In this document: in pieces, positions 1 through 30,954 of the stretch
How the letters are laid out: each line of letters starts with the position of its first letter
How positions within the stretch are numbered: position 1 is the first letter of the stretch
Origin: a virus
Reading direction: 5' to 3' (one strand)
DNA length: 30,954 nt
Virus record (IMG/VR): IMGVR_UViG_3300047550_004187
Location: 1-30,954 of that record
The notes under the pieces: generated by a model
The model's database searches: none
The model's input: only the letters and a program-made list of their open reading frames with translations
What the model was told of the DNA's origin: nothing
Program-made: the position numbers and the translations under genes

Positions 1-1860
1 GTAAGGACTTGGTTTTAAACTACTTATGTTTGGACCACCAGATGTTGGGTTATTTGATGACGAAGTTTTTCCTTTGTACTTTTTATACCAAGCTTCCGCT
101 GCTTTTTTCCTATCTTCAATTCCTCCACTCCCCCTTTCAAATTTTCTTCTAAATGCTTCTGCAGCTTCTGATGGAGTTTTTGCTGCACGTAGTGCTGGTA
201 AAGTAGATGTTTCAGTTGTTTGCATTTCATACCAAGCAAATTGTAATTGTGTATCAACTGACCATGGATCATAATTTTTTGATTTAGCCCATTTTACTAA
301 ATTGGCCCACCTTGCTTGCTCTCCCCACTGAAATAATCCAATCGCATCTGTTCCTCCAGGGCCCATTCCCTTTCCTCTGGCCCTTGGATTAAATGTGCTT
401 TCATCATCAACATTTCCCATAATTCCTGCTACTGCAATATCACTTAAACCTAAGGATTTAAAGAAATTCCAAACTTTTTCCGCATTATTTCCTCCAGATA
501 CAGACACTTCTTTAACAGTTACTTTTCCACCAAATCTAAAATAACTATTGGCAACACCAAAACCATCTTCTAATTTACCCCCCTTAGATTTTCTATATGT
601 AAAATGAACATGGGGACCACCACTTACACCAGTATTCCCTTGATTTCCAATAACAGTTCCGGGCGAAACTATTTGATCTTTTTTAATGTTAATAGAACTT
701 AAGTGTCCATATCCAGTTACAGATCCATTATTGTGTAAGATTTCAACATAATTACCTAATCCTCCATATGGTCCAGCAAGTAAGACAGTTCCAGGATTCA
801 AAATAGATACTGGAATATTATCGGTTGGATGAGCAAAATCAACTCCTTGATGATATGTAGAAGCTCCAGGAACTGGTGCTTCTCTAGGTCCAAAAGATGA
901 ACTTTTATATTTACTTGGCGCTTCTCCACCTTGTGCAACATATAATTTTCCGTCCGATTGAATAATCGGATTTGGGTTATTAGGATCTTCAGGAGGAGTT
1001 CTAGTAGAAGATAAACTACCCATTACTTTAGTAAATTCTTTAAAATTTGAAGTCATTTCTTCAAACAATTCAATATTTTTTTTATCTGCTATTGTATTTT
1101 GTTTTGATTTTGTTACAGTCTGATTAAATGTTTCAAAGTAATTTACAGATTGTCTTGCTCTTCTTTCTCTTCCGGTTTGTCCGCTAGTTTGTCTAGCACT
1201 TATTGAACCACCAGTTGATCTTTTTTGTGGAGTTGATCCAACTTTATTCCCAGATGGTCCAGTTCCTGGTTGTGCAGCACTTGGCGGCAGTCCAGGCATA
1301 GAAGGCTTTGCATTTCTTTGATTTTGTTCAACTTGTTTTTTCTTTTGTTCAATATCAAGATTAAATTTATCTAAATCCGTTTTTAATGTGTCAATCTTAT
1401 TGTTTATTTCTTTTCTTTCTGAAATTGTTTTGTTTTGCTGATCAGTAGAAAATCCCTGTACAAAATTTATTACTTTTCCAGTACCATCAACTATGGCACC
1501 TATAAAAGATTTTACACCTTTAATAAATTCAGAATCAAAAAACTTTTGCAGTCCGCTTAAAATTTGTGGTAAATTATTAACAACTATACCAAGCAATATA
1601 ATACCAAAAAATTCAAGAATCTTATCAAAAATACTCATAGGTCCGGATAATATAGTATTTTTGATATTGCTAAGAGTTGATTTAATTCCACCTCCTTCTA
1701 TTTTCTTTTCTTTTTCTTTAGACTTTTTCTGATATTCTAAGTTAGTTGTTAATTGGTTTCTTTCAATACGAATTTTATTAAGTTTTTTATTTGAATTGAC
1801 AAGAACACTTCTAATGTTAGTAACATTTAGTTTTAATTGTTTAACTTGATTTTTTTCCAT
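1..1860 (-). CDS. Tail-associated cell-wall lysin, M23 peptidase plus tail lysozyme (partial, 3' end off window)
   Basis: The frame is open from an ATG at 1860 to the left edge (620 codons, no stop), so the C-terminus lies outside the window. In order: a charged coiled-coil-like N-terminus (1-60); a hydrophobic segment (about 75-100); a second coiled coil (about 125-170); a Pro/Ser/Gly-rich linker; then an M23 (LytM-type) metallopeptidase domain with all zinc ligands (H337 and D341 in HQGVD, H417 and H419 in HVH). From about residue 460 follows a domain resembling the phage tail lysozyme family (VWNFFKSLGLSDIAVAGIMG, then a likely catalytic Glu487 in DDESTFNP, then GLFQW). The M23 domain should cut peptidoglycan cross-bridges and the lysozyme-like domain the glycan strand, probably during DNA injection. 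It lies 6 nt after the tape-measure-like gene and has no good ribosome-binding site, so it is probably co-translated. The domain calls are solid; the position in the particle is inferred. Confidence 0.82.
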   Translation of the reverse strand, partial: MEKNQVKQLKLNVTNIRSVLVNSNKKLNKIRIERNQLTTNLEYQKKSKEKEKKIEGGGIKSTLSNIKNTILSGPMSIFDKILEFFGIILLGIVVNNLPQILSGLQKFFDSEFIKGVKSFIGAIVDGTGKVINFVQGFSTDQQNKTISERKEINNKIDTLKTDLDKFNLDIEQKKKQVEQNQRNAKPSMPGLPPSAAQPGTGPSGNKVGSTPQKRSTGGSISARQTSGQTGRERRARQSVNYFETFNQTVTKSKQNTIADKKNIELFEEMTSNFKEFTKVMGSLSSTRTPPEDPNNPNPIIQSDGKLYVAQGGEAPSKYKSSSFGPREAPVPGASTYHQGVDFAHPTDNIPVSILNPGTVLLAGPYGGLGNYVEILHNNGSVTGYGHLSSINIKKDQIVSPGTVIGNQGNTGVSGGPHVHFTYRKSKGGKLEDGFGVANSYFRFGGKVTVKEVSVSGGNNAEKVWNFFKSLGLSDIAVAGIMGNVDDESTFNPRARGKGMGPGGTDAIGLFQWGEQARWANLVKWAKSKNYDPWSVDTQLQFAWYEMQTTETSTLPALRAAKTPSEAAEAFRRKFERGSGGIEDRKKAAEAWYKKYKGKTSSSNNPTSGGPNISSLKPSPY

Positions 1861-1866
1861 TTTTTA

Positions 1867-3561
1867 TTACACCATTATTCCATATAATTGTGGTGTTCTT
1901 TCCATCCACATATTGGACATATTCACAGAAGAAATTGAAGGAACTTCTGTTGATTGTGCTGGATATGTTGGTAATTTTGGTGGATCTGATTTTGTAGTTG
2001 GTAAATTAATTGGTATAACTGTTGGTGTTCTTTTTCTTTGAACTTGGGGAATAGTAGAACTAGTAGTTACTGGTCTAATATTTGAAGATCTCGTAGATGA
2101 TGATCTTATTGGAGTAGTTTTTGATGTAGGCATACGCATAGATCCACCGCCTCCAGATCCTCCCATATTAATTTTAGGAGGACTGATGCTGCTTGGTTTT
2201 CTGCTAGGAGATGCTGAAGATGTTCTTGATGGAATAGAAGATCCTCCACCCATACCACCACCTTCACCATATTTGTCTTCCTTTGATTTTATTTTTTGTA
2301 CCTGATCTTGTATGAACTCATTATAATCTTCAAGAACTTCTTTGAATTTTTCAGCATTAATTTTTTGTAATGAAGTTACCTCCATTAACTTTGTTACTGC
2401 TTTTTGAAATTGTTCCCATAAACGACCAGCATTTTCATTAATATCTTGAAGAATTGGTTTAAATATTCTAGCAGAAGGTGCTCTAACAACAAATTCATCC
2501 TGAGACAGCATGGCAGGAATGTTGTCTGCAGTATCTGATGATTTTCTAGTTCCCGGAACGACTGTACCACCATCAGCATATCTGCGAGCAATAGATTTAA
2601 ATGATCTTAACAATCCTGGAACTTGGCCTCCATATGCGAATTGTTCTCCTGGACCAATCATAGGATTGGTCAAAGTTTGTATTTGGAATGATCTTTTTTC
2701 AATATTTTTTAATTCTTCTCTCACCTGTTCTGGTGTTTTTCCTGTTCTTTCTGCTTCCTTTTTAAGATATCCAGATTTTTCAAGTAATTTTTCTTGTTCT
2801 CTGTCTGAAATATTTTTTAAAGAAGCAGCACCTACTCCAGCAAGTATAGCCAAAGTTATAGGATTTGCCATCAATAATCCAAACAATCCTTGCAAAGTTT
2901 TAATTACTGTAATTATTTTTCCAATTGCACCTAATAACTTAATCGTTCCTAAGATTAAAAGAATTTCTTTCCAGTGACCTACTAAAAATCCAAGAAAGTT
3001 TGCTAACTTTTTAGCATTTTCTGGTTTTTCTAACCATTTAAAAACATTATTAACTATAATTCCCGTTAAGACAATTTTAAAAAACTCAATAATTTTTTCA
3101 AAAATACTTTTTGCGGGAGCAAGAACTTTATCAACCTGATTAGATAGTCCTGTCCCTATTTTTTTAACGGATTCTATTGCACCTTCTTTACTTAAAAATC
3201 TTTTTTTAGATTCTACTGCTTTTATCTTTTTATTTTTTTCCTTTTCTTCGGCAATTCTTAAAGCAAAATCAGTAGCTAATTGATTTTGTATTTCTACTAA
3301 AATTTTGTTTGTTTCAATTAAAGCATTTTCTATGCCTTGAGATTTATTTGAATCTGCTTGTGTTAAATTATCAGCATTTTTTCTTCCAAATATGTCAGCA
3401 GACCTTATTAATGATTTTTTTAAAATTAATGGTTTTATAAACTTAAATGAAGATCTCCTTAGACCTAATTTAGGCGAAGAAGATCCTCTTATTAATGGAG
3501 AAGATATATTACTTCTATTGATTTTTGGTATGGATGGAGCTTTGTAAATTTGACTATCCAC
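1867..3561 (-). CDS. Tape-measure or tail-hub-like structural protein (possible gp29 equivalent)
   Basis: 564 residues starting at GTG 3561; the next in-frame Met is far downstream. The GTG overlaps the stop of the preceding 58-codon gene by 8 nt, which suggests translational coupling. Layout: basic N-terminus (1-60); charged helical part (70-125); a long hydrophobic helical stretch (about 150-250); a segment with VPGTRKSSDTADNIPAMLSQ followed by DEFVVRAP (about 335-365), which resembles the GDTVPAML-GEFVV motif common in tape-measure and minor tail proteins; then a Ser/Pro/Gly-rich low-complexity tail. T4 gp29 is 590 residues, so the size fits a tape measure, but T4 places gp29 upstream of gp48-gp54 and the order differs here. 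Residues 152-172 nearly match residues 76-96 of the adjacent lysin. A virion structural role is likely; the exact gp29 identity is uncertain. Confidence 0.6.
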   Translation of the reverse strand: MDSQIYKAPSIPKINRSNISSPLIRGSSSPKLGLRRSSFKFIKPLILKKSLIRSADIFGRKNADNLTQADSNKSQGIENALIETNKILVEIQNQLATDFALRIAEEKEKNKKIKAVESKKRFLSKEGAIESVKKIGTGLSNQVDKVLAPAKSIFEKIIEFFKIVLTGIIVNNVFKWLEKPENAKKLANFLGFLVGHWKEILLILGTIKLLGAIGKIITVIKTLQGLFGLLMANPITLAILAGVGAASLKNISDREQEKLLEKSGYLKKEAERTGKTPEQVREELKNIEKRSFQIQTLTNPMIGPGEQFAYGGQVPGLLRSFKSIARRYADGGTVVPGTRKSSDTADNIPAMLSQDEFVVRAPSARIFKPILQDINENAGRLWEQFQKAVTKLMEVTSLQKINAEKFKEVLEDYNEFIQDQVQKIKSKEDKYGEGGGMGGGSSIPSRTSSASPSRKPSSISPPKINMGGSGGGGSMRMPTSKTTPIRSSSTRSSNIRPVTTSSTIPQVQRKRTPTVIPINLPTTKSDPPKLPTYPAQSTEVPSISSVNMSNMWMERTPQLYGIMV

Positions 3562-3730
3562 TAGCTTGCTGCTGTTTCAGATTTTCTTCTTCAATATAAT
3601 TTTTCAATAGTCCAACATAAACATCCCTTTCCCAGGGAATCATATTCTCAATCTCACTCAAAGAATATTTATGATGCTGAATCAACTGAAAATTTACAAA
3701 GTAGTATGACTCAAGACTAGTATGAGCCAT
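3554..3730 (-). CDS. Small baseplate-hub assembly protein, gp51-like
   Basis: A 58-residue gene from ATG 3730 to TAG 3554, placed 2 nt after the gp26 stop and overlapping the GTG start of the tape-measure-like gene. The protein begins MAHTSLESYYFVNFQLIQHH and contains a SLSEIENMIPWERDVYVGLL segment, a helix-turn arrangement with the compact Met-x-x-Trp-Glu signature found in small tail-assembly factors. T4-like cyanophages carry a short gene annotated as gp51 (hub assembly catalyst) after gp26. Position and size support that label, but no motif proves it. Tight packing on both sides, with no room for a promoter, argues that it is a real gene translated together with its neighbours. It could instead be a tail-tube or tape-measure chaperone. 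Confidence 0.65.
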   Translation of the reverse strand: MAHTSLESYYFVNFQLIQHHKYSLSEIENMIPWERDVYVGLLKNYIEEENLKQQQASG

Positions 3731-3732
3731 AC

Positions 3733-4455
3733 CTAGCTGAAAAAACTTGCTAGACCCTCCAGAACAATTTCACTTTCCACATTTGTATTTGGATTTTTAA
3801 CTTTTACTGTATGAGAAAGTTTTGGCATCGTTGTAAAGAAAGTTTCAATTTCTTTAAACTGCTTTGTATTTAACTGCTCAATAAAATCCTCAAGTTCTTT
3901 TTTAGTGCAATCTACCGCACTCCAAGATTCTTCTTCATCATAAACCATATCAATACAAGAACTAATCAGAGAAAGAGATTTATTAACATCACTTCCCTCT
4001 GCAGATATCTCGAAGTTGTTTTCTACAAACTGATGTAATGCTGGATACTTTAATTTCATCGAAAGTTTGTCATCCAACTTAATAATATTATTATGTTTTG
4101 GATCTTTTTGAACCTTTATGTCATCAATATTGATTTCTAATTGAACTGTTGTTTCCCCATCATCAGGACAAGTTATATTTACTTCAACAGTTTCACCAAC
4201 AGATTTTGCACGAACATTCAGAAACAAGTATTCGATATCAAAAGTTGATAAGTCTTCTACCTTAATATTTTTTGTTAAAATACACTCAGAAAGAATCTGA
4301 ACAATTGCATCAGAAATTTGTTTCAGATCTTCTGTCTCAAGTGCCATAATCAGAATTTTTTCTTCTCTGACAAGAAATGGGCGATATTTAATTTTTTTCC
4401 CGTTTGATGGCAATTCCAACTCAAATGTTGGTGTAGAAATTTTAGGTAAAGGCAT
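3733..4455 (-). CDS. 26: Baseplate hub subunit gp26
   Basis: 240 residues (T4 gp26 is 208). The N-terminus reads MPLPKISTPTFELELPSNGK and then KKIKYRPFLVREEKILIMAL, which matches the T4-like baseplate protein family (PF12322, recognised from memory). The rest alternates acidic helices and beta segments, with a Cys-Pro-Asp-Asp turn (ITCPDDGE) but no full zinc site. Gp26 is part of the central hub assembled before the tail tube forms. It lies between gp54 upstream and a gp51-like gene downstream. A late-type element (AATAAATA, 4483-4490) precedes it, and AGGAC lies a few bases before the ATG as a modest ribosome-binding site. Confidence 0.8.
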   Translation of the reverse strand: MPLPKISTPTFELELPSNGKKIKYRPFLVREEKILIMALETEDLKQISDAIVQILSECILTKNIKVEDLSTFDIEYLFLNVRAKSVGETVEVNITCPDDGETTVQLEINIDDIKVQKDPKHNNIIKLDDKLSMKLKYPALHQFVENNFEISAEGSDVNKSLSLISSCIDMVYDEEESWSAVDCTKKELEDFIEQLNTKQFKEIETFFTTMPKLSHTVKVKNPNTNVESEIVLEGLASFFS

Positions 4456-4482
4456 AATGTCCTATAGAACTTCAGTTGTGAT

Positions 4483-4490
4483 TATTTATT
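4483..4490 (-). promoter_or_regulatory. Late-type promoter element for gp26
   Basis: On the minus strand the sequence reads AATAAATA (CAATAAATA including the preceding base), close to the T4/cyanophage late consensus TATAAATA. It lies 28-35 nt upstream of the gp26 ATG and overlaps the last codons of the gp54 gene. No -35 box is needed for sigma-gp55-type recognition. AT-rich sequence gives chance matches, so support comes mainly from position. Confidence 0.5.
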
Positions 4491-5304
4491 GATTATTTTG
4501 GAAATCATTTATTGTGATTGGTTCTCTACTTTGAGATTCTATTCTTTCAATTCTATCCAAAAATTCTCTATCTGTTTCACCATTTCTGGATGGTTCTGGA
4601 GAATTGACTTGAGAAAAATCTTTCGTAACAATATACCTGTCGTAATTCATAGTTACTGTCACTTTCATTACTTCTGAGGGTCCATAAGAAACTGGAATGC
4701 TTGTTAGTGATTTTGGAAATGCATTAATAAATCTATAAACAAGAAGTGGATTTCTACCTACTCCAGTTAAAACATTACGATTAAATTTTGAAATTGATAA
4801 AGTATCTATTTTGTAATCATCTGGATATACAAATCTTCTATAAATATTTCGCTTCAAACCATCAGGTATTGATGATGCGGCAGGTTCTCGTGGTGTGGTA
4901 TTTGGACTGTTACCTCCAGAGATATAATCCATCCAACCTTCAAAAAATCTTAGTGTATTATAATTTTGATCTACATAAAATGAAAAATCAATATCAGTAT
5001 AAAGTCTTGTATGGGCAAACTCTTGAGTGACTCCCATAAAATTATCTTTTACTTCTGCAGTTGCATAAGAAGATGATGGTAAAGATGCATCACAGCATAA
5101 TAGACCCAAATCTTCTGAAATAAATCCATCCAATCTAAAACCTAGTTCATTTCTAAATGTAACATCTTTTAAATGTGTTTTTAATCTAGCACTCAATCCA
5201 CCAAAATGAACCTGATATTGATTTGTTAGTGCCAGACTACCATACAATTCTTTCATTCTTTGAGCACTAATGTTACTAATAATAGTAGGTGCTATAGACG
5301 CCAT
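4486..5304 (-). CDS. 54: Baseplate tail-tube initiator gp54
   Basis: 272 residues. It is predicted to form, with gp48, the ring on the baseplate from which the gp19 tail tube grows. The protein is beta-rich, with the tube-like features NQYQVHFGGL (27-36), LLCCDASLPSSSY and a C-terminal VMKVTVTMNYDRYIV strand, as in the gp19/gp54 tail-tube fold. A long hydrophilic C-terminal tail (from about 235) follows. It is the first minus-strand gene from the divergent spacer and is followed by gp26. A late-type element on the minus strand (5338-5345) faces it. The assignment rests on fold signatures, size and synteny with gp26, gp48 and gp53; T4 gp54 is 320 residues, so this version is shorter. Confidence 0.72.
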   Translation of the reverse strand: MASIAPTIISNISAQRMKELYGSLALTNQYQVHFGGLSARLKTHLKDVTFRNELGFRLDGFISEDLGLLCCDASLPSSSYATAEVKDNFMGVTQEFAHTRLYTDIDFSFYVDQNYNTLRFFEGWMDYISGGNSPNTTPREPAASSIPDGLKRNIYRRFVYPDDYKIDTLSISKFNRNVLTGVGRNPLLVYRFINAFPKSLTSIPVSYGPSEVMKVTVTMNYDRYIVTKDFSQVNSPEPSRNGETDREFLDRIERIESQSREPITINDFQNNQ

Positions 5305-5311
5305 CTAAATA
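5304..5311 (+). promoter_or_regulatory. Late-type promoter element for the gp4-gp53 operon
   Basis: TCTAAATA starts at the first base of the gp54 start codon (read on the plus strand), 33 nt upstream of the gp4 ATG. It is the left arm of a perfect 10-bp inverted repeat, CATCTAAATA (5302-5311) and TATTTAGATG (5338-5347), so an identical element faces the opposite way 26 nt downstream. Confidence 0.55.
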
Positions 5312-5337
5312 TCTTATAAGAGGTTTATATTATTAAG

Positions 5338-5345
5338 TATTTAGA
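5338..5345 (-). promoter_or_regulatory. Late-type promoter element for gp54
   Basis: On the minus strand this reads TCTAAATA, identical to the plus-strand element at 5304-5311. It overlaps the A of the gp4 start codon. Transcription would start near 5330 and give a leader of about 25 nt before the gp54 ATG. Confidence 0.55.
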
Positions 5346-5782
5346 TGTCCTACAAAGGAAAATATTCACCATCATTTCCTCAAAAATATAAGGGAGATCC
5401 TACAAATATTATTTACAGATCTTTGTGGGAACGCAAATTCATGGTGTATTGTGATACAAATGAAAGTATACTAGAATGGGGAAGTGAAGAAATTGCACTT
5501 CCATATCGTTCTCCGATTGATAATCGTGTTCATAGATATTTCCCTGATTTTTATATCAAAGTAAGAGAACAAACCGGTCAAATTAAAAAATATATTATTG
5601 AAATAAAACCTAAAAAACAAACAGTAGAACCAAAAATCCAAAAGAAAAAAACAAAAGCATACATCTATGAAGTTGTTGAGTATGCCAAAAATCAGGCAAA
5701 GTGGAAAGCTGCAGAAGAATTTTGTAAAGATCGTATGTGGGAATTTAAAGTTTTAACCGAAGATGAGTTGGGTATTAAGTAA
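5345..5782 (+). CDS. 4: Head-completion nuclease-fold protein gp4
   Basis: 145 residues (T4 gp4 is 150). This family acts after DNA packaging to finish the head before tail joining. It carries a TnsA/PD-(D/E)XK-type nuclease core: RSLWERKF (Glu29), then YFPDFYI (Asp68), then IIEIKPKK (Glu86-x-Lys88), the spacing expected of an active endonuclease site. The C-terminal part is basic and helical. It is the first plus-strand gene of the divergent pair and ends in TAATG, so its stop overlaps the next gene's start by one base. A late-type element is 33 nt upstream. No good Shine-Dalgarno lies at normal spacing; AAGAGG sits about 21 nt before the ATG. Confidence 0.83.
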   Translation: MSYKGKYSPSFPQKYKGDPTNIIYRSLWERKFMVYCDTNESILEWGSEEIALPYRSPIDNRVHRYFPDFYIKVREQTGQIKKYIIEIKPKKQTVEPKIQKKKTKAYIYEVVEYAKNQAKWKAAEEFCKDRMWEFKVLTEDELGIK

Positions 5783-6180
5783 TGCCAAGAAAAACTCTTA
5801 GGGAAAGAAACAACCCGGCAGATACTAGTAAAAATTATAGTCGAGTTCGTGCGGTTATTGACAATCTAATCGGTACAGAAGATCCAGATGATTTAATGTT
5901 TTCGATTCTAGAAAAACTTGATGAAACATCAATAGTTCCAGATGTGGGTAAGTATTATGTCTTTGTATATTCACCTAAAACATTTGGAGTTACTTATGAT
6001 GCACACCCATTCGTTGCTGTAACAAATGTATATCGTTGGGGATTTAAGGGTATTAATTTCCACTGGGGAAAAACCAGACAATATTCATGGGAAGAAGTTG
6101 TTGGATCTCTACACAAAGTATATCCTCAAGAAATTAAAGATCTTAAAGCATTACCATTTCAAAAAATAAATAGGGCATAA
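5782..6180 (+). CDS. Conserved-looking phage protein of unknown function between gp4 and gp48
   Basis: 132 residues, translationally coupled to gp4 through a TAATG junction. I do not recognise a named family. The N-terminal 30 residues are basic. The core has a distinctive run: KYYVFVYSPKTFGVTYDAHP, then a hydrophobic strand, then WGFKGINFHWGKTRQYSWEE, then a C-terminal helix with HKVYPQEIKDLKALPF. The pattern Y-F-x-Y-x-P-K-T, Y-D-x-x-P-[hydrophobic]4, G-[hydrophobic]-N-x-H occurs, from memory, in small uncharacterised proteins of other tailed phages, which suggests a shared compact beta fold. Its position among head-completion and baseplate genes suggests a structural or assembly role. Confidence 0.8.
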   Translation: MPRKTLRERNNPADTSKNYSRVRAVIDNLIGTEDPDDLMFSILEKLDETSIVPDVGKYYVFVYSPKTFGVTYDAHPFVAVTNVYRWGFKGINFHWGKTRQYSWEEVVGSLHKVYPQEIKDLKALPFQKINRA

Positions 6181-6185
6181 ATCGT

Positions 6186-6193
6186 TCTAAATA
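6186..6193 (+). promoter_or_regulatory. Late-type promoter element for gp48
   Basis: TCTAAATA lies 15 nt upstream of the gp48 ATG, in the 27-nt gap after the preceding gene. It is identical to both elements in the 5304-5345 divergent spacer. The leader would be only a few bases, with GAAAAGATAA before the ATG as a poor ribosome-binding site. Confidence 0.45.
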
Positions 6194-6207
6194 GTTAGAA
6201 AAGATAA

Positions 6208-7128
6208 ATGGCAGAACAAATATCTCTATTAAGATACCCATACGAAGCAATAACTAAAACTACAGATTATTTGCAAATTGTAATTGCAGATTATACAGAA
6301 GCGGGAAAACCACTTATTGGAAGAAATAGAACTAATGTAATTAGTTCCAGAGTTAGAGCAGTTCCAAAAACTGCATTATCCAAATCATCACTAAAACAGG
6401 CTGGAGATACGATTTTATTACCGATGCCATCAAATATTCAAGATGGTAATAGTGTAAAATATGCTGATGATAGTTTAAATGGATATGCTGCTTCAGCACT
6501 TTCTATGACTGAGGGTATAATGAAGTCAGTTGATTTTAATAATTTAACTGACACACTTTCAAAAGGAACTGGTAAAATAACTCAATATATTAAAGAAAAC
6601 ATCAAAGATGAAACTGTAAAAAATTTAATAATCAAATCTTTAGCAGCTCAAGGAGTTAGTATTTTCGGTGGAAATGTTACTATAGATCAATTATTAGCAA
6701 GAGAAACTGGAAATATTTTCAATCCAAATATGGAATTGTTATTTAATGGAGTTACTCTAAGATCATTCAAATTTTCATTCAAAATGACTCCAAGAAGTGA
6801 AAATGAAGCAAAACAAGTTAAATTAATTATAAGATCATTAAAACAAAATATGGCACCCAAAACTGTAGGTGCATTAAATGCCAATTTTCTAAAAACACCA
6901 AACATATTTGAATTAGAATATAAAAAAGGAAACGATAGTCACCCATTTTTACACAAATTCAAACAATGTGCCTTAACAGATATGAATGTTAATTATACTG
7001 GTGAAAACATTTACGCTACTTATCCACAAGGAGAGCCGATATCAGTAATTATGGATCTAACCTTCAGAGAATTATCACCAATTTATGATTCTGATTATAA
7101 TGATTCTGATACAACTGTAGGATACTAA
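6208..7128 (+). CDS. 48: Baseplate tail-tube cap gp48
   Basis: 306 residues (T4 gp48 is 364). It begins MAEQISLLRYPYEAITKTTD and then DYLQIVIADY, the N-terminal pattern of the gp48 family. The C-terminal half contains MELLFNGVTLRSFKFSFKMT (about residues 175-195) and a NEAKQVKLIIRSLKQNMAP helix, a tail-tube-like beta fold followed by the conserved helix. Gp48 binds on top of the hub and, with gp54, nucleates the tail tube. The middle (about 95-150) is a less conserved helical part. The next gene starts 1 nt after its stop, so gp48 and gp53 are probably co-translated. Confidence 0.78.
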   Translation: MAEQISLLRYPYEAITKTTDYLQIVIADYTEAGKPLIGRNRTNVISSRVRAVPKTALSKSSLKQAGDTILLPMPSNIQDGNSVKYADDSLNGYAASALSMTEGIMKSVDFNNLTDTLSKGTGKITQYIKENIKDETVKNLIIKSLAAQGVSIFGGNVTIDQLLARETGNIFNPNMELLFNGVTLRSFKFSFKMTPRSENEAKQVKLIIRSLKQNMAPKTVGALNANFLKTPNIFELEYKKGNDSHPFLHKFKQCALTDMNVNYTGENIYATYPQGEPISVIMDLTFRELSPIYDSDYNDSDTTVGY

Positions 7129-7129
7129 A

Positions 7130-7789
7130 ATGGGATACTTCAGAGAACTTCCAGATCTTCAATACCAATCATTTTTAACAGACAAGAAATCTTCACAAGA
7201 TTATCTCCTGGTAAAAAATCTGTTTCGTAGAGTTAAACTTCGTGATGATCTTCAAAATGTATTCACTCTTTTTAACAAGTATGAAATTGTAGATGGTACA
7301 AGACCAGAATTAGTTGCTGAAGAATTATATGGAGATCCAGAATTAGATTGGGTAGTTCTTATTACTGCAGGAATTACAAATGTCCGTGATGAATGGCCAT
7401 TATCTATTAAACAACTTTATGATTATTGCGAACAAAAATATGGAGTTGATGGTTTAACAGAAATAAGATTTTATGAAACTCTAGAGGTTAGAGACTCTAA
7501 AAAGAGATTGATTATGCCCGAAGGAAAGGTTGTCGATTCTAATTTTACAATTTCATATTATGATGAAGAAGAAGATAGAATGGTATCTATAAATCCAGTT
7601 ACTCCAGTAACTAATTATGAATATGAAACAAGATTAAATGATAAAAAATCATTAATATATACGCTCAAACCAACATATCTGCAGCAATTCCTGAGTGATA
7701 GTAGAGAAATAATGCTATATGATCAATCTAGTCAGTATATTAATGATCGTTTAATCAAAACTGAAAACACTAATTCAAGTCGTCCATAA
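7130..7789 (+). CDS. 53: Baseplate wedge subunit gp53
   Basis: 219 residues (T4 gp53 is 196). The N-terminus MGYFRELPDLQYQSFL and the region LRDDLQNVFTLFNKYEIVDG, followed by RPELVAEELYGDPELDWVVL and ITNVRDEWPL, are characteristic of the gp53 family (PF11246). The YGDPELDWVVL stretch corresponds to the LysM-like part of T4 gp53. Gp53 is the last protein added to a wedge and lets wedges join around the hub. It is the last plus-strand gene of this module and converges on a minus-strand gene ending at 7802. The 12-nt gap contains no recognisable terminator hairpin. Confidence 0.88.
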   Translation: MGYFRELPDLQYQSFLTDKKSSQDYLLVKNLFRRVKLRDDLQNVFTLFNKYEIVDGTRPELVAEELYGDPELDWVVLITAGITNVRDEWPLSIKQLYDYCEQKYGVDGLTEIRFYETLEVRDSKKRLIMPEGKVVDSNFTISYYDEEEDRMVSINPVTPVTNYEYETRLNDKKSLIYTLKPTYLQQFLSDSREIMLYDQSSQYINDRLIKTENTNSSRP

Positions 7790-7801
7790 GATTCTAAACA
7801 T

Positions 7802-8062
7802 CTATTTTATCTCTTGAATATTTGGTGCCGTTCGCAAAACAGAAATATTTTTTTGTATCTGTAAGACTACTGTGATTAAAGTTATAAACCCAATAAATTG
7901 AATCATCGTAAAAATCATAATTATCTTGGGAAGTGATTGACTTGACTTTAGCATCTTTTCACAGTTGTCTAATCGCTTCTGAAACGAACCAAGAAGAGAT
8001 ATTATACTCGCTCTATTGAGTTTGTGAATGAATACAGAATCTTCAGAGTCTTTACTACTCAT
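7802..8062 (-). CDS. Small single-pass membrane protein, unknown function
   Basis: 86 residues. The N-terminal 45 are hydrophilic and helical (KLNRASIISLLGSFQKRLDN, with a short coiled-coil character). Residues about 46-70 form one strongly hydrophobic membrane segment (IIMIFTMIQFIGFITLITVV), and a short polar tail follows. AGAAG lies just before the ATG as a ribosome-binding site. It sits between gp53 (convergent) and the gp32 terminator, probably with its own promoter (GTTAAATA at 8089-8096 is a weak late-type candidate). The layout resembles accessory membrane peptides such as spanin-like or superinfection-exclusion proteins, but nothing specific supports either. Confidence 0.7.
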   Translation of the reverse strand: MSSKDSEDSVFIHKLNRASIISLLGSFQKRLDNCEKMLKSSQSLPKIIMIFTMIQFIGFITLITVVLQIQKNISVLRTAPNIQEIK

Positions 8063-8100
8063 TTTCTTCTAATCAAACTTCACATCAGTATTTAACAAAA

Positions 8101-8122
8101 AAGGGAGGTTTAGACCTCCCTT
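8101..8122 (-). terminator. Intrinsic terminator after gp32
   Basis: A perfect 9-bp stem (AAGGGAGGT and ACCTCCCTT) with a 4-nt loop is followed on the minus strand by a run of six T. It lies 22 nt after the gp32 stop and ends the replication operon. The plus strand lacks a T-run, so it acts in one direction. Confidence 0.92.
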
Positions 8123-8143
8123 AATTATGAATATGAAACTAAA

Positions 8144-9067
8144 TCAGTCTTCTGCCAACTTTGCGAAGTAGGAGAGGGCATCGTCGTCTTCATCATCTTC
8201 AACCGCAGCACGACGGGTGGGTTTCAGATTGCTGAGTTCGGAACGAAGGTCATCATCAAGTTCCTTATAAGAACCACGAGTATTGTCTTCCTCGTCAAGT
8301 TCTTCAGGGTCTTGATTCTTAGGAGTTCCTTTCAGACCCAGAGTATAATCAAGACGCTTCTTGAGATCTTCATAAGACTTATATTCAGAAGGACTCAGGT
8401 ACTCGGCAAGAGAATACTGCTTTTTCCAGATTGCTTCAAGAGCATCATCATCATTCAGAAGCGCACCAGCAGAGGCGAACTCGGAAGAATCATAATTACG
8501 ATAACCAGCAACGTTCTTTGCCTTCAGTTTGAAGTTAGCACCTTGCCAGAAGTCAAAGGGATCGATAGGAGTCTCATCTTCAAATTCAGGTTGCATCGCT
8601 TCGGAGATCTTATCAAAGATCTTCTTACCATACTTGAAGAGGAATACCTTACCTTCATTCTCAGGATTGGCAGGGTCTTTTACCACATAGATGTTGGAAA
8701 CATAAGTCAGTTTGCGCTTTTGCTTGCGAGCAACTTCCTTATTGGCATCAACACCAGAATTCCAGAGACCAGAGTTGTGCTCACAAATGGGGCACTTTTG
8801 ATTCAGAGAAGTCAGGCAGTTATCGATCAACCAACCACCAGGACCTTGGAAAGCATGAGAATAAACTTTCACAAACGGAAGGTCTTCACCTTCGGGGGCA
8901 GGCAGGAAACGAATGACGGCATAACCATTGCCGCTTTTATCTACATCCAGTTTCCAGATACGGTCATCAGCAGTACCGCTGGAACTATTCATTTTTTCAA
9001 CTTCTTTCACCAGTTTTTCGGTGAGAGAACCAAGCTTAGATTGTTTTTTAAGATCTGCAAAACTCAT
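8144..9067 (-). CDS. 32: Single-stranded DNA-binding protein gp32
   Basis: 307 residues (T4 gp32 is 301). Three domains: a basic cooperativity N-terminus (MSFADLKKQSKLGSL); an OB-fold core with the zinc site H71, C84, C92, C95 (spacing H-x12-C-x7-C-x2-C; T4 has H-x12-C-x9-C-x2-C); and an acidic C-terminus (about 255-307) ending in a DDEDDDALSYF tail that recruits other replication proteins. It coats ssDNA in replication, recombination and repair. It is the last gene of the gp33-gp59-DUF1825-gp32 run and is followed by a strong terminator. Its leader lacks a Shine-Dalgarno and carries a 9-nt periodic repeat, suggesting self-regulated translation as for T4 gp32. Its codon usage looks more GC-rich than the tail genes, as expected for a highly expressed protein. 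Confidence 0.95.
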   Translation of the reverse strand: MSFADLKKQSKLGSLTEKLVKEVEKMNSSSGTADDRIWKLDVDKSGNGYAVIRFLPAPEGEDLPFVKVYSHAFQGPGGWLIDNCLTSLNQKCPICEHNSGLWNSGVDANKEVARKQKRKLTYVSNIYVVKDPANPENEGKVFLFKYGKKIFDKISEAMQPEFEDETPIDPFDFWQGANFKLKAKNVAGYRNYDSSEFASAGALLNDDDALEAIWKKQYSLAEYLSPSEYKSYEDLKKRLDYTLGLKGTPKNQDPEELDEEDNTRGSYKELDDDLRSELSNLKPTRRAAVEDDEDDDALSYFAKLAED

Positions 9068-9071
9068 TTTT

Positions 9072-9111
9072 GGATTCGGGGGATTAATTGGATTCGTCGG
9101 ATGACTTGGAT
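9072..9111 (-). promoter_or_regulatory. gp32 leader with five ATCC repeats at 9-nt period (putative translational operator)
   Basis: On the minus strand, ATCC occurs five times at exactly 9-nt spacing (plus-strand GGAT at 9072, 9081, 9090, 9099 and 9108), ending 4 nt before the gp32 ATG. Copies 1, 3 and 5 are ATCCAA. No Shine-Dalgarno is present. T4 gp32 represses its own mRNA by binding cooperatively to an unstructured repeat-rich leader, so this array is a plausible counterpart. Confidence 0.5.
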
Positions 9112-9129
9112 ATTCTAGCAGAGATTGAC

Positions 9130-9462
9130 CTATTGGTCAACAAACTGCTTTAAGGATTCGATTGTTTTGTCCATACTCTTAAACAAGATGCCCATATCAG
9201 TATCTGGAGGAAATCCCATCAGAGCAACTGACTTACGAAGATTCTCTTTCATCTCAACCGCTTGTGGATCATCAGAAAGAGAAAGGCGGGTATACATTAT
9301 GCGCTGCTTTTCAAGAAGTTCTTGTAGTTTTTCAATATGTTCCAATTTTGTTTCACGGTCCATCACACCAAAAGTAAGAATACTTCCGTATATCTCCTCT
9401 TGCAATTTATTAATTTCTTTTAGTTCTTCTTGAATAATATCAGAATCAAAAAAGTTACTCAT
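9130..9462 (-). CDS. DUF1825-like protein shared with cyanobacteria
   Basis: 110 residues, mostly helical. It starts MSNFFDSDIIQEELKEINKL and contains DRETKLEHIEKLQELLEKQR, RLSLSDDPQA and ALMGFPPDTDMGILFKSM. This matches my memory of DUF1825 (PF08855), a family of about 110 residues found in cyanobacteria and their phages, with the same FFDS start, a central D-R-E-x-K helix and a C-terminal M-x-x-T-I-E helix. Function is unknown. It overlaps the gp59 stop by 8 nt and precedes gp32, so it is embedded in the replication/late-transcription operon; in T4 nothing equivalent sits there. A role in DNA replication or in redirecting host transcription is suggested only by position. Confidence 0.8.
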   Translation of the reverse strand: MSNFFDSDIIQEELKEINKLQEEIYGSILTFGVMDRETKLEHIEKLQELLEKQRIMYTRLSLSDDPQAVEMKENLRKSVALMGFPPDTDMGILFKSMDKTIESLKQFVDQ

Positions 9463-10045
9463 CTATGATTTCCCTTAAAATCTTCTTGTATTGGAACATA
9501 TTGATATTTATGAAGGGATCATACTTTTTGATTTTTAAACTTACGGTTTCCCACACAGGATCAAGAAGTTTCTTATCAAAATTTTTTGAAAATTGGAATA
9601 TTTTGTCGTAAATTACGAAGGTTTCGATAAACAATCTCCCGCTTAGAAATCTTTTGAGAATCGGTGGATGTCCCTTGGAGCAATTGAAGGCATCGTTCAA
9701 TTCTGTTTCCAAGAACAATTCTGTTGATTGCTCCTTGAACAAGTAAGTCAAACTCTGCTGTCTTCGCATCCACTCTGTGTATGTTCTTTCTCCAGAATTG
9801 ATAATTTCTCCAATCCATAAGTTACTCGGGTTGTCTGTTGATACAAAATTAGAAAGAAAAAAATCCACAATTTCTTTATCAGAGTATTTTCTTGAACTTT
9901 TTTCAAAGAAATATTTGTCTTTACGCTGATTAAAAGATGTTATTGTTGCTCTAGATTTCCCCCTATACTTAAAAAAGTCATATTTACGATTCGTAAAATG
10001 ACTTTTCATCGAAAGATAAGTTTGATATGTCTCAAAAGGACTCAT
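9455..10045 (-). CDS. 59: Helicase loader gp59
   Basis: 196 residues from ATG 10045 (T4 gp59 is 217). This start makes an ATGA overlap with the gp33 stop; an upstream in-frame ATG at 10102 would overlap gp33 by 61 nt and is less likely. Gp59 loads the gp41 replicative helicase on gp32-coated forks. Diagnostic segments are KYDFFKYRGKSRATITSF and RRKDKYFFEKSSRKY-like sequence (here NQRKDKYFFEKSSRKYSDKE), which closely parallels T4 gp59 KRRDKYFFQKLSEKYKLKE, followed by DFFLSNFVSTDNPSNLWIGE and a C-terminal helical half with FIETFVIYDKI. The operon order gp33-gp59-(DUF1825)-gp32 parallels T4. Confidence 0.9.
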   Translation of the reverse strand: MSPFETYQTYLSMKSHFTNRKYDFFKYRGKSRATITSFNQRKDKYFFEKSSRKYSDKEIVDFFLSNFVSTDNPSNLWIGEIINSGERTYTEWMRRQQSLTYLFKEQSTELFLETELNDAFNCSKGHPPILKRFLSGRLFIETFVIYDKIFQFSKNFDKKLLDPVWETVSLKIKKYDPFININMFQYKKILREIIDE

Positions 10046-10374
10046 AACGGAAGGCGAGCACGGGAAGTTTTTTTCATAAAGTTGAGACGAGTTGCGTCCC
10101 ATTTTAGTCGTTCTTTAAGTGGTTTTGAAATAAGTTTCGTTACCGATTCTATCTCAAGACAATTAATTTCACAATAGTGGCAAATGGCATCAATATAATT
10201 CATTTTTTCAAGTGCCACAATGCTTTCAATTTCCAGAGCAAATTTGGAAGGAGTTAAAAACTTATTTTCTATTGCCTGTTCTAAAGTTTCTTCATATCTG
10301 GGAGAATACTCATAGAAAGAGTCGTTCCTTACATTAGACTTACCATCTTTTCTTATTGCTTTATTTGGTTCCAT
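10042..10374 (-). CDS. 33: Late-transcription coactivator gp33
   Basis: 110 residues from ATG 10374 (T4 gp33 is 112). GGAG sits 5 nt before this ATG. A longer reading from 10473 would overlap the nuclease gene by 113 nt and adds nothing recognisable. Gp33 bridges the host RNA polymerase flap and the gp45 clamp to activate late promoters. The conserved half is LTPSKFALEIESIVALEKMN, then YIDAICHYCEINCLEIESV, then LISKPLKERLKWDATRLNFM and a RARLPL end, the pattern I recall for cyanophage gp33. It overlaps the upstream nuclease by 14 nt and gp59 by 4 nt. Its presence fits the many late-type elements in the window. Confidence 0.82.
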   Translation of the reverse strand: MEPNKAIRKDGKSNVRNDSFYEYSPRYEETLEQAIENKFLTPSKFALEIESIVALEKMNYIDAICHYCEINCLEIESVTKLISKPLKERLKWDATRLNFMKKTSRARLPL

Positions 10375-11041
10375 AGAGCTCCAGTTTATCCCTAACAAAC
10401 TCTCTAATGTATTGGGTGAGTAGTTTGATGTATTTTGATTTGTCATATTCTTCATAGACGACAGATTCTCCATTTTCGCAAGCCATAATGATTACAAGTT
10501 TTTTGACTGAAATGCCAGTCAGTTCGTACAGCATACAACCATATGCCATACACTGAACAAAATAATGTTCAATCCACTCGCGTGGTTTTGGTTTTTTAGA
10601 TGTTTTGAAGTCTATTATTGCTAATTCGCCATCAAACTCGGCAATACAATCTACGGTTCCAGCTACTCCAAGAACTTTGCTGTATAAGGAACCTTCAAGA
10701 GCATGAATATTATTTATACGATTTAAATCTTTCTTCGCAATTTTAAAAAGAAAATCTGAAAGAGGTTGAACTGAAGGAAGTTCTTTATTATACAAATAAT
10801 TTTCTACCAAAGTATGCATATCAGTTCCACGACTGGTTGCCTGTCTGGTAATTTTATCTGCTTCCTCTTCCCCAACTTTTTTGCGCCAGTTAGCAAAGAA
10901 CTGGCGATTTTTGTGACTGGTAACAGAAGTAATCGAAACTAATCTTAAAAGTTGTTCTTCATCTGGAACTTTATAATATCGAACACCATCTATAGTCTCC
11001 CTTTCAAGTTGCGGGAGATTCGCATCAATATGATTAAACAT
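10361..11041 (-). CDS. PD-(D/E)XK exonuclease (RecB/MGME1-like)
   Basis: 226 residues. Motifs in order: RGTDMHTLVENYL (residues 71-83, the RecB-like helix with His76), Glu116, GVAGTVDCIAEF with the catalytic Asp131, IIDFKTSKK with Asp144-x-Lys146, and HYFVQCMAYGCMLYELTG with the QxxxY motif. This complete PD-(D/E)XK set is typical of the Cas4/AddB/MGME1 group of ssDNA exonucleases that T4-like cyanophages carry. A role in recombination or end processing with gp32 is likely. Its start follows the phoH stop directly, and its end overlaps gp33. Confidence 0.88.
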   Translation of the reverse strand: MFNHIDANLPQLERETIDGVRYYKVPDEEQLLRLVSITSVTSHKNRQFFANWRKKVGEEEADKITRQATSRGTDMHTLVENYLYNKELPSVQPLSDFLFKIAKKDLNRINNIHALEGSLYSKVLGVAGTVDCIAEFDGELAIIDFKTSKKPKPREWIEHYFVQCMAYGCMLYELTGISVKKLVIIMACENGESVVYEEYDKSKYIKLLTQYIREFVRDKLELYGTK

Positions 11042-11793
11042 TAAAAACCAGATTCCATTTTTGCAAGAATATACTCTTTGACAAGTCCAGAACGAACAAT
11101 ATCATCGACACCAAATTCAATTATATCAAAAGATGGCATTTTACGCAAGATGGTCATAAAATCCACAATACCATTTCTTTCATTTGTTTTTTGTAGGTCA
11201 GATTGAGTTGCATCACCACAGAAACAAATTTTAGTATTTTCACCAACACGAGTAATAATCGAATCTAGTTCATGAAAATTAAGGTTTTGAAATTCATCAA
11301 CAATAATAATCGAATTATCGAGTGTAGTTCCACGAAGAAAAGAGGTACTCCAGAATTTAACTGTCTCTTGTGCTTTTAAATTACCATAGAGCATTTCAAA
11401 TTCGGCATCACTTGAAAGTTGGAACATATACTTAACCATATTCTTATAGGGAATCTGGTAAATATCTGCCTTATCATCATGTGTTCCGGGAAGAAAACCA
11501 ATCTCTCTAGTGGCAACTAAGGAACGAACAATATAAACTCTTTCATAAGGGGTTCTTTCATCAAGAACATCACAAAGAGCATTATAAAGAGTAATAAATG
11601 TTTTTCCAGTTCCTGCACATCCATAAGCAACTAGATGTTTCTTGTTTGCATAAGAATCAAAAAGTTTCTTTTGATTTTCGGTAAGTGGTTCAATGTCTAC
11701 AAGATAATCAGCACTTAATGGTTTTTTACGCTTCATTTGACGAGTTGTAAGACCGACCCCGATGGGTTGCTCTGCTCTTTTTCTTCTTGCCAT
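11041..11793 (-). CDS. phoH: PhoH-like P-loop ATPase
   Basis: 250 residues. Walker A is GCAGTGKT (58-65) and Walker B is IIIVDEFQN, followed by KICFCGDATQSD, the three hallmarks of the PhoH/SF1-helicase-like family. The first 30 residues are basic. In bacteria PhoH is linked to phosphate stress, and in marine phages it is widespread with an unproven role (RNA metabolism has been proposed). The start lies 7 nt after the preceding small gene, and the end is adjacent to the exonuclease. No phosphate-regulon box is evident upstream, so it probably belongs to the phage transcription programme. Confidence 0.93.
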   Translation of the reverse strand: MARRKRAEQPIGVGLTTRQMKRKKPLSADYLVDIEPLTENQKKLFDSYANKKHLVAYGCAGTGKTFITLYNALCDVLDERTPYERVYIVRSLVATREIGFLPGTHDDKADIYQIPYKNMVKYMFQLSSDAEFEMLYGNLKAQETVKFWSTSFLRGTTLDNSIIIVDEFQNLNFHELDSIITRVGENTKICFCGDATQSDLQKTNERNGIVDFMTILRKMPSFDIIEFGVDDIVRSGLVKEYILAKMESGF

Positions 11794-11800
11794 ATGTTAA

Positions 11801-12049
11801 TTAGAGTTTTTTTACTTTTGAGCCTGGCATTTTGGCGGCTCGACCCAATACATCGTTCCATCCAGGATTCTTTGAAATCAGTTTATTCTGCCAATCACCA
11901 ACTTCCCCAGGAGAAGGGCAAGTTGATGGATCAGACCAATCGCGGATCCATTCAGGATTATCTTTTTTCCACTGGTCCCAGTCGTGGATACTCATTTCCA
12001 CTTCTTTCTGTTCTCCAGTTTTTGTATTGACTACAGGATATACAGGCAT
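11801..12049 (-). CDS. Small conserved-looking cyanophage protein (FmdB-like N-terminus without cysteines)
   Basis: 82 residues. The start MPVYPVVNTKTGEQKEVEMS resembles the first strand of FmdB-type zinc-ribbon regulators (MPTYEYRC...), but the CxxC pairs are missing. It continues HDWDQWKKDNPEWIRDWSDP, then TCPSPGEVGDWQ and a short basic C-terminus. The Trp/Asp/Pro-rich middle looks like a surface for protein or nucleic-acid contact. It sits between thyX and phoH and is preceded by a late-type element at 12073-12080. The FmdB relation is a guess from the N-terminus; function is unknown. Confidence 0.75.
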   Translation of the reverse strand: MPVYPVVNTKTGEQKEVEMSIHDWDQWKKDNPEWIRDWSDPSTCPSPGEVGDWQNKLISKNPGWNDVLGRAAKMPGSKVKKL

Positions 12050-12072
12050 AAAGTTACGAATTCAAGATAATT

Positions 12073-12080
12073 TATTTATT
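12073..12080 (-). promoter_or_regulatory. Late-type promoter element downstream of thyX
   Basis: On the minus strand this is AATAAATA, 24-31 nt upstream of the 82-residue gene and overlapping the thyX stop. It would drive that gene and possibly phoH and the replication operon. Confidence 0.4.
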
Positions 12081-12831
12081 ATGGACTCAACCGTGCCTTA
12101 TGAAGACGCTTTTCTTCATAATAACCCCAAACATTTGGTGCCCACCTTTGAATTTCTGGAGCAATTTGTTCACATAATGCCTGAATTTCAAGTTGAGCAT
12201 CCAACTTAGCACGAAGATCGAGGATATGAAGAACAGAACGAAGATTGCAAGAAAGAACAAAGTTCTGGCGAATTGCTTGTGCTAGACCATCACGAATATG
12301 TTCTTCACACATTCCCTTTTCATACTTCTGGGCATAACGCTTGCATCCTTCTACATACCATGCCATCTCATCATCATAATCTTCCTGAGTCCATTCATAT
12401 TTCTTACCCTTACGATTGGTATAGAAACCAGGAGGACGAGAATAGAAAACTTCATCAGGTTTCAGTTCTCCTTGTGCCACCTTTACAACTCTCTTACCAG
12501 TGTATCGTTGGGACTGAACATCAAACGTCACACCGACCCTGTGAGTCCTTGCTTGGACGATTACGTTGTGGACATACCCAGACACCGAAAAAGTGATTCC
12601 AGGGTGCTCTACGGGTCCCCAGTGCCCTCTCTCGTTAGACAATAACTGATCAACAATCCACTCACCACACTTCTGCGGTGTGGGAATTTCCTGATGATGG
12701 ATAGGAGTTTCTGAATAATCACATTTTCCTGCCTGGTAAATTACCTGTTCTGGAATTGGATACCCTTGAAGTTTTACTACTTCCAGATTTTTATCCAATT
12801 CAAGAAGATCTTTTGCTTTAATAGGTTTCAT
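12079..12831 (-). CDS. thyX: Flavin-dependent thymidylate synthase ThyX
   Basis: 250 residues. It makes dTMP from dUMP using methylene-tetrahydrofolate, FAD and NADPH. The ThyX signature appears as RTHRVGVTFDVQSQRYTG (residues 95-112), a variant of RHRxxSxNxxSxRY with His97, Arg98, Ser107 and Arg109 in place, as I recall from cyanobacterial forms. The C-terminal substrate-binding pattern NLRSVLHILDLRAKLDAQLE is also intact, so the enzyme should be active. Its ATG overlaps the stop of the upstream small gene in an ATGA arrangement. It supplies thymidylate for replication of an AT-rich genome. Confidence 0.94.
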   Translation of the reverse strand: MKPIKAKDLLELDKNLEVVKLQGYPIPEQVIYQAGKCDYSETPIHHQEIPTPQKCGEWIVDQLLSNERGHWGPVEHPGITFSVSGYVHNVIVQARTHRVGVTFDVQSQRYTGKRVVKVAQGELKPDEVFYSRPPGFYTNRKGKKYEWTQEDYDDEMAWYVEGCKRYAQKYEKGMCEEHIRDGLAQAIRQNFVLSCNLRSVLHILDLRAKLDAQLEIQALCEQIAPEIQRWAPNVWGYYEEKRLHKARLSP

Positions 12832-12998
12832 TTTTTTCCAAATCCTTTTGACATTTTTGCTTCTAGTTCTGCAAGTTCTTCTTTCACAACTCGCAACTGT
12901 TTTTTCATTTCCACTAGTTGCTCTTCACTATATAAGTGTTCTTGTTTTAGCAACCTATTCAACATTTTAACAAGTTTTCTTGCCCTATCAGTCTGCAT
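12828..12998 (-). CDS. Small coiled-coil protein upstream of thyX
   Basis: 56 residues from ATG 12998; a longer reading starting MMMTV at 13013 is possible but would increase overlap with the gene before it. It is almost entirely one charged helix: QTDRARKLVKMLNRLLKQEH, then QLVEMKKQLRVVKEELAELE, then a basic end KGFGKK. Its stop overlaps the thyX ATG (ATGA), and its start overlaps the preceding 55-residue gene by 11 nt, so the three are translationally linked. Function unknown; the heptad-like spacing suggests a dimer. Confidence 0.7.
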   Translation of the reverse strand: MQTDRARKLVKMLNRLLKQEHLYSEEQLVEMKKQLRVVKEELAELEAKMSKGFGKK

Positions 12999-13155
12999 AA
13001 CCGTCATCATCAAAAATTTCGTCGTAGTCTAAAATTGGTCGTTTTGGTTCCTCTGGATGTTTGTAAGCAGAAACATCAGAATAAATTTCTGCCTTTAATG
13101 AATCGACAAGAAGTTCCAGATTACGAACAATAAGTTTTAGTTTGTCTCTGTCCAT
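12988..13155 (-). CDS. Small acidic protein, unknown function
   Basis: 55 residues from ATG 13155 to TGA 12988. An N-terminal helix (MDRDKLKLIVRNLELLVDSL) is followed by a Pro-rich stretch (HPEEPKRPILDYD) and an acidic end (EIFDDDGYAD). It is the first gene after the terminator at 13194-13214 and overlaps the next gene by 11 nt. The small size and acidic tail recall host-protein-binding phage peptides, but no family is recognised. Continuous coupling into thyX supports its being real. Confidence 0.65.
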   Translation of the reverse strand: MDRDKLKLIVRNLELLVDSLKAEIYSDVSAYKHPEEPKRPILDYDEIFDDDGYAD

Positions 13156-13193
13156 ATCTTATAATTCTCTCAATCAATTTTAGCATAAAAAAA

Positions 13194-13214
13194 AGAGGGG
13201 ATCAAGTCCCCTCT
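13194..13214 (-). terminator. Intrinsic terminator after the small-peptide pair
   Basis: Stem AGAGGGGA/TCCCCTCT (8 bp) with a 5-nt loop, followed on the minus strand by eight T (13193 down to 13186). It begins 4 nt after the stop of the 33-residue gene and separates the riboswitch unit from the thyX unit. Confidence 0.92.
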
Positions 13215-13218
13215 CATA

Positions 13219-13320
13219 TCAAGCAACTTGAGGTTGCTTTGCCATATTCAGTTGTGCATCTTTAAGAAGTTTTTCCTTCTTTGCCTTAACTTTTAGGTAG
13301 CGAACGAAGTAAGTATTCAC
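13219..13320 (-). CDS. 33-residue basic peptide
   Basis: GTG start at 13320 and TGA at 13219. The GTG overlaps the stop of the preceding 54-residue gene (GTGA), and a strong GGGAGG lies 6 nt before it, which supports expression. The peptide is MNTYFVRYLKVKAKKEKLLK followed by DAQLNMAKQPQVA: a short strand and then a basic amphipathic helix. A terminator follows at once. No family known to me; it could be a small regulator or a leader-type product of the riboswitch operon. Confidence 0.65.
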   Translation of the reverse strand: MNTYFVRYLKVKAKKEKLLKDAQLNMAKQPQVA

Positions 13321-13481
13321 TTCACACCTCCCTTGGATTTCTCCATATGAAGTTTGTTTCCATTCTCATCAACATAAAACATAGATCCACGGTAGATTTC
13401 TACATGTGGTTCAATTTTAAATGTTTGATTTGGACGATTTGTGGTATCATACTCGATACCACGATATACAACTTTTGACAT
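13317..13481 (-). CDS. 54-residue peptide controlled by the riboswitch-like leader
   Basis: ATG 13481 with an excellent ribosome-binding site, AAGGAG at 13489-13494 (7 nt spacing). The protein starts MSKVVYRGIEYDTTNRPNQT, continues FKIEPHVEIYRGSMFYVDEN and ends KLHMEKSKGGVK; it looks like a small beta protein (an SH3-like or DUF4278-like small fold is possible, not proven). It lies directly downstream of the structured leader at 13505-13590, matching the known arrangement of Downstream-peptide RNAs before short reading frames in cyanobacteria and cyanophages. It overlaps the 33-residue gene by 4 nt. Confidence 0.78.
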   Translation of the reverse strand: MSKVVYRGIEYDTTNRPNQTFKIEPHVEIYRGSMFYVDENGNKLHMEKSKGGVK

Positions 13482-13504
13482 TAGGTTTCTCCTTAATTGA
13501 AGTT

Positions 13505-13590
13505 AAAGAGCGTTCCTTCAGTCGGCGTTTGCGTTCGCTATTTGCGAATAGCGAATGAACGATCCGTTCCGCGTCGGCTTACTTCCGTCC
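13505..13590 (-). ncRNA. Glutamine-riboswitch-like leader (Downstream-peptide/glnA type), with duplicated or permuted parts
   Basis: This GC-rich, highly structured block stands out from the AT-rich surroundings. On the minus strand it holds, in order: GGACGGAAGTA (13590-13580), GCCGAC, CGTTCAT (13561-13555), a 9-bp hairpin (arms 13547-13555 and 13534-13542, loop of 4), GCCGAC again, and GAAGGAACGC (13519-13510). CGTTC (13561-13557) can pair with GAACG (13515-13511) to form the closing stem. CGTTCA, GACGGAAGTA and GAAGGAACGC are, from memory, hallmark strings of the glnA and Downstream-peptide glutamine riboswitches. The usual order has GACGGAAGTA between the other two; here it comes first. 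The element ends 24 nt before a short gene with a strong ribosome-binding site, so control of translation start is likely. Confidence 0.65.
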
Positions 13591-13599
13591 TATTCAATT

Positions 13600-13803
13600 T
13601 TAGCACTTTGTGGTGAAATCCTTTCGGAGTTCTAATAACAGGCGATCTTCTATTTTTTGAGTTACTACATCGTCGTTTTTAACGATGTCCATTAGTTCCA
13701 GAGCAGTATCACAAGAAATGGCAACCTGAGGATTACCAATTGCTTGAGGTGTTGAAACGAATAGAAGAGGAACCCATGCTAAAAGCAAAAGTGCCTTAGT
13801 CAT
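13600..13803 (-). CDS. Small exported protein with signal peptide
   Basis: 67 residues. The N-terminus MTKALLLLAWVPLLFVSTPQ followed by AIG is a classic Sec signal peptide (basic start, hydrophobic core, A-x-G-like cleavage region). The mature part of about 44 residues has two Cys (ISCDTALELM and the C-terminal KDFTTKC), which could form a disulfide in the periplasm. It is the first gene after a strong sigma70-type promoter (13824-13852), so it is probably expressed early. Its stop is close to the riboswitch block, so read-through would carry into the peptide pair and perhaps thyX. Function unknown; a periplasmic host-modifying or superinfection role is possible. Confidence 0.75.
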   Translation of the reverse strand: MTKALLLLAWVPLLFVSTPQAIGNPQVAISCDTALELMDIVKNDDVVTQKIEDRLLLELRKDFTTKC

Positions 13804-13823
13804 AGGATGAACGGTAGGAGATT

Positions 13824-13852
13824 ATTATACTCCTATTCAAGGTATATAGCAA
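13824..13852 (-). promoter_or_regulatory. Sigma70-type (early) promoter
   Basis: On the minus strand, TTGCTA (13852-13847) and TATAAT (13829-13824) are separated by exactly 17 nt. The -10 box is a perfect match and the -35 box matches 4 of 6. Transcription would start near 13817, 14 nt before the 67-residue gene. It is the best host-type promoter seen in the window. Confidence 0.8.
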
Positions 13853-13902
13853 GTTTGTTTTGTATAAAATGTTACAATTTTATAAAATCTTAAAGGGCAA
13901 AA

Positions 13903-13930
13903 AAATACCCGAAAATTTTTTCGGGTATTT
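13903..13930 (-). terminator. Intrinsic terminator after speD
   Basis: A near-perfect inverted repeat built on ATACCCGAAAA and TTTTCGGGTAT is followed on the minus strand by a T-run ending near 13899. It lies 25 nt after the speD stop. The plus strand has only a short T-run, so action is mainly on the minus strand. It insulates the sigma70 promoter that follows. Confidence 0.92.
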
Positions 13931-13955
13931 TGGTAAATAAAAGTTGATTTTGGTT

Positions 13956-14282
13956 TCAGCGTTCAATATAACTTAACGTATGATTAGATGCATAAAGTTG
14001 TTGAATGATTATATCACATCCTATCTTTGGATTACAGTCACCACAAGTATAGACATCCACTGCTGCTTTACCTTCTTCTGGCCAAGTATGAATGCTGATA
14101 TGACTTTCAGATAACAAACAAATAACAGTGACGCCTTGTGGATCAAACTTTTTTGAAATAGTTTGAACTACAGTTGCGCCACTTGCAGATGCTGCGTTTT
14201 CCAATAAGTCTATAAGACAACGCTCATCGTCTAAAAGAACAAAAGAGCATCCATACAAGTTAAGTAGGTAATGCTTTCCCAT
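13956..14282 (-). CDS. speD: S-adenosylmethionine decarboxylase SpeD
   Basis: 108 residues, the short bacterial/archaeal class. It decarboxylates SAM to supply aminopropyl groups for spermidine. The self-cleavage site is LSESHISIHTWPE, with Ser60 becoming the pyruvoyl group and His65 close by; the catalytic Cys80 lies in YTCGDCNP. All key residues are present, so it should be active. It is coupled to the upstream 119-residue gene by a TAATG junction and ends before a strong terminator. speD is a recurrent auxiliary metabolic gene of marine cyanophages; the polyamine may aid DNA packaging or host photosystem stability (inference from published proposals). Confidence 0.95.
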   Translation of the reverse strand: MGKHYLLNLYGCSFVLLDDERCLIDLLENAASASGATVVQTISKKFDPQGVTVICLLSESHISIHTWPEEGKAAVDVYTCGDCNPKIGCDIIIQQLYASNHTLSYIER

Positions 14283-14641
14283 TATTTTCTTTTTTTAGAT
14301 TTAGGTGCTTGGTATCCCCACAACTTTGGGCTTACTCTACCATACCCAAAATCAATATACTTAAGATTTTCACGAAACTTATCCCAATACATATCAAACA
14401 ATCGAATGCGTGATCCTCTAGTCAGATCATAACAAACTTGTTCATCTACAATATACTTAATTATATAAGCATCATTAGGAGCATCTTTGGTGCAGACATC
14501 AGTATAAGATCCATTTTCAATCAAAATTTCACAATTATATCTTGTCTTGCAGGTTTCTCTTTCTGCTGATGTCCAATGATCCATACGATTCTCTTTTTTA
14601 GTAGGTATTTTTTTAGCAACCTCTGTAATGTTTTGTGACAT
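14282..14641 (-). CDS. Unknown basic protein upstream of speD
   Basis: 119 residues with TGGAG 9 nt before the ATG. The N-terminal 20 residues are basic. The middle contains DHWTSAERETCKTRYNCEIL and DVCTKDAPNDAYIIKYIVDE, followed by EQVCYDLTRGSRIRLFDMYW. Four Cys in the central part could bind metal or pair, but the spacing does not match a standard zinc ribbon. The C-terminus is basic (APKSKKRK). It is coupled to speD. I recognise no family; DNA or RNA binding is possible given the charge. Confidence 0.75.
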   Translation of the reverse strand: MSQNITEVAKKIPTKKENRMDHWTSAERETCKTRYNCEILIENGSYTDVCTKDAPNDAYIIKYIVDEQVCYDLTRGSRIRLFDMYWDKFRENLKYIDFGYGRVSPKLWGYQAPKSKKRK

Positions 14642-14662
14642 AATATATACTCCAAATTTATT

Positions 14663-15274
14663 TTACGAACGATTACCCCAACGGATATCAGGATATGCTT
14701 CACTTACAATTTCTTTTGTAATGTTATACTTTGTTTGTAGTTTTTTATCTTTTACAAGACAGATAATTTCTGCTTCAAGTGGATGAAGACCTTGTAGGAT
14801 ATTGATAAACATCGTTTCTCTACGAAGAGAACTCAGACCATCATTACCCCCTCTTACAAAATTATAGAACATTTTATATTCTTTACGAATAGTAGAATAT
14901 CCTTGATCATTTGCACCTAAAGAATTGGAGTTTAATTCTGCCATTTTACTGACGGCATCACTAATTTTTTCACTCACAGTTCCACTAAAAGAATTCTGCT
15001 CCCCTACGCTTGCATAAGGAACTTCTCCTTCGGGAAGAACAGAAATTACAGTCTCATCAAAATTCCAAATAAAAAGAGTTTTCAAAGAGGGATCTTCGTA
15101 TTTCTTTAAAATCTCTACTTTTTTGGCGTTTGATCTTTGTTTTGATACTAAATTTAAAACTTCAAAGGCAAACGGATTAATTGGCAAATCAGTTGTTACT
15201 TGATTTTCTTTCGTAGTTGCTTTGGTAGTTGTCGTTTTAGATCTATTCGTCGTCTTCGCTTTCGTCGTAGTCAT
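14663..15274 (-). CDS. Conserved-looking cyanophage protein of unknown function
   Basis: 203 residues from ATG 15274; an upstream TTG at 15286 is less likely. The first 30 residues are Thr/Lys-rich and lie in the overlap with the acidic end of the upstream gene. The body begins DLPINPFAFEVLNLVSKQRS, then KKVEILKKYEDPSLKTLFIW, and has a C-terminal part ITKEIVSEAYPDIRWGNRS. From memory this resembles a cyanophage-wide family (possibly DUF6433, unverified). The helical ILKKYEDPSLKTLF unit recalls small proteins that bind replication clamps or polymerases, but this is not established. No membrane or secretion signal. Confidence 0.75.
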   Translation of the reverse strand: MTTTKAKTTNRSKTTTTKATTKENQVTTDLPINPFAFEVLNLVSKQRSNAKKVEILKKYEDPSLKTLFIWNFDETVISVLPEGEVPYASVGEQNSFSGTVSEKISDAVSKMAELNSNSLGANDQGYSTIRKEYKMFYNFVRGGNDGLSSLRRETMFINILQGLHPLEAEIICLVKDKKLQTKYNITKEIVSEAYPDIRWGNRS

Positions 15275-15467
15275 AATCGTTTTCAAATCTTACTGCTAAA
15301 ATTTCGTCTGGAATTAAATTTCCATTTTCATCGTACATTTCTGGATGAAATTTTGGTATCTCTCTGTAACTCAACATATATTCTCTAGCAACCCATCCAA
15401 CCATTATCCCGACAATAAAAAACAAAAATGTTAAAAATGATCCGAAAACTAAGCTTACTGCTAACAT
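15243..15467 (-). CDS. Small membrane protein with acidic tail
   Basis: 74 residues with a good ribosome-binding site (CGGAG, 7 nt before the ATG). Residues 1-27 form one membrane helix (LAVSLVFGSFLTFLFFIVGI then MVGWVAREYM), followed by a cytoplasmic-type tail with KFHPEMYDENGNLIPDEI and a strongly acidic end (ENDYDYDESEDDE). It overlaps the next gene by 32 nt. The acidic tail could recruit a basic protein to the membrane. Function unknown. A possible late-type element (15648-15655) lies upstream inside the preceding gene. Confidence 0.78.
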   Translation of the reverse strand: MLAVSLVFGSFLTFLFFIVGIMVGWVAREYMLSYREIPKFHPEMYDENGNLIPDEILAVRFENDYDYDESEDDE

Positions 15468-15489
15468 TTTTTTCTCCGGGAAAGTAAAT

Positions 15490-15663
15490 TTATTTTTTCC
15501 TAAAACTTAAGGAAAATTCAAAATAGATGGTTACTTCCCTTCTCAGAAAGCAAACCAACTTTTCAAAAATGATATGAAAATCTTTAGGTTGCTTTCTTTT
15601 ACCTCCACTAAGTATTAATTCAATACCACGATTTATATGGTTTGTATTATTTATGTTTGTCAT
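15490..15663 (-). CDS. Small basic protein coupled to glutaredoxin
   Basis: 57 residues from ATG 15663 to TAA 15490; the start overlaps the glutaredoxin stop (TGATG). It begins MTNINNTNHINRGIELILSG, continues GKRKQPKDFHIIFEKLVCFL and ends RREVTIYFEFSLSFRKK. The net charge is clearly positive, with an amphipathic helix and a terminal beta strand. It fills most of what would otherwise be a 195-bp gap, and its coupling supports translation. I do not recognise a family. An imperfect inverted repeat (AGAAAGCAACC and GGTTTGCTTTCT) lies inside the gene and could form a weak hairpin. Confidence 0.65.
   Translation of the reverse strand: MTNINNTNHINRGIELILSGGKRKQPKDFHIIFEKLVCFLRREVTIYFEFSLSFRKK
15648..15655 (-). 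promoter_or_regulatory. Possible late-type promoter inside the 57-residue gene
   Basis: On the minus strand this reads CATAAATA, 7 of 8 matches to the late consensus. It is about 180 nt before the 74-residue membrane protein gene and inside the start of the coding region above, so it may be a chance match. Confidence 0.25.
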
Positions 15664-15899
15664 CAGACAATATTCTGTTCTTTCAAAAACTTAATAGTTT
15701 GAGTGCAACCACCAAGGTTGTTGCCATCACAAATTATCTGAGGAAACGTTGTACCCTCACCAAATTCAGAATAAAATTCTTCCTTAGTAAAGTCTTGATT
15801 AAGAGTATAAACTACATGATTCAATTTTGTCAAGTCCATAACCTTTTTTATCTTTTCGCAGTATGGACAACCTTCTTTAGAATAAATTATAAAATTCAT
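15663..15899 (-). CDS. Glutaredoxin
   Basis: 78 residues, the usual length for a phage glutaredoxin. Redox site CPYC (Cys11, Cys14) follows the first strand MNFIIYSKEG; TTFPQI contains the cis-proline; and the GGC turn (NNLGGCTQTI) is the glutathione-contact region. It probably reduces a ribonucleotide reductase, as T4 NrdC does, though no reductase gene lies in this window. It is 9 nt downstream of the large glycosyltransferase and overlaps the 57-residue gene by one base. Confidence 0.95.
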   Translation of the reverse strand: MNFIIYSKEGCPYCEKIKKVMDLTKLNHVVYTLNQDFTKEEFYSEFGEGTTFPQIICDGNNLGGCTQTIKFLKEQNIV

Positions 15900-15908
15900 A
15901 AAATTTTC

Positions 15909-18863
15909 TCACTCAAAAAAATACTTTACAACGTTTGTAACATCAACATCAACCGATCTCATCTTAGAAAGAATGTCTGGATCAACTAAGTCTGGATGTA
16001 CCCACCAATCTTCAAATGTGTATTCATCATTTGGAGCAACATCTTTAACTGCAAGTTCATATCCAAGAGAACTTAAATACCTTCTGGACTTTAAACGATA
16101 TGAAGACGATGCATCTGCCGAATAATCATGTTCATATGTAATAATAGCAAATTTATATTTTTCAAATGGTATCGATGTTAATATTTCAAATGTAGTACTT
16201 GCAGGTTCACAATCTAACTGCAAATAATCATAGACTGTTCCTTTATTATTTTCATCAAGAAGTTTTTCATAATCAATTTTCGTTGCATCTTTACAAAGAA
16301 TTGTGTTTTTTCTTTGCTCTGAGAACATTTTACAAAGATCTTCACGAATTTCAATTGAAATACCATCCCAATCATACATCGTTTCAAGAAGAGCAGTATT
16401 ATTTTGATAGAATGGTTCTTGAGCACCGATTTCAAGGTAAAGTCCATTCTTTTTGCCATTGAGCATAGCAAGAATAAACAAATCTTGATATGCCTGAGAA
16501 TAGTTTTTTTCTATTTTTTCAGACCCAGGGAACTTAAATTTCAAAGAATCAAATTTATTTTTATTATACTTTATTACTTCTTCAGGTATGTGACCACTAC
16601 CAAGTCTCATTAAATTATCTTGAATAGATTGAAAATGAATTTGATCAACTTCATAATTTTCCTTAATTTCTCTCAGTAATTTGCGTGTTTCCTGTCCTTT
16701 ACCCCACCAATATCCAGAAATTGCTTTCTCATAAAGAAGACCATATTTACCAGGATATTCTATATTACTAATAGTAGGTTTAGAATCAAAATCACAAATA
16801 CTTAATCCAAGAGATGCATACTTATATGAGTCATTCCACTGAGACCTTCTCTCATGGAATCTTGCAAGAAGATAATATGCCTCTGGTCTCTTTGGGCATA
16901 AACATATAGCCTGCTGCAATAGAGAAACAGCAGTTCCATCACGAGTTCCTTGTTTATCATAACAGTGATGACTCTTTAAGAGTGCTTCATATGCAAAATC
17001 ATCATCAGTTGCTCTCTCTGCACATCTAAGGAAATAAGAAAGCGCAGGGGCAGTATGTCCCTGTTTTTCATACCAAAGTCCAAGATTAAAGTTGTGATGT
17101 GGATTTTCAGTATCCAAAGAATACTGGTATAGTAACTGCTCTAAATCAGTTTTATCAATAAAGTTAGATTCTTTTTTAGAACTATCTTCTATAGAAGTTG
17201 CAGATGTTTCTTCTCCAGAAATAACAAAAGATTTTTTAATAGGAATTGTCCCGATAAATTGATCAATAGTTTTCATATTTCCATTCTTCTTCCACCAATT
17301 ATAAACATATTCAGAAGCGTATATATGATTCGGTTTTTGTCCATTTTCCAATTCAAGATCATTTACATCTGTAGTTGGAATCTCAACGTTTTCAACAAAT
17401 AATGGGAAAGTATAAACTTTACCAACGTTTGTGAAAAGAATATTTTCACCAATTGGCATAACATCAACATCTTTCAGCTCAAGATGGAATGTATCACCAA
17501 TACAATAATTATCAATCAGTCTTTTAGCATAATCACGATTCATAATATATGCAGTTTCTGACCAGTCATCCCACTTACGATCTCTAAAATTTACATCGTC
17601 AAAATCACCACGAATAGTCATTAACTGAACACATTCACAATCATCAGGAAGTCTTTCAATAAATTCTTCCCAAGTAAAATTCCAATAATCTACAGTCTTA
17701 AGACTCAAATCATCTTCACAGAAAAATGCATACTCAGATTCTTCACTTTCATACCAAGTCTTGATAGCTTTCAAATGAGAAACAATACATCCCTGTGTTG
17801 GTCCAGTAAGTTGATAGACATACTTACCAGTAATTACATCATCAGATTCTGAAAATCTTTTTGACTTAATTGCTTTAGGTACAATATCATACTTAGCAAA
17901 TTGATCCTCTAATTGCTTTTGTCTATCTACACAATCTTCAAGTGTGACATAATAAACTGGAGGGAAATTTTCTAAATTATTCATTTCAGTTGCAATATAA
18001 TTTTGTGAGTTTATTTTTTTAATATTCCATTTTGTTTTTGGAGGAATATAATGATTTTCTGGATTAGAAAAATATTGTTTATTTTTAATAATATGATATT
18101 GTGCTATAGCATATTCCAATTGATACTTTACTTGTTCTCCGGAATAATACTGAGACAGATTATTCTCCATTTGTTGAATAGCATAAGCATCGTTTTCATC
18201 GTTTCCGACAAAATGTTCCGTTCTTTTAGAATCTGGATGGGGAATATGAATTAAATTATGATCATAGTTCAGTTTTGTATGATTTAATCCTAAGGATTCT
18301 AATCTAATTTGTAACTCCTCATCCTCAAATCCATAATATTCACCCAGATCTTCATTATATCCACCACACTTAAAGAAATTTTCTTTTGTAATGTGAAGTA
18401 ATCCAATCAGAGATTTGTAATATGGACTGTAAATATTGCAATATTCATAAATTTGATCAAAATTCATTCGACCAAAATCAACCATAGAAACACCATTTTC
18501 TAAGTACTCTGGACTCTGATAATTTGGTTTACCAGAAACAAAAGTATTTTCATCAATTGGATAAGCCTTAAAGAAATTATAATATGGATTAATAATATAG
18601 TCAATATCAAACTTCATAATTGAATCCCCCGTTGCAATACTTGCAGCTAGATTCAAAGGTTGTGGTTGATTAAAATATTTTTTATTTGGTACTGTAATAA
18701 CTTTTATTCTTGGATCTAATTCTGTAAGATGACTTAATGGTTCATCAGAACTCCAATCAACAATAATAATTTCTTTAACTTCATCAAAAAGCAACCAAGA
18801 TTGTAAAGAAATTGATAGTGGTTTATTACGATTTTTACATGCGGTAATTAATGATACGTTCAT
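15909..18863 (-). CDS. Four-part fusion: GT2 + GT25 + TPR + FkbM-like methyltransferase
   Basis: 984 residues. Domain 1 (about 1-230) is a GT-A family 2 glycosyltransferase: SLITACKNRNKPLSISLQSW, a DxD-type site in KFDIDYI, and YYGFEDEELQIRL. Domain 2 (about 300-500) is GT25-like (LPS/procollagen galactosyltransferase family): PVYYVTLEDCVDRQKQLEDQ, TQGCIVSHLKAI and FFCEDDLSL, where CEDD is the metal site. Domain 3 (about 575-745) is a TPR array (NPHHNFNLGLWYEKQGHTAP, PEAYYLLARFHERRSQWNDS). Domain 4 (about 780-975) resembles FkbM methyltransferases, with YLEIGAQEP as the SAM loop and YDYLQLDCE. It probably builds and caps a glycan on a protein or surface polymer. No frameshift is seen, so the fusion looks genuine. 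It is the last gene of the glycan block. Confidence 0.88.
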   Translation of the reverse strand: MNVSLITACKNRNKPLSISLQSWLLFDEVKEIIIVDWSSDEPLSHLTELDPRIKVITVPNKKYFNQPQPLNLAASIATGDSIMKFDIDYIINPYYNFFKAYPIDENTFVSGKPNYQSPEYLENGVSMVDFGRMNFDQIYEYCNIYSPYYKSLIGLLHITKENFFKCGGYNEDLGEYYGFEDEELQIRLESLGLNHTKLNYDHNLIHIPHPDSKRTEHFVGNDENDAYAIQQMENNLSQYYSGEQVKYQLEYAIAQYHIIKNKQYFSNPENHYIPPKTKWNIKKINSQNYIATEMNNLENFPPVYYVTLEDCVDRQKQLEDQFAKYDIVPKAIKSKRFSESDDVITGKYVYQLTGPTQGCIVSHLKAIKTWYESEESEYAFFCEDDLSLKTVDYWNFTWEEFIERLPDDCECVQLMTIRGDFDDVNFRDRKWDDWSETAYIMNRDYAKRLIDNYCIGDTFHLELKDVDVMPIGENILFTNVGKVYTFPLFVENVEIPTTDVNDLELENGQKPNHIYASEYVYNWWKKNGNMKTIDQFIGTIPIKKSFVISGEETSATSIEDSSKKESNFIDKTDLEQLLYQYSLDTENPHHNFNLGLWYEKQGHTAPALSYFLRCAERATDDDFAYEALLKSHHCYDKQGTRDGTAVSLLQQAICLCPKRPEAYYLLARFHERRSQWNDSYKYASLGLSICDFDSKPTISNIEYPGKYGLLYEKAISGYWWGKGQETRKLLREIKENYEVDQIHFQSIQDNLMRLGSGHIPEEVIKYNKNKFDSLKFKFPGSEKIEKNYSQAYQDLFILAMLNGKKNGLYLEIGAQEPFYQNNTALLETMYDWDGISIEIREDLCKMFSEQRKNTILCKDATKIDYEKLLDENNKGTVYDYLQLDCEPASTTFEILTSIPFEKYKFAIITYEHDYSADASSSYRLKSRRYLSSLGYELAVKDVAPNDEYTFEDWWVHPDLVDPDILSKMRSVDVDVTNVVKYFFE

Positions 18864-18872
18864 ATTTTTACA

Positions 18873-20240
18873 TCAAGAATCTTTGTGCTGGATAATTACA
18901 TTGGACCCTTCATACCCCCAAATTATCTCATAATTTATTTCTTGGATGAGAGAATTTAATTCATCTAAGGTTCTTCCACATTGCTGCAAATTTTGATCAT
19001 AGTATTCTAAAAGTATTTTTGGCTTATATTTTTTAATAGTTTCAATACCTCCGATTATTATATTATATTCAGAACCTTCTGTATCAATTTTTATTAAATC
19101 TATTTTCGTATCTAAAAATAGATTGTCAATTGTATTTGTTTTCACCAAATAATCATAATAATCGTCTCCAGTAAATCTAGTTGGATTTTCACCAAGGGTA
19201 TTAAGTCCTCTATGAGAATGACATATTTTTAAGTTAGATTCTCCAACCCTATCAGATAAAGCATCTTCACTAACGATTACATTTTTTATTTGATTTAATT
19301 CTAAGTTTTGTCTAAGTAAAGTACAATTCCAAGAATCTGGTTCAAAACTATACCAAAGTGTTTTTGGATAAAACTTTGATAATAATGTAAAGCATCCACT
19401 CTGAGCCCCTATATCCAAGATAGTATAATCATCTTGAATATGTTTCATAAACTCATTAATTACATCAAGTTCACATATGGTTTCATTAAGATTATCATCC
19501 AACCAAGTTTTTGAATTTTGCTGTTGGGTTTCTTTTGAAACTAAAATTTTAAATTTATCCGTATATGAATATAAAGAATATTGTGTATTTTTATATTTAC
19601 AATCTTCTACTTTATTATTTCTAGATGGTGCAGTAATCGACTCATACTTTTCAAAGTTGTTTTGAAACAAAAACTGATCTAGTTCATCTCCAGTATTGCC
19701 ACCTTCATAATCATTAGATTCATCATATTCTGCGTATATATCATAAACTCGATTTAAATGATTATTCAAACTCTTTAAAACATTTAAATCATTTCCTTGA
19801 GTATCTGTTTTAAGAAGATTGATATAATCATATTGAATATTATCAAGTATATAACGTAATGGTATTACATCTACATTATATACCTCATCAATACTATTAA
19901 CAAATCTTCCTTTTGGTTTTCTTAAAGAAGATGTTCCGGAGTCATATCCAGTTGCTGGACCTCCAAGACCATAAAAAACTTTTTGAGTTGGACTTTGAAC
20001 ATTATCAACAGCCGCCTCAATTAGATAACACCTACCTTTAAAAGGAGAATTGTTTAGATATTCTTCACAAGATCTAAAATTATTTGGATGAGGTTCAATA
20101 CCAATAACAAAAACATCATTATCAGAACTCAACCAATTAATTGAGTTTGGCATGTTTGTTGATAAACCGATATCAAATCTTAGTTTAAGACCTGTTGATA
20201 ACTTTTGATTAATAAAATCAAAATCAATTTGTTTTCTCAT
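18873..20240 (-). CDS. Double FkbM-type methyltransferase
   Basis: 455 residues with two copies of the FkbM fold. Copy 1 (about 1-215): LRFDIGLST, VIGIEPHPNNF and INLLKTDTQGNDLNVLKSL. Copy 2 (about 245-450): YTILDIGAQSGCFTLLSKF, YSFEPDSWNCTLLRQNLELN and IDLIKIDTEGSEYNIIIGGI. Both have the acidic residue after the SAM loop and the K-x-D-T-[EQ]-G motif, but copy 1 has DIGLST in place of the usual D-[IV]-G-[AG]-x-x-G, so its SAM loop may be impaired. FkbM enzymes O-methylate sugars or macrolides. It sits between the fusion glycosyltransferase and the GT11 enzyme and probably methylates the same glycan. Confidence 0.88.
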   Translation of the reverse strand: MRKQIDFDFINQKLSTGLKLRFDIGLSTNMPNSINWLSSDNDVFVIGIEPHPNNFRSCEEYLNNSPFKGRCYLIEAAVDNVQSPTQKVFYGLGGPATGYDSGTSSLRKPKGRFVNSIDEVYNVDVIPLRYILDNIQYDYINLLKTDTQGNDLNVLKSLNNHLNRVYDIYAEYDESNDYEGGNTGDELDQFLFQNNFEKYESITAPSRNNKVEDCKYKNTQYSLYSYTDKFKILVSKETQQQNSKTWLDDNLNETICELDVINEFMKHIQDDYTILDIGAQSGCFTLLSKFYPKTLWYSFEPDSWNCTLLRQNLELNQIKNVIVSEDALSDRVGESNLKICHSHRGLNTLGENPTRFTGDDYYDYLVKTNTIDNLFLDTKIDLIKIDTEGSEYNIIIGGIETIKKYKPKILLEYYDQNLQQCGRTLDELNSLIQEINYEIIWGYEGSNVIIQHKDS

Positions 20241-20280
20241 TTATTAAAATCCCAAAAAATATATGTAAAAAAATTTAATT

Positions 20281-21162
20281 TTATATATTATATATTACTC
20301 GATTCCAATCCTCTGGAAATAAATCTTTTAAATTAATCATAACTTCAAAATCTTCATGAAGATTATTCATATGAGATTCACCGAACCAAGGATCTGGATA
20401 ACAGACCACAGGACTCTCTGCCAACCATGCACCCCACCAACCAAAAGAACTATTACCAATAATATGTTTTTGGCACATAGACATTAAACAAAGATCATAA
20501 AGATTTGAATTATTTGAAACTAGATTAGTATCTTTATTGTAATTTACAGGATCATAAGACTTGGAAATAAGAATATTGTTCGCTGAAAATATTTTTTGAT
20601 TCTTGCACCATTCATAATCATCAGAAAATACTATTGCATAATCGTAGTTACCAACAAGATCAAAACATTTCTGAAAGTATTCTTCGTTAGGTATTGGAAA
20701 TTCATGAGGTCTTCCTATGTTATCACCTCTCCTCACTTGTATTGCTAAAAGCGTTTTGTTTTTAAATTGAGATATAAACTCAAGACATTTGGATTGAATA
20801 TGAGGTAAAAAAGTGAAATTCTCTTTAATTAAATTTTTACAGTGTTCAAAGTATTTTTCACTTTGAAAATAACCAAGATAGTCAGTATTATCAGATGCAT
20901 TATTAAAAATATTTTCATCAAAATGAAACTGTCTTTCTTTTATAAAATTTTTCCTATCGATGCGAATAATATTTTCTTTCTTTAAAGTCTTTAATTCAAA
21001 TGCTTCAAACAACTGATGATGTATCCAGGCATTTTTAAAAGTACTTGGAGGAATTGCAATTTCATATCCATACTTAGAGTGCAAACCAACTAAAAAAGCA
21101 TATTGAAACATTTGATTTCCAAGTCTTCCAAATTCTCCAAGAGTATTAAAAGAAATAGTCAT
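20281..21162 (-). CDS. GT11 alpha-1,2-fucosyltransferase-like glycosyltransferase
   Basis: 293 residues, full length for GT11. Motif I is FGRLGNQMFQYAF (11-23); the donor-binding motif is AIQVRRGDNIG (a variant of HxRRxD, with Gln-Val for the usual His region); and motif III is NSSFGWWGAWLAES. The family transfers fucose from GDP-fucose to galactose-type acceptors. No GDP-fucose synthesis genes lie in this window, so the sugar donor would come from the host or another part of the genome. It begins directly after the previous gene's stop. In phages such enzymes are thought to alter host surface glycans or decorate virions. Confidence 0.9.
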   Translation of the reverse strand: MTISFNTLGEFGRLGNQMFQYAFLVGLHSKYGYEIAIPPSTFKNAWIHHQLFEAFELKTLKKENIIRIDRKNFIKERQFHFDENIFNNASDNTDYLGYFQSEKYFEHCKNLIKENFTFLPHIQSKCLEFISQFKNKTLLAIQVRRGDNIGRPHEFPIPNEEYFQKCFDLVGNYDYAIVFSDDYEWCKNQKIFSANNILISKSYDPVNYNKDTNLVSNNSNLYDLCLMSMCQKHIIGNSSFGWWGAWLAESPVVCYPDPWFGESHMNNLHEDFEVMINLKDLFPEDWNRVIYNI

Positions 21163-22059
21163 CTATACAATCCTCAATCTTTCAGTATTAAATGAATAAT
21201 CTGAATCCAATTTAAGAGTATTTGGATAGGTTGAATGCCAAAAGTTATCTCTCACTAAAGTTGGATTATAATTTAATAAATGAGAGACCCAACTATAAGA
21301 ACTATTTGACATAATCAATAAGTCGGCATGAGACATATGGTAAATATCACTTACAGGATTTTCATTTAAATGCAAAATTATTTCAAATTTATTTTCACTC
21401 AGGTTAATAATATTTAAAAAGTTATCTTTACTTCCTTGTGAGTAAATGTGCAAATGAGTTTTTTGATTATAACACACCTTCTTCAAATTGTTAAGTAAAT
21501 TAAGGTATATTGTATCTTGTTTATTATCAAAATATTCTCTACATTCTATAAAAGAAATATCTTCAGGATTTATAGACCGAATATGAAAACATATATTTAA
21601 TGCTTTCTTTGAGAAGTAATTTTTATTTAAAATAAAATTATGTTTTAAGTATTTCAAATATTCTTTTTCATAAATCTCACTAATAATAGATTGACCATAT
21701 CTTAAAACTTCATCTGGTTCCAAATAAATTAAGACTTCCTTTTCTTTATTATTTGATAGATAGGAAAAAAAATCATCGTCGATTTTTGGAAAAGAAATTT
21801 TTTCACTTATAAATTTATTTGTAGAGAAATTAAAAAAATTAGTGAATAAGTTATCCCATTCCTCCTGAGAATAATCTGAATAAGATGAATGTCCTATATT
21901 TTTAAATCCAGAGTTATAAAATTCTACTTTGAGTTTTTTACAAATTGCATAAAGAAATAATTGAGATTGAAGTATTGCTCCTATACCTTCATTTTTTCCA
22001 CATTTTATAGCACTAGAACTTCTAGATCCATCAGAGTTTGTTTCTAGATATATTGACAT
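21163..22059 (-). CDS. Putative GT-B glycosyltransferase (fucosyltransferase-like)
   Basis: 298 residues from ATG 22059, which forms a TAATG overlap with the preceding stop; an in-frame ATG at 22077 would reach into that gene. It starts MSIYLETNSDGSRSS and has GIGAILQSQLFLYAICKKL, which parallels the N-terminal G-N-x-[FM]-x-Q-x-[FY]-x-x-A motif of GT11-type enzymes. The C-terminal half has NICFHIRSINPEDISFIECR, IYHMSHADLLIMSNSSYSWV and NPTLVRDNFWHSTYP, equivalent to the donor-site and SSFS-type motifs. It is diverged, so the sugar is uncertain. It belongs to the same co-translated block as GT11. Confidence 0.72.
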   Translation of the reverse strand: MSIYLETNSDGSRSSSAIKCGKNEGIGAILQSQLFLYAICKKLKVEFYNSGFKNIGHSSYSDYSQEEWDNLFTNFFNFSTNKFISEKISFPKIDDDFFSYLSNNKEKEVLIYLEPDEVLRYGQSIISEIYEKEYLKYLKHNFILNKNYFSKKALNICFHIRSINPEDISFIECREYFDNKQDTIYLNLLNNLKKVCYNQKTHLHIYSQGSKDNFLNIINLSENKFEIILHLNENPVSDIYHMSHADLLIMSNSSYSWVSHLLNYNPTLVRDNFWHSTYPNTLKLDSDYSFNTERLRIV

Positions 22060-22967
22060 TATGCACCATTTGTACATTCAAAACAATCAAATATTTTAAA
22101 TGAAATATTTGGATTTATCGAAAGAGCACCTAAAAGCATATTACTTGCACCAGACATAATATAGGATGTTCTACTTGCCAAAACAACGTCAATAATACAT
22201 TCTTCAATTTCTCTTCTATATTCGGATTCACTCATTATTTTTAAACCATCATTACCCTTCCAATCAGTAGTTGTTCTTCTTCTATCTGGAGTAATGCATT
22301 TATCACCGTAAGTATTCATAAAGAGATCAAAAACTTCTTGAACTTGTGTCAGTAAAAATATATTATCATAATCATCTATTTTACCATTAACTTCTTTAAC
22401 AATCTCATTTAAATAATCATCTTGACATCCAATATAATGAGCAGAATATCTTATCATTAAAGTAAGAACCTTTTTATCTTGGATAATTTCAAATTGTCTA
22501 TCAATTTCATCCTCCATATATTTTGATATTTTTAATTTTTTCCACATATTGTGGTATAAATTTCTAATATCAGATAGTGTTTGTGTGTCAAAATATTGTT
22601 TAATATTCCAACCAGCACCATCATGTCTCGTTAAGATATCAGGATAAGTCTTGATTAAATTTTTAATAGTATAAACATGATCTTCAGAATAAAGATCAAA
22701 ACCTAGATTTAGATCCTTATTATTAAAACAAAATATATCATTTGCATGATTATACCGTTCTAATAAAGCAACTGGCATTTGATCATATTGTATATTTCGA
22801 TAAAAATCACCATATTTACAATAACCATTTCCCTCAAAATCAGTCTTATTTGGCCAGTGAAGATATAATGATATGTCATTATCAGAAATATCTTCAACCA
22901 ACATCCAAGAAAGAAATCTTAAGATAGTACTAAATGTACCTGCACTACTGCCAATTATCAAGTTCAT
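22059..22967 (-). CDS. Putative glycosyltransferase, O-/N-fucosyltransferase-like fold
   Basis: 302 residues from ATG 22967, 2 nt after the previous stop; an upstream TTG is not needed. The start MNLIIGSSAGTFSTILRFLS recalls the G-x-G loop of GT-B enzymes. Later segments are LTLMIRYSAHYIGCQDDYLN (donor-site H/R region), NIFLLTQVQEVFDLFMNTYG (equivalent to the ifvaTD strand), and IIDVVLASRTSYIMSGASNM (equivalent to the D-x-x-x-L-x-x-C-d...S-N motif of fucosyltransferases). The order of these elements fits the GT23/NodZ-type family, though the identity is clearly low. It is coupled to the next gene by TAATG. Confidence 0.65.
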   Translation of the reverse strand: MNLIIGSSAGTFSTILRFLSWMLVEDISDNDISLYLHWPNKTDFEGNGYCKYGDFYRNIQYDQMPVALLERYNHANDIFCFNNKDLNLGFDLYSEDHVYTIKNLIKTYPDILTRHDGAGWNIKQYFDTQTLSDIRNLYHNMWKKLKISKYMEDEIDRQFEIIQDKKVLTLMIRYSAHYIGCQDDYLNEIVKEVNGKIDDYDNIFLLTQVQEVFDLFMNTYGDKCITPDRRRTTTDWKGNDGLKIMSESEYRREIEECIIDVVLASRTSYIMSGASNMLLGALSINPNISFKIFDCFECTNGA

Positions 22968-22969
22968 GA

Positions 22970-23962
22970 TCAATCAAAAATATAATCATTCACAAAATCT
23001 TTTGAAACTCTGAGTAGATAGGCAGCATTATCTTGGAAACCAAACGTAATTAGAAAGTCATTGCCATACTCACACATACCAACAGCAAATTCAATTTCAC
23101 CATTAATAAATGCAAATTGCTTGGATACTTTTACAATATTCCAATTCTTATCCCAAACAATAAAGCGGTGCCTATAGGTTCCATCTTTTCTATTCTGCTC
23201 ACTCTGGAATAGATAAGTTTCATGATTTAGACAGAATCTATAGTCATTACCCAAAGGAATAACTTGAGATCCTCCACGAAGATCAATACAACCAATATCT
23301 CTCCAATTAGTTAAAACTACTTGAGTTGTTTGACCAGTTTCAATATCATACTTAACAACTTCAGTACCATTTGTCCATTTCACAAAATGAAATGGCATAT
23401 CGATAATAGGCATCCAATTCTTTTCACAATATGAATTGTTTGCACCAGGAGCTGGAATACGATATTGCTTAAGTTCTTTTACACCATTATCCGTAATTTC
23501 AATCTCAGAGAGTTCCATACGACCTGTTCCAATCGTATCTAAGTCTCTACGAACTCCACAAATATAAAGTTTCCCATCCCAACGAACGATACGAGCATCC
23601 TCTAGACCAACAAAATCCCAGAGTTCTTTGTCAGGAAAATCTGAAGTATCAATACGAGTATATTTTTTAATTCTCATATTTTCATCCATTTCGCACATAT
23701 AATTCCAAGTGCGAAGACGCCAATCGTTTTCTGGATGAATATAAACTAGAGGACCCCAATGGTGCTCAAACTTTTTCTTTTCAGAATGATATAAAGTATA
23801 GTTAATATTTCTCAGATTAACTAATATCTTATCCCCATCAATATAAATTGATGGGTTTGTGAGTGCTGGTCCCTTTAAATCTGATGCAGGAATAATTAAT
23901 GGATGAATGCTTCCCCCATTTTGCAAGGCAAGCTTAACAAAATTCATTTCATCTACTGCCAT
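22970..23962 (-). CDS. Five-bladed beta-propeller protein, GH130-like
   Basis: 330 residues from ATG 23962; a TTG 15 nt upstream is less likely. The repeating pattern of an aromatic or acidic strand, turn and strand fits a five-bladed propeller. Key segments are TNPSIYIDGDKILVNLRNIN (25-60), WDFVGLEDARIVRWDGKLYI with the E-D-x-R pattern of the GH130 catalytic face, CEKNWMPIIDMPFHFVKWT, and FAFINGEIEFAVGMCEYG. GH130 enzymes phosphorolyse or hydrolyse beta-mannosides. A binding-only role is also possible, since the proton donor cannot be confirmed by eye. It leads the glycan block, preceded by a TCTAAATA element (23983-23990). Confidence 0.7.
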   Translation of the reverse strand: MAVDEMNFVKLALQNGGSIHPLIIPASDLKGPALTNPSIYIDGDKILVNLRNINYTLYHSEKKKFEHHWGPLVYIHPENDWRLRTWNYMCEMDENMRIKKYTRIDTSDFPDKELWDFVGLEDARIVRWDGKLYICGVRRDLDTIGTGRMELSEIEITDNGVKELKQYRIPAPGANNSYCEKNWMPIIDMPFHFVKWTNGTEVVKYDIETGQTTQVVLTNWRDIGCIDLRGGSQVIPLGNDYRFCLNHETYLFQSEQNRKDGTYRHRFIVWDKNWNIVKVSKQFAFINGEIEFAVGMCEYGNDFLITFGFQDNAAYLLRVSKDFVNDYIFD

Positions 23963-23982
23963 AAAATGCAAATACAAAAAAT

Positions 23983-23990
23983 TATTTAGA
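23983..23990 (-). promoter_or_regulatory. Late-type promoter for the glycan-modification block
   Basis: On the minus strand this is TCTAAATA, 20-28 nt upstream of the beta-propeller gene and identical to the elements at 5304 and 6186. The genes down to 15909 are separated by 40 nt or less, so this could drive the whole block as one late operon. Confidence 0.5.
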
Positions 23991-24010
23991 TCTTATTATA
24001 GCACAGATTT

Positions 24011-24610
24011 TCAAATTTTAGTAAGAATCAAATTCATATCTGATATATGAATGGAAGTGTCATCTGCGGTATTTTTAACATGAACTTCAACATAATCATT
24101 TTGATTCAATTGAACTACATCAGTTAATGTTACATGATTAATAATTCCATTTGAAGCTTCGTGCGTTACTGTTGCAGAAGTTCTGATTCCCACATTACTA
24201 TCGTAAAAAGAAAACTGTGCATCATAAGTTCCACCAACTCCTTCAAAATAAATTCCAGCAGTAACAAGATAAAGATCTGTAGTCGTGCTAGTACAAGTTA
24301 GACGATTATTGGTATGAGTAAATCCAACATTAAAATCACCAACAGTAGTAGTTCCAGCAACTTTTGTCCAGACGTTATCCGATGCTGCGGGAAATGTTGT
24401 ATTGGTAGCATTACCAACAACATATAAATGTCCGACGACTGGAGATGAACCTAGAGTAACTCCACCAGGAGTAGATCCATCAGATAATTTTAATTCTGGA
24501 TCAAACGGATCATAAAAAATTTCTCCCTGATTTCCAATAAATTCTGTTGGATCAGTGGCTCCCAACTTCTCAACATAAATTCTATACGTTGTATTTGTTG
24601 ATAGTGACAT
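24011..24610 (-). CDS. Tail-fibre-like protein with tropism-determinant-type N-terminus
   Basis: 199 residues. The N-terminal IGNQGEIFYDPFDPELKLSD then GSTPGG matches the short beta-hairpin motif (G-E-[IL]-x-[YW]-D...L-x-[IL]-x-D-G-x-T-P-G-G) common to phage fibre and tropism proteins. The rest is a Thr/Ser/Asn-rich beta domain with YLVTAGIYFEGVGGTYDAQF and NDYVEVHVKNTADDTSIHI, which looks like a C1q/TNF-type jelly-roll head. It probably forms a trimeric fibre tip. A late-type element (24633-24640) precedes it, and it follows the small chaperone-like gene. Confidence 0.82.
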   Translation of the reverse strand: MSLSTNTTYRIYVEKLGATDPTEFIGNQGEIFYDPFDPELKLSDGSTPGGVTLGSSPVVGHLYVVGNATNTTFPAASDNVWTKVAGTTTVGDFNVGFTHTNNRLTCTSTTTDLYLVTAGIYFEGVGGTYDAQFSFYDSNVGIRTSATVTHEASNGIINHVTLTDVVQLNQNDYVEVHVKNTADDTSIHISDMNLILTKI

Positions 24611-24632
24611 CTTAATTCATTTTACTTTATAT

Positions 24633-24640
24633 TATTTATT
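24633..24640 (-). promoter_or_regulatory. Late-type promoter for the 199-residue fibre gene
   Basis: On the minus strand this is AATAAATA, 23-30 nt before the fibre ATG and overlapping the first stop base of the preceding chaperone-like gene. Confidence 0.45.
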
Positions 24641-24840
24641 TAAGGTTCTTCTGGCCAAATAATATTATCTGGGTCTGATTGAAGAGTAATGTCTCTCAAA
24701 GATTGTCTATAATCCATCCATGCTGTTCTTTGAGTATTAGATAATTGACAATCTACCAAAGCAATCCAATCTGATCTAGAAAGAAAGACATTTCTAAGTT
24801 TTCTTACATTATCCCATTTTAATTGAAGTTCTTCGTCCAT
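24640..24840 (-). CDS. Small tail-fibre assembly chaperone-like protein
   Basis: 66 residues made up almost entirely of one recognisable unit: VRKLRNVFLSRSDWIALVDC, then QLSNTQRTAWMDYRQSLRDI and PDNIIWPEEP. This is the pattern of the phage tail assembly chaperone family (PF16778: R-[ND]-x-x-L-x-x-S-D-W ... W-x-x-Y-R-Q-x-L-R-D). Such proteins help fibre folding or attachment. It sits between two fibre genes, the expected place. It has a larger relative at 26140-26703. Confidence 0.82.
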   Translation of the reverse strand: MDEELQLKWDNVRKLRNVFLSRSDWIALVDCQLSNTQRTAWMDYRQSLRDITLQSDPDNIIWPEEP

Positions 24841-24851
24841 ATTTTTAAAAA

Positions 24852-25496
24852 TTAAATTACTGTATATTCAAAATAACTACCACCATAAACAGTTGTGGGC
24901 CCAGCGTTTGATGTATTCTGAGCCCACTGAAATGCAAAATTACCAGTCGCTGAAGGAATTACTACTGCATCCAATTCTATAATAACCAGACCAGAAGCAT
25001 TATCAGTTAATGCAATATCAACAGTATCTAAAGATGTAGTGAGACCAAGTGCCAAAAATGGGTTTGCGCCAGTACCATTAGTATTAGTAACTCTTACATA
25101 TTTTAAAACAGAAGACGTTGTTGGTCCAGAAAATCTATACTTTAAGTCAGCAGCAGCAGTTGTTGTATAAAATATTTTACCACGAATTGCATATTCAACT
25201 CCAGAAGTCATCGAAAAAAGTAATTCACTATCATTTGCTGTAGTCACATTATTATTTCGACTTTCATCGGTTGTCTTTTTAACTAAAGTCCAACTTGATG
25301 CTGGTCCAATTGTTCCCTGAAGACCCTGAGTACCTTGATTACTTAATCCCTGAGTTCCTTGAGTTGATTGAACACCCTGAAGTCCTTGAGTTCCTTGACG
25401 ACTTTGAGTTCCCTGAAGTCCCTGAATACCTTGAGTTCCTTGGATGCCCTGAGCACCAATAAAATTACCACCAATAATAGAACTTAAGAATGCCAC
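24852..25496 (-). CDS. Collagen-like tail-fibre protein
   Basis: 214 residues. Residues about 14-66 are collagen-like Gly-x-Gln triplets (GAQGIQGTQGIQGLQGTQ and on), with Gly replaced by Ser twice (SRQ, STQ) and one 5-residue phase slip (GLSNQ), ending GTIGPASS. The rest is a beta-rich head: WTLVKKTTDESRNNNVTTAN, VEYAIRGKIFYTTTAAADLK, NFAFQWAQNTSNAGP and a YFEYTVI end, the type of trimeric head found on cyanophage fibres. The triplet region should form a stiff trimeric stalk. The Y position is nearly always Gln, not Pro. A perfect TATAAATA lies 23-30 nt upstream. Confidence 0.88.
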   Translation of the reverse strand: MAFLSSIIGGNFIGAQGIQGTQGIQGLQGTQSRQGTQGLQGVQSTQGTQGLSNQGTQGLQGTIGPASSWTLVKKTTDESRNNNVTTANDSELLFSMTSGVEYAIRGKIFYTTTAAADLKYRFSGPTTSSVLKYVRVTNTNGTGANPFLALGLTTSLDTVDIALTDNASGLVIIELDAVVIPSATGNFAFQWAQNTSNAGPTTVYGGSYFEYTVI

Positions 25497-25518
25497 TCGT
25501 CTTTAATGCACTTGTATC

Positions 25519-25526
25519 TATTTATA
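25519..25526 (-). promoter_or_regulatory. Consensus late promoter for the collagen-like fibre
   Basis: On the minus strand this is TATAAATA, a perfect match to the T4 late consensus, 23-30 nt upstream of the collagen-like gene. It forms a back-to-back pair with the plus-strand TCTAAATA at 25533-25540. Confidence 0.7.
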
Positions 25527-25532
25527 AAGTGT

Positions 25533-25540
25533 TCTAAATA
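25533..25540 (+). promoter_or_regulatory. Late-type promoter for the plus-strand oxygenase
   Basis: TCTAAATA on the plus strand, 28 nt before the ATG of the 193-residue oxygenase. The gene is the only plus-strand gene in 8-31 kb, so it needs its own promoter. Confidence 0.55.
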
Positions 25541-25567
25541 ATCTAAAATAAATTGATTATAGAATTT

Positions 25568-26149
25568 ATGAGTGATTTTTTGAAGAAAGGTTGGCATTAT
25601 CTTCCAGAAATTATTTCTCAAGAAGAAGCAATACAAATAAAATATCAAAATCTTTGTGGTGCAGTAAAAGATCTTGGTAATTTAAATGGTACTTGGGATC
25701 CTGAAAGAGGAAGAGTTTTATTTTGTTATGCACCACCATCCTGCACATATGTAATGAAAAGAATGCAACCAATACTTGAGGAATTAGTCGGTGAAGAACT
25801 TATTCCAACCTATTGGTTTTCTACAACTTATCATAAAGGTGGTTGGATGAACTGTCATACTGATCGTCCATCTTGTGAAGTATCAGTGACGATGAATATT
25901 TGTGGTGATGCAAAATGGCCTATCAAACTCAAAGATCTAACAGATAAAAGAAGAGAAGTTATAACACCAGTTGGTCACGGAGTTGCATATCTTGGGACAA
26001 TCGTTCCTCATTGGAGAAGTCCTTTAAGAACTCACGATAATGATCGTTTTATGCAATTGTTTCTACACTTTGTAAGAAAAAACGGTCAGTATGCAGACTA
26101 TGCATATGACCGTAATGATAAATGTTATACTCTTTTAACTCAAGGTTGA
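25568..26149 (+). CDS. 2-oxoglutarate/Fe(II) oxygenase (aspartyl/prolyl-hydroxylase-like)
   Basis: 193 residues from ATG 25568 (an earlier TTG would add 5 residues). The iron-binding set is CHTDRPSCEVSV (His97, Asp99) and the distal His148 in IVPHWRSPL, with Arg150 as a possible 2-oxoglutarate anchor. Strands around them (STTYHKGGWMN, VSVTMNICGDAKWPI, FMQLFLHFVR) fit the double-stranded beta-helix fold. Such enzymes hydroxylate protein side chains or small molecules. It stands alone on the plus strand, facing away from the collagen-like gene and overlapping the tail of the next fibre-assembly gene. The substrate is unknown. Confidence 0.8.
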   Translation: MSDFLKKGWHYLPEIISQEEAIQIKYQNLCGAVKDLGNLNGTWDPERGRVLFCYAPPSCTYVMKRMQPILEELVGEELIPTYWFSTTYHKGGWMNCHTDRPSCEVSVTMNICGDAKWPIKLKDLTDKRREVITPVGHGVAYLGTIVPHWRSPLRTHDNDRFMQLFLHFVRKNGQYADYAYDRNDKCYTLLTQG

Positions 26150-26703
26150 GATTGTTCTAGTGGGGGAAGAGGATCATTAATCATATGAATTCCTCTCAAT
26201 TCTCCTACAAAATTAGCATAAACTGATTCATTAACAGATACGTCTGCTGGGGCAGCAGGAATTTCTGTTGGGAATGGTTGAACTGTAGGAAGATCTCTAA
26301 GTTCTTGCCTCCAATCGGTGAATTCCTGTGATAATGCCACACCAGTTTCTGTTGAACGAATTACCACCCAATCAGTTTCATCTAAAAGTTGATTGCGATA
26401 TTTTCTTACACTACTTTGTCTTTTTATAGATTGTCTTGAATCATAAGCATCAATTTCATCATCCCATTCTTGTTGAGTCAGAATTGAAAGACCTGGATTT
26501 ACTTCAGTAATGACTGTTTCGTCAGGTACATTTGAAAGGAAAAATTCAATTCCGTTTTCATCAATTAGTGAATGAACTCCCACAATACCTTCAGCAGTAA
26601 ATCCAACTACACCAAACATTGGTTGTGCAAATTGTGCTGGTGTTGTTGCAAATACTCCTGGTCTGTCTCTATCAACCCAATAATGTTTAATAAGTTGTGT
26701 CAT
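26140..26703 (-). CDS. Fibre-associated protein with tail-assembly-chaperone domain
   Basis: 187 residues. The N-terminal part MTQLIKHYWVDRDRPGVFAT then PAQFAQPMFGVVGFTAEGIV is a beta-rich stretch of unknown type. Residues about 108-150 carry the chaperone unit RKYRNQLLDETDWVVIRSTE then SQEFTDWRQELRDLPT, the same family as the 66-residue protein at 24640-24840. A Pro-rich C-terminus follows (PFPTEIPAAPADVS, INDPLPPLEQSQP). It overlaps the convergent oxygenase gene by 10 nt at its end. It is preceded by CATAAATA (26729-26736). It probably helps assemble the giant repeat fibre or its neighbours. Confidence 0.78.
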   Translation of the reverse strand: MTQLIKHYWVDRDRPGVFATTPAQFAQPMFGVVGFTAEGIVGVHSLIDENGIEFFLSNVPDETVITEVNPGLSILTQQEWDDEIDAYDSRQSIKRQSSVRKYRNQLLDETDWVVIRSTETGVALSQEFTDWRQELRDLPTVQPFPTEIPAAPADVSVNESVYANFVGELRGIHMINDPLPPLEQSQP

Positions 26704-26728
26704 TATAGAACTTCTGAAATGTTATTTT

Positions 26729-26736
26729 TATTTATG
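26729..26736 (-). promoter_or_regulatory. Late-type promoter for the 187-residue fibre-assembly gene
   Basis: CATAAATA on the minus strand, 26-33 nt upstream of the ATG, 7 of 8 matches to TATAAATA. It overlaps the stop of the prolyl-hydroxylase-like gene. Confidence 0.5.
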
Positions 26737-27391
26737 GAACCTTGATTCCATACTTCTCTTCAATTTCTTTATCTTGTTCTTCTTTTGTTTTAAAACCCTG
26801 AACTCTCATCCAGGTTACAAGAGTATATCTTTGACCTGAAAGTACTGGTTCTACACAATGTTTGAACCATCTAGAAGAAGGAAAACAAACAAGAAGTCCT
26901 GGTTCTGGTTTAATAGTGACTCTTAAATCTGGAAATGTAAAATATCCGCCTTCAAAATCATTATTCAGAAAAAGAACCGTAGAAAGATCACGATCTACAC
27001 TCTTTTTCCACATCTGAGTTCCATCGGGATTTGTCCAAAGTGCTTCTGCATCATAGTGAGGTTTATAGTGCCCTCCTTTTTCATAGTAAAGAAGTTGTGG
27101 CATTTCACTGTCTTTGATCTTAAATCCATAAAAAGGATTGATAACATGATCAATAATATTTGCCATCAGATCGTGAATCTGAGGAAGTATTGGTGTTACA
27201 TCGGCACACTTCACATCTCTGGATGACTTATCTACCTTATGTTCTTGTTGCTTTGTAAGATTTGTTTTATCGGGATCGAAGACTCCCATCTGTTCCATTT
27301 CTGCACTATTTGCATAATCAATGAGATATTTACAATTCTCTTTAGTGACTACTTTGGGTTGAATTAAAATATTAGAAAGTAAATCATTCAT
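26732..27391 (-). CDS. Prolyl 4-hydroxylase-like 2-oxoglutarate/Fe(II) oxygenase
   Basis: 219 residues. The complete site is visible: His112 and Asp114 in GGHYKPHYDAE, distal His178 in RWFKHCVEPV and Arg188 in SGQRYTLVTWM, which anchors 2-oxoglutarate. LLYYEKGGHYKPHYD and DLSTVLFLNNDFEGGYFTFP are typical of the P4H family, common in cyanophages and near fibre genes. It hydroxylates proline or related residues in proteins; the target here is not shown. It lies directly after the giant repeat gene (transcription order) and is preceded by ACTAAATA (27414-27421). Confidence 0.92.
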   Translation of the reverse strand: MNDLLSNILIQPKVVTKENCKYLIDYANSAEMEQMGVFDPDKTNLTKQQEHKVDKSSRDVKCADVTPILPQIHDLMANIIDHVINPFYGFKIKDSEMPQLLYYEKGGHYKPHYDAEALWTNPDGTQMWKKSVDRDLSTVLFLNNDFEGGYFTFPDLRVTIKPEPGLLVCFPSSRWFKHCVEPVLSGQRYTLVTWMRVQGFKTKEEQDKEIEEKYGIKVP

Positions 27392-27413
27392 ATCAATAAT
27401 GATATAGTTGTTT

Positions 27414-27421
27414 TATTTAGT
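27414..27421 (-). promoter_or_regulatory. Late-type promoter for the prolyl-hydroxylase-like gene
   Basis: On the minus strand this is ACTAAATA, 23-30 nt upstream of the start codon. It overlaps the stop codon of the repeat protein gene. Confidence 0.45.
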
Positions 27422-30400
27422 TTGCGTTTGAGACTGCTGTTAAAAAAGTTCTTGCTTGAGATAACTTAGGTGTTGGTGTTGTTACTGTTTCAGTGGAGAA
27501 ATCTAGACGATCAATGGTGGAAAGTTGAGGAGGAGCACTACCACCACCAAAATAACCATAAGAACTACTTGAGACTGCTGCTAAACCTTGTTTTATTCTG
27601 GATAACTGGGGTCCTGGTACTGTTGCGGTTTCTGTGGAAAAATCTAGACGGTCAATGGTGCAAACATTACTAGTTAAAGGATCTAGACCGCCAGCAAAAT
27701 AACCATAAGAACTACTTGAGATTGCTGTTAAAAAATTTCTTGCTGAAGATAACTGTGCTCCTGGTACTGTGACAGTTTCTGTAGAAAAATCTAGACGGTC
27801 AATGGTACAAAGAGCACTAGAAGGGGAACTATTACCACCACCAAAGTAACCATAAGAACTACTTGATGTTGCTGATAAAGCAAGTTTTGCTGAAGATAAC
27901 TTAGATGTTGGTTCTGTGACGGTTTCTGTGAAGAAGTCTAGACGGTCAATAGTGCAAACACTAGTAAGAGGAGGAAAATAACCACCTCCAAAGTAACCAT
28001 AAGAACTACTTGAGATTGCTGTTAAAAAATTTTTTGCTTGAGATAACTTAGGTGTTGGAACTGTTACGGTTTCTGTAGAGAAATCTAAACGGTCAATCGT
28101 AGAAACATAAGCAGGAAGAGTATTAATACCACCACCATAAAAACCATAAAAACTACTTGAGGTTGCTGCCATTCTTTGTTTTCCTTGAGATAACTTAGGT
28201 GTTGGTACTGATACGGTTTCCGTAGAGAAATCTAGACGGTTTATGGTGCAAACGGCACTGGGAAGAATAAAACCTCCAGCAAAATACCCGGCAGTCGCAG
28301 TACCAACTCTTTGTACCTGTGTTCCTCCAGAAAGTGCTGTTGATCTAGATCTTGCTGAAGATAACTTAGGTGCTGGTGTTGAAAGAGTTTCTGTAGAAAA
28401 ATCTAGACGCTCAATAAGAGAAACAACAGCAGGTCTAGCGCCACCAGCAATATAACCATAATGATTACTTTGAGTGCCAACTGCTGTCTCCCTATAATCT
28501 GGTAATCTAGGGGCAATTACTGAAGTTAATTCGTTTGAGAAATCTAAGCGATCAATGGTACAAACATAAGTATTAAAACCAATAGGAGGAGAAAAACCTC
28601 CGGCAAAATAAGCATAAGATTTGCTTGAAAATGCTGATAAACCACGTCTTTTCTTAGATAAAAAATATGATGGTACTGAGGCAGTTTCTGTGGAAAACTC
28701 TAAACGTTCAAAGTTATCATAATATAACACTCTACTAACAGCAAAATCTCCACCTCCAAAATACCCATAAGAGTTAGTTGATACTGATGCACAACCCAAT
28801 CTCGCATACTTAAAATCAGTATTTGTTGTTGTTACCAATTCAGTAGAAAAATCCAAACGGTCTAAATTACATCTATATACATCCCCAGTATCTGAACTTC
28901 CAACAAATGTATATCCCCCTCCAAAATAACCATAAGAATTTCCAGAGACTCCAGATCCCCACCAACCTCTTTTAGTCAATTTAGAATTAATAATTGCAAC
29001 ACCATCTGTAGAAAAATCTAAACGATTTATAGTATTGAGTCTCCAAAAGTCAGTTGAAGATGCATCATTAGCATCATAACCACCAGCAACGTATCCATAT
29101 AATTGACTATAAACTCCTGAAGCACCAGTCACACCACTAGCATCTCCGGAAGTCTGTATTCTACCAGTTTTTATCTTAGAATCTGGAGTAGTTACAGTCT
29201 CTGTAGAGAAATCTATACGATCTATAGTACTAATTTGATCACCAGTAGCAATATATCCAAAAGTTTTAAATTCTGACCAATTTAAACTATTTGAATTTTT
29301 ATTTAAAAAAATCTTATTACTATAAATTGCTGATGCTAAAGAACTTCTTGCTTGAGATAACTTGGGCGATGGTGTTGATATACCATATGAATCAGTAATA
29401 AAATCTAATCTATCTATTGTAGAAAACACTCCAGCACCAGGTCTATATCCACCACCAAAATAACCAAAGGCAGATGGTGAATTTGCTACTGCCGCAAAAT
29501 TAGCTCTTGCTTGAGATAATCTAGATAGGAATGCATCTCCAGCTGATACGGTTTCTGTTGAAAAGTCTAGACGATCAATGGTGCAAATAGCAGTAGGAGC
29601 AAAACCTCCAGCAAAGTAACCATAAGAACTACTTGAGACTGCTGCTAAACCTGAAGTTTGTCTCCTTAATCTATTCGGTGCAGTAGCTGCTGGAACTGAT
29701 ACACTTTCTGTAGAGAAATCTAGACGGTCAATTGTACAAACAAAAGTAGGACCAGGAATAGTACCACCAGCAAAGTAACCATAAGAACTATTTGAGACTG
29801 CTGCTAAACCACTTCTTGCTTGAGATAACTGATTTGGTGCTGGTGCTGGTGGTGGTCCTACGGTTTCTGTGGAGAAATCTAGACGGTCAATGGTGCAAAG
29901 AGGACCAGGATCACCACCACTAAAGTAACCATAAAGACTACTTGAGACTGCTGCTAAACCACTTCTTGCTTGAGATAACTTAGGTGTTGGTACTGTTACG
30001 GTTTCTGTGGAGAAATCTAGACGGTCTATGGTGGAAACAACAGTACCAGTAGTTCCACCACCAAAGTAACCATAAAGACTACTTGAAACTGCTGCTAAAC
30101 TACCTCTTGCTTGAGATAACTTAGGTGTTGGGGTTGTGACGATTTCTGTAGAAAAATCTAGACGGTCTATGGTGGAAACGGGAGTAGGAGTTTGACCACC
30201 ACCAAAGTAACCATAAAAAATATAAGGAATATCATATAAAACATTATCAACTTCCTCAAAGGTGGGAGTTGACCTGTAACTGACTGCTTCTAAACCAGTT
30301 CTTGCTTGAGATAACTTAGGTGTTGGTGTTGTGACTGTTTCTGTAAAGAAATCTAGACGGTCAATGGTGCAAACACGAGTACTAGGAGGAAAATAACCAC

Positions 30401-30954
30401 CACCAAAGTAACTATAAGAACTACTTGAAGCTTCTGCTAAATTAGTTCTTGCTTGAGATAATGAAGGTGTTGGTACTGTGACGGTTTCTGTAGAGAAATC
30501 TAGACGGTCTATGGTGCAAACGGAACCGAGAGCAAAACCTCCAGCAAAGTAACCATAAGAACTACTTGAAGTTGCTGCTAATCTATCTCTTGCTTGAGAT
30601 AACTTGGGTGTTATAATTGGAATTGTTATAGTGTCTGTGGAGAAATCTAGACGGTCAATAGTGCAAACAAGAGAAGTAGGAGTCAGAGAACCACCACCAA
30701 AGTAACCATAAGAACTAGTTGAGACTGCTGCTAAACCACTTCTTGCTTGAGATAAAGAAGGTCCTGGTACTGATACGGTTTCCGTAGAGAAATCTAGACG
30801 GTCTATGGTGCAAACGGAACCGGGAGCAAAACCTCCAGCAAAGTAACCATAAGAACTACTTGAAGTTGCTGCTAAATTATTTCTTGCTTGAGATAAAGAA
30901 GGTCCTGGTACTATGACGGTTTCTGTGGAGAAATCTAGACGGTCAATGGTGGAA
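27417..30954 (-). CDS. Giant kelch-like repeat adhesin/fibre protein (5' end off window)
   Basis: The frame is open from the right edge to TAA 27417, at least 1178 residues; an apparent start at 29429 is only an internal GTG (Val). It is built of at least 23 units with core TIDRLDFSTETVTVP, then PKLSQAR, then SSSYGYFGGG. Units are 46-49 residues long (up to about 65 with insertions). The pattern of GG doublet, hydrophobic D-R-L-D strand, T/S turn and L-S-x-A-R strand follows kelch propeller blades, so several stacked propellers are likely. Units near both ends of the visible part are almost identical in DNA, while about 28450-29400 is diverged. The role is probably host recognition. It precedes a prolyl hydroxylase and a fibre-assembly protein, which could modify or fold it. 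Confidence 0.85.
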   Translation of the reverse strand, partial: STIDRLDFSTETVIVPGPSLSQARNNLAATSSSSYGYFAGGFAPGSVCTIDRLDFSTETVSVPGPSLSQARSGLAAVSTSSYGYFGGGSLTPTSLVCTIDRLDFSTDTITIPIITPKLSQARDRLAATSSSSYGYFAGGFALGSVCTIDRLDFSTETVTVPTPSLSQARTNLAEASSSSYSYFGGGYFPPSTRVCTIDRLDFFTETVTTPTPKLSQARTGLEAVSYRSTPTFEEVDNVLYDIPYIFYGYFGGGQTPTPVSTIDRLDFSTEIVTTPTPKLSQARGSLAAVSSSLYGYFGGGTTGTVVSTIDRLDFSTETVTVPTPKLSQARSGLAAVSSSLYGYFSGGDPGPLCTIDRLDFSTETVGPPPAPAPNQLSQARSGLAAVSNSSYGYFAGGTIPGPTFVCTIDRLDFSTESVSVPAATAPNRLRRQTSGLAAVSSSSYGYFAGGFAPTAICTIDRLDFSTETVSAGDAFLSRLSQARANFAAVANSPSAFGYFGGGYRPGAGVFSTIDRLDFITDSYGISTPSPKLSQARSSLASAIYSNKIFLNKNSNSLNWSEFKTFGYIATGDQISTIDRIDFSTETVTTPDSKIKTGRIQTSGDASGVTGASGVYSQLYGYVAGGYDANDASSTDFWRLNTINRLDFSTDGVAIINSKLTKRGWWGSGVSGNSYGYFGGGYTFVGSSDTGDVYRCNLDRLDFSTELVTTTNTDFKYARLGCASVSTNSYGYFGGGDFAVSRVLYYDNFERLEFSTETASVPSYFLSKKRRGLSAFSSKSYAYFAGGFSPPIGFNTYVCTIDRLDFSNELTSVIAPRLPDYRETAVGTQSNHYGYIAGGARPAVVSLIERLDFSTETLSTPAPKLSSARSRSTALSGGTQVQRVGTATAGYFAGGFILPSAVCTINRLDFSTETVSVPTPKLSQGKQRMAATSSSFYGFYGGGINTLPAYVSTIDRLDFSTETVTVPTPKLSQAKNFLTAISSSSYGYFGGGYFPPLTSVCTIDRLDFFTETVTEPTSKLSSAKLALSATSSSSYGYFGGGNSSPSSALCTIDRLDFSTETVTVPGAQLSSARNFLTAISSSSYGYFAGGLDPLTSNVCTIDRLDFSTETATVPGPQLSRIKQGLAAVSSSSYGYFGGGSAPPQLSTIDRLDFSTETVTTPTPKLSQARTFLTAVSNAN
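27430..30954 (-). repeat. Tandem DNA repeat array coding the kelch-like units
   Basis: Units of about 138-159 bp recur throughout, for example a GTTTCTGT(G/A)GAGAAATCTAGACG core followed by GTC(A/T)ATGGTG. The recognisable I-D-R-L-D-F sites fall near 30945, 30804, 30657, 30510, 30363, 30168, 30027, 29889, 29730 and 29577, and then about 13 more to 27417. Spacing is mostly 138-159 bp; one interval of 195 bp carries an insertion. Confidence 0.9.

Follow-up and report, generated by a model that had tools for sequence, protein, structure and literature searches.

A predicted glutamine riboswitch of cyanophages with two nested junctions and small genes enclosed in its P2 loops

The viral DNA analyzed here (the window, a stretch of 30,954 nucleotides from IMG/VR record IMGVR_UViG_3300047550_004187) carries, ahead of a 54-codon gene, strings known from glutamine riboswitches in an altered order, which raises the question of what RNA they form. 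The strings listed in the first-pass annotation all lie on the minus strand, in the order that it gave, and span 13590-13510 (Table 1). A single short string is not significant here (GAAGGAACGC with at most one mismatch is expected 0.5 times by chance in the window); the combination is, because a covariance model built from 57 relatives with the window left out had the element as its sole match in the window (68 bits, E value = 3.7e-17). Our reading, in which we have considerable confidence, is that a composite glutamine riboswitch of a T4-like cyanophage occupies minus-strand positions 13814 to about 13489, with the element at 13590-13510 forming its 3' part.

Table 1. Features of the composite element and its surroundings, in minus-strand order
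Feature	Position	Strand	Basis or remark
Predicted promoter: -35 TTGCTA 13852-13847, 17-nt spacer, -10 TATAAT 13829-13824	13815-13852	-	sequence
C1, 5' strand of outer P1, (C)CGUUC; junction A at 13808	13809-13814	-	CGTTCATCCT before ORF1 in 71/79 homologous loci
P2a 5' strand UCCUAU, includes AU of ORF1 start codon	13802-13807	-	6 perfect pairs with 13593-13588
ORF1, 67 aa, in P2a loop	13600-13803	-	hydrophobic N terminus, two Cys, predicted helix-loop-helix
P2a 3' strand AUAGGA	13588-13593	-	kept despite ORF1 stop shifting by up to 12 nt
String GGACGGAAGTA	13590-13580	-	located in window
Outer linking strand/loop-E segment CGGAAGUA; N1 = G13585	13580-13587	-	N1:b2 covariation
Shared P3 5' strand X, AGCCGACG	13572-13579	-	pairs with 13527-13520; covariation
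String GCCGAC, copy 1	13578-13573	-	located in window
Inner P1: G1 GAACG 13569-13565; loop GAU 13564-13562 (b1 = G13564); C2 CGUUC 13561-13557	13557-13570	-	b1:N2 counts
String CGTTCAT	13561-13555	-	located in window
P2b hairpin UUCGCUAUU-CGCA-AAUAGCGAA	13534-13555	-	compact in window; holds ORF2 in about half of relatives
Inner linking strand CGCAAA; N2 = C13531	13528-13533	-	N2:b1 counts
Shared P3 3' strand Y, CGCCGACU	13520-13527	-	covariation with X
String GCCGAC, copy 2	13526-13521	-	located in window
String GAAGGAACGC	13519-13510	-	located in window
GAAG junction 13519-13516; G2 GAACG (3' strand of outer P1) 13515-13511; b2 = C13510	13510-13519	-	comparison of relatives
Putative expression platform: hairpin CUCUUUAA-CUUCAA-UUAAGGAG with Shine-Dalgarno of 54-codon gene; starts at b2	13489-13510	-	predicted fold
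Downstream 54-aa gene MSKVVYRG..., weakly DUF4278-like	13317-13481	-	Pfam DUF4278 E 8e-4, under its cutoff; PHROG 5049 E 7e-8

A scan of the window with Rfam returned no family above its cutoff. The Rfam glutamine-I and glutamine-II models, RF01739 and RF01704, were both searched, as had been proposed: RF01704, which calls for CGUUC before GGAACGG and a pseudoknot with the following stem, had no match in the window, and its C1:G1 pairing is contradicted by the bases N1 and b1; RF01739, at relaxed thresholds, matched 13563-13507 in standard order at 33.1 bits against a cutoff of 35. Such a standard-order match had been named beforehand as a check on the permuted reading. It is present, but it covers only the last two-thirds, the stretch from C2 to G2 without GGACGGAAGTA, and its strand pairing is contradicted by covariation. 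Two things had been overlooked in the first-pass annotation: this subthreshold match, and the 5' partner of GGACGGAAGTA, which lies beyond the coordinates that it gave.

We located that partner by scanning viral contigs for the upstream block together with the inner block, which gave at least 120 stretches. Most of those listed have CGTTCATCC... directly before GGACGGAAGTA; in the remainder, the window included, the end of a small gene precedes it. This gene starts CGTTCATCCT-ATG and stops just before ATAGGACGGAAGTA in all 36 loci with a full reading, a number that counts the window twice (also as L125). In the window, CCGTTCATCCTATG at 13814-13801 heads the gene: the 5' half of the aptamer, CCGUUC-A-UCCUAUG, overlaps the start codon of the 67-codon ORF1, the 3' half, AUAGGA-CGGAAGUA, stands after its stop codon, and UCCUAU and AUAGGA are fully complementary. 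The upstream copy was thus wrongly thought to have kept just its GGAAGTA half; its 5' half is intact and is set apart by an embedded gene. The same find rules out two other candidates, an aptamer truncated by loss of the 5' half and the partial tandem duplication that had been suggested.

The outer unit compares with RF01739 as follows. Its P1 (CGUUC/GAACG, C1 13813-13809 with G2 13515-13511) closes a three-way junction; P2 follows one A after P1 with the expected UC...GA form (UCCUAU/AUAGGA across ORF1); and the linking strand CG[G/C]AAGUA, the GAAG before GAACG, and the long-range pair (N1:b2, 138/138) are all present. The simple P3 hairpin is replaced by the X:Y P3 capped by a second junction, and the score falls short of the Rfam gathering value (33.1 versus 35). 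The P1 strands are invariant, partly from search anchoring on CGTTC/GAACG, and P1 has no covariation of its own. Sequence comparison makes it very probable that the outer unit is a glutamine-I-type three-way junction whose closing strands are the first CGUUC and the last GAACG. It is not permuted, because its P2 loop is about 210 nt long and holds a whole gene. The permuted order that had been proposed therefore fails for the outer aptamer, whose 5' half lies about 220 nt upstream, and stands for an inner junction, GAACG-GAU-CGUUC-A-P2-CGCAAA, which is circularly permuted and aptamer-like.

Next, we looked at which strands belong together. In the crystal structures of both glutamine-I and glutamine-II, the ligand-binding helix is closed by a long-range pair, whose partners in glutamine-II are base three of the linking strand CG[N] and the base that comes directly after GAACG (PMC6698751). 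We infer that glutamine-I uses the same two positions, which is borne out by the counts in the composite. Across 138 unique composites, N1 (first linking strand) and b2 (the base after the last GAACG) were G:C in 65 and C:G in 73 with no exception, and N2 (second linking strand) and b1 (the base after the first GAACG) were C:G in 136, U:A in 1, and A.G in 1; these are counts of sequences, not of independent events, and N1:b2 may rest on few evolutionary events. N1 was set to G in the first scan only, and b1 and b2 were never fixed. Because N1 matches b2 and N2 matches b1, we assign C1...G2 to the outer aptamer and G1-loop-C2 to the inner unit. The same two pairs rule out a C1:G1/C2:G2 tandem pairing and a glutamine-II-like double pseudoknot.

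The two GCCGAC copies, earlier taken for a duplication remnant, sit on opposite strands of the shared P3 helix. At its end position we counted U:A in 28, G:C in 15, and A:U in 9, and shorter or rearranged variants are also complementary (AGUCG/CGACU and AGUCA(G)ACA/UGUUGACU). The common GCCGAC/GCCGAC form has two A.C mismatches that are A:U or U:A in other lineages; RNAalifold alone did not recover P3, owing to these conserved mismatches. A free hairpin CCG-ACK-CGG inside the first half was rejected, as it leaves the covariation of the two GCCGAC strands unexplained, and when we looked for unusual P1 sequences next to a generic inner hairpin, no case turned up. A single structure is common to about 250 related cyanophage loci, and in it the signature blocks are conserved and covarying, in line with the comparison of related phages that had been asked for. 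Its paired cells reach 94.8%, compared with 84.6 in shuffled controls and at most 55% when the structure is slid by one to three columns, and its covariation score is 0.272 versus 0.093 in shuffles (0/500). When the 338-nt RNA is folded without ligand or tertiary energy, the composite fold (-80.9 kcal/mol) is not the minimum (-88.3 kcal/mol). Comparison of these loci shows a nested structure, and in all likelihood the P3 of an outer glutamine-I aptamer is capped by a second, circularly permuted junction, with P3 shared by both. Both units retain the nucleotides that contact glutamine in the crystal structures: the first C of CGUUC, the G of CG, the C and G of GAACG, and the long-range pair. 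Earlier suggestions of kinship with glutamine riboswitches and of a two-part switch were right in this respect: aptamer blocks and long-range pair are kept, and an outer aptamer is joined to an inner permuted junction. The covarying pairs contradict a simple tandem.

The inner unit G1-loop-C2 has every appearance, from its sequence, of a circular permutation of a glutamine aptamer-like junction. It is without the loop-E/GAAG part (GGAAGUA and GAAG are absent). Its GAU loop can take up insertions as large as an additional hairpin (L479 and L531); such a hairpin, ACCUA..UAGGU, was seen between GGAACG and the second CGUUC in L479, L480, L531, and L532. Either P2, outer or inner, can be a small hairpin or the container of an ORF. 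The P2b strands covary across ORF2 at a distance of about 150 nt (UCU-AUG/AUAGA, UCUC-AUG/AUGGGA, UCACU-AUG/AUAGUGA); the mean duplex energy is -6.9 kcal/mol versus -4.4 for shuffled partners (0/2000), and permuting whole leader groups gives 0/5000. In the compact versions of P2a, each of the four pairs that were counted covaries. With an ORF embedded between them (55 unique pairs), cognate P2a strands pair at -7.0 kcal/mol versus -5.7 for shuffled ones (0/3000); in the second ORF1 family alone, 177/3000 shuffles do as well. P2a is (nearly) invariant in the window's own ORF1 family and without covariation of its own there, and 7 of the 176 12-mers inside ORF1 pair with the P2a 5' strand as well. 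Comparison of relatives thus shows P2 pairing across the genes.

A protein search found ORF1 homologues in 79 loci, of which 70 are fully embedded and six more are truncated by contig ends. The remaining three (L390, L394, L453) have lost the downstream half. In L390 and L394 a terminator-like hairpin follows the ORF1 stop, and the first C of the 5' CGUUC is also lost (CGTTC to AGTTC); these two are natural losses of both aptamer halves together. In L453 the ORF1 start is lost to the contig end. A second ORF1 family is embedded in 80 of 80 loci, with differing P2a sequences. This family, of Prochlorococcus-type phages, often ends in ...IIGRK*, and GGACGCAAGUAA encodes G-R-K-stop. ORF2 (ME.LILTC...IDAKAD*) is present in about half of the loci, after the second CGTTCAT block; UGAAGGAACGC provides its stop codon, UGA, and the linking strand and a P3 strand double as its last codons. 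ORF2 homologues have CGTTCATCT upstream in 80/80 and the full motif on both sides in 73/80. Core aptamer nucleotides thus supply stop codons, UGA for ORF2 and UAA for the second ORF1 family. In one locus (L468), a composite with ORF2, the last GAAGGAACG has decayed to AAAGAAAC.

The ratio dN/dS was 0.37 for the ORF1 family and 0.37, 0.20, 0.14, and 0.24 over the genes compared; other frames had no such signal. These comparative values show purifying selection on the enclosed genes. Neither Pfam nor PHROGs assigned a function to ORF1 or ORF2, and the fold prediction for ORF1 was poor (pLDDT 56, two helices). The ORF1 and ORF2 profiles align over a Cys-helix-loop-helix-Cys segment (hhalign single-comparison E values of 3e-5, 2e-4, and 3e-3; probabilities of 73, 47, and 11%), a hint that a single aptamer carrying a gene in its P2 was duplicated to give both halves.

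Upstream, the -10 element in the window is flanked by an inverted repeat, AGGAG/CTCCT. Many relatives have a TTGACT-like -35, a TATAAT at the same distance, and covarying repeat arms; the arms around the -10 (window 13840-13815, minus strand) change together, as AGGTC/GACCT, TAGAGG/CCTCTA, and TAGGGG/CCCCTA, and reach at least 4 in 101 of 130 loci versus 32 (maximum 43) with shuffled flanks. A hairpin would be expected to covary in this way, a conserved protein site would not. Because the predicted transcript starts just upstream of C1, the leader of ORF1 is very short and without a Shine-Dalgarno, and its start codon overlaps P2a. Downstream, predicted folds pair at least half of the Shine-Dalgarno in 112 of 119 leaders, and the aptamer and the Shine-Dalgarno hairpin overlap by one base only (b2). 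In 224 loci the gene downstream of the RNA is of the YRG type. L649 has such a gene behind a lone canonical glutamine-I aptamer, possibly a simpler state.

Several other RNAs and genes lie nearby. The S-adenosylmethionine decarboxylase gene speD (14282-13956, minus strand) is directly upstream of the element and is adjacent in S-PM2 too. The freshwater-2 RNA (RF02980) matches weakly at 13549-13479 (minus strand, 23.6 bits versus 49.9), a stretch that overlaps both P2b and the 54-codon gene's Shine-Dalgarno, and genuine freshwater-2 matches occur near glutamine aptamers in L624 and L684. There are manA RNAs near composite or single glutamine aptamers in L126 (1139-1324), L129 (220-404), and L624 (2328-2532). 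A scan of host-genome contigs gave mostly chance matches; among the matches listed, the composite was found only in L276, filed as a Prochlorococcus single cell, and L299, filed as a Dehalococcoidia MAG, both probably phage contigs.

As for how such an RNA may work, the kept contact nucleotides suggest that both sites would bind glutamine. Folding of P1/P2 around the start codon would repress the enclosed gene, and a ribosome translating ORF1 would hold the aptamer open. In the bound state N1 would take b2 from the Shine-Dalgarno hairpin, which would favor translation of the 54-codon gene. Glutamine would then turn ORF1 off and the downstream gene on, so that the two genes are switched oppositely. 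Ligand, direction of control, and any cooperativity are proposals of this model, and we put the chance that control runs in the proposed direction at about even. The ON direction rests on the summary in PMC6698751, which cites glutamine-II riboswitches as reported to switch ON. Taken whole, with nested junctions and enclosed genes, the composite reading seems to us highly likely. The wider picture is somewhat better than an even bet: a riboswitch wrapped round the genes that it controls, with two interlocked glutamine sites, one permuted, on a shared helix, P2 sequestering the starts, the stops of many relatives in the core, and translation and sensing mutually exclusive.

In an ordinary tandem, C1:G1 and C2:G2 would close separate aptamers, one after the other; a gene would interrupt the first, and the second, in standard order, would control the 54-codon gene. 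Rfam does read the second part as one standard-order aptamer at 33.1 bits and aligns first or second parts alone in relatives, and tandems of glutamine aptamers are known (PMC2864571; PMC9481103), with true ones in contigs L684 and L710. We nevertheless consider this arrangement very unlikely, since N1 would face b1 (G.G in 65/138) and N2 would face b2 (C.C in 65/138), whereas the nested pairing has no N1:b2 exception; X:Y covariation would be unexplained; and neither half alone has both loop-E strands, which true tandems do, at 48-63 bits each. As an alternative fold of the unbound RNA, the C1:G1/C2:G2 pairing is possible. It is less plausible still, to the point of being nearly discounted, that ORF1 is an unrelated neighbor, flanked by a repeated motif (CGTTCATCCTATG on its 5' side, ATAGGA on its 3' side) whose parts do not pair. 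P2a never varies in the window's ORF1 family, so close relatives add no covariation, which would suit that idea; against it, the second ORF1 family is embedded throughout with other P2a sequences, the pairings of pooled P2a and of P2b across ORF2 (the latter at group level) exceed every permutation, ORF2 and the second ORF1 family have their stop codons within the core, C1 has changed where the 3' half is lost, and the compact form without any ORF keeps the same core.

The composite RNA might also be structured as described while at least one site has lost glutamine or binds another ligand or a protein, the whole being a translational attenuator or operator that couples the enclosed ORFs to the downstream gene. 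The inner unit's missing GGAAGUA and GAAG, and the CGCAAGUA that many outer units carry, speak for this. We think it improbable, though less so than a tandem, given that the contact nucleotides are kept in both units, that the long-range pair is kept by compensation, and that CGG goes with GAACGC, and CGC with GAACGG, in authentic single aptamers of phage contigs too. In viral contigs, authentic glutamine-I aptamers, single or tandem, score 46-63 bits and follow this rule; the composite, preferred here over all of these alternatives, scores near or under the Rfam cutoff, and in S-CREM1, which has the 98-nt compact form, it carries the label of an ordinary glnA riboswitch.

Compared with known systems, the composite shares with glutamine-I (glnA RNA, RF01739) the order CGUUC-A-P2-CGGAAGUA-P3-GAAG-GAACGC of its outer unit, the long-range pair, and the place upstream of small genes; it differs in that its P3 is capped by a second junction, its P2 encloses a gene, and its Rfam score is under the cutoff with strands misassigned. 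With glutamine-II (Downstream-peptide RNA, RF01704) the inner unit shares the CGC linking strand with GGAACGG and a C:G long-range pair, and the composite shares the location before small-peptide genes; however, the inner CGUUC comes after GAACG, a circular permutation, and there is no such pseudoknot. In two relatives, L163 and L126, the first half passes the RF01704 cutoff of 33, with 39.3 and 33.1. As in tandem glutamine riboswitches, two glutamine-aptamer-like units precede one gene, but there the units are complete and in series, as in L684 and L710, whereas the N1:b2 and N2:b1 pairing interlocks the composite units by one shared helix. Coding frames also lie in loops of structured RNA in group I/II introns with loop-embedded ORFs and in tmRNA. 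Those are ribozymes and a translation-rescue RNA, whereas the composite is a predicted ligand-binding aptamer with start and often stop codons as aptamer nucleotides.

Tandem glnA RNAs are mentioned by Weinberg in 2010 (PMC2864571), and a 2022 survey, in its passages on tandems, reports 157 doublets and 4 triplets of glutamine riboswitches, accepted only without an intervening ORF (PMC9481103). Forms with embedded ORFs would escape that survey, because of this rule. A shared P3, permutation, and enclosed genes are absent from the accounts of tandems in these two sources. The portions of a 2023 paper that deal with natural RNA permutations list ribozymes, 5S rRNA, introns, and others, with no riboswitch among them (PMC10085705). 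Our literature search, which was not exhaustive, found no published riboswitch that is naturally circularly permuted, and none with a coding sequence inside its aptamer.

The composite RNA escapes standard covariance searches or is misassigned by them. Because of this, and because the tandem survey set aside intervening ORFs, a family spread over many marine and freshwater cyanophages has been known only in pieces. With the composite, competition between translation and ligand sensing for shared nucleotides can be put to the test, and the RNA gives a hint of how cyanophages may react to the nitrogen state of their hosts.

What the first reader, a model, noticed from the sequence alone, without database searches (positions are those of the whole stretch)
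15909..27391. Possible phage collagen/fibre modification system: collagen-like fibre, two hydroxylases and a GT25 glycosyltransferase
Within 12 kb are a collagen-like Gly-x-Gln fibre, two 2-oxoglutarate/Fe(II) hydroxylases (one clearly P4H-like), a GT25 domain (the family that includes collagen hydroxylysine galactosyltransferases) and further sugar and methyl transferases. Together they could hydroxylate, glycosylate and methylate virion fibres. Against the simplest version: the collagen-like part has no Lys and almost no Pro (Y position is Gln), so the acceptors would more likely be Thr in that stalk, or Pro/Lys/Thr in the kelch-like VPTPKLS turns.
Basis: inference. Interest (0 to 1): 0.78.

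Follow-up and report, generated by a model that had tools for sequence, protein, structure and literature searches.

The report
Phage hydroxylases paired with fibre genes
A marine cyanobacterial virus carries two oxygen-using enzymes that are probably not there for its collagen-like fibre but travel with the gene of a neighbouring repeat-built surface protein, which suggests the virus chemically finishes its own host-grabbing parts.

Summary
The proposed collagen + P4H + GT25 system is not supported. The window's collagen-like stalk has no Lys and one Pro in its Gly-x-Gln part. Across 50 whole records, neither collagen nor GT25 is associated with the P4H. S-SKS1 has the P4H and kelch genes but no collagen and no GT25.

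The P4H-like gene sits between the giant kelch-repeat gene and a tail-fibre-assembly chaperone, with the second hydroxylase next to them. This order is conserved: kelch lies directly upstream of 50 of 65 nonredundant P4H genes, and P4H is present in 33 of 34 kelch-anchored clusters. In the 50 records, kelch and close P4H occur in exactly the same 7. A more distant P4H+hydroxylase pair follows another, Gly/Pro-rich fibre type (17 of 26, anchor contigs removed).

Best reading: a two-oxygenase module that hydroxylates the fibre protein encoded beside it. The GT25 fusion, with a GH130/GT108-like partner identified here, is a separate glycan module. Hydroxylation itself is untested; a published S-SM1 virion proteome could be re-searched.

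The parts
27417..30953 (-). Kelch-repeat protein, 1178 codons, open at the window edge; proposed substrate and adhesin
   Evidence: PF24681 Kelch 103 bits, cut-off 50; PHROG 19111; 22 repeats found by pattern, Pro at repeat position 11 in 17 of them
26732..27391 (-). P4H/PKHD-like 2OG-Fe(II) oxygenase, 25 bp from the kelch gene
   Evidence: PF13640 59.5 bits; H112/D114/H178/R188 conserved; kelch directly upstream in 50 of 65 nonredundant relatives
26140..26703 (-). Tail-fibre-assembly chaperone
   Evidence: PF16778 36.7 bits, cut-off 26.6; PHROG 4912 tail fiber assembly; directly downstream of the P4H in 43 of 65
25553..26149 (+). Second oxygenase (OX), PHROG 2954, probably mislabelled ferrochelatase
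   Evidence: phrog_2954 181 bits; invariant HxD...H and many other columns; OX in 31 of 34 kelch-anchored clusters
24852..25496 (-). Collagen-like (Gly-x-Gln) fibre; not linked to the hydroxylases
   Evidence: PF01391 26.1 bits, below its 27.2 cut-off; tail fibre PHROGs
24011..24610 (-). Small protein, probably a fibre/structural part
   Evidence: PHROG matches of unknown function; inference
22970..23977 (-). GH130/GT108-like five-bladed propeller, mannoside phosphorylase or mannosyltransferase fold
   Evidence: AlphaFold2 pLDDT 84; Foldseek best hits Leishmania MPT and mannobiose phosphorylases, best E 3e-10; PF04041 weakly in 13 of 45 members
22059..22973 (-). Unknown 304-aa protein in the glycan island
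   Evidence: no Pfam or PHROG hit
21163..22077 (-). Unknown 304-aa protein in the glycan island
   Evidence: no Pfam or PHROG hit
20281..21162 (-). GT11 (fucosyltransferase-family) glycosyltransferase
   Evidence: PF01531 77 bits; phrog_2644 E 7e-79
18873..20240 (-). FkbM methyltransferase
   Evidence: PF05050 107 bits
15909..18863 (-). 984-aa fusion: GT2/GT7C, GT25 (window ~17229-17978), TPR, and a C-terminal region similar to phage FkbM/TPR proteins
   Evidence: GT2, GT7C, TPR; GT25; fold; similarity of residues 573-971

Best explanation
The window holds two independent modules in the host-recognition region of a T4-like cyanophage. Module A (25553-30953) is kelch protein, P4H/PKHD-like oxygenase, fibre-assembly chaperone and, on the other strand, a second oxygenase. 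Shown: gene identities, conserved metal-binding residues, and conserved linkage to the kelch gene across many phages. Inferred: during fibre assembly the two oxygenases hydroxylate the kelch protein, most likely a repeat-turn proline (x-P-G or x-P-T at repeat position 11, many times per protein), to stiffen, stabilise or diversify a receptor-binding surface. In other marine phages a related oxygenase pair does the same for an unrelated Gly/Pro-rich fibre. Module B (15909-23977) is a GH130/GT108-like enzyme, GT11, FkbM and the GT2-GT25-TPR fusion. It makes or transfers a methylated glycan, more likely onto a host or virion surface glycan than onto collagen hydroxylysine. It is not coupled to module A.
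For: Gene order: kelch directly upstream of 50 of 65 nonredundant P4H ORFs, chaperone directly downstream of 43. P4H in 33 of 34 kelch-anchored clusters, against 3 of 52 collagen-anchored and 8 of 59 GH130-anchored clusters. Whole records: kelch and close P4H in the same 7 of 50, Fisher p 1e-8. Active-site residues conserved. Kelch repeat Pro11 in 80% of 1329 distinct segments; Pro-Gly 1.7-1.8 times expectation in kelch ORFs. Second fibre type: scanning with the N-terminus of a Gly-Asn-Pro-Gly fibre, 22 of 32 nonredundant loci with room have a P4H within 2.5 kb downstream, 17 of 26 after removing the six anchor contigs. P4H directly followed by OX on the same strand in 110 of 186 nonredundant P4H ORFs. 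Cultured examples: P-RSM4 and S-SM1 and S-SKS1.
Against: No modification has been measured. Gly-rich fibres have Pro-Gly only as expected from composition (0.98), the same without P4H (1.01), and Pro-Gly density does not differ with and without P4H in the fibre-anchored set (p 0.19). One kelch variant lacks Pro11 yet has the P4H (L224, L161). Related genes lie among DNA replication or recombination genes in syn9 (P4H-like) and S-ShM2 (OX). Part of the kelch-P4H synteny may be shared ancestry of one phage lineage. Two of the seven records (G006, G018) look like one virus. The kelch protein has not been shown to be in the virion.
Confidence: 0.5

Rival explanations
1. The oxygenases act elsewhere (nucleic acid repair, 2-oxoglutarate balance, a host protein) and lie beside fibre genes only because this hypervariable region collects accessory genes.
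For: Cyanophages carry many 2OG oxygenases, read in print as affecting 2OG levels or DNA repair (PMC3037559, passages). In S-ShM2 the OX gene lies among replication genes and in syn9 the P4H-like gene lies between UvsY and UvsW.
Against: The order kelch-P4H-chaperone-OX is kept over P4H identities from about 50 to 100% while collagen and GT genes around it change. Loci not chosen by P4H: P4H follows 7 of 14 kelch and 3 of 20 Gly-rich ORFs, but 7 of 474 other ORFs and 1 of 83 collagen ORFs.
Confidence: 0.33
2. One reading: P4H hydroxylates, and GT25 then glycosylates, the collagen-like fibre, as in animal or mimivirus collagen.
For: The genes are within 12 kb; GT25 membership confirmed; COLGALT1 and mimivirus R655 are among the nearest folds.
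Against: No Lys and one Pro in the stalk; no association of P4H with collagen or GT25 over 50 records; S-SKS1 has P4H but neither; only 7 of 181 collagen-like ORFs in my loci have a P4H within 2.5 kb downstream, six of them a different Gly-Asn-Pro type.
Confidence: 0.04
3. For module B: the glycosyltransferases and GH130/GT108-like enzyme alter the host's surface polysaccharide to block co-infecting phages, not the virion.
For: Published reading for such genes in the host recognition cluster of pelagi- and cyanomyophages (PMC7029224, passages). By sequence profile the GT25 domain is closer to bacterial GT25 (E 5e-8) than to COLGALT1 (E 0.16). The GH130-like protein has a fold of mannoside enzymes and is followed by a TPR, GT2 or GT25 gene in 40 of 60 cases.
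Against: TPR-fused transferases beside fibre genes would also fit glycosylation of a virion protein; by fold, COLGALT1 and bacterial GT25 are about equally near. No acceptor is known.
Confidence: 0.5

Closest known systems
Viral prolyl 4-hydroxylase of Paramecium bursaria Chlorella virus 1 (recalled; seen only as a citation in PMC9301287)
   Same: A virus-coded P4H-superfamily 2OG oxygenase thought to act on viral repeat proteins
   Different: Arg instead of Lys at the 2OG site; nearest solved relatives PKHD/PiuC and P3H1; gene fixed beside a kelch protein and a fibre chaperone
PKHD-type hydroxylase (PiuC, Sbal_3634)
   Same: Best profile matches in the PDB, E 2e-11 to 9e-11; Arg at the 2OG position in the alignments shown
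   Different: Bacterial proteins outside fibre operons, in iron uptake contexts (recalled); match covers only the core residues ~100-197
Mimivirus collagen modification (lysyl hydroxylase/glucosyltransferase; recalled) and mimivirus R655
   Same: Virus-coded hydroxylase plus GT25-family fold; R655 is the top Foldseek hit
   Different: Here no lysine-bearing collagen and no association of P4H with GT25 or collagen
T4-like host recognition cluster of cyano- and pelagimyophages (PMC7029224, passages)
   Same: Hypervariable region with tail fibres and glycosyltransferases
   Different: The passages read do not tie oxygenases to fibre genes
GH130/GT108 mannoside phosphorylases and mannosyltransferases (Leishmania MPT)
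   Same: Fold of the 22970-23977 protein
   Different: Pfam does not call it; PF04041 is only weak, in 13 of 45 members

Membership tests
Collagen prolyl 4-hydroxylase (strict) | HxD...H iron triad | tested here: met
   H112, D114, H178 in all covered rows of 41
Collagen prolyl 4-hydroxylase (strict) | Lys binding the 2OG C5 carboxylate (recalled as typical) | tested here: not met
   Arg188 in every covered row; aligned to Lys of human P4HA2 (alignment)
Collagen prolyl 4-hydroxylase (strict) | Collagen x-Pro-Gly substrate in the same locus | tested here: not met
   window stalk has one Pro and no Y-position Pro in its Gly-x-Gln part
2OG-Fe(II) oxygenase superfamily (PF13640) | Profile score above gathering | tested here: met
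   59.5 bits, cut-off 27
2OG-Fe(II) oxygenase superfamily (second protein, 25553-26149) | Known profile match | tested here: inconclusive
   no Pfam family for it in A4, no convincing PDB match; HxD...H invariant
Glycosyltransferase family 25 | PF01755 above cut-off | tested here: met
   24.3 vs 24 bits for the isolated domain; 44 of 45 members match at E up to 1
Collagen galactosyltransferase (COLGALT) | Hydroxylysine collagen acceptor | tested here: not met
   no Lys in the stalk; 0.36% Y-Lys in GT25+ clusters, no difference from GT25-
Kelch beta-propeller | Kelch profile above cut-off | tested here: met
   PF24681 103.3 bits, cut-off 50
Phage tail assembly chaperone (PF16778) | Profile above cut-off | tested here: met
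   36.7 bits, cut-off 26.6
Collagen triple helix repeat (PF01391) | Profile above cut-off | tested here: not met
   26.1 bits, cut-off 27.2: collagen-like only
GH130/GT108 | Five-bladed propeller fold of the family | tested here: met
   Foldseek probability 1.00, TM 0.49-0.58 for the best hits
GH130/GT108 | Catalytic Asp and activity | not tested
   E126-D127 of a GLEDAR motif invariant; equivalence to the catalytic Asp is recalled only
Fibre-hydroxylating enzyme | Hydroxylated residues in the fibre | not testable with these tools
   needs virion mass spectrometry

The most novel reading that the evidence does not exclude
Marine T4-like phages carry a dedicated two-oxygenase fibre-finishing module (P4H/PKHD-like + OX) that has been coupled separately to at least two unrelated adhesin types, a kelch-propeller protein and a Gly-Asn-Pro-Gly fibre. 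It hydroxylates repeated prolines (and perhaps another residue by OX) before the fibre is attached, a virion modification that I know of in no tailed phage.
Probability: 0.35. Interest if true: 0.8.

Novelty: new variant of a known kind. Interest (0 to 1): 0.58.

Why it matters
[quoted passage not shown] The linkage found here names a specific candidate substrate for each enzyme, the fibre gene beside it. It is testable on cultured phages (S-SKS1, S-SM1, P-RSM4) and possibly on existing S-SM1 virion mass-spectrometry data. It also shows that nearby GT25 and collagen genes should not be read as one pathway.

Tried and rejected
Rejected: the collagen-P4H-GT25 pathway.

Pro-Gly as a P4H signature: Gly-rich fibres near P4H looked Pro-Gly rich, but composition explains it and Gly-rich fibres without P4H are alike; in the fibre-anchored set the density does not differ. 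A strong contrast in Y-position Pro between collagen-like ORFs with and without a P4H is biased, because most of those with a P4H came from P4H/OX-anchored scans; I did not rely on it.

Led nowhere: kelch relatives in bacterial genomes (60 pattern matches, none confirmed); PDB and Pfam for the OX family; PDB sequence search for the GH130-like protein (the fold search worked). A paper search for prolyl hydroxylase with phage, tail fiber and virion gave 0 papers; hydroxyproline with bacteriophage and tail fiber gave 3, none seen to report it (listing only).

The tallies double-counted some single-feature clusters; one search is the corrected count.
Full report
WHAT THE WINDOW IS. The first 12 kb match only Synechococcus, Prochlorococcus and marine-virus records (22 records; the 20 listed at 74-77% identity). 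S-SKS1 is the closest named, cultured phage. The window is a 30,954-base virus record. The stretch in question is the hypervariable host-recognition part of a T4-like cyanophage, where tail fibres, glycosyltransferases and other accessory genes are known to gather (PMC7029224, passages).

OBSERVATION. All listed genes are present at the given coordinates. The collagen-like stalk is real but interrupted and scores just below the Pfam cut-off. The GT25 domain is one part of a 984-aa fusion: GT2/GT7C at the N-terminus, GT25, TPR, then a C-terminal region similar to phage FkbM/TPR proteins. PF01755 is met narrowly (24.3 vs 24 bits for the isolated domain) and 44 of 45 members of the alignment match it at E up to 1. 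An AlphaFold2 model (pLDDT 90.5) has mimivirus R655, human COLGALT1 and a bacterial beta-1,4-galactosyltransferase as nearest folds. By sequence profile the bacterial enzyme is clearly closer (E 5e-8) than COLGALT1 (E 0.16).

THE P4H-LIKE PROTEIN. It is a 2OG-Fe(II) oxygenase with its catalytic residues intact. A profile of 29 sequences matches PKHD/PiuC first, then prolyl 3-hydroxylase 1, then bacterial P4H. The residue that aligns with the 2OG-binding Lys of human P4HA2 is Arg188 (alignment). So 'P4H superfamily' is right and 'collagen P4H' is not shown. The second oxygenase has no Pfam or PDB match of note, but H-x-D and a distal His are invariant in 42 sequences; the PHROGs label 'ferrochelatase' looks wrong.

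TEST OF THE COLLAGEN-P4H-GT25 IDEA. I searched 50 whole records: 24 reached through collagen-like fibres, 16 through the GH130-like protein, 8 through the GT fusion, plus S-SKS1 and S-SCSM2R. Results (tests): collagen 47 of 50, GT25 36 of 50, any P4H relative 22 of 50. Any-P4H vs GT25: 17 of 22 against 19 of 28, p 0.54. Any-P4H vs collagen: 21 of 22 against 26 of 28, p 1.0. S-SKS1 (208 kb, one record) has the P4H and kelch and no match for collagen or GT25. The anchors inflate the collagen and GT25 rates, so these two tests have little power; the S-SKS1 case and the residue counts weigh more. In clusters with a close P4H, collagen-like triplets have Pro at the Y position in 0.04% and Lys in 0.09% of 2247 triplets; in other clusters 0.36% and 0.46% of 16,019. 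There is almost nothing for a collagen-type hydroxylase or hydroxylysine transferase to act on.

WHAT THE P4H IS LINKED TO. In IMG/VR loci fetched with the P4H, with the kelch protein and with other anchors, the order kelch, P4H, chaperone, OX (antisense) recurs. Of 65 nonredundant P4H ORFs, 50 have kelch directly upstream (stop-to-stop frames, mostly within about 41 bp) and 43 have the chaperone directly downstream. By cluster: P4H in 33 of 34 kelch-anchored clusters; the exception is one cluster (L206/L212) whose fetched sequence ends inside a kelch gene. P4H occurs in 3 of 52 collagen-anchored, 2 of 12 GT-anchored and 8 of 59 GH130-anchored clusters. In kelch-anchored clusters, collagen is present in 11 of 34 and GT25 in 4 of 34. 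In the 50 records, kelch and close P4H (at least 200 bits) are in exactly the same 7 (p 1e-8), two of which look like one virus. In S-SKS1 the module is complete except that the P4H is annotated as two overlapping pieces.

POSSIBLE ACCEPTOR. The kelch repeat has a consensus proline at position 11 after the RLDF anchor: 80% of 1329 distinct segments from 48 clusters, with Gly at position 12 in half of all segments. In the window it is present in 17 of 22 repeats. Pro-Gly is 1.7-1.8 times its expectation in kelch ORFs. Against: kelch turns often carry proline (recalled), so conservation need not mean modification. One variant repeat lacks position-11 Pro in four clusters, two of which (L224, L161) still have the P4H; its consensus has Pro elsewhere in the turn.

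A SECOND FIBRE TYPE. A more distant P4H subfamily is followed directly by OX; overall 110 of 186 nonredundant P4H ORFs are. Outside kelch loci, the nearest upstream ORF of 250 aa or more is usually Gly-rich, median 27% Gly over 101 cases (36 of the 186 had no such ORF in reach). In loci chosen by collagen or GH130 anchors, a P4H follows 3 of 20 Gly-rich, 7 of 14 kelch, 1 of 83 collagen and 7 of 474 other ORFs (Gly-rich vs other+collagen p 0.005; ORFs near a contig end without P4H left out). A scan with the N-terminus of a Gly-Asn-Pro-Gly fibre gave 49 loci; of 32 nonredundant with room, 22 have a P4H within 2.5 kb downstream, and 17 of 26 without the six anchor contigs. Cultured P-RSM4 and S-SM1 show the arrangement, in S-SM1 without OX next in line. 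Against a Pro-Gly-specific link: Pro-Gly in Gly-rich fibres is what composition predicts (0.98), the same without P4H (1.01), and fibre-anchored loci with and without P4H do not differ (p 0.19). Also, S-ShM2 has OX among replication genes and syn9 has a P4H-like gene between UvsY and UvsW, so these families are not always tied to fibres.

THE GLYCAN MODULE. The 22970-23977 protein, unseen by Pfam, is predicted as a beta-propeller (pLDDT 84) whose nearest solved folds are Leishmania MPT enzymes and GH130 mannoside phosphorylases, five-bladed as I recall. Of 60 nonredundant relatives in the GH130-anchored loci, 40 are followed directly by a TPR, GT2 or GT25 gene, the median stop-to-stop gap being an overlap. 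GT25 is found in 37 of 59 and TPR in 55 of 59 GH130-anchored clusters. This is a module of its own and does not depend on P4H, kelch or collagen. The usual reading for such genes is host-surface modification against co-infection (PMC7029224, passages); virion glycosylation is not excluded.

VERDICT. The ingredients are real; the proposed recipe is not supported. The surviving and more interesting part is the fixed pairing of two oxygenases with fibre genes. I give 0.5 that they hydroxylate the neighbouring fibre protein. Related oxygenases are common in cyanophages (14 of 16 genomes, PMC3037559, passages), so presence alone is ordinary; the fixed gene order is what is unusual. My literature searches covered open-licence papers only, and I read passages, not whole papers; I found no report of this module, which is weak evidence of novelty.

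Noticed in passing
window 25553-26149 (+) and relatives: PHROGs families 2954 and 3531 are labelled ferrochelatase and the same label appears in RefSeq cyanophage records; invariant HxD...H residues indicate a 2OG oxygenase instead.
   Followed up: partly
window 22970-23977 (-): GH130/GT108-like propeller protein without a Pfam call, a conserved partner of phage TPR/GT2/GT25 genes; a neighbouring gene in S-SCSM2R is annotated 'MGP protein'.
   Followed up: partly
L001 (S-SKS1) 6226-6887: The P4H gene of S-SKS1 is annotated as two overlapping CDS in different frames.
   Followed up: no
L087 2-11602: An open frame of 3867 codons made largely of Gly-x-Gln triplets (1091 counted), a giant collagen-like protein, with a distant P4H 432 bp downstream.
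   Followed up: no
L383, L398, L400, L026, L441 and others: Gly-Asn-Pro-Gly repeat fibres with Pro at 8-33% of Y positions in most, often followed by a P4H and OX; a second collagen-like fibre class distinct from the Gly-x-Gln stalks.
   Followed up: partly
L206 and L212: Three kelch-repeat genes in a row within the fetched locus, the last cut by the end of the fetched sequence.
   Followed up: no
L204 3468-4289 and S-SKS1 203666-204496: In some phages a gene resembling a sulfotransferase lies near or just upstream of a kelch gene (annotated as such in S-SKS1), another possible surface-modifying enzyme; the L204 call is by eye plus phrog_27463 of unknown function.
   Followed up: no

Follow-up and report, generated by a model that had tools for sequence, protein, structure and literature searches.

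Six-blade kelch arrays of cyanophages: silent-site homogenisation of blades and exchange of whole rings

A tandem kelch gene module in a T4-like phage

The window, that is, the whole stretch of DNA analysed here (30,954 nucleotides), corresponds to an entire IMG/VR record (IMGVR_UViG_3300047550_004187) of a T4-like phage encoding a T4-type baseplate protein, tail tube, gp32, PhoH and ThyX. At its right end, a reading frame on the minus strand (27417-30953) runs to the edge without a stop and encodes 1178 residues, as had been noted in a previous sequence-only reading of the same DNA. The kelch-like character of its units also held: the Pfam kelch profile PF24681 matched the protein above its curated cut-off (E=1.6e-29), the kelch motif (a glycine pair before strand C and the conserved aromatic/Arg pattern) was present, and PHROGs placed the protein in the unnamed family phrog_19111 (E=1.3e-298). 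At least 23 units of 46-49 residues had been proposed. We found 23 unit starts (the final one partial), but unit lengths ranged from 46 to 65 residues, most of the longest units being those that carry the inter-ring linkers.

This gene is the third in a tandem kelch set and contains four rings, the range in the family being two to five per gene. It is directly followed by a conserved 2OG-Fe(II) oxygenase gene (PF13640; 26732-27391, minus strand; Pfam and synteny), and the same strand also encodes a phage tail assembly chaperone or tail-fibre assembly protein (PF16778, phrog_4912; 26140-26703; Pfam and PHROGs) and a tail-fibre-like gene with 9-bp repeats (24852-25496; sequence and PHROGs). Elsewhere, a short match (9-37) at the left end of the window was taken as chance, and a Pfam SpdB match as low-complexity noise. 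In related phages the kelch genes occur in sets of two or three, flanked by baseplate wedge/fibre connector genes on one side and a tail-fibre assembly gene on the other, and genes for a glycosyltransferase, a sulfotransferase, a 280-residue unknown protein and 2OG-Fe(II) oxygenases are interleaved with them. Photosystem reaction-centre genes were present in 13 of the 20 contigs searched, thus identifying these viruses as cyanophages. Among 50,697 phage records searched by tblastn, Synechococcus phage S-SKS1 (Llyrvirus) was the sole isolate match, and a search of 84,980 species genomes of bacteria and archaea detected no relatives. The S-SKS1 proteins, annotated as hypothetical, belong to the same family (phrog_19111) and the same gene module, with the oxygenase, sulfotransferase and tail genes in synteny. 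Their array structure is invisible in the annotation because the record opens inside one kelch gene and the others are in pieces.

Extension of the contig to the right, as the sequence-only reading had advised, was possible with a second sample of the same virus (L003; 99.98% identity over 9550 bp), which lengthened the array by exactly one blade (L003 positions 1-141) and then ended as well. The first 126 bases of this extra blade are identical to those of the next blade (135 of 141 bases over the pair), and both assemblies end at the edge because of this perfect duplicate. The overlap of the two contigs gives 24 blades; although this is exactly four times six, the number of near-identical copies at the right edge is uncertain. 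The motif-to-motif intervals in L003 were long after blades 6 (65), 12 (64) and 18 (57); another interval of 65, at blade 13, represents an insertion inside the diverged ring.

On the basis of these intervals, silent-site comparison, linker comparison and the L003 overlap, the gene could be divided as follows, all on the minus strand and from the N-terminal side. Ring 1 (30279-30953) is homogenised, and one of its blades and the N-terminus lie beyond the window. It is joined to ring 2 (29319-30215), which is partly homogenised, by linker 1-2 (30216-30278; YRSTPTFEEVDNVLYDIPYIF; interval 65), which follows strand A of ring 1 and precedes strand B of ring 2. Linker 2-3 (29262-29318; NKIFLNKNSNSLNWSEFKT), an altered version of the NWPESA-type linker of relatives, leads into ring 3 (28329-29261), which is diverged and silent-site saturated. 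Finally, linker 3-4 (28293-28328; GGTQVQRVGTAT), of the family-wide last-linker type, precedes ring 4 (27420-28292), which is homogenised and terminates in AVSNAN.

Blade counts in steps of six, linkers and the predicted fold

To characterize the family, we collected 120 distinct complete genes (480 residues or longer) from IMG/VR relatives. By machine count, 94 genes had 12 blades, 13 had 18, 4 had 24 and 1 had 30 (112 in total), and three further genes counted at 11 by machine had 12 by eye, so that 115 of 120 genes fitted 12, 18, 24 or 30 blades. The five exceptions had 10, 10, 11, 16 and 17 blades; in four of them the short ring was made of similar blades, and assembly collapse or true deletion is likely there. 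Of the 112 genes counted by machine, 100 had their k longest inter-blade intervals exactly at blades 6, 12 and so on. It should be noted that many of the counted genes come from related phages and are hence not independent; despite this kinship, four separate size classes at six-blade spacing, their linkers sharing one phase, would be hard to obtain by chance. The expectation that unit number differs among related phages was therefore borne out, with the qualification that it changes in steps of six.

The linkers lie between strand A and strand B, and the kelch proteins have strand B first and strand A last, an arrangement needed if the rings are separate, each being closed by a C-terminal strand A. 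Each ring thus appears to open at strand B and to close with strand A, with the linkers at the closing point. In addition, linkers are slot-specific. The last one is of the type ...RVGSATYGYFGGG or ...GSKTYGYFGGG, and the penultimate one in 18-blade genes and in the 24-blade gene L004 is of the type NWPESA..GY and resembles the N-terminus of 12-blade proteins; similarly, the first linker of L004 resembles the N-terminus of the 18-blade protein L041. From this resemblance of linkers to the N-termini of shorter proteins, we infer that rings were added on the N-terminal side.

With regard to the fold, the window protein apparently consists of four six-bladed kelch propellers in series. Profile matches among solved structures were kelch domains, the best being the SAKe6FR design and KLHL12. 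AlphaFold2 gave low-confidence models, with a mean pLDDT of 41 for the window protein (25-row alignment) and 37 for a two-ring relative (40 rows), and a Foldseek search with the window model found no propeller match (best E 0.93), a result treated as uninformative. Consequently, an open solenoid stays compatible with the modelling, and the propeller assignment draws on the sequence profiles and the rule of six, the latter fitting, together with the linker phase, a closed six-blade ring.

Silent sites, blade exchange and ring replacement

The same-codon fraction at residues shared by two blades was used as a measure of silent-site agreement and compared with the expectation from phage codon usage (0.44-0.48; 0.44-0.46 for the outer units). 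In the window gene it reached 0.86 in ring 1, 0.81 for ring 1 against ring 4, 0.78 for ring 1 against ring 2, 0.77 in ring 4 and 0.68 in ring 2, whereas ring 3 showed 0.53 internally and 0.59-0.60 against the other rings. The predicted unevenness of silent divergence was thus evident, and the outer units do share silent sites (0.77-0.86). Their description as nearly identical was too strong for most pairs, however: the blades of ring 1 have a mean amino-acid identity of 72%, and it is only the pair at the contig edge (135/141 bases) that comes close. Likewise, the diverged block is real but comprises six to seven units (∼28422-29423) rather than about ten, approximately one whole propeller (ring 3). 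Most ring 3 blades are ∼54-66% identical in nucleotides to ring 3 of the closest relative, L004; given that the adjacent oxygenase gene has 92% DNA identity between the same two viruses, this looks like a ring that was replaced or has long been independent. A donor search for ring 3 returned the same virus and no other source.

Across the family, the nearest DNA neighbour of 935 ordinary (non-linker) blades was in the same gene in 204 cases and in a different kelch gene of that phage in 190, against expectations of 11.4 and 13.0, respectively, and repeats group by genome rather than by position. When 12-blade genes of the same locus type from different phages were compared, the best match of an ordinary blade had the same index in 11-14% of cases (chance, 8%), as opposed to 40-51% for linker blades; for linker blades of 18-blade genes this value was 50-83%, and it was weaker in the few 24-blade genes (3/18). 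Ordinary blades lose their position across phages, whereas linkers mostly hold theirs. The second ring of one L007 kelch gene matches that of the adjacent kelch gene in this phage at 91% identity, compared with 75% for the first rings, which suggests exchange between paralogs as well.

It might be argued that the rings are simply young, each freshly amplified from a single blade in the manner of WD40 propellers, so that silent identity would reflect recent birth and not ongoing exchange. Such amplification is known in all major propeller lineages, kelch included (PMC9218822), and blades 1-2 at the window edge are a fresh duplicate. Nevertheless, blades are also common to paralogous genes and, at different positions, to other phages, and one-time amplification would not yield the movement of intact rings between near-identical phages that is described next. 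We regard recent birth as an unlikely explanation for the whole pattern; blade amplification may contribute alongside exchange.

The strongest signal was the replacement of a whole propeller between near-identical phages. Cyanophages L055 and L056 on the one hand and L061, L062 and L064 on the other are ∼99% identical over 12 kb, with flanks of 99.6% and 98.6% identity around a single replaced ring of ∼805 bp, and one whole propeller differs. The replaced segment is ring 2 of one kelch gene: codon identity is ∼100% up to the linker, ∼55% across ring 2 and 100% again in the final codons. In a similar way, L053 and L055 differ in the second ring of their kelch genes, and L067 has ring 2 in common with L055 but not ring 1; altogether, 12 ring pairs combined an identity of at least 93% with less than 85% in the adjacent ring. 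The ring combinations A/X (L055), A/Y (L061), B/X (L067) and C/Y (L096) all exist, which requires recombination (four-combination test passed), and five phages with mixed ring combinations indicate that rings reassort. These swaps were seen in relatives of the window phage; none was found between the window phage and a near-identical strain. The duplication or conversion of units proposed in the sequence-only reading is therefore supported with respect to blade exchange, but was incomplete in that whole propellers are also replaced.

The breakpoints of ring swaps were located in the linker, at ...GSKTYGYFGG|G (...FRGSKTYGYFGG|G), and in the N-terminal segment. Diversity-generating retroelements, invertases and site-specific recombinases vary other phage adhesins, and dedicated machinery of this kind could in principle drive variation here too. 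We consider this highly improbable, as breakpoints lie in conserved coding linkers, no reverse transcriptase (RVT_1), serine resolvase or phage integrase domain was detected in 21 records, mostly fragments, and four of the longer contigs carry RecA-family recombinases.

Because the reference sequences are metagenome assemblies, which are poor on repeats, we also considered whether repeat collapse or chimeric joins could have produced the homogeneity, the swaps and the copy numbers, a concern raised by the sequence-only reading itself. Besides the ends of the window and L003 contigs at the 126-bp duplicate, L023 is shorter than L015 by exactly 294 bp (two blades), the junction falling in a near-identical repeat, and marine viral long reads are nine times as rich in kelch repeats as assemblies (PMC9238414). 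However, independent assemblies of the L055 and L061 alleles came from two and three samples, respectively; copy numbers gather at multiples of six over 120 genes, which collapse would blur; and blades differ in their loops yet agree at silent sites. Assembly collapse is therefore real but limited: it may account for a few 10-, 16- and 17-blade arrays and does not explain the L055/L061 swap, and as a general cause it appears very improbable.

Loop variability, proposed mechanism and comparison with known systems

When codon positions were compared within genes, pN/pS was ∼1.8-1.9 following the conserved R (columns 25-26), 1.05-2.1 following the glycine run (columns 42-47) and 0.01-0.26 at core R, D, F and G positions; these values come from simple counting with no likelihood model and do not amount to a formal selection test. 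Short patches that differ between the otherwise similar rings of L007 and L068 (residues 42-48 and 76-83) fall in the same loops. We take the two variable regions of the blade to be the BC and DA loops of kelch domains. In kelch proteins these loops lie on one face, which often binds a partner. Together with the gene context, the variability of the loops makes a receptor-binding role plausible.

A tail adhesin is the probable identity of these proteins, judging from the position of their genes, their length and the N-terminus that they have in common. Alternatively, they may act inside the host, as binding proteins in takeover or counter-defence that were diversified by host factors, given that kelch domains are general protein-binding platforms and that enzyme genes (glycosyltransferase, sulfotransferase and oxygenase) are interleaved with them. 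Such an intracellular role seems unlikely, albeit less so than the other alternatives, because the kelch genes sit between the baseplate/fibre connector and tail-fibre assembly genes, the proteins are very long, an N-terminal motif conserved in 100 of 126 kelch proteins would fit a shared anchor, and virions of phage CBB contain a kelch protein (PMC5259590). The motif was absent from the other proteins of the loci and the N-terminus alone, used as a query among phages, retrieved S-SKS1 only, so that a shared tail anchor is not demonstrable from it.

Taken together, we favor as probable a tail adhesin that is diversified by blade conversion and by exchange of propeller cassettes through general recombination. 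General (T4-type) phage recombination would probably act on repeats and linkers in two modes. In the first, blades of one gene or of paralogous genes would undergo conversion or unequal exchange, which would homogenise silent sites and scramble blade order; in the second, whole propellers would be replaced between phages by crossovers in the linkers and in the conserved segments at the two termini. Crossovers in linkers would swap entire rings with the fold unbroken, and blade exchange, by homogenising rings, may keep them recombinable. Selection would hold six blades per ring and favor change in two loops per blade, taken as one face, and ring exchange would reassort the binding specificity of the tail-attached adhesin, allowing the virus to alter its binding target. 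More tentatively, and with rather more doubt than confidence, the system might be a combinatorial adhesin in which up to three tandem genes offer two to five exchangeable propellers in ordered slots, each slot having its own conserved linker as homology arm; new slots would be added on the N-terminal side, ring exchange would set host range and blade conversion would keep donor and recipient rings recombinable. If the favored reading is correct, uncultured cyanophages vary a surface protein by whole-domain swaps between conserved linkers, with fold geometry limiting copy number. This would provide a clear, testable case of recombination acting on a structural module and a natural collection of binding rings that can be interchanged, and would help explain why kelch genes break metagenome assemblies and have been overlooked.

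Several known systems share part of these features. Marine viral kelch repeats have been described as under-represented in assemblies (PMC9238414). CBB_552 and other phage kelch proteins, one of them in a virion (PMC5259590), and a kelch gene that differs between the co-isolated cyanophages P-HM1 and P-HM2 (PMC3037559) have been reported; the proteins of CBB (CBB_552) and P-HM2 are not close homologs, since S-SKS1 alone matched in the tblastn search of phage records, and ring arrays are absent from the accessible portions of their descriptions. The kelch domain of KLHL12 and the designed six-bladed SAKe6 matched by profile across one ring, but are single rings, eukaryotic or designed, of low sequence identity. 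In recently amplified repetitive beta-propellers (WD40/WRAP, kelch and others), of which viral members are known, blades have high DNA identity (PMC9218822); there, one blade was amplified to a ring, whereas the phage genes have two to five serial rings with slot-specific linkers and ring exchange. A literature search that covered few subscription papers found neither a description of this phage kelch family nor an account of linked six-blade rings that are swapped as cassettes. The closest likeness in behaviour is to the HNWD genes (het-d/het-e/het-r) of Podospora anserina, in which the WD40 repeats of a fungal non-self recognition protein evolve concertedly, both inside a gene and among paralogs, and a few surface positions in each repeat diversify (PMC1805685, PMC2873952). 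The likeness lies in repeats being exchanged within and between genes and in few positions per repeat diversifying; it is one of behaviour and not of homology, and strings of six-blade rings, whole-ring exchange and linker-bounded cassettes belong to the phage family, no HNWD counterpart having been found in the available text of these papers. By this analogy, a hypervariable, concertedly evolving recognition propeller would be of a known kind, and what appears to be new here is the phage setting and the ring as the unit of exchange.

Departures in blade number

The kelch gene at 6046-8553 of L023, when compared with that at 2734-5535 of L015 (contigs of two closely related phages), was found to lack two blades (294 bp), exactly and in frame, and this difference could reflect either collapse during assembly or a true deletion. 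The kelch gene at 60-1805 of L099, another related phage, is diverged and has 5+6 blades; among the exceptions to the rule of six, that is, blade counts in multiples of six, it alone is not composed of near-identical blades.

Added domain and interposed enzyme genes

Two-ring kelch proteins carrying an additional C-terminal domain of ~230 residues were identified in two relatives, L006 (2793-5342) and L010 (7837-10428), the latter showing a weak match to the MAM domain (Pfam). Many relatives have sulfotransferase (PF13469; L061 7720-8544 and its equivalents) and glycosyltransferase genes interposed between kelch genes; their products may act on the fibre or on the surface of the host.

Within the window, a gene cluster at 15909-21162, close to the tail-fibre genes, has among its products a 984-residue glucosyltransferase-like protein, along with one protein resembling a methyltransferase and one that is GT11-like. 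Repeats with a 9-base period occur at 25312-25452, inside a tail-fibre-like gene.

The S-SKS1 record

The linear record of Synechococcus phage S-SKS1 (NC_020851, 1-1226 and 201121-207940; L072 and L073), the only isolate among 50,697 phage records with relatives of the window kelch gene, has its ends cut within a kelch gene, and further kelch genes and an adjoining oxygenase are broken into pieces. For this reason the kelch array of this phage was overlooked in annotation.
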